Source of the DNA: Nigrospora sphaerica
Lineage: Eukaryota > Ascomycota > Sordariomycetes > Amphisphaeriales > Apiosporaceae
NCBI GenBank assembly: GCA_018287875.1
Contig: JAGVVL010000022.1
Span: forward strand, 2,666,001-2,730,000
DNA length: 64,000 nucleotides
Reading direction: 5' to 3'
The notes beneath the pieces were generated by a model that did not search any database, was not told the origin of the DNA, and saw only the letters and a program-made list of their open reading frames with translations. Both the position numbers and the translations under genes were made by a program. Positions 1-64,000 of the stretch are shown here, piece after piece. Within the stretch, counting starts at the first letter, position 1, and each line of letters opens with the position of its first letter.

Positions 1-727
1 GTCTCCACTCGGCGAACCGCGAGATAGACACGGCTATGCGCTGGGATTCCCATCCCGCGCCGCCTAGTGTTCAGCACACGCGAGACACTGAGAACCTCGA
101 CGTGGCCACCATCACGCTCTCGGCGACGGCTGACGTCCTTGGTTGTGCTCCCCGAGCTGGCCATCTCTCTCTGGCTCGGCTTGCCCAGGCCGGCGGACGA
201 TCGCATGTCCTGCGCCGCTTCCCGATCGACGCTACCCGCCCCGATCCCATTGGAGCTGGGTACACACCCCGGTACGTCTCCGAGATCGTGACTAGCCTTC
301 CGGCGGCGGCTCCTCCCCCTGCCGTTTAAGGACTGGTCCCCGGCCGCAATGGAGGAGTACTACAACAGCGCCTTCTCGTCACTCGGCTTGCGACGGATCA
401 ACGTCCTCGGTGGCATCGCTCCGCCCGCCGTCTCGCCGTCCTCGTCGACCCGAGGTGCCAAACGTCGCCGCTCTGCCGCCGACGACGCGGCTCACGGTCC
501 CTCGGCTGGACCCCTCCTTCGCGACGCCTTCGCCCGTCTCGCCGCTAGGTCGCCCTGACGCGTCACCTAGTTTGCCGTCCCCTCATCCGCTGCGTCCTGC
601 GCTTTGGCGGATCCTCGTCGCCCGTACGCCGCCTAGCGGACCTCCTGCGTCCTACTCTGCATGCCGCGTGCGACCTTCCACAGCAATTGCATGGCTTAGC
701 TCCGTGTACTTCTAGGCCCTGGCCTCG
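1..727. other. GC-rich stretch without recognisable gene
   Basis: Lies beyond the chromodomain end of the minus-strand chromovirus and is similarly GC-rich. Open frames here are short and resemble nothing I know. It is most simply the 3' non-coding part of that retrotransposon or its flank. The LTR motif seen at 5965-6192 is not repeated here, so the 3' LTR is either outside the window or missing. Confidence 0.4.
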
Positions 728-2633
728 TTAATTGATCTGCTGCGCTTCGCGCCCCGCCACTCCGTGATTTCCTGTGCTCGGAGGGCGATCGTCGTCCCAT
801 TTACGGTGGGACCGCCGCTTACGATAGCGTGCCACGATCTTCGGCGCGTTCTCCAGGTTCGCCTCTGGCTCCCAGGTGTTATATTCCACCGGCCAGCCCA
901 TCCATTTCACGAGGTACTCCGCCCCTCGGGCGGTCGTCCTGTGTCGGAGGATATCCTCGACCTCCCACTCCTCTTGGTCCTCCACCAGTCCTGGGAGTGC
1001 CTCATGGTCCCCGGAGGCCTTGCCAGTCCATGGCTCCAACGATGACACTGGGAACACGTCGTGTATCCGTTCGTACTGCGAGGGCAGGGCGACCCTGTAG
1101 GCCACCTTACCAATCCTCTCCGTGACCTTTACCCGAATGTACGTCGGGGCGAGCTTCGCACCGCACTTAAATCGGAACCGCTTCGTCGAGAGGCCTACCC
1201 ACTGACCTGGTTGGAACTCTTGGTCCTGGTGCCTTCGGTCGTAGCCCTTTTGTTGGGCTTTCACTGCGACGTCCCAGTGTTCTCTCATACGCGCGCGGAC
1301 CTCTCGGCTCTTCTGTAGCCGTTCTAACACGCCCGCGCTCCGAAAGCGTTCTGCTTGGGGGCGAACTCCGTCATCCTCGGGTGAAATCCATACAGCGCCT
1401 CAAACGGTGACACCCCGATGGAGTCGTGGCGGCGGTTATTATAGGCGAACTCGGCTTCGTGTAGCCCGGATGCCCATGTCGCCTCGTCGCAACACGTGCG
1501 TAACCACTTCTCTAGTGTTTGGTGCGTTCTCTCTGTCTGCCCGTCCGTTTGGGGATGGTACGCCGTGCTCAGCCGGCGTTTCGTTGCCCTTGCCTCGCAC
1601 CACTCTTGCCAGAACCGGCTCGTGAGTAGGAGTCCCTATCGCTCACAATCCCGAGGGGCGTCCCGTACCGGCATTCCACTTCCTTATACAGGATATGGGC
1701 TAACTCTGCCGCAGTTAGGGTTTTCCTCGTGGGTAGGAACAGTGCCATCTTCGTGAATCGGTCCACGATGACTAACACGGCGTCGCAGGCGTCGCCCTCG
1801 GGTCGGCAGCTGATCGGCAGCCCAGTGATGAAGTCCATGCTAATCTCTTGCCAGGGTCCCTCGGGTAGCGGTAGGGATTGGAGTAGGCCGTACGGTTTGT
1901 GCCTTGGTCTCCTTGCTCCCTGGCACTCCTGGCATGACTCTGCGTACTGTCGCACCTCCTCGGCGATCGCGGGCCAGTGGAACTTCCTCGTGAGCAGCTC
2001 TAAGGTCTTATTCGCGCCTAGGTGTCCCGCCCTGGGGTCATCGTGGTGTTGGTGGAGTAGTTGGGCCCTTAACGCTCCCTCATTAGGGATGACTAGCCTT
2101 CCTTTAAATCGGAGGGCTCCTTCCTCGTCTAGGTGGTACCCCGCAGCTTGGCCTTGCCGCGCCTTCTCCATTCGTTCCGCGATGTCCCGGTCCTGGGGTT
2201 GTAGCCCCCGAATGAGCTGGTAGAACGCCTCAGTGGGCTTATCCGCCCAAGTGGTCTCGTTTCTTGCCACGCTTCGAGCCACTGCTCTCGGGAGCACCTG
2301 TCCCCCCACCGGCCTCGTCGATCACTGCTCGGCGCCTCGTCGTGGGTGGCCCTCCCTGGCCTTGTGCCCGGGTTACCGGGGCAAGGACCGCGTCCCCCTG
2401 GCCACCCGCCGACCTTTTGTCTGTGTGCGTCACCATCGCCCGCACCGCCCCCACGTACGTCGCGGTCCCGACGTTTCTCGTGGTGCTGATCCTTGCCACC
2501 TGGTGTCGGACCTCGGCCGGCAGCTGGTCGACGAGTGCCAGTTTCATTGCTAGTGACGGAATCACGTCGTGGTAGCTGATCTCCCCAGCCATGTAGTCTG
2601 GTCGCCGCGATAGCGGATCCGCCGGGTTCGTGG
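728..2633 (-). pseudogene. Chromovirus integrase with C-terminal chromodomain, frameshifted
   Basis: The N-terminal zinc-binding module (spaced His residues, then CQEC) lies near 1940-2060. The integrase core has its first acidic residue in SMDFITGLP and the second in VSDRDS. The region with the third acidic residue is around 1340-1470. A typical chromodomain follows at about 830-1000 with the motifs EWEVEDIL, YLVKWMGW and NTWEP, which in chromoviruses guides integration to histone-marked chromatin. The frame shifts near 2634 (coming from RNase H), 1629 and 1343. Each shift looks like one missing base in a short run, so this may be an assembly artefact rather than decay. Confidence 0.82.
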
Positions 2634-4189
2634 CCCCTTCCGATATTCCATATCGAAGTCAAAATGCGAGAGCCTGTACACCCATCTTGCGAGGCGGCCT
2701 CGTAAGTCTCTCGCCGGTGCTTCCACGACCCCTTTCAGTGCCTGGTGGTCGGTCCAGACCGTGAACTTGGCGCTCAGCCCCTCAAGGTAGTGTCTCCAAT
2801 GCTCGAGTGATTCGACAATCGCTAGCAGTTCCTTTTGGCCCGTGGCCCAGTTCAGCTCGGGCGCCGTGAGTTTCCGCGACCAGTAGGCGACTGGCCTCCA
2901 CTCGCCACCTCCTTGTTTCTGTGATAGGATGCCTGAGACTGCCCTATCACTCGCGTCTGTCTCGACCCTGCTAGTTTTCTCCGGGTCCCAGTGTCGGAGC
3001 ACCGTCGCCGAAGTGAACGCGTGCTTTAGCTCTTCGAACGCCTTCTGTGCGTCCAGGGGCCACTGGAACGGGCCCTTCTTCCGGCCGGCCTCCATGCCTT
3101 TCAGTAGCGCCGTAATCGGTGCCGTGATATGCGAGTACTTCGCAATGAACTTCCTATAGAAGTTGGTGAACCCTAGGAACACTTGGATGTCCCGGTACGA
3201 CTCAGGAGGCTGCCATTCCTGCACGGCTATCACTCGTTTCGGGTCCATCTTTAAGCCTACTCGGCCGACCACGAATCCTAGGAACTCGATTTCCTCTTTA
3301 AAGAATTCGCACTTCGAGATCTTCGCAAATAGCTCGTGCTCCTTCAGCCGTTCGCACACCATTCGGAGATGCGTCGCGTGTTCCTTCGCGTCCTGCGAGT
3401 AGATGACGATGTCGTCGAGGTAAACCACGCAAATGGTGTCAATGAGCCCTGCTAATGCCTTCTGCATATAGGCCTGAAACGTGGCGGGCGCGTTCGTGAG
3501 CCCCATGGCCATCACGTTATACTCGAAGTGGCCGTACTTCGTTCGGAACGCGGTCTTCCAGCGGTCGCCCTCTGCGATTGCGAGGCGAAAATAGGCGTCT
3601 CGTAAATCCATCTTCGAGAACACCTTCGCCGACCCCAGCTGATCCATCAGCTCGCTAATTAGCGGAAGCGGATATCGGTTCTTTACCGTGACCTTATTTA
3701 GGCCCCGGTAATCGACGCATAGTCGTAGACTGCCGTCCTTTTTTGGCACGAATAGCACGGGTGCCCCCGCCGGGCTCGTGGAGTGCCTAATGCGACCGGT
3801 TTCCAACGCCTTCGCGAGGTACTCCTCGAGCTCCTTTCGTTGCGGTTCTGAGAGGGGATAGATAGGTCCGTGTGGAGGCTGTGCGCCGGGGATGAGGTCG
3901 ATCGTGTGCGGTGTCTCTCCTAAAATAGGCGGCTCCGCGGCTGCGGACTCACTAAACACGACCTCGTACTCCTTTAAACAGGCTGGTAGCGCGACGGTCC
4001 CTATGGGCGGTTCGTCGTCAAGCCCCGGTATCGCCGACGCGTCACCTAACTCTAGCCTCGCTAGCTGGGCGATTAGCACCGGTTCGCCTTCGGTCGCTTC
4101 GCGGGCGAACTCCTCTGGCCCCACGAACTGCATCACTCTAAACGTGAACGTGTCTGGCTTTCGTGTGTCTAAGGTAATTCCCTCCGCCC
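2562..4189 (-). CDS. Chromovirus reverse transcriptase and RNase H (pol segment)
   Basis: One uninterrupted frame covers the Ty3/Gypsy reverse transcriptase (FVPKKDGSLRLCVDYRGLN, KTAFRTKYGHFEYNVMAMG, catalytic YLDDIVIYS, LGFTNFYRKFI) and the RNase H domain (VETDASD, TDHQALKG). It makes cDNA from the element transcript. An ATG lies at 4136, but in the element this is an internal part of pol: homology extends upstream across an apparent missing G in the run at 4187-4190 from the protease frame. It also continues past 2634 in another frame into integrase. Confidence 0.88.
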
Positions 4190-4528
4190 CATGCCCGGGC
4201 GGGACAGTAGCACCTGGGCCGCGTGCTTATCTCGGCGCACGACGAAGAACACCTGCGTGAACCTCCGTACCTGCCCTTGCACGTCTTGCATCTCTATCGC
4301 CGCTTCCACGGCGCCATAGCACCGTAGCGGCTGCCCGTCGACCCCTAAAAGTCGCGGCAGAGTTATGGGGACTTTCGTAACCCAACCCCTCGTGACGGCT
4401 CGATCCGCCGTCCGCTTTGCGATCACGTTGACCTCGGCCCCCGAATCCAGGTCGATCCGAATCGGCTTCTTCGCTCGGCCGAGTTCGTCGCATAACTGGC
4501 CCGTGGTGCGCATGGCCGCGCCTAGCAC
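4169..4528 (-). pseudogene. Retrotransposon aspartic protease segment
   Basis: A retropepsin-like segment with the catalytic triplet in DLDSGAEVNVIA. In the intact element it would process the gag-pol polyprotein. It lies between the gag zinc knuckle and the reverse transcriptase. The frame is lost at a four-base C run (plus strand 4187-4190) just before the reverse transcriptase begins. Protease identity rests on the DSGA motif and on position. Confidence 0.72.
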
Positions 4529-4576
4529 CCCTGTCGCGCGGTGTGTGTCCGCTGAGTCGTCTTGCGCTCCGTCCGG

Positions 4577-5928
4577 CTCAGCTACACATTTCCGCCTCGC
4601 TCGCGCTCCAGTCGGAGTCGGATCGGTACTGGGGCGTCTCTTGCTTCACCTCTGCCGCCTGGATCCGCGCGCCGGCCGCTCGTGTAGCGCCGGTGTGCGC
4701 CGCCGGGATTGCCTGCCCGGCGGCTTGGCCGTACAATCCCGCTGGATATGGCCCCCTCGCCGCATTTATAGCAACGGACGTACTTCGGGCGGGGTCTCCT
4801 CTCGGTGGCGCCTGGGCCGAACCCCCTCGACGAACCTTCGACGCTGGTTGCACCACCGCCTGGTTCACATACCCCTGTCGGGTCCCGCTAAACTCGTGCT
4901 CGGCCCGGGGTCGCTTCCTTCCTCCCGGAGTCCCGTCGCGTGTCCCTTCGCGATCCCTTCGCTGATAAGGGAGAGGATCTGCCATCGACGCTCCGCCTCG
5001 TGGGCGACCGCTTGGGCGTCGGTGATAGCAACGTTATCCCGAATGATGTCCATCCGTAGCCACGGTCGCAGCTTGAGTAGGAACTCGTGTGCGATGAGGG
5101 GCTGGCCTGCGATGCTCTCTCGAACCCGTCGCTGCCACGCGGACCACTCGTTATAGAACTGTGTCGGCGATTGGTCGGCCGTTTGCCGGATCCGTTGTAG
5201 CGCCGCCATTGACCTCTGCATATTCTGAGCCGGGTCGATGTGTTCCCGTCGAATGAACTTTAAGAAGTCTGCCCACTTGGCCTGCTCGCTGTATTTCCCT
5301 TGCGGGTATAGATCTTCGGCGTGGGTGCGCCACTCGCTTTGCAAGGCGTAGTCCACGTTGGTGAGGGCCCATTCGATATAGCGAGCATCCGTCTGGTCGG
5401 GTCGGCTCTCGTTTTGTTGTTCCACCGCCACGATCCAGCTTCGGATCTCCACGTGGGTCGAGGCCTCCTCTAGCTTCTTGCATGCGTAAGTCGGTGGCTT
5501 CTCGTACGTGCGCGGTTCTCCGCTCGTGCTCCGACTGGGCGGCGTTAGTCCTTGACCCCGTTGGCGGTCGGCTCGGTCCGCCGTCATCATCTCGATCATC
5601 TTCTGCTGTGTCTTCAGCAGCGCGCGGAGAAGGTCGTTCTCCCGCGTGGCGACCCGGAACAGATCGGACTCCGAGGGGTTGACATGTCGGGTCCCGGCGT
5701 TGGGCTTGGATCCGTTTCGCCGGATGGTCGCGGTTCGTCCGCGCCCGTGGGCCCTTCGTCCATTGGGAACGGGCGCCCCTCCACCGTGCCCGCTCCGGTA
5801 GTCAGGGCGCCGGGGATCGCCGCGTTGCTCGGCGCGGCTGGCTCGTTGGCTCCTAACCCTAAGTTGGGGTGAGAGCTTGCTTGACCGGGCGTCGAGCTGT
5901 CGGGGCGCGATCGGGTAGCGGGTGCCAT
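4577..5928 (-). pseudogene. Chromovirus gag with broken CCHC zinc knuckle
   Basis: A likely start codon is at 5928-5926, giving a Pro/Ser/Thr-rich N-terminus. The frame must change at a G run at 5675-5678 to enter the conserved capsid-like part (motifs such as WADFLKFIRREHIDPA). A CCHC zinc knuckle beginning CYKCGE lies near 4740-4775, split by an apparent one-base loss in the five-base C run at 4752-4756. Gag packages the element RNA. Assignment is from the zinc knuckle, the position upstream of protease and the retrotransposon-gag-like helical region. Confidence 0.72.
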
Positions 5929-5964
5929 AGCCGGCTCGTTCTCGTGGTGTAGAGATTGAAGAAT

Positions 5965-6192
5965 TGTAACGGAATGATACGAATCGAACGAGGTGACTAT
6001 GTGCACGCAATTCCAATGACTGGCTGGCTGTATTGACTTCAATCTGGCCGTCCCTCCGTTTGCGGGCGCGGCCAGATTCTGCATAAGGGCGCCCCGGATT
6101 AACGTGGCGCCGCTCCGCCGTTTCGGCGACCGCCCTGGCGCTTGCTTCCCGCCGGCGCGCCGACGCACCGCCGATCCGCCCGCCCGGCCCCT
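5965..6192 (-). repeat. Partial 5' LTR (family LTR-A), GC-rich copy
   Basis: The plus strand begins TGTAACGGAATG at 5965, which is the 3' end of the LTR in element orientation. RIP-mutated copies of the same sequence occur at about 21850-22276 (opposite strand) and 24816-25260 (same strand). Those copies continue for about another 200 bp, whereas this one is cut off near 6192 where AT-rich DNA starts. Comparing copies shows the expected G-to-A and C-to-T changes in the other two. Confidence 0.75.
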
Positions 6193-7399
6193 TTACATTA
6201 TTTATCATTATAATATAAAGGGGTTTATAGTTCATTCTTTTATATAGCTTGAAATATAGTTCACCTTGTCCTAACTACTATTAAAGTAGTTTATATAAAT
6301 TTATATATTACCTTTAATTATTGTAGACTTAAGGTTAAAGTGGATAAAATAGCTCTTATTATATTTTAAGATAGGAGGTCCTAGTGCTTAAATGTTATAA
6401 ACGGTTTCTATATTAAACTTAACAATTAAAAGGTAAGTAATTTAATGTTTATTATTTAAATTTAAAGTTTTTTTTTTAAGCTTTTAAAGAATGCTTATTT
6501 ATTATATTGTTCTATCAAATAAAATCCTTTATAAAAGTTGAAATTTTGAATACTAAGTATTATATCATATAGTTTCATGAACTTATATAAGTCTCTTCTT
6601 TTACTAGAAGCTTTTATCAATATATTATACTTACTACTTATATATTACATATGCAATAAAGTTATTTAGTTTCCTCTTATAAATTTTAAATGGTGGGCTA
6701 CTATTTTCTTTCAACATTTTTCAATAACTTAGAACTATTTAATATATATGAGTAATATAAGCGACCTAATTAAAGAAAACGGCTAATAACTTGAGAGGAG
6801 TAAGTAAAAGAAGTAAGTAAGATTAGTTAATAACCCTTATAATAAACCCTTCTTTAATATAAAACACCGCTTAAAGGATAAGAGAAGAGCGACGCGTTTT
6901 AAAAAAGATTGAACTTAACGATTATAGCCCTTAACTTTAACGATTTTTAAACGGATCTTTAAGATAACCGCGTAAAAATCATTGCCTTAAAAAACGTGGA
7001 AAAGGCTTTAAAGAAGTTAACACTTATGAATATTAAAGAACTACGTTAAAAAGTAATATAGTAAGTCTTTAAGTAGTATGCAAAGTACGCCGACATATTT
7101 AATACAGTAAATTATAATATATAATTCGTGTGAGAAAAAGCTCGCTATAAATATAAGCTCGACCTCTGTAAAGAAAAGAGTACTAACTATTTAAGTTATG
7201 GTAGCCTTTATAAATTTTCTATTAAAGTTAAAGGCATATAGAACTTATATATTAAATAACTCATAAAAGGGATTCATTAAAAGTAGCGATATTCTCTAAA
7301 CTATACTTATACTCTTTACACTTAAGTCGGATAATAGTTTACGATTTTATATAAACTACTAAAAGGTAAACATTATCACTTATAAATATTAATATTCTT

Positions 7400-8340
7400 T
7401 ACTATTAATTAACTAAACGCTCAGCCGGACTATAAAGGCTTACATATTCATTAAGATCGATATTTAATAAGTATTTTACAAGATTCATCCTCGAGTATAA
7501 GAAAAAGATAAAATAACGTTTTATATACAATACGGCTCTTATTTATATTAAGTGACGCTACTTAAATAAACTAATTAATTAAATATCTTGAATAGATTTA
7601 TTAGTAAAGTCCTAATAAACTATCTTAAAAAGGTGTACTATACTTATGTAAAAAATATCCTTATTTATTTAACTAATGAAGAGGGTTATATACGTCACGT
7701 TTAATAAGTGTTAACACGACTTTAAAAGGTAAGCTTATAAGCCGATATAAGAAGTGCGAGTTTTATATTTAAAGGATTAAGTACTCATGTTTTATTATTA
7801 GTATAAATTAGGTAGCGATCGATATAAATAAACTTAGCGCCTTAATAAGTTAAACGGCATCGACAATTATAAAAGTAATCTGCTCCTTTTTAAGGTTTTA
7901 TAAGCATTATTAAAAGCTTATACGGGATTATAATAGAATCGTTAAACTATTAAACTATGTAAAATACAGGTACACGACCACAATATAAATATAAGAATAT
8001 AAAGAAGCTTTTTAACTCCTTGAGGCCTATATAGTATAAGCTTTAATTCTCATATATAAAGGCTTTAATAAGAAAATATAAGTAAAAATTAATAAGTCGA
8101 ATATTATAGTTATTAAAGTTCTTTTATAATAATGTAGTAACAATTAATAACTTATTGATTACCAATTTAAGATTATATAAGGCGTTAAATATAATTATCT
8201 TATATAAGAAGATAAAGAACTCTTAACTGCTATTTAATACTTAATCACTTAACGGCTTAAGCTTTTAAGACTTAAAAGGACTTTTGTAGTATCCTTTAAA
8301 GCCTTTAAGGCCAGTATTACCACCTTGCCTTTAAATAACA
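7400..8340 (+). pseudogene. RIP-degraded Ty3/Gypsy reverse transcriptase/RNase H
   Basis: Despite many stops, the plus strand still reads as the end of a Gypsy reverse transcriptase. There is a thumb-like region near 7745-7960 with recognisable KCEF, a degraded LGF-I block, the AI-W segment and a degraded FLGFYxYYRKLIRDYSRI-type block. Upstream, near 7490-7740, there are traces of the KTxF-YG-YEY and DDILIY regions. Nearly every deviation is a C-to-T or G-to-A type change. After about 8340 similarity moves to the other strand, so two elements abut or are nested here. Confidence 0.6.
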
Positions 8341-9900
8341 GCGTGCTATTAACTATTAACTAGTTACTTATATTTCGTTATGAGGATGTGTCCGTGTCTT
8401 TAATAAGACAACGTTACGTCTTTAAGATCAATTTATAACCTAGCTTAACTAGTCTCTTTGATTTAGCTAGCTTATCTTTTAGGTGCTCTTTAACCTTTTA
8501 GGTATCCGAGTGCACCTTTACTTCCCGGGCATTTAAGGCTTTACTTACTTCCTAAGCATTAAGACGGGCTCGCATCTTAAAGTCCGTTCTTTAGCTTTGT
8601 TAAACTAGTTCCTTAAACTTAGCCAACTATTTATTTAAATAAACATTCTCGCTTTATAAGGCACCTCTCGCATAATAATACTTTATTACGGCGGTGGCGT
8701 TAATATACGTTGCAATTAATTAAGATAAGAATATATTAGGTTATACTTTTGAAATATACACTATATTGGTATTTAAGGTGTTCAGTAATTTCATTCTCGT
8801 TAACGTTTTGCCCTTAAAGTTTAATCTTCTTAATAGCGCGTTTATAGGGTTGCTCTTATTAAGCTTATATTTAATGTTGAAGTTAAAAAGAGGTAAGAAT
8901 ATACACTACCGCGTTTAACGCTTATTAAGTTAACTCTACTTTATAAACACTTAAAGGTTTTAATAGTTTATAATACTTGTATTAAATAAAGGTTACCTTA
9001 AAGATAGTGCCGCTAATATTCAAAAGACTTTATAGAAGCTATTATCTTCTTATTTAATATAAAGTATGTTAATTTAGTAGCGTTAAACTTACAGGATTAA
9101 AATATAATAGAGGCGAATCGCTTATTATTATCTATTTAAGTTAGCACACTTACTATTATAAAATCTAATACGTTAATTTCCACTTAAGTAAGCCGCTAAC
9201 TATTAAAGTAACGGAGTAATAGTGCTTTAATAAATGCGTTTTAAAGCTACTTGAAGGCTTCAACCTCTTTAAGTTTTATAAAGGCTAAGCTTAGCTTCTT
9301 ACCTTAAATTATCCCTTTAAGCTAGTTATGTACGGAATAAGTAATATAAAAGTATTAATAAATAAATCGTTAATAAAAGTTATAGAACTTGAGAAAAACT
9401 TAAATATTATAAAAGCTTTAAAGAAGCGGCCACTTTTAAAGAGTGGACACTTAATTAGGCTCCATCGATATCTCTTTACATAAAATAATAAATCTTAAAT
9501 ATTTAGTATACTTTTAAAGAAAGTAGCATTTCAAGGGCTTAGCAAATAGCTCGGCCTTATATAGCTGCTATAACACACTTTATAAGTCCTAAATATAGGT
9601 GTTACGGTCTTTTGAGAAGGCTCTCGTAGCTCGTCTTAAGCGAGAGGATACATAGGCCTATATAATAAGGTGGCGCTTAATAATAAATTAATAATGTGGT
9701 TAGCCGCTTTATAAATAGAGACTTAAATAACTTCTTAAGCGTCGAAGATATTTATAATTAAACAATGCTTTAATAATATGCTATTAAGGTCTTAACTGAT
9801 TGTTAACTTATACTTGTTTAGTAAGGTAAAGTATAAGATTATAGTTATAATATATATATATATAAATATAGAGCCACATATGTGCTTTATAAACTATAAT
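8340..9900 (-). pseudogene. RIP-degraded Ty3/Gypsy pol fragment, minus strand
   Basis: On the minus strand, between about 9150 and 9600, a heavily mutated version of the Gypsy connection region is readable: a degraded DIQVFLxFYNFYRRFI, then a KLKEAF-like and an LRYF-like stretch. The part below 9150 should be RNase H/integrase by position but is too mutated to confirm. It faces the plus-strand fragment at 7400-8340 tail to tail. Confidence 0.5.
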
Positions 9901-10609
9901 ATATTAAAGAGTTTACTCTTCGCTATCTTTAAGCCAAAGAACTACTTATCGCCTATAAGTTCGAGGATCACGTAGTGTTCGTTTAAGAAGGTGCGTGATA
10001 ATAAGACCGGGCTCTCTTTAAAGCGAGGGTCTTAATTAATAGCAACATAAAGTCGCTAGTATAAGTAGTTAGTACCCTTATTATTAACAATTTATAAGGG
10101 GTCTTTATACACATTATAATTAGGACACCGTAATTATCTTATAACGTGGATTATTAACAATTCGATATCGCTACATTATAAGCCCGCTATCCTCATAAAG
10201 GCGACACTTACGTAGTCTACCTTAATATAAGTATTTAAGTTAGTATAAGTTTAAAAATCCGTTTCATTCTTTATAAAGACACGAGTGTGTAAGCGGGTCG
10301 TAACGTTTGAAGACGGCGGCTTTATAAAGAAAGGCGCCTTTATAAGCTCCAGCCTTTTCCTTAATTTACGCGATATTTGTTTGCGCTTTAATAGGTATAT
10401 GCCTCTTATATACCAGCCTTAAGGTAACTAAGAGATAGGTGCTCCTCGCTCTTACAGATATAGTATATTAAGACCCGTCCGTTCTATTTAAAAACGTTTC
10501 TCTCTTTAATCCTTAACGTTTATAATTAATAAGGCTTGTAAAGTTAGCGCGGGTTAGGTGTAATTAAGTTCTTACCCTTAAAGTGGTTTATATGTAGGCG
10601 GTTTTATAA

Positions 10610-10743
10610 TGTAAGGGATGGCAGGAGGTAACCACTCGCCCACAATGCCCAAAAGGCTAGCAATGTCTCCACTTATGGAGACGCACCCCTCCAATCCAGA
10701 CCTATATGAACATAGCGGGCCAGACGCAGCTGCAACCCTTACA
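10610..10743. mobile_element. 134-bp LTR-like mini-element with TATAA target duplication
   Basis: A GC-rich island in AT-rich DNA begins TGTAAGGG and ends CCCTTACA, a perfect 8-bp terminal inverted repeat with TG...CA ends. It is flanked on both sides by TATAA (10605-10609 and 10744-10748), a 5-bp target-site duplication. TG...CA ends and a 5-bp duplication fit a tiny solo LTR (TRIM-like). A MITE is the alternative. There is no coding capacity. The AT-only duplication could partly be chance in this context. Confidence 0.6.
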
Positions 10744-11678
10744 TATAAGAATTCTTTACCTTTTTAATAGCGTTTCGATAGTCGCTTATTATATATGTCC
10801 GCTCTTCGTTTATTTTAGCCATTTAATTTAGCTTATTTATCTTATTAGCTTTAAGCTTAAATAACTATTTAAGCCCTACTCGTTAACTTTATCTTACTAT
10901 ATACATTAAGGTATAATTAAAACTAAAGTTCCAGCTTAACAAAGAAATAATATACACGCTCCTCTTTACTTATTCACTATAGCTGTTTCTTAAGGCCGAC
11001 GAGGTAAATATTAAAGTCTTAAGGGCTTTACGTAAGCACTTAAGCGGCGTTATTAAGTTAATTCGCGATAATGTACTCTTAATGCTCCGCATTATATAAT
11101 AAAGTGAATGTTCACTCCTTAAAAGCTAAGTAGTCGTTATAAATAGCATCTTATTCCTTTAGTAACTGATAATTACTTAGCCGTCGTTTTTATAATGGGC
11201 GTGCCTCTTATTTAATATAGTTAAGTGTAAATAAAATGAGCTTTTTATATTTTTAAAGCGTTTTGTGGCGCGTATAAAGGCTAGGTCGAGGTCGCTTAAC
11301 TATTTCTCGCGTTATTAGAACCCCCACGAACATGAAGAAGTATTGATATTACGTGTGTAAAGGTTACAACTTTAGTCGGAAGAAGAGGAAAAGTCGCTTT
11401 ACAGTTACGCCGGTGTTAAAATGTTATCGGTGTCGAGCCCAAGGGCGAGGCGAAGTTCTCGCTTCTTTTCCTTTTATTATTAAAGCTATTTTAAAAGACG
11501 GATATGTGCATTAATATTTTCGAGCTATTATTCCTTTATTAAGAGGTCGGCAGTAAGCTAAATAACTATAATACTTTTAAGTGCTTCGCTTAAGGCGGCT
11601 ATTACAAAGTAGTTCTATTTCTCTTTATTATCTTACCGCTCGCTATCATATAAGTGACGTTTTAGAAAGAATTACAAT

Positions 11679-11890
11679 TATAAGAATCTTATAAATTATA
11701 AGGGCACCGTTAAGTATAGGGTAGCGAAGGGCAGGCTTCGTTCCACGATAAGACTAATTCTTATAGAACTTAAGTCTAGGTCGGGCGCTAACAGTGCGCC
11801 CGCTCCTTGCTAGTTGGCCGCCTGTGGGTCTATATCGCAGGTCAGGTGACTAGCATGCGGATGCACCTCTTTAGCGCCTCTTCTCTTATA
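11679..11890 (+). repeat. LTR-B solo LTR copy 1 (RIP-mutated)
   Basis: Homologous along its length to the copies at 16611-16845, 26002-26235 and 31476-31688, sharing for example GGGTAGCGAAGGGCAGGC and AGGTCGGGCGC. This copy has TA-ended termini, as expected if TG...CA was mutated, and many transitions, so it is the most RIP-affected of the four. No internal retrotransposon sequence is attached. Confidence 0.68.
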
Positions 11891-12424
11891 GTTTTCCTTT
11901 TATTCTTCCTCACGTTACTATCCTTAGTTAATATATGATTAGTTATCGACTTACTTGACTATATGCCGTGATAAATATACCTTTATAAAGATATTAGAAA
12001 CATTTATTACATCTTTTTAAAACTTTAAGATCATAAAAGTACTTTTATAAGTATTAAAAAGTAGGTATTATGATTTCTCTTTTATAGTTATCATCTCTTT
12101 TTTCTATTTTATTTGAAAATTAATTTTTCTTACGATTATAAATAAATCATTTCTTTATACTAAATAAAGTTATTTAAGTTTAATACTTTATAAAACGTAA
12201 TACTTTTTTGAGAAACAAAAAGTTGTGAATTGTTTTACTCTTATAATTGAAAAAATGAAGCAATATATGCCAATTATTAGTAAAACTCTAAACTATTTGA
12301 AAAATAAATATATATGTTTTTATTTATGTCAGTTATCATTTCTAAAAGACATTAACTATTAAAAAGTAAAATGACAGCCTTAAAGAAGTTATTAAGTATA
12401 TATACTTTAATTGATAAAATACTA

Positions 12425-14302
12425 ACGTGGGTGTCGGGTGAGTGGCGCAGGCGGGTGAGTGGCGCAGGCGGGTGAGTGGCGCACCTAAAGGGAATCTTCA
12501 CGATAAATCATTCGATTACCCAACTATAACGCCTTAAATTAATTCAAACTAATCAGATTCCGGCTCTTTAAATGTTTCTGCATTCATTTCATATGTTCGC
12601 GTATTATATCCGGCTATTCCGTAGATACTATATCGCTGCCCGCGCGGTTCTGACCTTGTTACCCGACTGCTCCTTATACGCGTTTTCTCTCTTAACTGTG
12701 TATCGACGTCCTTTTAATCTAAAAGATCTTAAGCCTTGCTAATCTCGAGTGTTCCTCCTTACTGTAGACGGGTCTTTTTTACTCTCCGACGTTTTGCGAG
12801 GCTAGAATTCGCCTCTCGAAAAGTCTTGACCTCCGCTTGTAAAAGAGCGACCTCGTGTATTATCGCTATCGCACCTTTCGTAAACTAGTTAACTGCCGAT
12901 AAAATCGGTGTCGGAGAGCTTCCTTAATAACGGCGGACTCGATTCTTAATAAAATCAGTCTGCGAAGTCGCCTCAGTTGGGTTGTGCAGCGTTTAAGAGG
13001 CCTATAGGACGCTCGCAGCCGGAAGGCTTCCAGTGGGCAAAGGTGTCGATAACTTCATATCTAGCTTTACGAGCACTCTTTCCGGATTTAGAGGCACTAA
13101 GCTGGCTCCTAAGAATCCAGCTTTAACGTTATTCGGTGTAAAAACCTTTGTAAATACGGCTTAGAAGGCGATTAAAAACTCGGCCTTAGTGATATAGTTA
13201 ACGAGTGATTTTATAAACCCTTCGATTTCGTAACTATACGCCCGCTTTAATAGACTGAAACACCCAACGTTAAGTAGCTAGAGTAAATACGACGAGTGTG
13301 GAGGTATAGAGACCGCCATAATGTCCTTCTCTTTACAAAAAGCCTGGAATTCGGTCGAAACGTGGCTCTCGTGCCCGTTGATCACTAATAGACGATATTG
13401 GCCTGTTGCGCGCGACGACGTGTGTTTATCGAAATGCCGAATCTAATCTAGGCCAGTCTCGTTATCGTTCTATCTATTCTAGGTCGGTTTAATTACCTAG
13501 TCGCGCGGGAGGGTGCTGTCGGCGTACTAATTGGCGAGGTGGTAGGCGCCCTTTACTACGATAACAGCGGGACACACCAACTATCGGAACAGACGCCCTA
13601 GATTACGGTAATCTATTCGCAATTGCCAGGCTGGACTTTTTTTTCGCTTTCCGTTGCAATCGGCACCGGTTACGACTATTGAGGACGTAATTTGGCCTAT
13701 CGTGAAGCCGGTCTCGTCGAAGTTATAGATATCCTCGTCTTAAATACCGTACTTAGCTTTTAAGTTCGCGAAAAGCGCGAACCAGCTTGCGATTTTCTTA
13801 GGATCTTCGCAGAGGGCCCTCTAGTAATCGTATACATAAAAGAAACGCGTTCGGAGGTCCGGTTATCGCTTAACGAAGCTTAAGGCCTAACGCGTGCTAA
13901 CATATAACGCGTCGCGCGACTCGGTAATAATATTAGCTATATCTTCCACATTACGAAGTCGCGGCGTAAACCCTCGCGTATCTAGGTCCAGTATGTATCT
14001 GAAAAGCGTCTTCTCTTCCAGTTCGGTTAATCGAGCTGACTTAGGGCGGGTATCTTACTTAGCGTGTATACCGGCTATTCTTCGATGTAGGGTAGTTTCC
14101 GGGACGTTATAGATTGTTATAGCGGCTTAACGGGTTAAATAAGGGTTTTTCTAGAGTGCTTGAATAGTAAGAACTATCTGACCCTCTTCAGATGCGTTCT
14201 CCATGTTTGTTTGTGGAGATGTAGTGTTTTAAAGTTGAAGTAACGAATTTTAGCTAGAAGTGCGCCACTCACCCGCCTGCGCCACTCACCCGACACCCAC
14301 GT
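12425..14302 (-). mobile_element. Fot1/pogo-type DNA transposon, degraded, minus strand
   Basis: An 1878-bp element with terminal inverted repeats starting ACGTGGGTGTCGGGTGAGTG, flanked by TA on both sides (12423-12424 and 14303-14304), the Tc1/mariner-superfamily target duplication. The subterminal 17-bp unit GGGTGAGTGGCGCAGGC occurs three times at the left end and twice at the right. The interior on the minus strand is collinear with the Fot1-type transposase at 29251-30915, though the terminal repeats differ. Many stops are present, consistent with moderate RIP. It is much less AT-rich than its surroundings, so it is a younger insertion. Confidence 0.8.
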
Positions 14303-14479
14303 TAAGAATATTCTAATAAGCATTAATAACTAAAAAAAACTAAGAAATATTTTTAAAATTATTTATATTGAACCTATAATTTGAAGTTAAATTTAGCTGC
14401 TAATAAAAAGAGAAAAAATCATACTTATCTTTTTAAGAATTTTATGACTTATTAATTTCATTTGAACATTTAACGTTAT

Positions 14480-15205
14480 ATATTTAATACTTAAGTCTAT
14501 GTTAAGGAGTAGGTAAGTAGACGGATAATAAAGTCGATTCAAGTTCTACACTATTAGTCTAGGCTCTTATTTTATTAGTATAGGTTAAGCCTAATAAATA
14601 GGACGTTGCTTAAAAAGCTATAATAAAAGTCTTTAGAGTTGTAGACTCTAATTTAGATCTCTACTAAAGACCTATATAAAGCGGACTAGTATAACTTTAT
14701 TATGAGATGATTAATTAATAGCTTGTTTAAGATATCCTAAAGATTACTTTATAACAGTACGGTTTATCACGGTTTACCTTATAATGGTACTCCCCTCTTT
14801 AAGGTAAAGTTATATCGACGTAATTTTGAGGGATAACCGGCTAAGCTTTCTATAAGCTAATAGGTCTCAGTTTCTTTAAGTATCTTCAGTTGAAGTTTAT
14901 TACTACTTTGTGAATTTTAACGATATATTTTTTAGATTCTTCGATTAGTTATTAATATTTTGGTTACTTCTCAATGTATCATAAATAAGAGCCTTAATCT
15001 TTAAGTATTTAAATAAGAACTTAAGATGTCCTTAACTTCGAACTCTTAACTACCGTCGACCTTAATAAACGTAGGCGGTAATTATACTCTACTAAGAATA
15101 AGATCGATAAGATTAAAATAACGTAAGCTAATATAGAACATTTAGTGATCTCTTGTAATGAATAAGGGTAAGTTGAATTAAGATATAAGCTTACGACTTT
15201 TCTAA
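14480..15205 (+). repeat. Dispersed repeat C, copy 1
   Basis: A RIP-mutated stretch collinear with 31865-33130, sharing for example CTAAGCTTTCTATAAG and the TTTAAATAAGAA region. The second copy is split by a 565-bp solo LTR. No coding function is recognised. It is probably part of an old retrotransposon. Confidence 0.6.
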
Positions 15206-16610
15206 TAAGAAAAGGTCTAAGTTAGTTTTGATTAAGTTTTTTTTAAATGCTTTTCGTTTACATATTTTAAGTATTAAGTAAAGCTTTTAAACTTACTTAA
15301 AATCAGTAAGTGGGGCGCTTTTTCTAATTGATAATTTTTTATAGCGGGCTTATATTAATGAATCTTAAATTTCTGTATCTTTTAGACTTTTTAGTTCTTT
15401 TAAGTAGTGTACTTAATTTCTAAGGTTAGAAAGGTAAAGTTAAAGCTTCATAATCTCAACTCGATTCTTGAGAATAAGTTATAAGTTTTTAAAGAATGAT
15501 ATAATCTTAATACTCTTATTTAAAACGTTATCTAATAGAAGTGTATGAAAAGGAGTTAATAGCTTTAATTATCTTAAAGGTACGATGTTTAAACATAAAA
15601 GTTTAATTTTTATCACAAGTCCGCTTATATAATTTATTTATTAACTTTAAAGGGAAAAGTAAGTAACACTAAGTTTTAAATATTTAATCGGTAATTAACT
15701 TGCTCTTAAAAGCGTCTTATAAGTTAAGGATCTTATTTAAAGATTATAGTTCTTAATAAGCCATATAGTTTTTAAAGACTATCTAGGTATAAGTACGTAA
15801 TCTTATAATTATTATGTGTTTTAAAAACGATCAAGTGTTTTATTTTTTAATTGGTAAACTATTAATAAAATCGTATTGTAGCCGTGACTTTTTAAGAAGT
15901 GTATAATAAAGTTAATTAAAATATTTTACTATACTTATCTAAGTATAAGTAATAAGTAAAGCGCCCATTACTTAGCTTTATAAGAAGAGATAGTATAATA
16001 GTCAGTATAATATGCATTAGTCTATTACTTTATAAAGGTATATATTTATAGTTAATAAAAGTTTAAAGATAATGATATATATTAATAGGCTCTTTTTAAT
16101 CGTTCAACTATAGTATTATAGTATTATAAGTAAGCAAGTTCAACTTGAGGTTTAAATAAGTTGAAATATGAAAGCGATTATGTAAATATAATATATGAAC
16201 TTACTTTTCCCAGTTAATGAGGATGATTAAAATAAAGATTTTGAGTATAAAATACTTTTTGAAATAATGTAAATAGTCTCATTTAACTTATAATCCCAAG
16301 CTATAAGATTTGAAATAGCTAATAGTATAAGCAAAGTATAAAATTTTTATCATAATGAAAATATCATAATAAGTTAAAGGTTTAAGTTGATAATAGTTAT
16401 TGTTAAAAGATAATTAAAAGCGTCTTATAATATAATTATAGTGTTAACTTAAACTAAACTTTCTTCAAAGTAAACTAATTTTCTTTTAAATTCGAAGTTC
16501 TCTTCTTTATGCCGACTTTGCTCTTATGTAGCAGCAACATATCCCCGTTTTAAAGTAAGTCTTTTAATCTTTTATTTAAAGCGTTAAGTCTTACTCTTTA
16601 CTTTATAATT

Positions 16611-16845
16611 TGGTAAGGATCCGAAGGAATCACAATGGCACCGTCAGGTATAGGGTAGCGAAGGGCAGGCTCAATTCCACTGCAAGACTGATTCTTGCAG
16701 AGTCCAAGTTCAGGTCGGGCGCCAGCGGTGTGCCTGCCCCTTGCTAATAGGTCGCCAGCGGGTCTGCGCCACAGGTCAGGTGACCAGCCTGCGGGTGCAC
16801 GGGGGCACCTCCCTAGCGCCTCCTCCCCTACACTCCTCTCTTACA
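16611..16845 (+). repeat. LTR-B solo LTR copy 2
   Basis: A GC-rich island starting TGGTAAGGATCC and ending CTCTCTTACA. It is the near-unmutated direct-orientation counterpart of 26002-26235. A short open frame inside it is incidental. No perfect target duplication is seen at this copy, possibly because of later mutation of the flanks. Confidence 0.7.
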
Positions 16846-18855
16846 ATTCCGCACTTTTTCTATTTTGTTTGAATTATTTCTTATATCTTTTAAATTAGTT
16901 GAACCTTCTTTTATTTCCTAAAAGTGTATTAATAATACCATATAATAGCACTTAATTATTGTTTTTTAATATACTAAAATAGAATTTAATTTATAGTTTA
17001 ATATATAAGAAACACGTTAAGTACTTATGAAAGGCGTTTTAAGTATTAAGAGAACTTAACATACTTATAAAAATATCGAGATATAAACTCTTTTATATAA
17101 AGATTACGTTCTTAAGTATACTTTTTAATTACGATAGCTTATATATAAACTCTATTAAGATTAAGATAGGTAAGAATTAAGCGGCCTTATTTTACTTAAC
17201 TAACATATAAGCTTTTTTTAACTTTTATAACTTCTATTATAAATTTATTTAAAGCTCATTAAACAGTACTACCGTTAACTAGCGTTATAAGGAAAGGGCT
17301 AAATTAGCTTAAATAAAAGCATATAAGATTATACTCACTATATAAGAGAAAGTGCTCATATCAACCTTAATTCTAACTCCTTTCAAATAAAGGAATAAAA
17401 GGATTTTTAAAACTGATTCTATAAACTACGTCTCTATTATTATATCATTATAATATTAATATAATAGAATTTTACATTTAGTTACGTTCTTCTTAAAAAG
17501 CAATTTTTAAGAAAGTCTAACTATAAGATCTATAATAAAGAGCTTTTAATTATAATAGGTCATTTTAAAGAATAGTATATTAAGTTTACGTGCGTTTTAT
17601 TATCAATTAAAGTTAATACTCAGAAATAAAACTTTAAATACTTTATAATAATAAATTTATTAAACTATTGATAAGTAAGGTAGTTTAAACTCTTATCATG
17701 ATTTAGTTTTAAGATTATATACCGACTTAAGAAGCAAGAAATAAAGCTTGACGCTTTAATTAACAGCTGAAAAGACTTACTTAAAAAGGCGGGTAAATAG
17801 TTATTATATTAAAATAATGGTGTCTTAAAAATAGAGAACTTCAAACCTTAATGAAAATTAGTTTATTTTAAAAAAAAGCTTAACTTACCTTTAATTTTAT
17901 AGTTAAATCGTTATCTACTTTTAACCGCCTTTTATAATTATATACCGTTAACTTAAACACTTAGCTTACTATTATATTATCTTTATAATAAGAACGCTCA
18001 GTTTTATTGCTCATATGAGCTATTTAAAACCTTATAACTCTAGATTCAAAATTAAAAGAGACTATTTACTTAACTTCTAATGTATTATAAATTAAAAAAT
18101 CTAATCACCTCTTAATCTTCTTTAGTAAGTATATAAGGTAAGCTAAGGTAGTATATTATTATAATCGCCTTTTTATACTTAATCTATTAAAGCTCCGTAG
18201 TTAGATTATCTTTTTTATATTATATTACAATTATAACTAAGTATTTTAAAAGAGCTTATGTATATTACACCTTATCTAATCACTGTTAAGAATTCCAAAT
18301 ATATACTTTTCAAAAGTATTAAGATAAAAAGTATTGAGTTAATTAATATATTACCTCCTGTTATATAGTCAAGTAAATAGTGCTCTACTTTTTAGTTACA
18401 TTTGAATAAATATAAGAAGATATTTTGATAAACTTTATCGTGCACTTATTAAAAAGTAATAACCATAGCGTTGTCTTATTTTCAATTTATTGAATAACTA
18501 TAATAAAACACTTTATTACTTATTAAGACAATTATAAAATGAATAAGGCTACGCGCTTATATTCAAATAACGTTTAAAAACTATATAGCTTATGAAGAAC
18601 TGTAATCTTTAATTAAGGTCCTTAATCTATAAGACGCCTTTAAGAACACCTTACTTATTATCGATCACCTTTTATCCTATGGCCGATAATTAAATTAAAT
18701 AAACGTGATCGTTCTTCATTAGTACGACTATACTTGAGTATTATACTTATAAGACGATGAAAGTCATTAACTCTTATTAATTAATTTTATTTTAATTAAT
18801 ACTTTAAAGAACATTGACAAACTATATACCTGGCTTTAAAAAGATAAGATTAAGA

Positions 18856-18903
18856 AGCCCTAGTTAAGAAGCCCTAGTTAAGAAGCCCTAGTTAAGAAGC
18901 GGG
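18856..18903. repeat. 16-bp tandem repeat, three units
   Basis: Three consecutive copies of AGAAGCCCTAGTTAAG inside the AT-rich block. It is a minor satellite with no conserved spacers, so not a CRISPR array. Confidence 0.6.
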
Positions 18904-21059
18904 ATAAGATATGTAATTACTTATTAATTTAAATAAGTTAAGTTAAAGAGAGATAGCTAACCTAAGGTGTATAACTAAGAATATTAGCTATTGTTAAAGC
19001 GTAATAATAACTACCTTACAGTTCTTTTCTTATATCTTACGTATATTGAATATTAATGGCTATAAGATAATGGTTCTAATTTATAGTTAAATTTGGTTTA
19101 AAATTTTCAAGTACAAATTGAAGTTTAAAGTTTAAAAGATATTTTTACGAATAATAACGTTACTGAGTAAAGTAAAGTTAAGTGATAGCTTGAGGGCAAA
19201 GCTCATAACTTATTAATATATAAGCTCTCATTGATTAATGATTAAATAAGGGTTAATCATTTAAGTAATGAAGATAATAGTATATAAACGTGACTACATT
19301 TATTTCAATATACTAGCACTTTTTAAAATTATAATAGCATTATTAAAGCTCGCGGAATAGCTGTTATTAATATCGGGACCACTGAATAACGCATCGCTGT
19401 TATCGAACGCGTTGAGGTCGGCAACTACGTTTAAAGAAGGAAAGGGGCTGTATCAATTTAAGTCGTTTATAATATTAGAAATAAAGCGGCTACTATTTAA
19501 AAAGGGACGTTATAACCGTCGTCGCTAAGAATATTCAAGTTCACTTACTTAAGCGAAGTAAACGGGTTATATTTACCTTACTATAACTTAAAGAGATGCT
19601 ATAAGTATGTTAGTTACTCGTTAATAAGAAGAGAAAGTAATAGTAAGCCCTTTAATAAAAGTAAAGGGTGTAATTATTAACGTTACACCTTACATTTACG
19701 TTAAGTAATAAAATCAATATCGTATGTCATTAAAAAATAATAACTAATCTTAACTTTTAAAAGATAAAAGGGGGAGCTAAGTTATAGAACTTAATAAGTT
19801 TTTAATGATAAGTAGATAAATAAATAAGAGACCTTGCTAACGAGCGTAAGAACTTAAATAAACTTATATTACAATTATAAATGTTTAATAGCGTAATCGC
19901 TATAGTCTTTAGCGGATTAAGGCTTTTTAAGAAGAGGATAGGTGTTAATAATTATTATAATATAAATCCGACGTTCAGCTTACTACTTCATTAATAAAGA
20001 GGCGCTATTAAAAGACGGGGCACAATTACTAAAGAAAATAGTAAAGTTTAAATTAAAAGGTTAAGGCGTCGTGATATAAATAAAGTGCTAAGGCTAAGTA
20101 ATCGGCGGAAAAGAGATTAGCACGTCCGACTAAAAGATGGTAATAAATAGTAGGTCGTAGTCCTTTAACGTAGCTAGGTTTAAGCTACTATAGCGGGAAG
20201 GACTAAGGTAGACATTAACATCGGAAAGGGAACTATAATTAAATAGCGATTAAATTTACTTATTATTACAAGTAGTTTCTATACTTTAGCTTTGAATGTT
20301 ATCGTTAAGCTATTGTTATTAATAAATTTACTATTTTAAAGCATCGTAGTAAATATAAGTGTGAAAGGCGACGAAAATTCAATAGTAAACTAATGTATTA
20401 AAATAAGATTAGTAAATAAATGCTTTATTACCTTATTAAAAATGTTATATAGAGACAGGTTATATTAAACAAAAAAACAAAGAGGACTTATAAGGGTATA
20501 GCAATTAAAGATAACGGGACTTACTTAAATAACGCGGCTTTTATTATAATTCTCTTAATAAACGTAATTAATATTAAATGATGTACTAATTATTATAGCG
20601 TTTTTTTATGATTACTTAAACTAACGTCAGTAATCGATATCCGATATAGCATTGCTTATGAAGAAATAATACTGAAGTGCTCAATAATATAGCTTATTAT
20701 AATAATTATAAATAGTTGAAAGAGCTCATTATAATATATAATAAAATAAGATAAGCTATTAATATTATGGCTAGCAATAAGAAAGGCAAGAGTATACTAT
20801 TATTAATACTCGTTAATATTCATTAGCTTTTATTTATTATAAGCGCCTTAACTTAGTATATCAATGCAATAGTGAAAAGAGGGGAACTCATAATATAGAT
20901 ATCCGTTTAATTCAATAGATCAGTACTATTTATCTTGGTAATGGTAAGGGAGTTAATAGCTTCGCGTTTCATCTACTCTTTACGCTTTTAAAAGTAAATA
21001 ATGTTATCATCGTTATAATAAAAGTAAAAAGCTATGGCGGTCTTATAATGAATAGCTTT

Positions 21060-21560
21060 AAGCGAGCTATAAGCTTTAATATATCGCTAATTTTACTAAG
21101 AACTGCTTACTTATCATATATAGGTGCTAAAATATTCAAGGATTTAAAAACCAATAATATTAGTAATATAAATGTAGTTAATATAAGTTACCTATTTAAG
21201 AACATAAACTATGTTAACTATAATAATATAATCGCGCGTTAAATAGCGATAAGTATAGTAAAATAATAATAATGATTAATAACGTATATTTAATACTTAT
21301 TAATGCCCTTAAAATCTGAAGAGAGAGTAATAATATTAATTAAAATAGGATGATAATAAAAAACATTAAGATTATGAATAAGAGGTTAATAACACTTAAA
21401 GTAGCCGAGCGAGGTTAATAAAACGCTAACTATAACGCGAAGTATACCAGGAAGTAATAAGATTATCATTAATGTTGTGAAATAAAACACTACTAAAGTA
21501 ACTAAACTAAAAGATGAAGTAAAAAGTAAAAAGAACCTCCTACTTATAAATATAATTAAG
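21060..21560 (+). repeat. Dispersed repeat D, copy 1 (carries the empty site)
   Basis: Collinear with 25520-26001 plus 26236-26290. Around 21533-21540 the sequence reads GAACCTCC continuously. In copy 2 the equivalent point is occupied by an LTR-B element flanked by GACCT. Copy 1 therefore shows the site before insertion, allowing for RIP changes. No gene is recognised. Confidence 0.6.
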
Positions 21561-21849
21561 CGCGTCTTTACATAAGTACATAAGATATAATAATAAGTAA
21601 TTAAAGAAGAGATAAATAAAAGAGAAAGGTTATAAAAGATGGCTAAGTAAATAGAGAATAAAAGATTGGATTACTATAAAGAAAGGGGAATAAAACAATG
21701 CTGTAATTAAGACGCCGACTTGAAAACTAAAATTAAATATAGAGCTTTAAGTAAACCCAAGACTTGAAGTGCCATGAGTAATATTATAGTCGGTAAAGTA
21801 CTAAGGTTGTTATAAAAATATAAGACGTGATTAGAATTAAAGTATATAG

Positions 21850-22276
21850 CATAAGATAGCGTTGACTAAGCGATAATTAGCTAATAAAGGGCGAGGTAAT
21901 ATATAAAGCGAGTGTAGTAGGCGACCTCATAGATGTTAATAAGTATAAGGCTACGAACCAGGAGCCGGCGTAATATAGCGCGTTCGAGGCCGCCCGCTAT
22001 TACATATTCTAAGGGCGCCGGGGACTGGACTTAAGAATTAGGGGGGCATTATAAAGGGGCCGAGCGGGTAGATTAGCGGCGTGTCGGCGCGCTAATAGAA
22101 AGCGGGCGCTAAAAGAGGCACCAGGATAATGGAGCGACGTTATATTAATCTGGGGCGCCCTTACGTAGAGCTTAGCCCCGTCTATAGCGAAGAAACGGCT
22201 ATATTAAACTTAACATAGATAGTCAATAGAATCGCGTGCATATAGTTACTTCGTTTAACTCGTACTATCCGTTATA
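21850..22276 (+). repeat. LTR-A copy 2, RIP-mutated, inverted relative to the others
   Basis: Reverse-complement counterpart of 5965-6192 and 24816-25260. The shared core around 22035-22100 keeps blocks such as ATTATAAAGGGGCCGAGCGG and GTCGGCGCGC. It ends CCGTTATA where the GC-rich copy implies CCGTTACA. The left limit is approximate. Confidence 0.65.
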
Positions 22277-24815
22277 AGAAAGCTTTAAAAAGAGAGGTTA
22301 AAGTGTGTAATCTTAAACGAAAAGATATTAGCTTAAGCTTATAAGTTATGAAAAAAATAATGGTTTCATTATAATTAGAAAAAACATTTTTATAAGAGCT
22401 CTTTTTGTATTTAAACGTCATTTCTTAGGGATAAAGAAATATGATTAAGTAGGAAACTCTCTTTAATAAAAACGAAGGGTATATTGAATGTACTTCGGAG
22501 TAGATTAAGTATACAAGGAATAGATGTTTAACATTTATTTATACTCTTTAAAGGCCTGTCTTTTTAGGAACAGGAAAGAAAGAACGTAAAAAAGAATACG
22601 TAAGCGATTATATAGTGTTATAAACTCAAAAGATACTATCGCTATATTTAGATTACATGTATAAAAAATAGAAACTTAATCTCGAATAATGCAAACTTTA
22701 TATAAGTCTCGTAGTTAACTGAGTCTCTCACTTTTTATTAACTTATGATTTAATTAATTTCAGTATAACTACTTGAAAAACAAGTATAAGTAACCGTTTA
22801 TGAGATTTTTAAGTTAATATAGAGATTAAAATAACTAAGTAACACCTTATAAGAATATATCGTTATATTACGTTACTCTTTCACGTCTTTAAGTCAACAC
22901 TTTATAGAGGAATTATGAAAAACGCGTTAAATACAACACAATTTATAATAAGACTCAATTGCTTTTTTAAAAAACAAATTTAAACACAATAAATGTATAT
23001 AAGACTTAAATTTATAAAGGCTTATGCTATAATTATAAGATAGAGAACTTATAGCTAATACTACTATTTAGTTATACGTCTTATACAAATATAAGTTAAG
23101 CTTTGAAATCTATTGAATACTAATTAAACTTTTAAACCCGTTTATCCCATATTAATACATATTAGAGCGCTATTTATAAGGATCTTAAAAAAGTCATAGC
23201 CTACTTTGCACTTTTCATAAGCTTCAAATTCCCAAAAAAAAATTGGTTTAAAATAAGAGTATTTATAAATTTAATAAGGTTGCTTTTAAAATAAGTCAAT
23301 TTATACTACCAACAAGCGTAATTATAGTTGATCATAATGAAAGTCGAAGATAAGTTAACTTCAAAACTATTAACTAATTTTCGTTTAAGGGGTTTTTTAA
23401 CAGCTAATATTTCTTACTATGCATTCTTTTCTAAGTCGCTTCTACCTTTTTAACTAATACATTGAAAACCTGTTTTTAGTGACTAAGTTTTTCTTGAATA
23501 AAAAGAATGGTAATAAATGAAGCTTAAATTCAAAATAACATTTTATAAAATATACTACATCTCATTTAAAACGCTTATGTTTAATATTTAAAGTATAGAA
23601 GTATAAGAGTTATGTTTTAGTCTAAGTTAAAGTGGTTTTAAAGAGAATAGCATTATTAAGATCTTTTTACCTTTATAAGCTTTTTAAATACTATGTATCT
23701 TATTTTAAGTGTCTTAAGAAATAAAAGTTATAAAAATGAAGTCCACTAGTATTAACAAAGCTTTTCGATAATAACTTTATTTATAGTTATTTATTTTAGT
23801 CTTTTATTACGGTCTCTAATCATAATATAAAAGGTCGCGTTTTTGCAAGCGAAAATAAAAATACTTTAAAAAGCGAGTTTTAAGTTAATAAAATGTTAAA
23901 AAGTAAAAAAACTAGTTTATCATATGTATGAGCATTCAAACTATTAAGGATTTGAATTTATGAAATGTGAAGCACATAAATATATAGTTGAAAAAAGAAA
24001 AGTTTTGTAAAGAGGATTTAAGTAACGAAGGTAAGATTATATAAGTAGTAATATAAGATTTACAGAATACTTAAGATACAATATAAGTAGAGAAAACAGA
24101 TGTTATTAAATTATATAGTATATAACACTTATGCTATTTAAAGCTTAAGATCTCAAGTAATAAGAACTATTCAACTATTAGGCTTTTCATATATAACTAA
24201 AAGTATTCATTCAAAATTATTAAGTTATATAATCCATTATCAAGCTTAATTAATTTACACCGCCAAGTTAATATTAAGTTGCTCATGAGTTAATAATGAA
24301 AGCTTGTAGCATTAAAAGTTATTTAAATAAGTTATTAGTGTTATAGAAGCATGGCTTAAAGAACAAATTAGAAAGATCTTCTATATAAACGGTTATTACC
24401 TTAATAATTAATTGTATCATTTATCTTACTTTTTAATAAGATTATAAGTTAATAACTTATTATATAAGTTCATTCCACTCAAATAAGCACTCTTTAAATA
24501 ATGGTCACTTCGTAACTAGTGTTTAAGTAAATAAATGCTCTTTATTATTAGTTATATAAAAATTTTATAATTAATAGTACTATAAGTATAGAGTTTATTA
24601 TAAATAGCTTCAAAGCTATTAAGTAGCTTAAGTCACATTTTAAATCAAGATAGCTTGTATTTTTAAGTAAGCTAGCTAGCTTATATATTACAGAGTGCTT
24701 AAATAAAAGATTTACTTTTACTCACTATAGGGCTTAAATTTGGATAAAGAATATTAATAGAAGATAATTATAATTATTAAATACAGCTATGTCAATTAAA
24801 ATAGTTCATTTATAT

Positions 24816-25260
24816 TATAACGGAATGGTATGAGCTAAACGAGGTGATTATATACACCTAATTTTAATAACTTACTATCTATATGCACTTTAATCTATCC
24901 ACTCCTTTATTATAAGCGCGGCCAAATTCTAATTAAGGCCGCTTTAAATTAACGAAGCGCCGCTCCGCTGTCTCAACGCCCGTTTTCTGTAAGCGCTACG
25001 ACGCCCCGCTAATCCGTCTACCCGGGCCCTTTATAATGTCCCCTTAATTCCTAAGCCCAGTCCCCCGGCGCCCGTGGAATTTTCAATAGCGGTGCGGTCT
25101 CGTGTGCGCTACGTTACGCCGGTTTTTAATCTGCTACCTTATAGTCGCCGCCCTTCGTAGAGTTATCCTTCACGCTTATTATGTTTACTACCCCGCTTAT
25201 TGGTAGCTAATCGTTGCTTAGTCGGCATTACCTTACATTACATGTTTATTTTTAGTTACG
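24816..25260 (-). repeat. LTR-A copy 3, RIP-mutated
   Basis: Begins TATAACGGAATGG, matching TGTAACGGAATG at 5965 with a G-to-A change at the terminal TG. It continues through the same GC-rich core and extends about 200 bp beyond the point where the 5965 copy is cut off. The right limit is approximate. Confidence 0.65.
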
Positions 25261-25519
25261 CCTTATATTACCGCCGCCTCGTTACTTCAATACCTCGGCA
25301 ACTATCTTATTAGTTAAAGCATTTGAGACTTAGTTTTACTTATAGCTCTATAACTTATATTAAATCTTAAGTTAGCGCTTAATTATAGCTTTCCGTTATT
25401 CCTCTTCTTTATAATAAGCGACTTCTTTATTCTTTATTTATCTTACGTTTTGTAATAGTTTTTATTCTCTATTTCTCTCCTGTTTAATTTCTTATTAATA
25501 ATATTATACTTATTTTACT

Positions 25520-26290
25520 ACCCTAAGTAAACTATAAGCTTAAAAATAACATTAATTTTACTAAGAATTACTCATGCATCTTATATAAGTGCCACAATAT
25601 AAAGGACGTGAAGATAAGCAAAATTAATAATAGAGGTAACTAATATTCATTACCCCCTTAAGAATTTAAAGTATATTGATTATTATTCTATAGTCACGAG
25701 TTAAATAGTGACATATGTAATAGTATATTTATAATAATAGTAATCATATGTTTTACACTTTATAAAACCTTTAAAATGTTAAGAAAGGCTAATAACAATA
25801 ATTGTAATATTATAATAATAATAGACATTAAGATTAAAAGAAGGAGGTTAATAACATTCAAAGTAGTTAGGCGAGGCTTAATAAGTTGCCGACTAAAGTA
25901 TAAGATGTATAAAGTAACGATTAAATTATCATTAACATTTAAATATAAAGGGATATTAAAGTAATTAAATCTAAAGATAAAGTGATAAGCGAGGAGGACC
26001 TTGTAAGGGAGGAGTGTAGGGGAGGAGGCGCTAGGGAGGTGCCCCCGTGCACCCGCAGGCTGGTCACCTAACCTGTGGCGCAGACCCGCTCGCGACCTAT
26101 TAGCGAGGGGCGGGCGCACTGCTGGCGCCCGACCTGAACTTGGATTCTGCAAGAATCAGTCTTGCAGTGGAATTGAGCCTGCCCTTCGCTATCCTATACC
26201 TGACAGTGCCACTGTGACTCCTTCGGATCCTTGCAGACCTCTTATTCGCGAATGTAGTTAGGTGCGTCTTTATTTAAGTTTATTATAAAG
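25520..26290 (+). repeat. Dispersed repeat D, copy 2, interrupted by LTR-B
   Basis: Direct repeat of 21060-21560, interrupted at 26002-26235 by a solo LTR with a GACCT duplication. Similarity resumes at 26241 (TTAGGTGCGTCTTT against TTAAGCGCGTCTTT in copy 1). Confidence 0.6.
26002..26235 (-). mobile_element. LTR-B solo LTR copy 3 with perfect GACCT target duplication
   Basis: A 234-bp element beginning TGTAAGGGAGG and ending GGATCCTTGCA (TG...CA), flanked by GACCT at 25997-26001 and at 26236-26240. A 5-bp duplication with TG...CA ends identifies it as a solo LTR left by recombination between two LTRs. It is GC-rich inside AT-rich DNA, so it arrived after most of the RIP in its target or escaped because of its small size. 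The empty site is preserved at about 21535. Confidence 0.88.
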
Positions 26291-26449
26291 CAGCGATAGC
26301 TTTCTTCTTATATTATAATAAGAGAGATACTATTATGGTTCAGAAGTGTAAGGACTAAAAGAAGCACGAGGTTATTAGCTACTTCGCCATCATTAAAATA
26401 TAAAGTTAACGCCGATTTATTTAATTGTAAATAGACATCCTCGTTATAA

Positions 26450-29157
26450 GTTCCCCTTTTCTTATTATTATATTATTATACCAACTTTAGTTATACTTTA
26501 ATAACATAATGTTATTCGTTTTAGAAATAGTAGGAAAGGATAATAAAGTTAAATAGTAACTATTTATCGATTGTTAAGAACTTAACGCTATTACTACTAG
26601 AGATTATTACCCCTTACCACTTATTAGTAAGTTACGTAATAAGTTAGGTAAAGCTATTATTCTCACTACTACAAACTTATTAAACGGATATAACTATATT
26701 TTCATTAAGAAAACCGATGAATAAAAGATAGCCTTTCGTTATCAATTCGGACATTATAAGTACTTAATGACACTATTTAGTCTTATTAACGTATTGATAG
26801 GGTTTTTAAATATAACCACTTCTTATAATACTTTAAGTTCGTCGTCGTTTACCTCCACGATATTTTAATTTTCTTCGAAAGCCTTAAGAAACACCGCGAC
26901 TAGATTTAACTAATATTATAAGTACTTTAAGATAGAAAGCTAATAATAAATTTTAAGAAGAGTAAATTTAAATAAAGCAAAGTTAATTACCTTAAATACG
27001 TTATATTCGCAAGAGAAATTTAAATAAAGAAAGCTAAGGTTTTTAATAATTAAAGAATAGCTAACACTTCAAAATATAAAGGATATACAATACTTAAGGT
27101 TAGCGAGCTATTATAAGACATTTATTCCTTAATTTGAAAAGATCGTAGCTCCTTTAATGAACTTAACTTATGAGCATACTAACATTTAATAAACTAAAAT
27201 ACAGAATAAGCCTTTTCGAATTTAAAGAAACTATTCTTATAAAGATTAAGTACTTGAACGAGTATTTAAGGTTAAAACCGACGTTATAAATTATACGATG
27301 GAAGGCTAACTTAAATAAGCAGACGAGAATATAAAGATACATTTAATAGAATTCTTATTGTAGCTTAATTATTAACACTATAATAAAGACCTAATAGTTA
27401 TAATTAAAGTATTCAATATAAGAACACTTTCTTCATGATATAATATATAAAGTAATAGTAAGTATTAAATCTAAGAATCTCGCTATCTTTATAATAAAGA
27501 AGTTAAATAAGCGATAAACTCGTTACATAGAATTCGTCTTCAAGTTCCATTTCGTTATTATTTATAGAAAAGATAATAAGAATAGTAAGGCCGATTCCCT
27601 AAGCCGCCGGCTAAATTTAAAGTAAGAACTTATAATAGACATATGTATTATTATTAAAAAAGACGTTAATAGAAACAAAATACTTAGTAAGTAGTTACAT
27701 ATAATGTATAAAGTTGATTATAAGGATTAAATATAAAAGATCAAAGTTATTTAGGAATCCTAATCTTACTTTTATACCGTAATAGTTCTTCTCTTTTAAG
27801 TTCTTTAAAAAAAATTTAAAAACCTATAGAAACACCCCGTTTATAAGTAGTAAGGAATCTTTGAAACTATAAGCTAAACATTAAGAAATTATAATTATTA
27901 TGAGTAAAATAAATGAGTGGTTAAAATTATTAAGGACTACGATCTATATAATAAGGTAAAAGCATTACGATATAAGCTGTATAAAGAACATTAGCTTATA
28001 CCCTTATTAATAAAGCTTAAAAAGTAATCGCGTTGAACTCTATTATAAAGTTACTACTATTTAAGGTGCTTATAATATAGGTAATATATTATAATATCCT
28101 TATTATTATAAATAAGATTACGAAGTATATATACTGTATATTATGTAAGGAAGTAAGTGATATAAAAACACTTATATACACCTTTCTTAAAGTTATCGTT
28201 GATTAGCATAAACTATTAAATTAGATTGTCTTAAATTAAAATAAGAATTTAAATAATATAAAGAAACTCGTATACCTTCCTTAAAGTTATCGTTAAATAA
28301 CATAGACTATTAAAATATATTATATTAAATTAAGATAAATCGTTTATAATTTAGTTTTAAAGTCGCTTATAATGTTAATAAGTGTTAAGTATAAGATATT
28401 TACAGATTATTACTTATAAAAAGATAAATAAATAGAACGAATAAGGTAAGCCCTCAAATAGTACTTATAATACTACGTTAACCATTAGTAAAATAAGTAA
28501 GTCGAACTACTTTTAATAGCATAATTTACCTACAATAGCGCCGATAGCAAATCACTTAGTATATCAATGTTTAAAGCTAATTACGGATTTAAAGATTGTA
28601 CAAGCATTTTTATTAAAAGAATTATCATTTATAATAATAATTATAATGAATAAACATAAGAAAGTATAATAAGAACTACGAAAAGATTCAATATTCTTAT
28701 AAAATAAAATGAAAACTTATCAGGATTAAGTAGGGCTAAAGGGATTAATCTTTAAAAGAAGAGATAAAGTTTACTTACTTTATAAAACCATTAAAGTTAA
28801 GCGACTAAGTACTGAACTCGACTTTAAAAAGATTAAGCTTTTAAAAGTCAACGAAGTTATCTTAAATATTAACTACTACCTCTTACTACTCAAAAATATA
28901 AGAATAGATCTTATATTCTTTATTTTTTTACTTAAACTAGCGTTTTAGAAAGCTTAAATTAAATTAACTTAAAAGTTAAAATCAACTAACATATATATAA
29001 AGTAAGAGTATTCCTTTATAAAAAGAAGTTTAAAATATTTGAAGATACCATACTAAATAGAAAGAATACTTATTAAAACAGAATATATAAGAGCTTATTA
29101 GCTACTTAAAGAACTTATATAAAGAGTTAAACTACTTTTATTAATAAGGCTAACGTA
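26450..29157 (+). pseudogene. RIP-degraded Ty3/Gypsy chromovirus pol
   Basis: Reading through stops on the plus strand gives reverse transcriptase traces at about 26540-26960 (ELNAIT, YPLPLIS, LLNGYNY, FRYQFGHYKY). An RNase H end follows near 27580-27610 (NSKADSLSRR). An integrase end lies near 28750-28930 (DKVYLL, LDFKKI, VNEVI). A mutated chromodomain (KxKEYLxxQNxxE) follows at about 29010-29150. The Fot1-type transposon at 29158 sits directly after the chromodomain. Its frame is destroyed by transitions throughout. Confidence 0.7.
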
Positions 29158-31007
29158 CATGTCAGGTCAGCGGAATATGTGGGTTAACGGAACACTTCTT
29201 GCAAATTCCCACCTCCCCAACTTTAACCGCGCTCTACTTTATAACAAATCATGAGAAACACTTCGAGCGAGTCGCAGATTATTCTAGCGGTTCAAGCGAT
29301 TCAGAAGACTCCTAGTTTAAGTCTTCGTAAAGCCGCTAAGATCTTCCAGGTTTCTATAACCACTCTCTATAGCCGGATGAACGGCAGACGCGCCCGACAG
29401 GATACCCGCCCAGGCAGTTATCGACTGTCCGAACTAGAAGAGAAAGCTATTGTTCAATACATTCTCGACCTAGATGCGCGAGGGTTTTCACCCCGAATCT
29501 CTGACGTGGAAGATATAGCGAATGTTATCGCCGAGGCGCGTGACGCGTCACGCGTCGGGACGCGTTGGGCCTCGACCTTCGTGAAGCGCCAACCAGACCT
29601 TCGGACGCGTCTTTTGCGTGTATACGACTACCAGAGGGCCCTTTGCGAAGACCTTGAGAAGATCGCCGGCTGGTTCGGTCTTTTGCAGAATATTAAGGCC
29701 AAGTACGGCATCTAGGACGAGGATATCTACAACTTCGACGAGACCGGCTTTATGATAGGCCAGATCGCGTCCACTATAGTCGTCACGGGCGCCGACCGTA
29801 ACGGCAAACGAAAGAAGGTCCAGCCTGGCAATCGCGAATGGGTTACCGTAATCCAAAGCGTCTGTTCCGACAGCTGGTGTGTCCCGCCGTTCATCGTCGT
29901 GAAGGGTGCCTACCACCTCGCCAATTAGTACTCCAATAGCACCCTCCCACGCGATTGGATAATTAAACCAACCAAGAATGGATGGACCGATAATGAGACA
30001 GGCCTGGACTGGATTCGGCATTTCGATAAACATACCTCGTCGCGCGCGAAAGGCCGATATCGTCTGTTAGTAATCGACGGGCACGAAAGCCACGTTTTGG
30101 CCGAATTCCAGGCTTTCTGCAAAGAGAAGAACATCATCACGGTCTCTATGCCTCCGCACTTATCGCATCTACTCCAGCCACTTAACGTGAGGTGTTTTAG
30201 GCCATTAAAGCGGGCGTACGGTCGTAAAATCGAAACCTTTATGAAGTCACTCGTTAACCATATCACTAAGGCCGAGTTCCTTATCGCTTTTTAGGCCGCG
30301 TTTTTGAAGGTTTTTATACCCGAAAACGTTAAGGCTGGGTTCCGCGGAGCTAGTTTAGTCCCTTATAACCCGAAAAAGGTTATCTCGAAGCTCGACGTGA
30401 AGTTATCAACGCCTTCGCCGTCTAGCAGCCTCCCGACAGCAAGCATCCTATGGGCCTCTCAAACGCCGCACAACCCAACCGAGGCGACTTCGTAAACAGA
30501 TTATATTACGAATCGAGTCCGCTGTCACTAAAAGAGCTCTCCGACACTAATTTTACTAGCAATTGACCAGCTTTCAAAGGGTGCGGTAGCAACAATGCAT
30601 CGTGTTACCCTTTTAAAGGCTGAGGTCCGCAGCCTCCGAGAGGCGAATAGCAGCCTCGCAAAACGTCGCAAAATAAAGAAAAAGCGTATACGAAATGGAG
30701 GAGCACTAGCTATTGGAGAGGCACAAGATATTTTAAATCAAAAGGACGCCGATATGCAGTTAAAAGAGGAAACACGTATAAGTAGCAGTCGCGTAAGAAG
30801 GACTCAACCTCGCGGACAACGCTACGGCACCTGCGGAGAGACCGGTTATAATGCTTGCACTTGTCAAATGGAAAAAGGTGTCTTTAAAGAGTCGGAACCG
30901 ATTAGTTTGAATTGATTTAAGGTATTATGGCGATATAATTGTCTGATTCTAATGGGATTGTGCTAGAAAGTGTTCCGTTGACCCATATGTTCCGCTGACC
31001 TGACATG
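29158..31007 (+). mobile_element. Fot1/pogo-type DNA transposon with complete ends
   Basis: An 1850-bp element with terminal inverted repeats of about 40 bp beginning CATGTCAGGTCAGCGGAA, flanked by TA (29156-29157 and 31008-31009). It contains one transposase reading frame damaged by stops (next entry). It is inserted into RIP-degraded Gypsy DNA, so it is younger than that element, but it carries RIP-type mutations itself. Confidence 0.88.
29251..30915 (+). pseudogene. Fot1-like transposase, inactivated by RIP-type stops
   Basis: A single frame of about 554 codons with a helix-turn-helix/CENP-B-like N-terminus (LRKAAKIFQVSITTLYSRMN), then a DDE core with YNFDETGF and VIDGHESH. A Cys-rich tail (CGETGYNACTC) ends it. 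It would cut and paste the element at TA. In-frame stops lie at 29713, 29926, 30292, 30493 and near 30528; the first three look like CAG-to-TAG. The third catalytic Asp, in the motif normally LQPLD, reads LQPLN, a G-to-A change. It is therefore inactive. Confidence 0.85.
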
Positions 31008-31475
31008 TACGTTAAATTAAGCTAATATTAAAGTGTTTAGGTCAACCTTTAAGAACAGCCTTTACTATACGGCGACGCTCCTTCTTTATGGCCTCTAACT
31101 CTTCTTTAAGCTTAGAATGTTAAGAAGTGATATAAAGTAATTACTTTGAGAAGTGCGTCGCGCTATTAAGTCTTCTTAGAAAAAGGAACACGCGACTTTT
31201 GTTTTTTAATATAACTTAATATAATAAGTATATATTATAGAAATATAAAAGAAGGAAGGGCGGACTTATAACAATACACGTTACGTGTAAGTAGACCAAC
31301 CTCTATATGCAACTTTAATTTCAAGGATAAAGACTTTAAAAGAAAAGGGGTATTATTACAATCTTAAAAGACTTAAGTTAAGAAGGGTAGCTAAGTATTA
31401 TATTAATTATTAAGGACCTCTTTATTTATTAAGGAAACTATCGGTAAGAAATATAAAAATAAGCCTTAATAAAAA

Positions 31476-31688
31476 TGTAAGGATCCGAAGGAATCACAAT
31501 AGCACCGTCAGGTATAAGGTAGCGAAGGACAGGCTCAATTCCACTGCAAGACTGATTCTTGCAGAATCCAAGTTCAGGTCGGGCGCCAGCAGTGCGCCCG
31601 CTCCTCGCTAGTAGGCTGCCGGTGGATCTGTACCGCAGGTCAGGTGACCAGCCTGCGGATGCACCTCTTTAGCGTCTCCTCCCTTATA
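31476..31688 (+). repeat. LTR-B solo LTR copy 4
   Basis: Begins TGTAAGGATCCGAAGG and ends CTCCCTTATA, the last dinucleotide probably a mutated CA. It is flanked by A-rich sequence, with AAAAA on the left and AAAAT on the right, so a duplication is plausible but not decisive. Confidence 0.68.
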
Positions 31689-31864
31689 AAAATTATTATT
31701 AAGAGAAGAAATACTTATTAATTAAAAAGAGTTAATCATGTAATAGATTGAAGCTAGAACATATAATTTAACATAGATCAATAAATTAAGTCGTTAAGCT
31801 ATTGAGCCTCATTACAAGATCGACTAATCAATTTAATAATTTGAACTATTAATAAGTAAATAAT

Positions 31865-33130
31865 GTTAAGAAGCGAGTAGATAAGCGGATAATAGAGTTA
31901 ATTTAGGTTTTATACTATAAGTCTAGGTTTCTATTCTATTGATACAGGTTAGGCTAAGTAAGTAGAAGGTAGTTCAAAGAGCTATAATTAAAGTTTCTTA
32001 TGTTGTAAACTTTTTATTTAAATTCTTAACGGAGGTCTGTACTAAGCGGACTTAATAAAACTCTATTATATGACAACTAATACATAGCTAGTTTAAGATA
32101 TCTTAAAGGCTGCCCTATACTGGTATAGCTTATCACGGTCTACCTCGTAATAGTACTTCCCTCCTTAAGGCGGAGTTCTATCAACGCAGTTTTAAAAAGA
32201 GAATAGCTAAGCTTTCTATAAGTTAATAGATCTTAGTTTCTTTAAATATCTTTATAGAAGTTGTTGCAGGTATAGGACTTATCCTATACCGTTCTCTGTC
32301 ACTACGGACTAAGCTATGCACTTAACGAGAAGCTAGTCCTTTAACCGAGCCTATCCTAAAGCTCGGGCCAGCCTACCCTGGAGCACGGGCCAGCTTACCC
32401 GCAAGCATGGCCCGCTTTACCCACAAGCGTGGCGTTCGCCACGCGGAAGCTTCTGCAAGGTTCCACGAGTTTCCACGAGTTTCTACGTGACTCTGAAGCT
32501 CCCACGAGCCCCCATGAGGCTCCACAAACCTCTATAAGGTTCCATATGCTTCTAAGCCACGTAATCACTTACGCAATCACTTACGCGTCCTCTTCCTTGT
32601 ATTACTAAGAGGATAAAGGTTTAACGGGTATAAGTAAAGGCTGAATCTCCCCTCTTCGTGTAACTAGTCTGTCCTGAAGTAAGCAAGCACACGAAATACA
32701 CTCTCGTTCCTCTTGAAGAGAAGTTCCTTATCCTTCCGTGTTTCTTTATAGAAACGACCTCCGAGATCGAAAGAGCGCTTATAAAGGGGTTGCTTCATCT
32801 TTTCGATCAAACCACCACTTCCAACAGAAGTTTATTATTACTTCGTTAACATTAGCAATGTATTTTATAAGCTCTTTAATTAGTTAGTTATATTTAGCTT
32901 ATTTTATAATATATTTCAAGTAAGAGCCTTGGCCTTCACCTTAGTAATTTAAATAAGAATTTAGGATGTCTTTAACTTTAAACTCTTTAACGCTATCGAC
33001 CTTTATAAGAGCGGTAAATATACTTAGTTAAAGTTAAGATAGTTAAAATTAAAATAAAGTAAGCTAATATAAAATATTAAGTGATTTCTTATAAACTGGT
33101 GTAAGTTTAATTAATAAGTGTATAAGCTTA
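31865..33130 (+). repeat. Dispersed repeat C, copy 2, split by a solo LTR
   Basis: Collinear with 14480-15205 on both sides of an insertion. The left half runs to 32261, the right half resumes at 32827 (AAGTTTATTATTACT) and ends near 33130 where another LTR-bearing element begins. It records nested insertion. No coding function is seen. Confidence 0.6.
32262..32826 (+). mobile_element. 565-bp solo LTR (LTR-C) with GAAGT target duplication
   Basis: Starts TGTTGCAGG and ends TTCCAACA (TGTTG...CAACA), flanked by GAAGT at 32257-32261 and 32827-32831. It interrupts repeat C exactly at this point, as comparison with the uninterrupted copy near 14890 shows. It contains imprecise 10-12-bp TTTCCACGAG repeats. 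An inverted second copy is at 33321-33905. Confidence 0.85.
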
Positions 33131-33320
33131 TAACGATTTATAACGAAGCGCTATACCTAAGTACTGCATGACGTAGAGTTTGTACAATCAGAGATAGAGA
33201 GCGTCTGTCTAGCTTAAACACTGGTCGCTGGGTAACTAGATGACTAAGGGTGCTTAACTAGGGAACTGGTCTGAACTTCACAATAAGTTGTTAAGAGATT
33301 ACTCCTATCTATAGATAACA

Positions 33321-33905
33321 TGTTAGAAGTGGTGGTTCGATCGGAAGAGGAAGCAACCCTTTATAAAGGCTCTTTTAATCTTGGAGGTCGTTTCTTATAA
33401 AGAAACACGGAAGAATAAGGAACTTTTCTTTTAAGAGGAACAAGAGTGTATTTCGTGTGCTTTCTTGCTTGCTTGCTTCAGAACAGACTAGATACACAAA
33501 GAGGGGAGATTCAGTCTTTACTTATACCCGTTAAACTCTTATCCTTTTAGTAATACAAAGAAAAGAACGCGTAAGTGATTACGTAAGTGATTACGTGGCT
33601 TAGAAGCATATGGAACCTTATAGAGGTTCATGGAGTCTCATGGAGACTTGTGGGGGCTTTAGGGAGCCATATAGAAACTCGTGGAAACTCGTGGAAACTC
33701 GTGGAAACTTATAGAAGCTTTTGGGTGGCGTACGCCATACTTGCGGGTAAAGCGGGCCATGTTTGCGGGTAAGCTGGCCCGTGCTCCAGAGTAGGCTGGT
33801 CTGAGCTCTAGGATAGGCTTGGTTAAAGGACTAACTTTCTGTTAAGTGCATAGCTTAGTCGATAGTGACAGAGAACGGTATAGGATAAGTCCTATACCTG
33901 CGATA
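33321..33905 (-). repeat. LTR-C copy 2, inverted
   Basis: Reverse-complement copy of 32262-32826, starting TGTTAGAAGTGG and ending near CCTATACCTGCGATA. It includes a 12-bp tandem run (GGAAACTCGT units near 33680-33712). No matching 5-bp flanks are visible. It abuts the 185-bp LTR of the gag element, so it inserted at or recombined with that junction. Confidence 0.65.
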
Positions 33906-33929
33906 TTATGGTAAGTTGCATTAAGGTTT

Positions 33930-34825
33930 ATTAATCCCGAATAATTACTATAGAAGGTCTTATTTCTTTATCCTTTGTTGCTGCGTCGAAAAGGTTAATT
34001 TGTCTGCCGTTTCTTTCCAAAGTAGGTAACTATAGGTTTATAGATAGGTTGTTGTCTCTTACGCTCTATCTTTCTCTTATAAAGTCTGTTATTAATACGC
34101 ATAACGAGCTCGATATACTCGGAGAGCTTGCTAGGGCGATCTATTTTAACGACCTCGTCCTTGATTTCTTCCTTGAGACTGTGGTAGAACTAGGCAATGT
34201 AGGTATTATTGTCCTAGTCTAACTTAGAGATAATTTGTCGGAATCTAGCTGCGTAAGCGACGGCGGATTCTTTTTACTAGTGCTTCATAAGCTATTATTT
34301 AGCTATGCGGACTTTGTCTAGGCACTTAAAGATATCTTTAAGCTTGGCTTTAAACATTTTGTAACTTCCAAAAATTGCCTTGATCCTATCCTTTTAAAAC
34401 TTCTCTTTATTAGTCAGGTAATCTTTTATCATAGGTTTAAACTATACGAGGGCATTGCTTTAAAGGTATTTAGCAATATATATAACCTTATTAGAGTCGT
34501 TAAGGAAGCTGTTAAAGTAATACTTTAAATAGGCCTTAGCCTACGTAAGGAATATCTAGACGTTCCTATCTTTGCTGTTGTAAGGCGTAAGACCGGGGTA
34601 CTTATGCTTTCCCTAATCCCCATTCTTAGCGGCGATCTGCTGCTAAAGCTGCATGTTGTTGTATTGGAGGATTGTAATACTCTATCGAAGAGCATTGATT
34701 ATATTGTAAAGCTCTTAAAAGGCATCGGCGGCTGCAGGCTATATAGTCGGCTAAAAAGTCGCTGGGGCTCGCTAGCTTGTGGTAGGTGCAGATGTAGTTG
34801 GGGTTTAAGATGCCATTGTATTGAG
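33930..34825 (-). pseudogene. Degraded Ty3/Gypsy gag
   Basis: On the minus strand from about 34823 a Ser/Thr/Pro-rich start followed by a retrotransposon-gag pattern can be read through stops: FKAKLKDIFKCLDKVRIAK, AARFRQIISKLD and SLKEEIKDEVVK. These match the helical capsid region of Gypsy Gag. The stops are RIP-type. It would package element RNA if intact. No pol follows it. Confidence 0.6.
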
Positions 34826-35130
34826 AAGTTAGTGTCTAAGTAGTTGACAGTAACTGACCTGAGCATAAGTGATTAAAATATAATAAAGCGTTATACTTAA
34901 GTACTGCGTGATATAAGGTTTGTATAATTAGAGACAGAGAACATCTATTTAGCTTAAATACTGGTTGCTAGATAACTAAATAACTAAGGGTGCTTAACTA
35001 GATAACTAGTTTAAACTTTATAATAGATCGTTAGGAGGTTACTCTTATTTATAGGTGAGATAGATGCTTAGATTAATTATTAAGGTAATGACTGTCTATA
35101 TAGAAAATCCTTATAATACCTGATTGTTAG

Positions 35131-35494
35131 CGAATGGGCTGCCGAAACCGGTAACCCTTACGTCCCAAATCGGCCCATGTCTACACTTGCTGCTTTAGCG
35201 TCATCACACCCACTCACGTTTAGCGACGTTTTATTAGCCGCCATATTTCATGCTTCCCTGACCTCTGACCCTTCGCTCCGCCTAGCGACTGTGTTTGTTG
35301 GTAGTTCAGCGCTCTTGGTCACTACCAAGCCGGGCTGACATTCATGTCATCTTTTCTGTCTCTTGCCAGCGTTCGTTACTCGCTTCCTTCCCCTCTTCAT
35401 CTGCCTCTTCCTGCTCACTTCATTGAACCCCCCTAACCCAGTCTTGAGAATTGCACCTGACTTTGTCCTCTCTTCTCTACTGTTCTTCCACACA
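35131..35494 (+). promoter_or_regulatory. Composition border and upstream region of the DUF3435 gene
   Basis: AT-rich DNA ends here. At 35158-35161 lies TTAC within GTAACCCTTACG, a short palindrome. TTAC-like targets at the captain-proximal end are typical of Starships, so this is a candidate element edge, about 335 bp before the start codon. The stretch 35360-35490 is pyrimidine-rich (CTTCC/CTCTTC), like fungal core promoters. The other element end is not in the window, so the boundary is unproven. Confidence 0.35.
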
Positions 35495-37843
35495 ATGCGT
35501 GCCAATCGTCATGAGCCTCGCGAAACCTTCCGTGAAGCGCCGCCCTCAGTAGTGGTGCCCCCATCTGCTGCTGATGAATGTGGAAGTTGTGATAATATGC
35601 CGGATGCTGCTGCTCCTTACGTTCAGCAAGATGCGTCGAGGGAAATCCAAGATTTGGTCAACCATTACCAGACACTCGGGCCGACAAGAAAGGCCTACAG
35701 TGAAAACACTGAGAAGTTGCTCTCCAGACAAAAGGATATATGGATCCAGTAAGTCCACGATCTGCGGCTTCGGTGCTTCGCTGACTCTGCTAGGTTTTGT
35801 CGATCATTCGGTGTTGAGCCCGACGAGACAATCAAACGCGCAGATGTAGCTGTCTTCAAGGCTTTTCTCGACTGGCGCGTAAGACATGGGAGGATCAACA
35901 AGCTTTCAACGATCAAGGGCTATTGGAAATCCCTCAGTCTCGTCTACGCGGCCACTACGAGTTGCTGGTTAGACCAGGCAACTCTCTACGATATAAATAA
36001 TGTGAGTTATCTGTTGTGTAGTGGCCGGACCTAAGTTTGATCTATCTGGCAGTTTTTGAGTCAAGACCTTCAAAAGAGGTACAACCTTAGTCTTGATGGG
36101 AAAGAGAAGTCGGCCCTTTTCGTGGAAGACCTGGATTTTCTCCTGACCCATCACTGGATGCGGGATACCGAAGTCTTCCCCCACGAGCGCATGCGACTAC
36201 AGCTGGCGATGATTCTGCTTTTGGCTGGTGCAACGTCCACCCGACCTGGGGCGCTGCTCAAGCTGAGGTACCGAGATATTAGCTTTGCTGTATTTCCCTC
36301 TCAAGATTATGGTTCTCGGAGCAGACTCACGATGACAATTCGCCTCACCGAGACGAAGACACGCGGTGGGAAGAAGACCCCTACAAAATTTGGATTCCGC
36401 GAGGAGATCAACTTGATTCATTGTCCCGTCCTTGGAATGCTGGCATTGACTCTGGCCGACGAGGCCTTGGAAGGCGAGCCCACATTGGAAACGATCCATC
36501 GACTGCGGGTGCCGGCAGACAAGGACCGTATCCGGCTCCCTATCAAAGAGGGTGTAATGGACTCCTTTATCTTCCGCAATGGGACAGGTTTGGGCGCCGA
36601 TGGAGACTCCTACGAATATGGCTCGGCCCGCAATGCCCTTGTCAGACTGGGGAAGTCGTGTGGTTATTTGAACGACTTGATGTTCTACGACCTGCGGCGC
36701 GCCACGGGGAAGAAGCTCACCAAGGAAGTATCGCCCGAAGAGCGTAATCAGATCATGGGCCACAGCGGGGGCACCTCGAGCGTGTACCGCCAATACTACA
36801 TGCCGGAATTTGTGGATCGCGACGTGCAGGCGATCTATTTCGGTAGCACGCGCCAAGACGATCTGATTCTGGCCATTGGAAGGATCCCGCGAAATGGACA
36901 AGCGCCCACAAAACTAACGGAAGATCAGAAAGACTCGGTACGCCAAGAACCAGAGCTCATAGTGGCTTCACAGGAGCGCGACAGGCTCAGGACCGAAATT
37001 CGTCGTTCATTTGGAACGATGAACCAAGCGCGAAAGGCAGCAACAAACCAGGCTCGGGGCTTGGTTAAAGCGCATGACCTCGCGAACAGTAAGGTGAACA
37101 GCATACGATCCAAACTCCAGAACGAGCTCCTTGGCCGGAAAATCAAGGAATTTCATGCCACTTCGGACCTTGAAGCAGTTCAGGGACAATTCGGCACTAC
37201 TTCCAGTTCCCAATTCCGCCCACAAGGCCAGAAGCCTTGGGCGGTACCCGACTTTGAGCTCACCGAGAGGCGCCGGGTGGCGGAGGTTCTTTCTTCCCAG
37301 TCGTCCGGGCTGGAAACGCTGGGCATTGCCGAGCTTGATGACCTACGGGTTGAGCTGGTCGTTGCTTTGACTGCCCTGTGTCGAATGAAAGAGACACCCT
37401 ACAAATTTCGCAAGAGAAGCCAGTCGACCTCCACGGGGAGCGAAGCAAAGAAGATACGACAATGCTCTGCGCCGGAGGAGATGCAGGGAATGCAATTGAA
37501 GTTCAGCGTCGCAAACGCAGCCGATAAGTCTTGCCCTTTCTGTAAGAGCGACCCCACCTGCGGGCCGCGGAAACGGGGGCACCAATTTGCACGAATCGAT
37601 GTTCTCGGGCGCCATATCTTCGAGCAGCACTTCGACCAGTCGGGCAAAGTTCGGGGGGCAATTAACACTGACAGTGGCAGAATAGCTTTTGGTTGTCCTT
37701 ATGTCGGCTGTTCCACACCACTGTTCAGTGCAAGGGATTTTGCCTGTCATGCGCATGGGTCTCACGGGATGAATCGGTTCCCAAGCTCTATGATTCCAGG
37801 AAATGTGATAAGCAGCTGGGCTGATCTTATCTCTCAACACTAG
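35495..37843 (+). CDS. DUF3435 tyrosine recombinase, Starship captain-like
   Basis: Proposed exons are 35495-35748, 35794-36001 and 36053-37843, giving about 750 aa. The first intron (GTAAGT...CTGAC...TAG) removes an in-frame TAA at 35750; the second is GTGAGT...CAG. The protein matches fungal DUF3435. A core arginine lies in STRPGALL (about R218), followed by YDLRRATG (about R369/R370), GHSGGTSS (about H391) and candidate nucleophiles in YRQYYM (Y399, Y402 or Y403). A long helical part follows, then a C2H2-like finger beginning CPFC (about C648) with a second Cys/His cluster (CPYVGC). Captains excise and insert whole Starships; other DUF3435 genes belong to Crypton-like elements. It is the first gene after the AT-rich island and points into the cargo-like region. 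The start ATG has a good CACA context. Confidence 0.85.
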
Positions 37844-37886
37844 AGGTGTGATACTAGAGATGTGATGCTAGAGGTGTGATGCTAGT
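37842..37886. repeat. 14-bp tandem repeat just after the DUF3435 stop codon
   Basis: Three units of CTAGAGRTGTGATR follow the stop codon directly. This is a small satellite in the 3' untranslated region of the recombinase gene. Confidence 0.55.
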
Positions 37887-38603
37887 TGACCTGAGCTCGA
37901 TGCAGAGGGACGTTGAAAGCAATAGCTTTGTTCATGGTTATCAATAATATTTCTTTCAAGTCTTGATTCAGAGCCCTCGCTACTGAGTAGTATCACAGAG
38001 GTTTCGGGACCCGGTCACGGGAAATCATGATAGGATGCAAGTATTTAACGATATCCTGTCTGATTGCTACTTTAGAAAAAAGAATATTAGTCTTCCATAC
38101 GATAGGGTCCATACAATACGGGAAGCGTGAAAGACATGACAATCTCGTGCCAAGTCTTTACTTGAAAGGCTCAAAAGGGATGCCGTCTGCTCCACCCGAT
38201 TGAGGAACAAATGCTGGGTTAGTGTGGGTTCATCTAGGCCCAAATTCCCAGGACGTCGTTATTCAGGGTTAGCTCAAGCGGAGCCGCTGCTTGGTTCTGC
38301 AAAAGCCTGACGTTGGGCTTGACAGTTCAAACAGCAACCTGGACAAGGCGCTTTCATCAGCGGCAGAAAGTTACGACCTGCAGATTGTGTATTCCAAAAA
38401 CTGCACCTTTCACAGTTCTTGCCACCGCAGTGGGCAAGTAGAATGAAAATCTTGACCACAACTAAGTAATGATACAACGCTGCTGTCACTTCGCGGTGTC
38501 CATTTAAAAGGCAGCTTAGTGACGTGAAGATGATGAAGTATCATTCAAGAGGCTTCAGGATTTCGGAAATGAGAATCAATTCAGAGCCACTCACAAAGAC
38601 TGC
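37887..38603. other. Intergenic, no gene recognised
   Basis: Normal base composition lying between the recombinase gene and the convergent end of CHAT gene copy A. A 71-codon Cys-rich minus-strand frame at 38274-38489 is the only notable frame, and it has no recognised family. Confidence 0.5.
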
Positions 38604-41600
38604 TTAAACCCCGTAGTGAACATATGGAACCCAAAGCAACCTGTCCGAATCCTCTTCATCTAGTAACACGTCTCGTCCATCTTTTCGTTTATCCGTTCTA
38701 CAAGCTGCTCCCATCCCCTTCACCCACGCGTCTCGCATCTGCTGACTCGCCGAATGAAGCCCGTAGCTCACAGACTCATCGCTTAGTTTCTGCCGCCCCA
38801 GCACCTCATATGTCAATCGCGCCATCTCGACGCATAAAGCGTCATCCACACTCCACAGCGTGCCAATCACGTGCCGGAAGCCCGCCAGCTGGAACGCGCT
38901 GCTCAGATGAATACTCTCGTCCAGGGACCGGTTATCAAGGACCTGGCTCGTCCCGCAGGCCGACAGGTAGGCGAGGAAGGGTGGGTGGCGTTGCAAATTG
39001 GTCTCGAGGAGACTCTCCACTGTCAGAGGGTCGTCTTTCCAGTCGTCGAGGAGCAGGAAGCTCTGCAATGGCTGTGATGGATGCGTGCCTCCATGGCCAG
39101 CAAAGTGAAAGATCTTGCAGTCTTCCAGCGATAACTTCACGGCGCTCGTAATCTTCTCGGGTGTGACTGGAACAGCCTGGGGTGGACCATAATGTTTTCT
39201 GACGGCTTTAATCTCTTTTTCTGCATGGACGAGAGCACCCACGCCGGAGGTTGTTTCCATCGAGATGAGAACGAGGTTGCCACCCGTTCTCTCTGGCTGC
39301 TGCTGTCGACGCGTATGAATCATCGCTCGTAGGGATGTCGCATACGAGGATACGACACGATCGAGCGCTGTGCGGCCCTTCCTTTCTAGGTGGTATCCGG
39401 CGGCGTGTAAGGGAAAGCCGACGAGCGGTCCTGTCGGGATCCACCATATCCGTGGCCACTTCTGGCCGGATGGCGCACATGTAAGGTCCAGATGCTTGAG
39501 GACAGGATAAACGATTCCATCCCAGAGCCACTCTAGTATGGCAGACGAAGGCGACATGGCTTGACGGCGCTCCTGGATGGCCTGGTACGAGACATTCGGC
39601 AGTTCGATACACTGGATGCCCGTCTTTTGTACAATCAGTGCGTCGCAGCGATAGCGGCTCACATTGATCATCACAACCGGGCCGTGTGCCGCTGCCACTA
39701 AGATCTCACTTTCGGCTAGGGGAAGGAGGAAACGGTCAAAGCCGGGTCGTTTCCGAATCTCGACAGTCACCTCTTCAAGTCGCTTTTCGGCTTCTCGGCG
39801 CTGGTCGGTTTGTTGTTGCATAGCAGACACAGGGTCCTCCTGAGATGTTAGGCGACTAGATAGGGGCGGAGCGTCGAGGATGGCCCGCGACTCATCGAAG
39901 GTAGCCGCCAAGTCGGGATGCTCTCGGCGTAAATCAGATACATCTGTACGCAAATCTTGGAGAGCGCTGGCGAGAACGCCACGGCCCGTCTCTAGCCAGG
40001 CGATAGCCTTAGATGGCGGCTCTCGAGCTTCAAGTGCAATAGCTGCAGCATCCGATGCTAGACCCGCAGCTTGAAGAAGAAGGTGCTGTTTATCGGCGTT
40101 ATTAAGAGAACGCGGTGTTAGTAGGGGAAGCAGCTTAATTGCTAGTTCGGCGTGTTGTAAGACATTTTTCGGATGTAGGGGGCTGAATTGCGTTGAGAGC
40201 AGGTTGCTAACAGTAGGAATACGGACAGAAATAGGGGCCGTAGATTGATGAAAGGCGGAAACATAATAGTTGTAAGACATTTCGAGATCTGCTACAGCTC
40301 CAATCTTCCCGAATCGGCTATAGAGGAAGCTAGCGAGGTTGTTTAGGAACGTAGCACGGTCGGGGTGCTCGTCTGGTGTGGCATCGACAGCTTGGTGAGC
40401 TTTGGAGATAGCTTCCTCGAGATCGGCTATCGCCCCCATCCTCTTGAATCTGCCTGAGAGGTTGTGTCCAAGGTTGTTTAACCGGCTAGCACGGTCGGGG
40501 TGCTCGTCTGGTGTGGCATCGACGGCTTGGCGAGCTTTGGAGATGGCTTCCTCGAGATCGGCCATCGTCTTCGTCCTGTTGAATCTGTCCTGGAGGAAAC
40601 CAGCAAGGTTGCTTAGCATCCCAGCACGGTCGGGGTGGTCTTCTGGTGTGGCGTCGATAGCTTGACGGGCTGTGATGATAGCTTTTTCAAGATCAGCTAT
40701 CGCCCTCGTCCTGACGAATCTATACTGGAGGAAGCTAGCAAGGTTGCTTAGGTATTTAGCATGGTTGAGGTGGGTTTTTGGCGTGGTGTCGATAGCTTGG
40801 CGAGTCGTGATGATGGCCTCCTCGAGATCGGCTATCGCCCCCGTTCTGACGAATCGGCTTTGGAGGAAGGTAGCAAGGTTGTTTAGACGGCCAGCACGGT
40901 CAGGGTGGTCTTTTAGCGTGGCGTCGATAGCGTGGCGAGCCATAGTGATAGCCTCCTCGAGATCGGCTATCTCCCCCGTCCTAACGAATCGGTTCTGGAG
41001 GAAGGTGGCAAGGTTGTTTCGGTATGCAGCACGGTTAGGGTGGTCTTCTAGCGTAGCGTCGACAGCTTGGCGACCTGTAGCAATGGCATCCTCGAGATCG
41101 GCTATCGCCCCTGTACTGCCGAATCTGTTCTGGAGGAAGGTGGCAAGGCTGTTTAGGGTTGTAGCACGGTTAGGGTGGTCGTCTAGTGTGATATCGACAG
41201 CTTGGCGAGTTGTGGTGATGGCCTCCTCGAGATCGGCTATCGCCCCCGTCCTGCCGAATCGGTCCTGGAGGAAGGTAGCAAGGTTGTTTAGACGGCCAGC
41301 ACGGTCGGGATGGTCTTCTGGCGTGGCATCGACAGCTTGACGAGCTGTGGTGATGGCTTCCTCGAGATCGGTAACTGCCCCCGTCCTATCGAACCTGCTT
41401 GAGAGATTGTTTGCAAGGTTGTTTAGGTAGCCAGCACGGTCGTGATGGTCGTCTGGCGTGGCATCGACAGCTTGGCGAGCTATGGTGATGGCTTCTTCGA
41501 GATCGGCAACTGTCCCCGTCCTGTTAAATCGGCCACTAAGGAAGCTCGCAAGGTTGTTTAGACGGCCAGCACGGTCGGGATGGTCTTCTGGCGTGGCATC

Positions 41601-44345
41601 GACAGCTTGACGAGCGGTGGTGATAGCTTCCTCGAGATCGGCAACTGCCTCCGTCCGTCTAAACCTATTCCAGTGAGATATCCCGATCTCACTTAACCTT
41701 CTGGCACGGTTGTTGTCATCTTCGGACTTCGCACCGAGAGCTCGCTTTGATGAGCTGAATTGCTTGTCGAACTTGTTTAACGCAGCCATGTCGTGTGACG
41801 TGATGCTCGGTCGGGTCATCTTGAACGCCTTTGTGAAATGTTCGTCCTTAAGACGAACCTTCAGCGCGACGACCCTATCTGTCGCTTCTAGGTCTTGCTC
41901 TGCAGCCTATGCAAGCCCAGCCTGCCCGCACAAGCTCTTCAGGTCCGAGCCCGAAAAGCCCTCGGTAAGGGCGGCGAGATGGTCAATATCGACACCATCG
42001 AGGTCGTCTTCCTTAAGAAGGATCCGAAGAATGCTAGCGCGTGCCGGACCATCGGGGACCTCGAAGCGGATTCTATGAGGTAGCCGCCTTAAAAAGGCGC
42101 TGTCAAGATCCATGGGTCGATTAGTGGCCGCCAGGACAAAGGGGGCCTCGTCATCCTGTGCCAGTCCGTCCATGCTCTGCAAGAACTCGGTGATAGCCGT
42201 GCGTTGCCAGCTCCTGTCATCCTCGCGTCGGCGGTAGAAGAGGGCATCGACTTCGTCAATGAAAATAATGCATGGGAAGAGCTTCCTAGCCAGGGTGAAG
42301 GTCGCCTGAATGGCCTTCTCTGACCCTCCAACCCATTTGCTGTTGATAACGGCAGGATTGATGACCAGCATGTGCGAACCCATAGATTTGGCGACTGTTC
42401 TCACAAGGAGGGTCTTTCCTGTGCCTGGAGGCCCGTAGAGCAAGGCTCCTCTGATCCTGATTTGGGATAGCAGTGTTCTGGAAGCGGCCTCCGGCCTTAG
42501 CTTCGACAGCTGGACGAGGGTCTTGATACTTTTCATAACATCCTCGTCAAGAGCGACATCATCAAACTCCGAGTCGAGGGCAGCTGTTATCCGAGTTAGC
42601 AAGATCAGAACCCGATCCCCAACCCGACCAATTTGGATTGCTTAGGCAGAGTAGATCATAGAACAATACATACCAGGGTCGGCGAGGTTGTGGAGGATCT
42701 TTCTCTCATCTTCATTCGCTTTTTCTCTGATGCCACGCAACACCGCCTCCCGTGCCTCCTTTGCCCTCTCGGCCTCTTTTTCCCTTTCCTCTTCCCCATT
42801 TTCCACCTTATCTGCTTCTTCCTTCTTTGTCTCCTCAGTCGCTTCTTCCTCTTCCGTTGTTCCGGACGCTTCGGTTTCTTCAGTCACTTCTTCCTCTTCG
42901 GTCGCTTCGGATGCTCCGGACACTCCGGAGTCTTCGGTATTTAGTTTCTCCTGATCCCCTTCTTGTTCCAGCACCAACCGGCGGAGAATTGACCGGATCG
43001 CATCTATCTCCACCTTTTGTCTTCTGGCGCACCTGCCAACAATGCGAGTATACGCAGTGCTGATCTTCTCTTCGTTATAAACGGAGAAGAGCTGGCCTGT
43101 CACCTCTTCGGGGAGCAGAGAGACCCAGTCGCAGGAGGGTGCCAGTAGGCCTGGTGGAAACGATGGATATTGCGACAGTTGAGCATGCAGCCGGCGTTGG
43201 AGCGACTGTGTTCGCATTCGTGTAATCGAGCCCTGCGAACATGCCCCCTTATCCTCCAGCCAATCTCTTGGAACGTTGAAAGGCATCAGCTCCGTGAACA
43301 GCTCGCTTGTTGCAGTGCCGAGCTTCTCTGCAAGTTTGTCCATTGTGGGACGCCACCATCCGCACATCATACAGCCACACTCGGTGAATTTCCAAGGAGA
43401 ATCAGGATCGAGCTCGCCCACTCCTTCTTCCACCTCTGTGTGGGCTACGCCGATGACCAGTATGATTCTCTCGCCATCTCGCCTACGCCGATTCACTGCG
43501 TCCCGTATCCGGCAGATGATTCGGCGACCTTTGATCGAGTCGGAAGTGAGGATACGCAGGCCATCACGAAGGTAGAGAATCGCTGGTAAGGGCTGCGGTT
43601 CTCGGACGCTCGGCAGAGTCGGAGTCGTAGCCTCGGTAGCTGTATCCACCAGCTGCTGGTCCGTCGCATCCTGAGACTTGCTCTTGGCAGCATCCAAGAT
43701 GGCAAAAACAGCGTCGCGCACTCGCTTCGTCTCTGCGTCATCCGCTTTTCTCTCTGCGCCCGCTTCGAAGTAGCGCTTCAGGAGCGTCTGAGTAGGCTCT
43801 GGACTACGTGTCATCTCATTATCGCCTATGTTCAAGGTTAGACGACCTTCCCTCGCAGCGGCACGTTCTTGGTTGTAGAACTCGACAGCCATGTCCTCCA
43901 TCTCGTAAATATGAAGGGGTATAAGCAAACAGTGAATTTCTTGAGCCATGAGAACAACCAGATCGTCCAAAAAGGCCAGACCATGTCGTATCTTGCTGTG
44001 GAGCATGATGCTGCATTTTCGGTCAGGCACTTGGTGCTGAGGGTTCCGCAGCTGGAGTGAGGCTGCTGCATCCAATAGGTCGTCAACCGTCTCGCGGCTC
44101 ACGGAGAAGCAATCGCCTTGATGTTCGTTGGCCTCTCTAGGAGAGGCACTCTCCTTTGGCGTAGTCTTAGCTTTAGCTGTCTTCCTCGTGTCCGTTCCGG
44201 TGTCGTCGATAAGACGGATCTTGGGCCGGACCAACTTGAGTTCATCGAACATCTTGACGTTGTCGACGAACCACTGCGGAGCGGCGAAGTGAAATGAAGA
44301 TGCCTTGGAGGCACCTTCGCCTGTATCGGTGCGTTGGGCGACCAT
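38604..44345 (-). pseudogene. AAA+ ATPase / TPR / CHAT protease giant gene, copy A
   Basis: Exons 44345-42674 and 42583-38604 are joined by a 90-nt intron (GTATGT...GCTAAC...CAG), about 1883 codons. Order: an N-terminal region resembling the degenerate first half of fungal tandem Msp1-like AAA proteins, an acidic Glu/Thr-rich linker, an Msp1/spastin-class AAA domain (Walker A GPPGTGKT, Walker B FIDEVDALF), ten 45-residue TPR-like repeats, then a CHAT domain with its catalytic pair in FAGHGG (about H1721) and LSACGT (about C1767). CHAT is a caspase-related protease fold. One stop interrupts it: TAG at 41909-41907, where copy B has Trp (codon 783). It is a TGG-to-TAG, RIP-type change. A separate TPR-CHAT product from the ATG at 41819 is conceivable. 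A possible extra 5' exon lies at 44614-44485. It could be a pseudogene or a recently silenced allele. Confidence 0.82.
40290..41639 (-). repeat. Coding TPR array of copy A: ten 135-bp units
   Basis: Each unit encodes 45 residues of the pattern DLEEAIxxARQAVDATP...HPDRAxxLxNLAxxLxxRFxRTGxxA, two helices typical of fungal TPR_10/12 repeats. Units here differ noticeably from each other, unlike the homogeneous array of copy B. A further degenerate unit leads into the CHAT domain. The opposite strand stays open over this array only because of its periodicity. Confidence 0.88.
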
Positions 44346-45155
44346 GCTCTCTGTGGCGTCTTCGAATCTGTGCGTGAACTATCACGATAGTAGGTTCGAG
44401 TGCTTCTGCGAGATGTTTTGTTCCTCCTTGGTCTGTCTAAGCTGTCCGCTGTTAAGTATTTGCCTCGACGTTCACTTGGCTCACCTGCAGCTTTGGCGGC
44501 TATGGAAGGAACCCTAAGGAAAGAAGCCAGTGCTAAGAAAGCGTCCGCATTTAGACCTGCCGGCGTGGCTGGTGCCCATGTATGCTGCAGTGCAGAGGCT
44601 GTAGCTCCAGCCAATAAACACTGATCTTAGTTATTCACCCACGCTCCTCTACTCACCTTGTCCCCAAATACAGCTCTTTGCTGCCTTAAACTCATCAGCT
44701 AGTATATCACTTGGAACCAATATATGCGATCTGAACAACAAGGGTAAACTTTGCGACTTGGCATATCCACTCACACTTTCTAATTCCCACTTATAGCTAC
44801 GCGTGCGTTTAGCACTAATGCATCACTACACTGCACCACCAAAACTCCATGTTTCTAATGGACCTATAGGCAAGGTCGGAGCCATCTCCGGTCAATCGCG
44901 TAGGGTCAATAGATAAAAGTGCCTTATTGGCTGAATTACGTGGCATGGTGTAGGGTGTGCCTGAGGCCACCAAGCTAAGAACAGGACGTCTAGACCCACG
45001 TAACTGCCCGACCTTCTTGCCCAACGCTGCTGGCTGCTTACCCTTTGTTCAGGCAACCTTGACTTATCTCTCTTGACTTTACCTGCCCCTGGCACCTTCG
45101 TTCACGAGCCCTTGTCTACACCGGGTCTTAATCTCCAAGAGAAATCTTAGCAACA
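44346..45155. promoter_or_regulatory. Divergent intergenic region between CHAT copy A and the gasdermin-like gene
   Basis: The two genes are head to head with about 810 bp between start codons. A possible upstream exon of copy A begins at ATG 44614 and ends with GCAG/GTGAGC at 44485/44484, leaving about 540 bp as a shared promoter. The 120 bp before 45156 are pyrimidine-rich and end CAACA before the ATG, a good fungal start context. No specific operator could be identified. Confidence 0.45.
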
Positions 45156-46093
45156 ATGCCCGATGCGTTGCGTGTGGATAAGGCCTTCGCCCAGCTTTTG
45201 CGCCACCATGCCTACGGCTGGGCGCTTTTCAAAAAAGTGACAGCGGCTGACATGCACCCTGGTTCGTGCGGCTATTTCGACGCGGAAGGCGACTGGCAAA
45301 CCCTGGTCGATCTGACGCGTCCCCCGAACGACTTGCTCCTCGACGGCTGGAAGGCACCCAGCACCCAAATCCATCCACACGAAGCCCCCGAGTCGCTAGT
45401 GTGGTATCCCAAGACCTCTGGGGCGGTTAAAACAAACCAATTAGGTGGCACGGTCGGGATAACGTACGTCCCCCTCCGCATCGTGTGGTCGCGCAGCTCA
45501 TGGTGACCCTGGCTAGTACGGTTGTTGCCCCGGCCGAGGCATCCGTTACCTCGTCCTTTGAGAGTGCGACCGACCAAAGTGCAGTGCTAGCAACAGAGAA
45601 CCCCGTACGGCGATACCGAGTCGGTGACGAGGCGGCTGCGCTGCAATGGATGACCGACAATGCTCCGGTGATGCTGCAGCGTCATAAGGCTGTCGTAAAG
45701 CGGCATGGGGTATGGATCATCACGAAGACCTATACCTCTCGCCGGTGCGCCGTCGCCTTGATGAGCGGCAAGTCGTCTGCCGTCGCGATTGGCTTAGGTG
45801 TCAGCGTGCCGGGTCTCGTGACCTTGACGCCGACCAGCTCCTGGACAAGGGTCCGAGGTGATTGCAGCACCGAGATGCATGAAGACGAAGAAGGGGTCGT
45901 TGTCTTCATGAGTGGGATCTACTTTCGGGGTCAACTTCTGAGCTCGAAGTTAAAGTCTGCGCGGGACCAATCCGAGCAGAAGGACAGGATCTTTCGTGGT
46001 GGCTTCGTAGAGTCGGACGACGAGGCCTACTCGGGCGATGAGCTCGAGCTCGAGCTGGAAATGCAAAATTCCGACGTACAGAACTTTGAGTAG
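45156..46093 (+). CDS. Probable fungal gasdermin-like pore-forming protein (RCD-1/HET-Q1 type)
   Basis: Two exons, 45156-45463 and 45517-46093, joined by a 53-nt intron (GTACGT...CTAG), give 294 residues. Without the intron the gene looks frameshifted. Family-like features are the N-terminal HAYGWALFK and HPGSCGYFDAEGDW, a central EASVTSSFESATDQSAVL block, then HGVWIITKTYTSRRCA, SSWT and GVVVFMSGIYF, followed by a charged, acidic tail of about 45 residues. Length and pattern resemble fungal gasdermin-like proteins (RCD-1, HET-Q1), which form plasma-membrane pores and kill the cell after proteolytic release of a short C-terminal part. Neighbours support this: it lies between two CHAT-protease genes and is convergent with a C14 caspase-like gene, and fungal and bacterial gasdermins are often encoded beside proteases. 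Family assignment is by pattern memory, not a search. An uncharacterised fungal family is the alternative. Confidence 0.6.
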
Positions 46094-46570
46094 CTTTCAT
46101 AAATACACGGCTAGCGATTCCGTATGTGCCCTGGGTGGTGCTAGCGGATGGTATGCTATGGGTAGATACTATGGAATCTGGGCTTGGAGCCGCGGAACTC
46201 GTTTAGGATACCCGCTGCCCGCGACAAAGCAAAGGACAGATTAAGCTTATCTACCTAGCGCCAGGCGGGAAGCGAGCGATCCGGTTGTACGTACTACAAA
46301 GCTTACAGGGCTAACACCATGGTACGGAACTACGTTCTGCCAAGCCTCCAGGCCCTAATGTGCCGTGTAGCTGGTTGACGACAAGCCCCGGCGCTAGCGA
46401 TTCTCGGCCTCAACATAACGGATTTCGTGCGATCTGCTAAAGCCTTGGTCGTGAACACCAGGCCAGGCCGCCCTGCCATGCCTACCATATCGCATTGGCC
46501 GAAACGTCTAACTATAGAATATCTGTGGCTCTTAGTCCATAAGAACATCTCCCCAGATGTCTGATTACTC
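46094..46570. terminator. Convergent 3' region between the gasdermin-like and C14 genes
   Basis: The plus-strand gasdermin-like gene and the minus-strand C14 gene end facing each other, separated by 477 bp. This should contain both polyadenylation regions. No additional frame is credible. Confidence 0.45.
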
Positions 46571-48502
46571 TCATTGTGTGTAGATCTTGATATCTTCAAT
46601 CCACCAGGCAAAGTCGCCAGACTCCGAGTTCATGACCGTATGTCTTCCAGAACTTCGTGGCTTGCCATAGTTCATCAGATCTGCGTCCCAAATGTCCGGT
46701 AGCTCCATGCTCTTGAGCGAAAGTGGCTCGCCTCGTGTGACTACGGTGCGTAGAAGATCGCGATGAGGGCCTTCCTGACGAACGTGTCCCTCACGGAGCT
46801 CGCGCGGCACTGTGAGCGTAAAGCGGAACGAGCGGGTTGCGCCGGGCGACATTCTTTGTGGCGTGTCCTGTACCGGGAACATCTGCTCAATATGGAAGCC
46901 AGGCCCGAGGTCAAGAACGGTAAAGTAAAGATCGCAGTCGCCATCATTTTTGAAAGTGTATCGCACGGAGTGGCCGTCGGCGAAGGGGGTTTCGGGGCTG
47001 CTTGTCGAGTCGAGTGTCACCCTGAACATTGGGGTGTCCTCGGTAATCTCGTCACGAAGGCTGTGGACTTGCGCGAATCGGAACAGATGTGCTAGAGCAT
47101 CCGCCGCTCTGTTCGCTTCCTGGTCGCTGTCCTGGCCTTGGTATGGAATGCAATGCGCAGGTCCTTCATATCCTGCGAGGGCAGGGGCAAGAATGTCAAT
47201 CCTGTCGTCGGCTCCTTTCCGAAGTTGAAATCGAATGGCTCCGGAATGTCCATCTCTCGCCACCTCGACGTCCTCTATGACACTGACACGGCTCGCAATC
47301 CGCTCCTGTAGACGATCCTGGAGAATTGCTTGGAACTCGCCTTTCAGAATCGTGTCGACAAGGACCTCGAAAGTCTTCTCGGAGTACCACTTCCATGGGA
47401 CGAACTCTGCCATGGCGCTATTGAAGGCCTCACTCAAGGAACCCTTACTCTCGAATTCATCCACATTCTCGATGGTGAGAAGAACATCCGACGTGGTCCA
47501 ACGGCTGATGAACACCATACCCTTCGTGACGCCATGGGCCTTGCCAATTGGGAGCACCGCATTCTGTCCGTCCACATTGACTTGGACAGAGGCCGCCACG
47601 AACGTCTCGCGGGTCTCGAGAAAGGCGAGTCGGTCTCGTCCAAACACCTGTGGTGTCTGCGACCGCGTGATTTTTCCCCGTATGTGGTCGCAGATGGACC
47701 GGTACGTAGGCTGGGCCTCCACACCCCGTGACGTGAGGTATCGGCACAGCGTGTGTGTGAACACGCCGTACTTCTTCTCGTCCAGAACCATCTCAAGGGC
47801 CACCTGATCTCTCAAGCAAGCGGCCATCAGGACGAAGCCTTCAGGGTTGATGTCCCATGACTTTTCAAGAGTCCCGTGGCGACCATCAGGCAAAGCCGTT
47901 AGGAAGTCGTCCACGGCCTCGTCACTGTGGAGGTTGGGTGGCGGTATCCAATCTGCAGGACTTCGAGGAGTGCCGTCATCGCGCCACGCGCCTCCGGAGA
48001 AGCAGCTATCCAAGCTAACGACAACGTGAACACCCTTTTCATGGAACCTCCGCAGGAGGTTGTTCAGCTGCCACCCTCGTATTGCTGGCTCGCTGCAGCA
48101 ATAGTCCATGGGAAGGAGAGATGGATCCTTTCTTCGCCCGTCGACAGGCGATTGGTTGATCGGGTTAAGCAGCGCGCCGTGTCCCGAGTAGTGGAAAAAG
48201 AAGAGGTCTCCATCGCGTGCGCCTTCTAGCAGACGATCGAATTCAGCTCGGATGTTGCCAGATGTAGGAAGGTTGCCTTCTTGGTGAAGAGTGGGAGGAG
48301 CCGCCGTAGAGGACAAGGATGTAGGAGATATGAGGCGGATTGAATCCTGGAATCCAAACCGCTGGAGAAGGTCGGCCACGATCGCCACATCGTTGGCGCA
48401 GCCCTGGAGACTGTTGAGCCGCACCGGTGTGCCCTGGGTGTTTGTTCTAGGACCATCAAGGTAGTCATCGATTCCGATAAGCAGGGCGAACTTTCTTGCC
48501 AT
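46571..48502 (-). CDS. Caspase-like C14 peptidase with C-terminal extension
   Basis: A single exon of 643 codons, intact. The first 300 residues form a C14 caspase/metacaspase domain: it starts ARKFALLIGIDDY, with the catalytic His in HYSGHG (H108) and the catalytic Cys in SLDSCFSGG (C167). Such enzymes cleave proteins after basic or acidic residues and act in regulated death or proteostasis. The remaining 340 residues are unlike classical fungal metacaspases, which have a Pro/Gln-rich N-terminus and a short C-terminus. They include a beta-rich part (RYTFKNDGDCDLYFTVLDL...GPGFHIEQMFP) similar in style to the DUF4384-like domains that accompany bacterial caspase-like proteins. It is convergent with the gasdermin-like gene and head to head with CHAT copy B, so it may act in the same pathway. 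The start is the first ATG after an in-frame stop-free 5' end. Confidence 0.85.
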   Translation of the reverse strand: MARKFALLIGIDDYLDGPRTNTQGTPVRLNSLQGCANDVAIVADLLQRFGFQDSIRLISPTSLSSTAAPPTLHQEGNLPTSGNIRAEFDRLLEGARDGDLFFFHYSGHGALLNPINQSPVDGRRKDPSLLPMDYCCSEPAIRGWQLNNLLRRFHEKGVHVVVSLDSCFSGGAWRDDGTPRSPADWIPPPNLHSDEAVDDFLTALPDGRHGTLEKSWDINPEGFVLMAACLRDQVALEMVLDEKKYGVFTHTLCRYLTSRGVEAQPTYRSICDHIRGKITRSQTPQVFGRDRLAFLETRETFVAASVQVNVDGQNAVLPIGKAHGVTKGMVFISRWTTSDVLLTIENVDEFESKGSLSEAFNSAMAEFVPWKWYSEKTFEVLVDTILKGEFQAILQDRLQERIASRVSVIEDVEVARDGHSGAIRFQLRKGADDRIDILAPALAGYEGPAHCIPYQGQDSDQEANRAADALAHLFRFAQVHSLRDEITEDTPMFRVTLDSTSSPETPFADGHSVRYTFKNDGDCDLYFTVLDLGPGFHIEQMFPVQDTPQRMSPGATRSFRFTLTVPRELREGHVRQEGPHRDLLRTVVTRGEPLSLKSMELPDIWDADLMNYGKPRSSGRHTVMNSESGDFAWWIEDIKIYTQ

Positions 48503-49829
48503 GATGAACGGTTGCTTGAATGAATAGCAGTTGGTGTATGCTTCTCGAGTGATGTGTGAATGCGAGACCTCCAGGTGTTAGGAAGAGCTTGAATCGAATT
48601 ATTCTCCAGCTACCAAATGCAAAGACAACTGTGTCACACCCTGCCTTGCCTCCAGTGCCACCTCCAGTTCGTAGAACCCTATCCTACACGTATTAATCTA
48701 CGAGAGCAGCCGATACGTCTCCGCCGGAGGGTCTTCCGGCCAATCATAAGGGCTGTATAGGTGCCTGCTTACCAGTATCCTCTACTAAGATGCTCGTAAT
48801 GCACAGCCTGCAAAGTATACCTTTTAGAAAACAAGCGCTGGGATGGATCACTCCGGGACCCCGAAACTTGGGCAAGAAACAGGCATCGTACTAGGCCTAA
48901 TAGAGAAATATCTTCTGCGGTTGCAACCGCTCGGCTTGAGGATGCCGAAGAATACATAGCCGAGACGCAACTCCCCACAAAGCTATTTCTAAGCCAATTA
49001 AAGTAGCTGCATAGGCGCTGGTTTGTCATAACATCCTTGTCTTAGGAAGAAATGCACAAATCGCAAAACATACCTTTTTGACCTGAGCTCGACAATGGGA
49101 CCATGGGAGGGATACGTTCATCGACTTCAAGGCTCCTATCTCCGACCCCTCCCTCTCGTTGGCCTGCACTCATCTGCAGCTATATGGAGCCATTCAGCTA
49201 GCTTCGCAAGGCACGTCACAAAGGGTCCGTTATGGAGCGACCACCTGGCTGTATCTCGTCCTCTCGTTCCAACACTTCCTGCCTTGGATGCTATATCAGT
49301 CACCTGACTTCACTCAAAAGCACCTATGAGAACTCGCTATCATTTGCTAAACTGTTGTATAATCTTAGGTATCACCAACGCGAGGAATGATGTAGAGTGA
49401 TTAGAAATGCTGCGAGAGCCACTATGCTGATGGTATTTTCGCGCTACGCACCTTGCTCAGCCACTCTTCATACGAACCGTTTCGTAAATCATGTTCAGGG
49501 CATCAAGAGCTCCTACGGGGGGAACTTGTTATCCAATGTGTGTCTTATTGTAGAGTCTGCCATGTGCATAAGTAAATGCATGCTCAGAGACAATAAGTAA
49601 TATGGCTGCGTTGACGCATCGGATATCACGGCTGTTCACTCATTCGCTGTTGGGTAGCCATGCTTGCTGCAGTTAAGGCAGGGTTCCCGCATGTAATTGG
49701 TCTCCAAGGGTACACCCGATGGGTTGCCCTGTGGATCGATTGGCAACATGAATGGCCAGCGGAACTCTTAGTAACAGCAGCCGCTAAGTACTCTTAAAAT
49801 CTGACGTATGGCTTCGTAACCTGACGAAT
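48503..49829. promoter_or_regulatory. Divergent intergenic region between the C14 gene and CHAT copy B
   Basis: About 1.3 kb with only short random frames and no recognised gene or repeat. It separates two head-to-head genes and must hold both promoters. The homologous arm shared with copy A begins near 49830, so this core side is not duplicated. Confidence 0.45.
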
Positions 49830-51609
49830 CAGATGAACTCTGGTATTGGCAGTGGAAAAGATGCGAAAAGATATAGCGTACGTGGGCACGACCCCCACCG
49901 GCTCAGGTCCGAACGCGAATGCATTCTTGGCGCTGGCTTCGTGCCCTGGGGGCCATCAAAGCTGCAGGTGAGCCAAAAGAACGTCGATGCAAATACTGGA
50001 CAGTGGGCAGCTTGGACAGGCCTACGAGGAACAAAGCATCTCACAGAAGCACTCGAACCTACCATCCCAATAGTACACGCACAGATTCGAAGACGCCATA
50101 GAGAGTATGGTCGCCCAACGCACCGATACAGGCGGAGGTGCCTCCAAGGCATCTTCATTTCACTTCGCCGCTCCGCAGTGGTTCGTTGACAACGTCAGGA
50201 CATTTGATGAACTTAAGTTGTACCGACCCAAGATCCATCTCGTTGACGAGACTGGAACGGATAAGAGGAAGACAAACGGAGCCAAAACCACGCCAAAGGA
50301 GAGTACATCTCCTCGAGATACCAACGAACACCAAGGCGATTGCTTCTCTGTAAGCCGCGAGACGGTTAACGACCTACTGGATACGGCAGCCTCGCTGCAG
50401 CTGCGAAACCCTCAGCACCAAGTGCCTGACCGAAAATGCAGCATCATTCTCCGCAGCAAGATGCGGCATGGTCTGTCCTTCATAGACGATGTCGTTGTTC
50501 TCATAGCTCAAGAACTCCACTGTTTGCTTATATCTCTTCACCTTTACGAGATGGAGGACATGGCTATCGAGTTCTATAACCAAGAACGTGCCGCTGCGAG
50601 GGAAGGTCGTCTAAATTTAAGCATAGATGACGACGAGATGGCACGCAGTCCGGAGCCTACCCAGACGCTCCTGCAACACTACTTCGAAACTGGCGCAGAG
50701 AGGAATGCGGATGACGTAGAGACGAAGCGAGTGCGCGACGCTGTTTTTGCCATCTTGGATGTTGCCAATAGTAAGTCTCAGGATGCAACCGATCAGCAGC
50801 TGGTGGATACAGCTTCCGAGGCCACGATTCCGACTCTGCCGAGGGTCCGAGAACTACAGCCCTTACCAGCGATTCTCTATATTCGTGACGGCCTGCGTAT
50901 CTTCACTTCCGACTCGATCGAAGGCCACCGAATCATCTGCCGGATACGGGACGCAGTAAATCAGCGCAGGCGAGCTGGCGAGAACATCATACTCGTCATC
51001 GGCATGGCCCATACGGAAGCAGAAGAAGAAGCGGCCAAGCCCGATCTTGACACCTCTTGGAAATTCACAAAGTGCGGCTGCACGATGTGTGAATGCAAGC
51101 ATACCGATGGCATATGCACTCGGTCTTGGTGTGCCATGGGCAAACTTACAAAGAAGCTCGGCACCACAACAAACGGGTTCTTCACAGAGCTGATGCCGCT
51201 CAGAGTTCCAAGTTGGGCGGAGGCGAGAGAGGCATGTTGGCAGGGCTCGGTCACAGACATTCGGATCCAGTCTTTCAAACGCAGGCTGCATGCCCAGCTG
51301 TCGCAATACCCATCATCCCCAGCGGGCCTCCTGGAACCCTCATGCAATTGGATCTCCTTACTCCCCGAAGAGGCGACGAGCCAGCTCTTCTCCGTATATG
51401 ACGAAGAAAAGATCCGCACTGCGCACACTCGCATTGTCGGCAGGTGCACCAGAAGACGGAGGGTGGAGATGGCTGAGATCCAGTCGATTCTCCTTCGGTT
51501 TGTGCCGGAACAAGAAAAGGAGGAGGAAAATCAAGAGACCGAGGCTTCCAAAGCGTCAGGAGCGCCCGAAACATACGAAGCGGTCGAAGCGACTGAAGCG
51601 TCCGGAACG

Positions 51610-51717
51610 ACTAAAGAGACGAAGAAGGAAGAAGTGACTGAAGAGACGAAGAAGGAAGAAGTGACTGAAGAGACGAAGAAGGAAGAAGTGACTGAAGAGA
51701 CGAAGAAGGAAGAAGCA
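51610..51717 (+). repeat. 27-bp coding tandem repeat in the acidic linker
   Basis: Four units of about 27 bp encoding (V)TEETKKEE in copy B; copy A has about one comparable unit at its equivalent position. It lies between the N-terminal region and the AAA core and probably forms a flexible or coiled, highly charged spacer. Confidence 0.75.
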
Positions 51718-52890
51718 GATAAGGTGGAAGACGTGGAAGAGGAAAGGGCAAAAGAAGCCGAAAGGGAAAAGGAAGCACGGGAGGCGATGCTACGTGGCGT
51801 CAGAGAACAAGTGAATGAAGATGAGGAAAAGATTCTTCATAACCTTGTCGACCCTGGTATGTATTGTTCTGTGATCTACTCCGCCCAAGCACTCCGCATT
51901 AGCTAGACTGAAAATCGGATTCTGAATCCGCTAACTTGTTTAACAGCTGCCCTCGACTCAGAGTTTGATGATGTGGTTCTTGACCAGGATGTCTTGAAAA
52001 GTATCAAGACCCTCGTCTAGCTGTCAAAGTTAAGACCGGAGGCCGCTTCCAGAGCACTGCTATCCCAAATCAGAATCAGGGGAGCCTTGCTCTACGGGCC
52101 TCCAGGCACGGGAAAGACTCTCCTTGCAAGAGCCATCGCAAAAACCACTGGCTCACATATGCTAGCCATCAATCCTGCCGTTATCAACAGTAAATGGGTT
52201 GGAAGGTTAGAGAAGGCCATTCGGGCGACCTTCACCCTGGCTAGGAAGCTCTTCCCATGCATCGTTTTCATTGACGAGGTCGACGCCCTTTTCTACCGCC
52301 GGCGAGAGGATGACCGGAGCTGGCAGCGCACGGCTATCACCGAGTTCTTGCAGAGCATGGACGGACTGGCACAGGATGACAAGGCCCCCTTTGTCCTGGC
52401 GGCCACCAATCGACCCATAGATCTCGACAGTGCCTTTTTAAGGCGACTACCTCATAGAATCCGCTTCGAGGTCCCCGATAGTCCGGCACGCGCTAGCATT
52501 CTCCGCATCTTCCTCAAGGACGACGACCTCGATAGGGTTGATATTGACCGTCTCGCAGCCCTTACCGAGGGCTTCTCGGGCTCGGACCTGAAGAGCTTAT
52601 GTGGGCAGGCAGGGCTTGCATGGGCTGCAGAGCAAGACCTGGAGGCGACATATGGGGTCATCGCACTGAAGGTTCGTCTTAGAAACGAACACTTCACGAA
52701 GGCGTTCAAAATGACCCGACCGAGTATCACATCACACGACGTGGCTGCGCTAAACAAATTCGATAAGCAATTCAGCTCATCGAAACAAGCTTTCGGTGCG
52801 ATGTCTAAGGATGGTACTGACCGTGCTCAACGGTTAAACGATATCGGGCTATCTCATTGGAATGAATTCAGGCGGACGGGGGCAGTTACT

Positions 52891-54780
52891 AATCTCGAAG
52901 AAGCCATCACCACAGCTCGCCAAGCTGTCGATGCCACGCCAGAAGACCATCCCGACCGTGCTGCAATACTAAGCAATCTTGCTTGTTTCCTCCAGGACCG
53001 ATTCGGCAGGACGGGGGCAGTTACTAATCTCGAAGAAGCCATCACCACAGCTCGCCAAGCTGTCGATGCCACGCCAGAAGACCATCCCAACCGTGCTACG
53101 ATCCTAAACAACCTTGCAAACAATCTCTCGAGCAGGTTCGACAGGACGGGGGAAGTTGCCGATCTCGAAGAAGCCATCACCACAGCTCGTCAAGCTGTCG
53201 ATGCCACGCCAGACGACCATCCCGCCCGTGCTGGCCGGCTAAACAACCTTGCAAGCAAGCTCTCGAGCAGGTTCAACAGGACGGGGGCAGCTGCCGATAT
53301 TGAAGAAGCCATCACCACAGCTCGCCAAGCTGTCGATGCCACGCCAGAAGATCATCCCGACCGTGCTAGCTGGCTAAACAACCTTGCAAACAATCTCTCG
53401 AGCAGGTTCGACAGGACGGGGGAAGTTGCCGATCTCGAAGAAGCCATCACCACAGCTCGTCAAGCTGTCGATGCCACGCCAGAAGATCATCCCGACCGTG
53501 CTAGCTGGCTAAACAACCTTGCAAATAATCTCTCGAGCAGGTTCGACAGGACGGGTGAAGTTGCCGATCTCGAAGAAGCCATCACCACAGCTCGTCAAGC
53601 TGTCGATGCCACGCCAGACGACTATCCCGCCCGTGCTGGCCGGCTAAACAACCTTGCAAGCAAGCTCTCGAGCAGGTTCAACAGGACGGGGGCAGCTGCC
53701 GATGTTGAAGAAGCCATCACCACAGCTCGCCAAGCTGTCGATGCCACGCCAGAAGACCATCCCGACCGTGCTGGCCGGCTAAACAACCTGGCTAGATTCC
53801 TCCGGGACCGATTTGGCAGGACGGGGACAGTTGCCGACCTCGAAGAAGCCATCACCACAGCTCGTCAAGCCGTCGATGCCACGCCAGAAGATCATCCCGA
53901 CCGTGCTGGCCGGCTAAACAACCTTGCTAGATTCCTCCAGGGCCGATTTGGCAGGACGGGGACAGTTGCCGATCTCGAAGAAGCCATCACCATAGCTCGT
54001 CAAGCTGTCGATGCCACGCCAGAAGACCATCCCGACCGTGCTGGAATGCTAAATAATCTTGCTAGATTCCTCCAGTGCCTATTCGGCAGGACGGGGACAG
54101 TTGCCGACCTCGAAGAAGCCATCACCACAGCTCGTCAAGCTGTCGATGCCACACCAGAAGACCATCCCGACCGTGCTGGCTGGCTAAACAATCTTACTAG
54201 ATTTCTCCAGGACCGATTCGGCAGGACGGGGGCAGTTGCTGATCTCGAAGAAGCCATCATCACAGCTCGCATAGCTGTTGATACCACGCCAGAAGACCAT
54301 CCCAACCGTGCTGCTATCCTAAACAACCTAGCTGGCTTCCTCCAGGACAGATTTAGCAGGACGGGGGCAGTTCCCGACCTCGAAGAAGCCATCACCACAG
54401 CTCGTCAAGCTGTCGATGCCACGCCAGAAGACCATCCCGACCGTGCTGGAATGCTAAACAACCTGGCTGGCTTCCTCCAGGACCGATTTGGCAGGACGGG
54501 GGCAGTTACCGACCTCGAAGAAGCCATCACCACAGCTCGCAAAGCTGTTGATGCCACGCCAGAAGACCATCTCGACCGTGCTGCTATCCTAAACAACCTG
54601 GCTGGCTGCCTCCAGGACCGATTCGACAGGACGGGGGAAGTTGCCGATCTCGAAGAAGCCATCACCACAGCTCGTCAAGCTGTCGATGCCACGCCAGACG
54701 ACCATCCCGCCCGTGCTGGCTGGCTAAACAACCTTGCAAACAAGCTCTCGAGCAGGTTCGATAGGACGGGGGCAGTTACC
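52891..54780 (+). repeat. Coding TPR array of copy B: fourteen 135-bp units
   Basis: Fourteen consecutive 135-bp units, 45 residues each, with the same consensus as in copy A but far more alike. Units 4 and 5 are almost identical, and units 3 and 6 are near-copies of one another, which points to recent unit duplication or conversion. Differences concentrate at a few positions: the two residues after DRA (GR, GM, GW, SW, AI, TI) and the helix-B positions (FLQD, NLSS, KLSS, FLRD). That pattern fits a recognition surface. Confidence 0.9.
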
Positions 54781-56466
54781 GATCTCGAAACCTCCTACCG
54801 CTACTATGTTTCCGCCTTTCATCAATCCACGGCCCCTATTTCTGTCCGTATTACCACTGCTAGCACACTGATCTCAACTCGATTCGGCTCCCTAAACCCG
54901 AAAAACGTCCTACAACACGCCAAATTAGCAATTGAGCTACTTCCTCTGCTTACACCGCGTTCTCTCAATAATGCTGATAAGCAGAACCTCCTTCTTAAAG
55001 CCGCGGGCATAGCATCGAACGCGGCTGCTATTGCACTTAGCGCTCAAAAACCGCTATACACCGCTATCGCCTGGCTAGAGACGGGTCGTGGCGTTCTCGC
55101 TAGCGCTCTCCAAGATTTGCGCACAGATGTGTCTGAACTGCGCCGAGAGCATCCCGACCTGGCGGCTGCTTTCGATGAGTCGCGGGCCATCCTCGACGCT
55201 CCGTTCCAACCCAGCCGCCTGGCATCTGACAAGGACCCAGTGTCGGCTATGCGACAAGAAACTGACCAGCGTCGGGCAGCCGAAAAGCGACTTGAAGAGG
55301 TGATTACCGAGATTCGGAAACAACCCGGCTTTGGCCGCTTCCTCTTACCCCCGGCCGAAAGCGAGATTTTAGTGGCCGCGGCACACGGCCCGGTTGTGAT
55401 GATCAATGTGAGCCGCCATCGCTGCGACGCATTGGTTGTACAAAAGACGGGTATCCAGTGTATCGAACTGCCGAATGTCTCGTACCAGGCTATCCAGGAG
55501 CGCCGTCAAGCCGTGTCGTCTTCGCCTGCCATACTGGAGTGGCTCTGGGATGAGATCGTCTATCCTGTCCTCGAGCGTCTAGGATTTACGTGTACGCCAT
55601 CCGGCCAAAGGTGGCCACGGGTATGGTGGGTCCCGACAGGACCGCTTGTCGGCTTTCCCTTGCATGCCGCCGGATATCACCTAGAAAGGAAGGGCCGCAC
55701 AGCGCTCGATCGTGTCGTATCCTCGTATGCGACATCCCTACGAGTGATGATTCATACGCGTCGACAGCAGCAGCCAGAGCGAACGGGTGGCAACCTCGTT
55801 CTCATCTCGATGGAGACAACCTCCGGAGTGGGTGCTCTCGTCCATGCAGACAAGGAGGTCCAAACTGTGGGAGGATATTGCGATTTAATCCAGGTCAATC
55901 CAATCACTCCCGAGAAGATTAAGAGTGCCGTGAAGTCATCGCTGGAAGATTGCGAGATCTTCCACTTTGCTGGCCATGGAGGCACGCATCCGTCGCAGCC
56001 ATTACAAAGCCGGTTATTCCTTGACGACTGGAAAGACGACCCCTTGACAGTGGAGAGTCTCCTCGAGACCAATTTGCAACGCCACCCGCCCTTTCTCGCC
56101 TATCTCTCAGCCTGCGGGACGAGCCAGATCATTGACGACCGGTCTAGAGATGAGAGCATCCATCTGAGCAGCGCATTCCAGCTGGCGGGCTTCCGGCACG
56201 TGATCGGCACGCTGTGGAGTGTGGACGATGCTTTGTGCGTCGAAATGGCGCAATTGACGTATACGGTGCTCGGACAGCAGGGGCTCAGCGATGAGTCCGT
56301 AAGCTACGGGCTTCATTCGGCGAGCCGACAGGTGCGAGATGACTGGGTGGGGGGATTGCAAAAGGATTTTGGGGCGGGTGAACGAAAAGATGGACGGCAT
56401 TTGTTAGTGGATGAAGGGGATTCTGACAGGTTGCTTTGGGTCCCGTACGTTCACTACGGAGTCTGA

Positions 56467-57376
56467 GTTCCTTCTGAGTTCAGATCTAGCAAGACGCAGT
56501 AGCTCTATGCAGTTCTACAGTATACAAAATTTCCAATGAGCTGGGTTGGTAACCAGCACGGCAGTCATACTTGGACGGCGACCTTGACTCAACTTGGCGA
56601 CAGGAATGAGAATTCTGTGTTAACGACCTCGGCTTTACTGACCAAAGGCTGCACAAAACACTACACGCAATAACTAGGTGCAACTTCCTTCGTGCTTTGT
56701 TAATCATTGATTTCAAGGGATCGTCGCCTTCTTTCGGAGTATAGTATACCAATGGACTGAATGTGGCTGGTATGCGGAGTTTGGTCGCTTGGGCAGGAAT
56801 GCGGCGTTGGGAGTGCTGCTTAAACGAGTCAATGTATCATACTGCAGTACTGTTCACTGAGATGTATCGGCACCACGTTGTATGTTACCAGTGAGCCTTA
56901 CTCTTCATCTTCTGGGTAGCACCCAGCCAGCATGTTCACATCCGTAAAGTCGTCGACTATGTAGGTGTATATGATTGATCTCTTTCATCGACCGAGACAC
57001 CCATTTCAGCGCAATATCCCTTTTTCTCACGTACAGGCATGGATAGACCAGAAAAGTTGGTTGTTGCGATGGGGTCTTCTCCGCTGTTTGCTACTATGTA
57101 CGCACCCATAGAGGATGTTTGCTACCTCAAATGAACTGTACGTATCCTACTAACGACCTTGAGCCACGGTTAGCGCGAGGTCCCACGCGCCTGTATGTGC
57201 CCGTTTGGTCGAACCAACTGCATGAGGTTCATTTGCATTTGGCGTTTACCTCGAGCTTGTTATTGTACGAAGCTACGATGTGCGCCTATATAAGTTGGAT
57301 AAAGGCCAATGTAGTAGGGGGAAGGATTCAATTCCTATCTCTTTCCCAATTCGCCACTCTGTCGCACTGAATAGGT
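56467..57376. other. Intergenic, nothing recognised
   Basis: Normal composition. Only short unsupported frames occur. It begins right after CHAT copy B and ends at the zinc-cluster fragment. Confidence 0.5.
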
Positions 57377-57640
57377 ATGGCTACAGCGCGTCGAGAGTTA
57401 ATGCCCAAGCCCCCTAGCAGCCCACCACAGGTGGCTCCGTCGGAGCGGACTCGAGCAAAGCGAGCAACGGTCCAGCTAGCATGCATGCGATGCCGCCGCC
57501 GAAAAGTAAAGGTAGTTCAAGCCTATTGCGCGCCTATGTACCCGTGAGTTAACTTGATCTGTAGTGAAATGGCCAACGGCCGGCCTGTCAAACATGCATC
57601 AAGCGTAGCGCATCATGTGCCTATGGTCTATTCCTTCGTT
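57377..57640 (+). pseudogene. Zn2Cys6 transcription factor N-terminal fragment, third Cys replaced by a stop
   Basis: Exon 1 (57377-57511) encodes a basic N-terminus ending CMRCRRRKVK. A 53-nt intron (57512-57564, GTAGTT...TTAAC...TAG) follows, at the position inside the zinc cluster where fungal factors of this class often have one. Exon 2 starts with TGA exactly where the third cysteine (residue 46) must be, then supplies the remaining cysteines at 53, 56 and 63, so the CX2CX6CX6CX2CX6C spacing is perfect except for that codon. Nothing resembling the middle homology region follows. A dead remnant of a binuclear zinc-cluster regulator. Confidence 0.7.
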
Positions 57641-58325
57641 AGTGGTGTCTTGTCCGGGGAAGGGCTCAGTCAACCTAAAGGTAAAAGCAATCTTATGGCC
57701 TGCTGGGCATAGGTCGTCACAATCCCCACCAACCCGGCTTGAGTCTTTAAAGGAAGCCGAGATTTAGTTATCGATGACGAGGTGAATACAACGTCATATC
57801 CCAATGCTTCTAAATCCTGACAGGACTCTTGCTTGGACGTGAAGTAGTTCCGTAAAGGTCTATCACGCAGCCGAAAACACTCATTTCGTTGAAGCGCGTA
57901 CTCGACGATTGTATGGAGAAGTGTGTTTTGAGATACAATATGTTGCTAGGCGCATTCTCCGCCGACTTTGCCCGGTCGCGGACGACTTTACCCTGGGCCA
58001 TCATCGAAGTGGTACCGACTTTTGCAATTCATTGCTCGGGCCGCAGACGGTTTGGGATTAGGATATGAGTTCCTGAAGCTAGATTTTAGTCCCGTGGCGG
58101 CCAGGATGCAAGATGATTTAATCAATCCCCATACACGTACCGAACTTGTCATGTTTCCAACCTTGTCAACAAAGACGCCCTTGCAGAGGAGACGGCTATC
58201 ATCCGAGAAGGTAAATAACGGCTAGAATCGCGTGTCACTCTCAAGGAACCCGAAAGTAGAGGAAGTGAGGCGAATAGGGTCCTCTGAGTCGGGCCAACTC
58301 GATCCGTGCTGCTAGAGCCGAAGAG
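57641..58325. other. Intergenic, nothing recognised
   Basis: Short unsupported frames only. It may include decayed sequence of the zinc-cluster gene, but no motif remains. Confidence 0.4.
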
Positions 58326-58677
58326 CTATTTAAGTTCTGGAGAAGTCTCTTGTTTCATTATTCGCAAGGTTGAAGCCCAAGACGGCATGTCGGCCTCGAC
58401 ACCAGTAACGGCTGCGTGGGCGCCGATATTGAGGTTGGTGAGCTTGAATAATCGGGCCCTTAAGCTGAGGTTGACGCTGCGTATTCGCTGCATCTCTTGA
58501 TGCCAATCGTGCTCGATTGACGTTATTGTATCGAACTGGGCTATGGGCAGTGGACTCACTAAGAACGCGGTGTGGCCGAAAAGGATCGCCGAAAATATTG
58601 CCAAGCGCGATGGGGCCATGGAGGGGGAAGCTCCGCTTCGGCGCGAGCAGGTAGCTAGTTTTCATTACCGAGCTCAT
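58326..58677 (-). pseudogene. Fragment of an uncharacterised fungal family (GPIALGNIFGDP motif)
   Basis: From the ATG at 58677 the minus strand reads a short N-terminus with SYLLAPKRSFPLHGPIALG and then a DPFRPHRVL segment. After a frame change near 58550 it continues with IEHDWHQEMQRIRSVNLSL and LNIGAH. I recognise this as the start of a fungal family of unknown function whose members begin with a ...GPI-LGNI...DP... motif. It is broken by a frameshift and ends after about 115 residues. No function can be assigned. Confidence 0.5.
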
Positions 58678-59369
58678 TGTGTTTGGCTCGGTCTTTTCTT
58701 TTCTACCACGGTGGGTGAGTGAGGATATACACTGGTGAAGACAAACTATTGAAACAAGCCGTTCGAAATCTAGCTGTACGGTTTGAGAGATTTCAGACAG
58801 TTGAGATGAGTGGTTAAGAGTGAATGACCTATATTTTGATCCTACCACTGACGCACCAAGTTTTCAGCTCACCGAAACGGAATAACAATACCACGGTCAG
58901 GATTATAACTACAAGAGCAGACATAGAACACAGTCATTACCTCAATCATCAATCGAATCCATAGGTGAGCAGAATTGCCGAATGACCTGTTGCGAATTCA
59001 GGTACTCAGTGTTGCACCCTCTCCTAATCAGTTGTTACATCAACCTCGTTATCTACCAATGTCAGCGGATCGCCGAAATTATAAATGCTGTTCACTAGGG
59101 TAAATCAGTGCATTGGCCCATGCTCCTTTTCTTACATTCAACTCATGCTATGAAGTAGCGTATCGACACGAAAGCCACAGTAGGTCGGGTTCCTTATTAC
59201 GCCATTAGTACCCATACATCTGCGCAGTCGCTCACCGATGCCGAAGTGTGAGTGCCTGAGATGCATTGTGAAGAGAAGAAAAGCTTGCGTTGGTTGGGGT
59301 GAGCCACTCCAAAACATTGTCCTCCTCTGCATCTGCTGATTTGTTAACCCAACCCTACAGACGATATAA
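58678..59369. other. Intergenic, nothing recognised
   Basis: Only short unsupported frames. It lies downstream of the PNP_UDP-type gene. No NACHT, NB-ARC or repeat sequence, which normally follows this domain in fungal NLRs, is visible here. Confidence 0.45.
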
Positions 59370-60473
59370 TCACCACATACCAGGAGCCGTTCTTGCGACG
59401 CTCTGTTTGTTACCATTCACTTTATCCGCCTTTTTCAACAGGTCGTTGAGAATTTCGTTAGCAGCATTCGCATGTCTAACTGCGGCTAGTGGTATCTGCA
59501 ATAACAGTTCTTTCGTGTACGCTGCTGCTGTAGCAGCCGCATACGGCTGCCAAGTCTCGTTCTTGTGCGAGTCGGCATAGTTGCTGATTCCACGGATGAC
59601 GAGACAGGGAAACGTCTCCATGAGGCCTGCTGCTTCAATATCCACGCACAGGATGTGCATGCTGTCCCGTAGTTCATCTCGCTTCTTTGCGGACTTGATA
59701 ATCATGTTAGATGACCCGATTGTTCCATAATGCACCCGGGGGTGTGGACTTTTTCGTTGACTGCGCTTGACCGTCTCCGAGAACTCGCAATTCTTGCAAT
59801 TCTTGCCGCCAACGTGGGTATAGTCGGCTGGGAAGAGACAGTCCCGCTCTACGCCAGGGTAACAATAGTCGTCTGCCATAGCAGGGTACCGGGCAACCAT
59901 CTCCTCGAGATGCTGTTTGACACTGTTGCCACGAAGTCCGTGCAAGGCCTTCAGCAGAGCGACATTGCTGGCGAGCACATGCGGTGGCTTGTTCAAATGC
60001 CCTGTCCTCACGAAGCCCCCAATTGCGCTCTTGCCACGGTCGAACTGCACGATGCCACCCAAATCCTCTTGAGCTTCGCTGACAACGACATCGCCCAGGC
60101 GAATGTCATGCAGATCGTCGTCTTCGTAGTTTTCGTCGGGGACCCCGCCACCAGTCCCCACTAGCAAGCCGAAGCGTATCCGACCGAAATCGTTCAGCAG
60201 CTGTGTTACCACCATCGCGGCGGCGTTGTTGCCAGTCGTCGGCATCGCAGCTACGACAACGTTGTGCTGACCTATCTGGCCCAACTCATAGGCATTCTGG
60301 TCGCGACTCGTGCTGAGACCCAGGTGCTTCCTGTCAAGCAAAGCGAGCACGGGGGTCAGCTCGTACCCCATAGGACATATGATCGCGACAGTGTAATCGT
60401 CATGCTGTAGGCAGATAGGCGGCTCTGGATTTGGCGCGATCGGACAAGATTCGTGCACTGCGTCCTTCGACAT
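59370..60473 (-). CDS. Stand-alone PNP_UDP (nucleoside phosphorylase-like) domain protein
   Basis: The ATG at 60473 gives about 367 residues in a single exon. Motifs of the fungal PNP_UDP_1 class are the first strand AIICPMGYELTPV, the phosphate-loop-like GTGGGVPDE, a CxxC segment (KNCKNCEF), HYGTIGSSN and the C-terminal substrate region CVDIEAAGLMETFP followed by IRGISNYADSH. In fungi this domain is the N-terminal module of many NLR-like receptors, and related domains in bacterial defence cleave nucleosides or nucleotides. Here the protein stops about 40 residues after the domain, with no NACHT/NB-ARC or repeats. It is either a single-domain effector or the surviving N-terminus of an NLR. 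Key motifs look intact. Confidence 0.82.
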   Translation of the reverse strand: MSKDAVHESCPIAPNPEPPICLQHDDYTVAIICPMGYELTPVLALLDRKHLGLSTSRDQNAYELGQIGQHNVVVAAMPTTGNNAAAMVVTQLLNDFGRIRFGLLVGTGGGVPDENYEDDDLHDIRLGDVVVSEAQEDLGGIVQFDRGKSAIGGFVRTGHLNKPPHVLASNVALLKALHGLRGNSVKQHLEEMVARYPAMADDYCYPGVERDCLFPADYTHVGGKNCKNCEFSETVKRSQRKSPHPRVHYGTIGSSNMIIKSAKKRDELRDSMHILCVDIEAAGLMETFPCLVIRGISNYADSHKNETWQPYAAATAAAYTKELLLQIPLAAVRHANAANEILNDLLKKADKVNGNKQSVARTAPGMW

Positions 60474-61139
60474 GGGAAATGAGGTCCAGAAGGCCAATGG
60501 GTGTAGCGATGATACTTCGGGACACTACACCAAATTACTTCCGAGTATTGAAACGAGATGTTGGAGAGGTCAAGGTTCCATGCGACCCCGCTCGTCTCCA
60601 GCCTGGAAGGTGCTAAAGAAGAGGCCGCTCCTCATATGTTTGACTAGCGGATCAATCTATCTCCGGAGCTGCCATCTGTAAGGGCGTGATCGACTAGGTG
60701 TTGAATCCACAGTTGCATCCACGCTGGTGGCCAACCCACGCTCTGCCTGGCGCCACACCCGAGGCGTTACGGTACTTCACTACGCGCTACACTATAAGTA
60801 GCTAGCGGTGCCAGTACTGCAGTACAAGGCTCTCTACTTCACGTACCGCGCCGTCGCACTTGCGAACCTTCACGGGTCGCGGCAATGTGCTAAAGATCGC
60901 TGCTATCTAGGGTATAGGCTGGTTGTTTCAGCCAGGCAATTTTGAACCCGCCGAATTGAGATTTTCTTTTAGGGCTCAATTAACCTGGAAGCAGCGCCGC
61001 AAGCAGTTCGTCCGCTAGTTACGCGCATCCTGTTGAAGGCTCATGCAGGTGTGATGGAGCAGGGGTCTCCTCCACAGGTTATCCATCCTGGCGCCGTGCT
61101 AGCCGCTATAAAGCACGTTGAAATGCTCCTACAAGGGAC
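60474..61139. other. Intergenic, nothing recognised
   Basis: Contains the promoter of the PNP_UDP-type gene and unassigned sequence leading into transposase fragments. No credible gene. Confidence 0.4.
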
Positions 61140-61500
61140 CGGCAAGCAGTTCTACGAGCTATTCCGGCTGAGGAAGCAGTAGTTCTAACCACTGCTAGAA
61201 TGGCTGGAATTGAACGCCTGTCTTGAAGACACAAGTTACCAAACAACTGCTCAAGAGCTACTGATGTTCCTTTGGATCGTCGGTTTCAGCGAGACGCAGC
61301 GAAACGCCTCACACCCCTTTTTGAGTGCGCAAAGTTCTATCTCCGGCTCGTTCCATACCGTGCTACCCAAGATGGTCCGGTTATTCAAGGCCTTTGTCAA
61401 GCAACCTAAGTCAACGTACGTGTCAACCGAGGTCAAATCACAACAGGAGACCAAATTCTCTAGATTCAGCGGCGCAGTTGGGGCTATCAACTGCAGATAC
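61140..61500 (+). pseudogene. Harbinger/PIF-like transposase fragment
   Basis: After two stops near 61180 the plus strand encodes LLEWLELNACLEDTSYQT, an ELLMFLWIVGF segment, SGSFHTVLPKMV and GAVGAINC. This matches the order of the region upstream of and including the first catalytic residue in Harbinger-type DDE transposases (normally GAIDGTH, here Asn). The ends are eroded. Confidence 0.45.
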
Positions 61501-61835
61501 GAACGTGGCCTTAGAAGAGCTAATGCTTTCGTAGGAACCGATGGGTCTCCTGCACTACACCGGGCTCTGGACCTGCCACCCTCTCTAGGTAGGTCTGGAC
61601 TTAGTTTAACATAAAACCTATAGTTCTCAACGCCATATCCGGCGCCTTGAAGATATGGGGGATCGTTACGTAGAGCCGGGTCGTGACGATGACGTTGGGC
61701 AAGGCGAAAAGGGCTCGGAGAAGACTGTGCATAGGGTGATATTCGTCCAGCTTCTCGGACTCGACTGGTGCGTCTTTGCTGTTGACAGTCTGCCTATGCT
61801 GGGTGCATGCAAGGAAATACAACCCATCTCTCTAA

Positions 61836-61915
61836 GTCTTGCCCTTTCTGAGGATAGACCCTACCTGCGGAACGCGGAAACGGGGGGCAGGTTCACAAAA
61901 GTCGGTGTTCCCAGG
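61836..61915 (+). pseudogene. Second copy of the captain zinc-finger sequence (fragment)
   Basis: About 80 bp clearly homologous to 37526-37610 in the DUF3435 gene, including an 18-bp identical run TAAGTCTTGCCCTTTCTG and GCGGAAACGGGGG. It is a relic of another DUF3435 gene or a fragment copied from one, ending flush with a pogo-like transposase remnant. Confidence 0.6.
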
Positions 61916-63021
61916 CAGCTAGTGGCAATATGGCCTGGAGTTAAGGCGACCTTCCGAGCCTTATTCCAGGCCTCCAAGAACTCTGGTTTCTTCGGAGTCA
62001 TCACGAGACTGGATATGCAGGCCTCACGTAGGTATTTCCGATAGGCGCGCTTCAATATAGAGAAGGGACCAAGGTCTAGAGGCTAGAGGACATGCGATGT
62101 ATATACCGGAAGGAAGTTCAACCAGACCCTGGCTTGGAAACAGCTTAACATGAAGTCCTCACTGCAATGTAAGGCGTCGCCATCTAGAATAAGGCGTCGC
62201 CAATCCTCTAGATCCTCTGGAGCGGTCAAGGATAGGAATATCTGCCTTAACCAGCGTATGCCAATTGAATTGCTGGTCCAGCCGGCATCTGAGGCCTCAA
62301 AATACCACTGGTTGAAGTCCTCCTCGTCTAGTTAGCATTCAAACCACTGCTGTTGGACCGACTTCCCCTTGAAAATGACGAGGGGAGGTAACGCTCTGCC
62401 GGTCGCGGAGATGGCCTCAATTGACGTCGCCCACTCGCCAAGGCCGGGATCCATAGTGAAGACCTCGTTAAGGGTAGACGGACCGATGACTAGGGAACTA
62501 TCTCCAAGCCCTATTTGGTAGCCGACCTCGTCTATATTCCAAGTGTTCTCAGGGAGGACCTTCGCCACGTCTGGCTGGACTAACCTAGAGAACTCCTCCA
62601 GATTTTCTCGTGGGGCGCCGTTAACGCGCTAGAAGTCCATTGGCCTGGACCTCGTAATCTTTAACTGCGGCCAGCGCTTAAAGAACCGGTGATGCCAGCG
62701 TCTGCCGAGGTGGTGGTCACTGCTAGTTTCTGCCACTGACGATTAAGCGTATACGCGAAAGCGGTTATACGGTATTGACCACCCTAGACGGGACTACGTG
62801 AGGGCCTGATCTACTAGACGACGCTCTAACTCAATAGATAGGATCTGACGATGCTCCTGAGCATGCGCCTTCAGAGGCAAGTCGTTAAATCGCCTCGTGA
62901 GGTAGTATCTAGAGACAGGATACTTCTTCGCAGTAGAACGGATACTTGCTCCGTCGACGACTTCTTTCAGCGCTACAGCCAGCTGCAGCGCTTCCATGAA
63001 ATAGATAGGCAGAAAGAGCAA
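61916..63021 (-). pseudogene. Pogo/Tigger-like transposase, degraded
   Basis: From 63021 the minus strand reads a psq-type helix-turn-helix N-terminus (ALKEVVDGASIRSTAKKYPV), and after a damaged stretch the DDE core (NIDEVGYQIGLG, ATGRALPPLVIFKG, WYFEASDAGWT, LILDG). The third-Asp block PLDLGPFSILKRAYRKY and a C-terminal EAWNKARKVALTP follow. A TAG precedes PLD where Gln is usual. It is a different lineage from the two Fot1-type elements on the left. No terminal repeats were found. Confidence 0.7.
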
Positions 63022-63821
63022 AAAACGACAATTCTATTGACCTAAACACTAAGACCTCACGATATCTGGTTGTTTATCTATTCCCTGTTGCTTATCACAT
63101 GCCATCTTGATCTTGGTGGTGAAACGGTGGCGCGTTTGATGGGGCGGCGTGTTGAAGGGGGTCAAAGCTTATGTGATAGACCCAGGACTGCGGGCCGGGC
63201 CCCGTGTGGCAATACATACAGTTCGGACATCAATACAACTTCAACTCTGGAGCTGTCCGTGTAAAGGAAACCGGGGCTGATGTAAGCAATATTATTGACC
63301 AGACGCAAACGTAGCGTCTACGTCTTAGCAACACGGGACAGTCAAAGCCATAGGATGTACTCAACCACGAAAAGCTTGTTAGGTGGCCGATTGCAGTCCG
63401 TTGGCGATGGTGCTACAATAGGGCATTCGACAGGAAAAGAAGCCTATTCTAATTAGCTCTTTATGACCTAGGAAAATGGCTGCTGTAAATTGATGGGAAA
63501 TGCAACAGCCGTACTGGATGCATTCTTAAGGCCTCTAAGAGAAATTTCTAATGGGCTGCGATTGATCACGCGGTATCCTGCCATCCTGCCGTCTTACTCT
63601 CACCGCTGTTTGGGGTTGTGCTGGCGTGAGCAATGTAAGGGTGGCGCCGGGAAGCTGCGGCCATGCCGTTCTATGCCGCATTGCCAGAGCCAGCTGACCA
63701 TAACCATACATGGGGTTGTCCCGTTCCTGGACAAAAGCCAGTCGACGGCCAGAGAAGACACACATGATATGCATAGTGCTGAAGGCAGTCGGCCAATCAG
63801 CCACGCGGATATCCATGTACC
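63022..63821. other. Intergenic, nothing recognised
   Basis: Short frames on both strands without motifs. Normal base composition. Confidence 0.4.
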
Positions 63822-64000
63822 ATGAGAATCGGTAAGCTGCTTACGACCACCCATGTCGATTCGGGGAGATTGGCTTTACGTAATAAACGATTTACGATCA
63901 AGCTGCAGCTGCGGGACGGGTCGAGCGGGGCCAGACTGAGCGTGTCGGACGGCTCGGTCCTTGGCAAGGAATGCATTCATACGTTGACGCCGGCTGGAAG
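63822..64000 (+). CDS. Open frame running off the right edge (hypothetical, partial)
   Basis: An ATG at 63822 opens a frame of at least 59 codons that continues past the window, with GC-rich codons in its last third (QLRDGSSGARLSVSDGS). I do not recognise the family. It could be a chance frame or the first exon of a gene. Confidence 0.25.
   Translation, partial: MRIGKLLTTTHVDSGRLALRNKRFTIKLQLRDGSSGARLSVSDGSVLGKECIHTLTPAG

Follow-up and report, generated by a model that had tools for sequence, protein, structure and literature searches.

The 64,000-nt window analyzed here (C13:2666001-2730000 of a 51.6-Mb fungal genome in 33 contigs, G000) carries a set of four genes at 38604-56466, which encode a gasdermin-like protein, a metacaspase-like C14 protease and two giant AAA-TPR-CHAT proteins. 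The gene set is real and far beyond chance, and it is part of a larger mobile element that starts at 35112 and that the first-pass annotation of this DNA overlooked. We regard the four genes as probably forming a module for regulated cell death that a Starship giant transposon has taken along as cargo, and in which a sensor would act on the metacaspase and the metacaspase on the gasdermin. The fuller version, a three-tier pyroptosis-like cascade (AAA+-TPR-CHAT to C14 to gasdermin cut at Arg263) travelling between fungi as Starship cargo, is put forward only tentatively. If true, the locus would provide the first direct substrate of a metacaspase-type protease in fungal cell death, as well as an example of a giant transposon spreading a death circuit. 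The substrates of such proteases in fungal cell death are an old open question, for which the locus offers both a candidate substrate and a candidate residue.

The four-gene locus and its products

The genes are arranged in the order sensor (-), gasdermin (+), C14 (-) and sensor (+), and form two divergent pairs, namely the left sensor with the gasdermin (810 bp from start to start) and C14 with the right sensor (1604 bp). The former distance lies within the 10 kb between a CHAT gene and a gasdermin gene that defines a fungal gasdermin-CHAT cluster. In protein searches, the closest relatives of the locus proteins were those of Sordariomycetes, e.g., Neopestalotiopsis, Apiospora and Colletotrichum. 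The features of the locus are as follows.

38604..42583 (-): left AAA-TPR-CHAT gene, exon 2, with AAA, TPR array and CHAT (Pfam, gene model)
40323..41656 (-): left TPR array of 135-bp units; 9 full 45-aa units, 10 anchors
41907..41909 (-): in-frame stop of the left copy, at the AAA lid; no stop at the corresponding position of the right copy
42584-42673 (-): left AAA-TPR-CHAT gene, intron of 90 nt
42674..44345 (-): left AAA-TPR-CHAT gene, exon 1, encoding an N-terminal domain that matches no Pfam family (Pfam, gene model, paralogs on C9 and C5 that are not fused)
45156..45463 (+): gasdermin-like gene, exon 1 (homolog alignment)
45464..45516 (+): gasdermin-like gene, intron of 53 nt, GTACGT...GCTAG
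45517..46093 (+): gasdermin-like gene, exon 2 (AlphaFold2 model, PDB matches)
45995..45997 (+): Arg263 codon, proposed P1 of a putative activating cut (IFR|GG)
46571..48502 (-): metacaspase-like C14 protease of 643 aa whose C-terminal region is beta-rich (PF00656, E 5.3e-22; His108/Cys167 conserved; model matches metacaspases)
50107..51856 (+): right AAA-TPR-CHAT gene, exon 1 (gene model)
51857-51946 (+): right AAA-TPR-CHAT gene, intron of 90 nt
51947..56466 (+): right AAA-TPR-CHAT gene, exon 2 (Pfam, gene model)
52018..52020 (+): in-frame stop of the right copy, upstream of Walker A; the left copy has no stop at the matching position
52866..54789 (+): right TPR array of 135-bp units; 13 full 45-aa units, 14 anchors

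The layout agrees with the first-pass annotation, which had described a locus of about 18 kb with two inverted giant CHAT genes and a C14 protease between them; AAA, TPR and CHAT were found in both giant genes by Pfam. What had escaped it is the single in-frame stop in each of the two.

After splicing, the gasdermin-like gene encodes 294 aa. Many in-frame GT/GC-AG pairs are possible in this gene, and the 53-nt intron was kept because its donor is GTACGT and full-length homologs align across the splice; no other splice tried left the aligned homologs ungapped there. All nine PDB matches of the AlphaFold2 model at E<=0.001 were gasdermins, and the protein is thus predicted to have the gasdermin pore-domain fold. 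The first-pass annotation, which had called the protein gasdermin-like and had named a predicted structure lacking this fold as evidence to the contrary, is borne out. The model itself is of middling quality (mean pLDDT 69.6; five models from 69.6 to 44.6), its TM-scores against the PDB are at most 0.44 with high Foldseek rmsd, and a viral structure library yielded no match at E<=0.001. The sequence comparison was confined to Pfam and PDB sequences. There, the protein matched no Pfam family, none was common to two or more of the 18 family members, the family profile retrieved a single PDB sequence (a non-gasdermin at E 0.46), and RCD-1 in PDB gave no detectable match. Arg263 and an acidic tail, which is disordered in the model, are invariant in the 18 aligned proteins.

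The C14 protease is metacaspase-like, bearing the C14 fold and a His/Cys dyad. Both His108 and Cys167 are kept in 54 of 54 proteins, and metacaspase structures ranked first for the structure model. D38 and D165, which by analogy with MCA2 may line an acidic S1 pocket as needed to cut after Arg or Lys, are likewise present in all 54. Compared with the metacaspases MC9 and MC4 of Arabidopsis and Yca1 of yeast, the protease has approximately 340 extra C-terminal residues and is paired genomically with a gasdermin and TPR-CHAT.

The two giant genes share 80% protein identity over 1878 aligned codons. Pfam detected AAA (PF00004), AAA_lid_3, TPR_10 and CHAT (PF12770) in both, but no family in exon 1. 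Neither NB-ARC nor NACHT was found in the sensors by Pfam, the best domain being the classical AAA with its lid, so that an AAA+ ATPase occupies the place where fungal receptors usually have one of those two domains. The AAA part perhaps works like a NOD module, although the proteins are not NOD-like receptors by domain. The TPR units are alike at the DNA level, with a mean identity of 85% (maximum 99%) in the right copy and 77% (maximum 88%) in the left. High internal repeat likeness and change in unit number have been described for fungal receptors in the accessible part of PMC10197012, and the arrays in the window resemble the receptor repeats in both respects.

Owing to the two stops, both giant genes are interrupted in this assembly, possibly a sign of sensor decay. 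Introns excising the stops were considered and rejected because the surrounding residues are conserved in the other copy and, for the right stop, in the C5 paralog as well. The CHAT His/Cys dyad is nevertheless intact in both copies, and dN/dS between them is 0.27 overall, 0.15 in the AAA part and 0.25 in the CHAT part, suggesting divergence under purifying selection. The two stops lie at different places; taken together with the dN/dS values, this indicates that both copies were constrained for a long time and hit later. RIP is not supported as the source of their divergence, since the copies differ by 472 transitions against 154 transversions without an excess in CpA/TpG context (92 of the 472 transitions). 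The RIP indices of 36-64 kb are not RIP-like, in contrast to those of 6-34 kb.

Two relatives of the N-terminal and AAA parts occur elsewhere in the genome, on C9 and C5, as unfused proteins that lack TPR and CHAT; thus, the sensors in the window look as though a stand-alone AAA protein had been fused to one of TPR-CHAT type. Neither PF00004 nor a GPPGxGK[ST] motif occurred in any of the 120 CHAT relatives listed out of 3178 matches. The relative on C9 (C9:229855-232122) has a neighboring frame (L022:1265-2710) that is HET-domain-like by eye only.

The Starship-like element

The element comprises 55,573 bp, about half of which lies in the window.

34000..35111 (+): left flank, an AT-rich dispersed repeat that the element breaks at 35111 (many genomic copies match to ~35111-35116)
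35112..64000 (+): Starship-like element, window part; the element runs on to C13:2756684
36041..37843 (+): DUF3435 tyrosine recombinase (captain), a 600-aa open frame without its upstream 5' exon(s), pointing into the module (PF11917, E 1.2e-63)
59370..60524 (-): PNP_UDP_1 domain protein, further cargo (PF01048, E 2.6e-11)

Three uninterrupted copies of the repeat were fetched, and they run past the 35111 point with shared sequence. The interrupted repeat resumes at C13:2756685-2757015 on the same strand, 55.6 kb downstream of the break. With the two flanks joined, the alignment to each of the three copies extends across the joint (78.7 to 81.8% over 499 to 522 columns). Within the 55,573 bp there is no match to either repeat half, the second half beginning at the right border. 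The element is a discrete insertion with both borders known, as expected for a Starship. The captain is its first gene and points inward, another Starship feature; the captain frame lies 760 bp from the left sensor, just 5' of the module. A second captain copy was detected on C16 (86% over 431 aa), and the sequence it shares with the window starts at 35110. At the two borders no clear direct repeat, inverted terminal repeat or clean target-site duplication was seen, the best shared stretch being 6 bp and not at both borders. A dispersed repeat lies inside the element near 61.9-63.2 kb.

The element resembles Starships in having an inward-pointing captain as the first gene, cargo, an insertion site in another transposon and a size within 15-700 kb. 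It differs from known Starships in its cargo, the gasdermin/C14/CHAT module together with an NRPS and an ABC transporter. The giant NRPS frame (~6.7 thousand codons; C13:2730546-2750702; L057, L058, L059) has condensation, AMP-binding and PP-binding domains and is followed by a 1435-aa ABC transporter frame (L056:3-4307). The PNP_UDP_1 domain is also an effector in fungal NLRs. The region into which the element is set, 6001-36000, is AT-rich (26-43% G+C) with RIP-type dinucleotide indices and includes broken pieces of Tc1/pogo-type transposases (29245-30294; HTH_psq and HTH_Tnp_Tc5), while 728-6274 (-) holds Ty3/gypsy-like retrotransposon frames with RVT_1 and RNase H at ~62% G+C.

Recurrence of the gene set and the proposed cascade

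Linkage in other genomes was judged from locus tags and equal contig sizes across three protein searches, the CHAT homologs being the 120 listed of 3178 matches. Among the matches listed, a C14 gene lies within two locus tags of a TPR-CHAT gene in six of the eight comparable genomes. The tags are consecutive in Monosporascus CRB-9-2, two strains of Apiospora arundinis, Colletotrichum musicola and Hypoxylon texense, and one gene stands between them in C. camelliae; they are apart in Xylaria arbuscula and Fusarium nematophilum, as is a second C14 gene of Monosporascus. A chance estimate for this linkage was set aside, since it presupposes 20 CHAT genes among 12,000 and counts the two A. arundinis strains as independent. 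At least 13 contigs carry both CHAT and C14 homologs among the matches listed. Gasdermin and C14 homologs were on equal-sized contigs in all three species found on both lists, namely Trichoderma compactum (62.6 kb), C. somersetense (52.3 kb) and Apiospora marii (701 kb). No adjacent gasdermin and CHAT homologs were found in other genomes among the matches listed: those of Neopestalotiopsis 37M are on equal-sized contigs but 69 tags apart, those of Trichoderma camerunense share only an equal-sized 2.3-Mb contig, and those of Ilyonectria robusta are on contigs of different size. The first-pass annotation had proposed a survey of synteny in relatives and would have been contradicted had the genes never occurred together; judged by tags and contig sizes, C14 occurs together with TPR-CHAT, and the gasdermin with C14. 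Its reading of the locus as a composite death module with two protease types and one pore former gains from this recurrence, as well as from the gasdermin fold and the Pfam assignments of CHAT and C14; the role in allorecognition that it named as an alternative is conjectural.

We propose the following cascade. The effector would be a short microbial-type gasdermin with a pore domain at approximately residues 1-250 followed by the acidic tail, and the neighboring C14 protease would cut after Arg263, thereby removing the tail and freeing the pore former. The TPR-CHAT proteins, here behind a fused AAA+ ATPase, would serve as sensors: a ligand bound by the fast-evolving TPR array may cause the AAA part to assemble and CHAT to be switched on, and CHAT may then activate C14 or cut the gasdermin in parallel. 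While the fold, the conserved catalytic residues, the gene linkage and the insertion boundaries were computed, we infer the cleavage, the order of the cascade, its trigger and cell death.

The circuit could possibly be a two-component system of the published kind, in which the gasdermin would be cleaved by TPR-CHAT itself and C14, rather than being the executioner, would play an ancillary part (clean-up akin to autophagy, trimming of the tail or a second branch). According to the accessible part of PMC12881547, a TPR-bearing CHAT protease of Podospora activates a neighboring gasdermin and CHAT resembles separase and caspases, and the dyad of both CHAT copies in the window is intact. On the other hand, the repeated placement of C14 beside TPR-CHAT and on gasdermin contigs is unexpected for an accessory without a role, and Arg-Gly at the conserved site fits well with the S1 pocket of a metacaspase. 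Equally possible in our view, though not likely, is that the locus is a dead relic, with both sensors pseudogenes and no function remaining in this strain. The stop in each sensor agrees with such decay, as do other remnants, namely stop-bearing fragments of CHAT on C7 and of a gasdermin on C5. Against it, both the gasdermin gene and the C14 gene keep an intact frame and every key residue, the sensor copies combine low dN/dS with no RIP bias, and the TPR-CHAT part of the left copy, taken by itself, forms an open frame of 1071 aa (ATG at 41819), the size of unfused relatives, and might be used on its own as in these. Under the cascade proposed above, the stops imply that the copy of the circuit in this genome is probably impaired or being lost, and the circuit may be idle in this strain.

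Two alternatives concern the element. The captain could be a solo DUF3435 gene, with the module in ordinary host DNA and the apparent insertion a pile of separate events; such solo genes are common according to the accessible part of PMC12134995, and the element ends lack clear repeats. We consider this quite unlikely, as one repeat is split at a single point, its joined halves match intact copies, the homology to C16 begins at virtually the same base and the captain leads the element inward. It is similarly improbable that the module serves the element as a selfish means of retention or spore killing, and not the host as an immune or allorecognition device. Starships are known to carry spore-killer genes (accessible part of PMC12134995), and the module is placed directly behind the captain; however, homologous gene sets occur in many genomes, element presence there aside, and no antidote-like gene was recognized. 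The position of the module in a Starship-like element suggests that the whole self-destruct circuit is movable as one unit. Movement by transposition has been proposed as the reason why clusters of receptor and effector genes stay together (PMC9815663, accessible part), and the locus would be a concrete case, extended from NLRs to a gasdermin module.

Relation to known systems

Gasdermin-CHAT gene pairs and Starships are already known, whereas novelty seems to lie, as far as the literature searched goes, in the metacaspase as a third partner, in the fusion to AAA and in the placement on a Starship. The claim of the first-pass annotation that no such system had been described therefore holds only in part. 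Clusters of fungal gasdermin and CHAT protease genes are in print, and one TPR-CHAT/gasdermin pair of Podospora was shown to work (accessible parts of PMC10197012 and PMC12881547, the latter for the pair). In the literature searched, which covered few subscription papers and, for some papers, individual passages, we found neither the set of fungal gasdermin, metacaspase and CHAT genes, nor a gasdermin together with AAA, TPR and CHAT, nor Starship and captain joined with a gasdermin.

As far as the accessible parts of these papers go, the locus is akin to HET-Q1/HET-Q2 (Clave et al. 2022, via PMC10197012 and PMC12881547) and the Podospora TPR-CHAT clusters in its short gasdermin with a small C-terminal tail and in a TPR-CHAT protease encoded <10 kb away. 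Unlike those two-gene clusters, it has a second, metacaspase-like protease in between, two inverted copies of a CHAT sensor with an AAA+ ATPase fused to it, and the setting of Starship cargo. The large CHAT protein tied to cell death at hetB of Aspergillus fumigatus is a further likeness, but hetB is an idiomorphic het locus, and the accessible part of PMC11138114 names no gasdermin partner. The CARD-NLR system of Lysobacter enzymogenes is likewise reported to have genes for a gasdermin, a nucleotide-binding protein and proteases in one locus, but with other proteases and a CARD domain in place of the AAA (PF00004), CHAT and C14 of the window (accessible parts of PMC9612521 and PMC13236601).

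Among the metagenome proteins, P0164 (1060 aa) bears TPR_10 and C14 in one chain, being possibly a TPR-C14 fusion or a merge of gene models.
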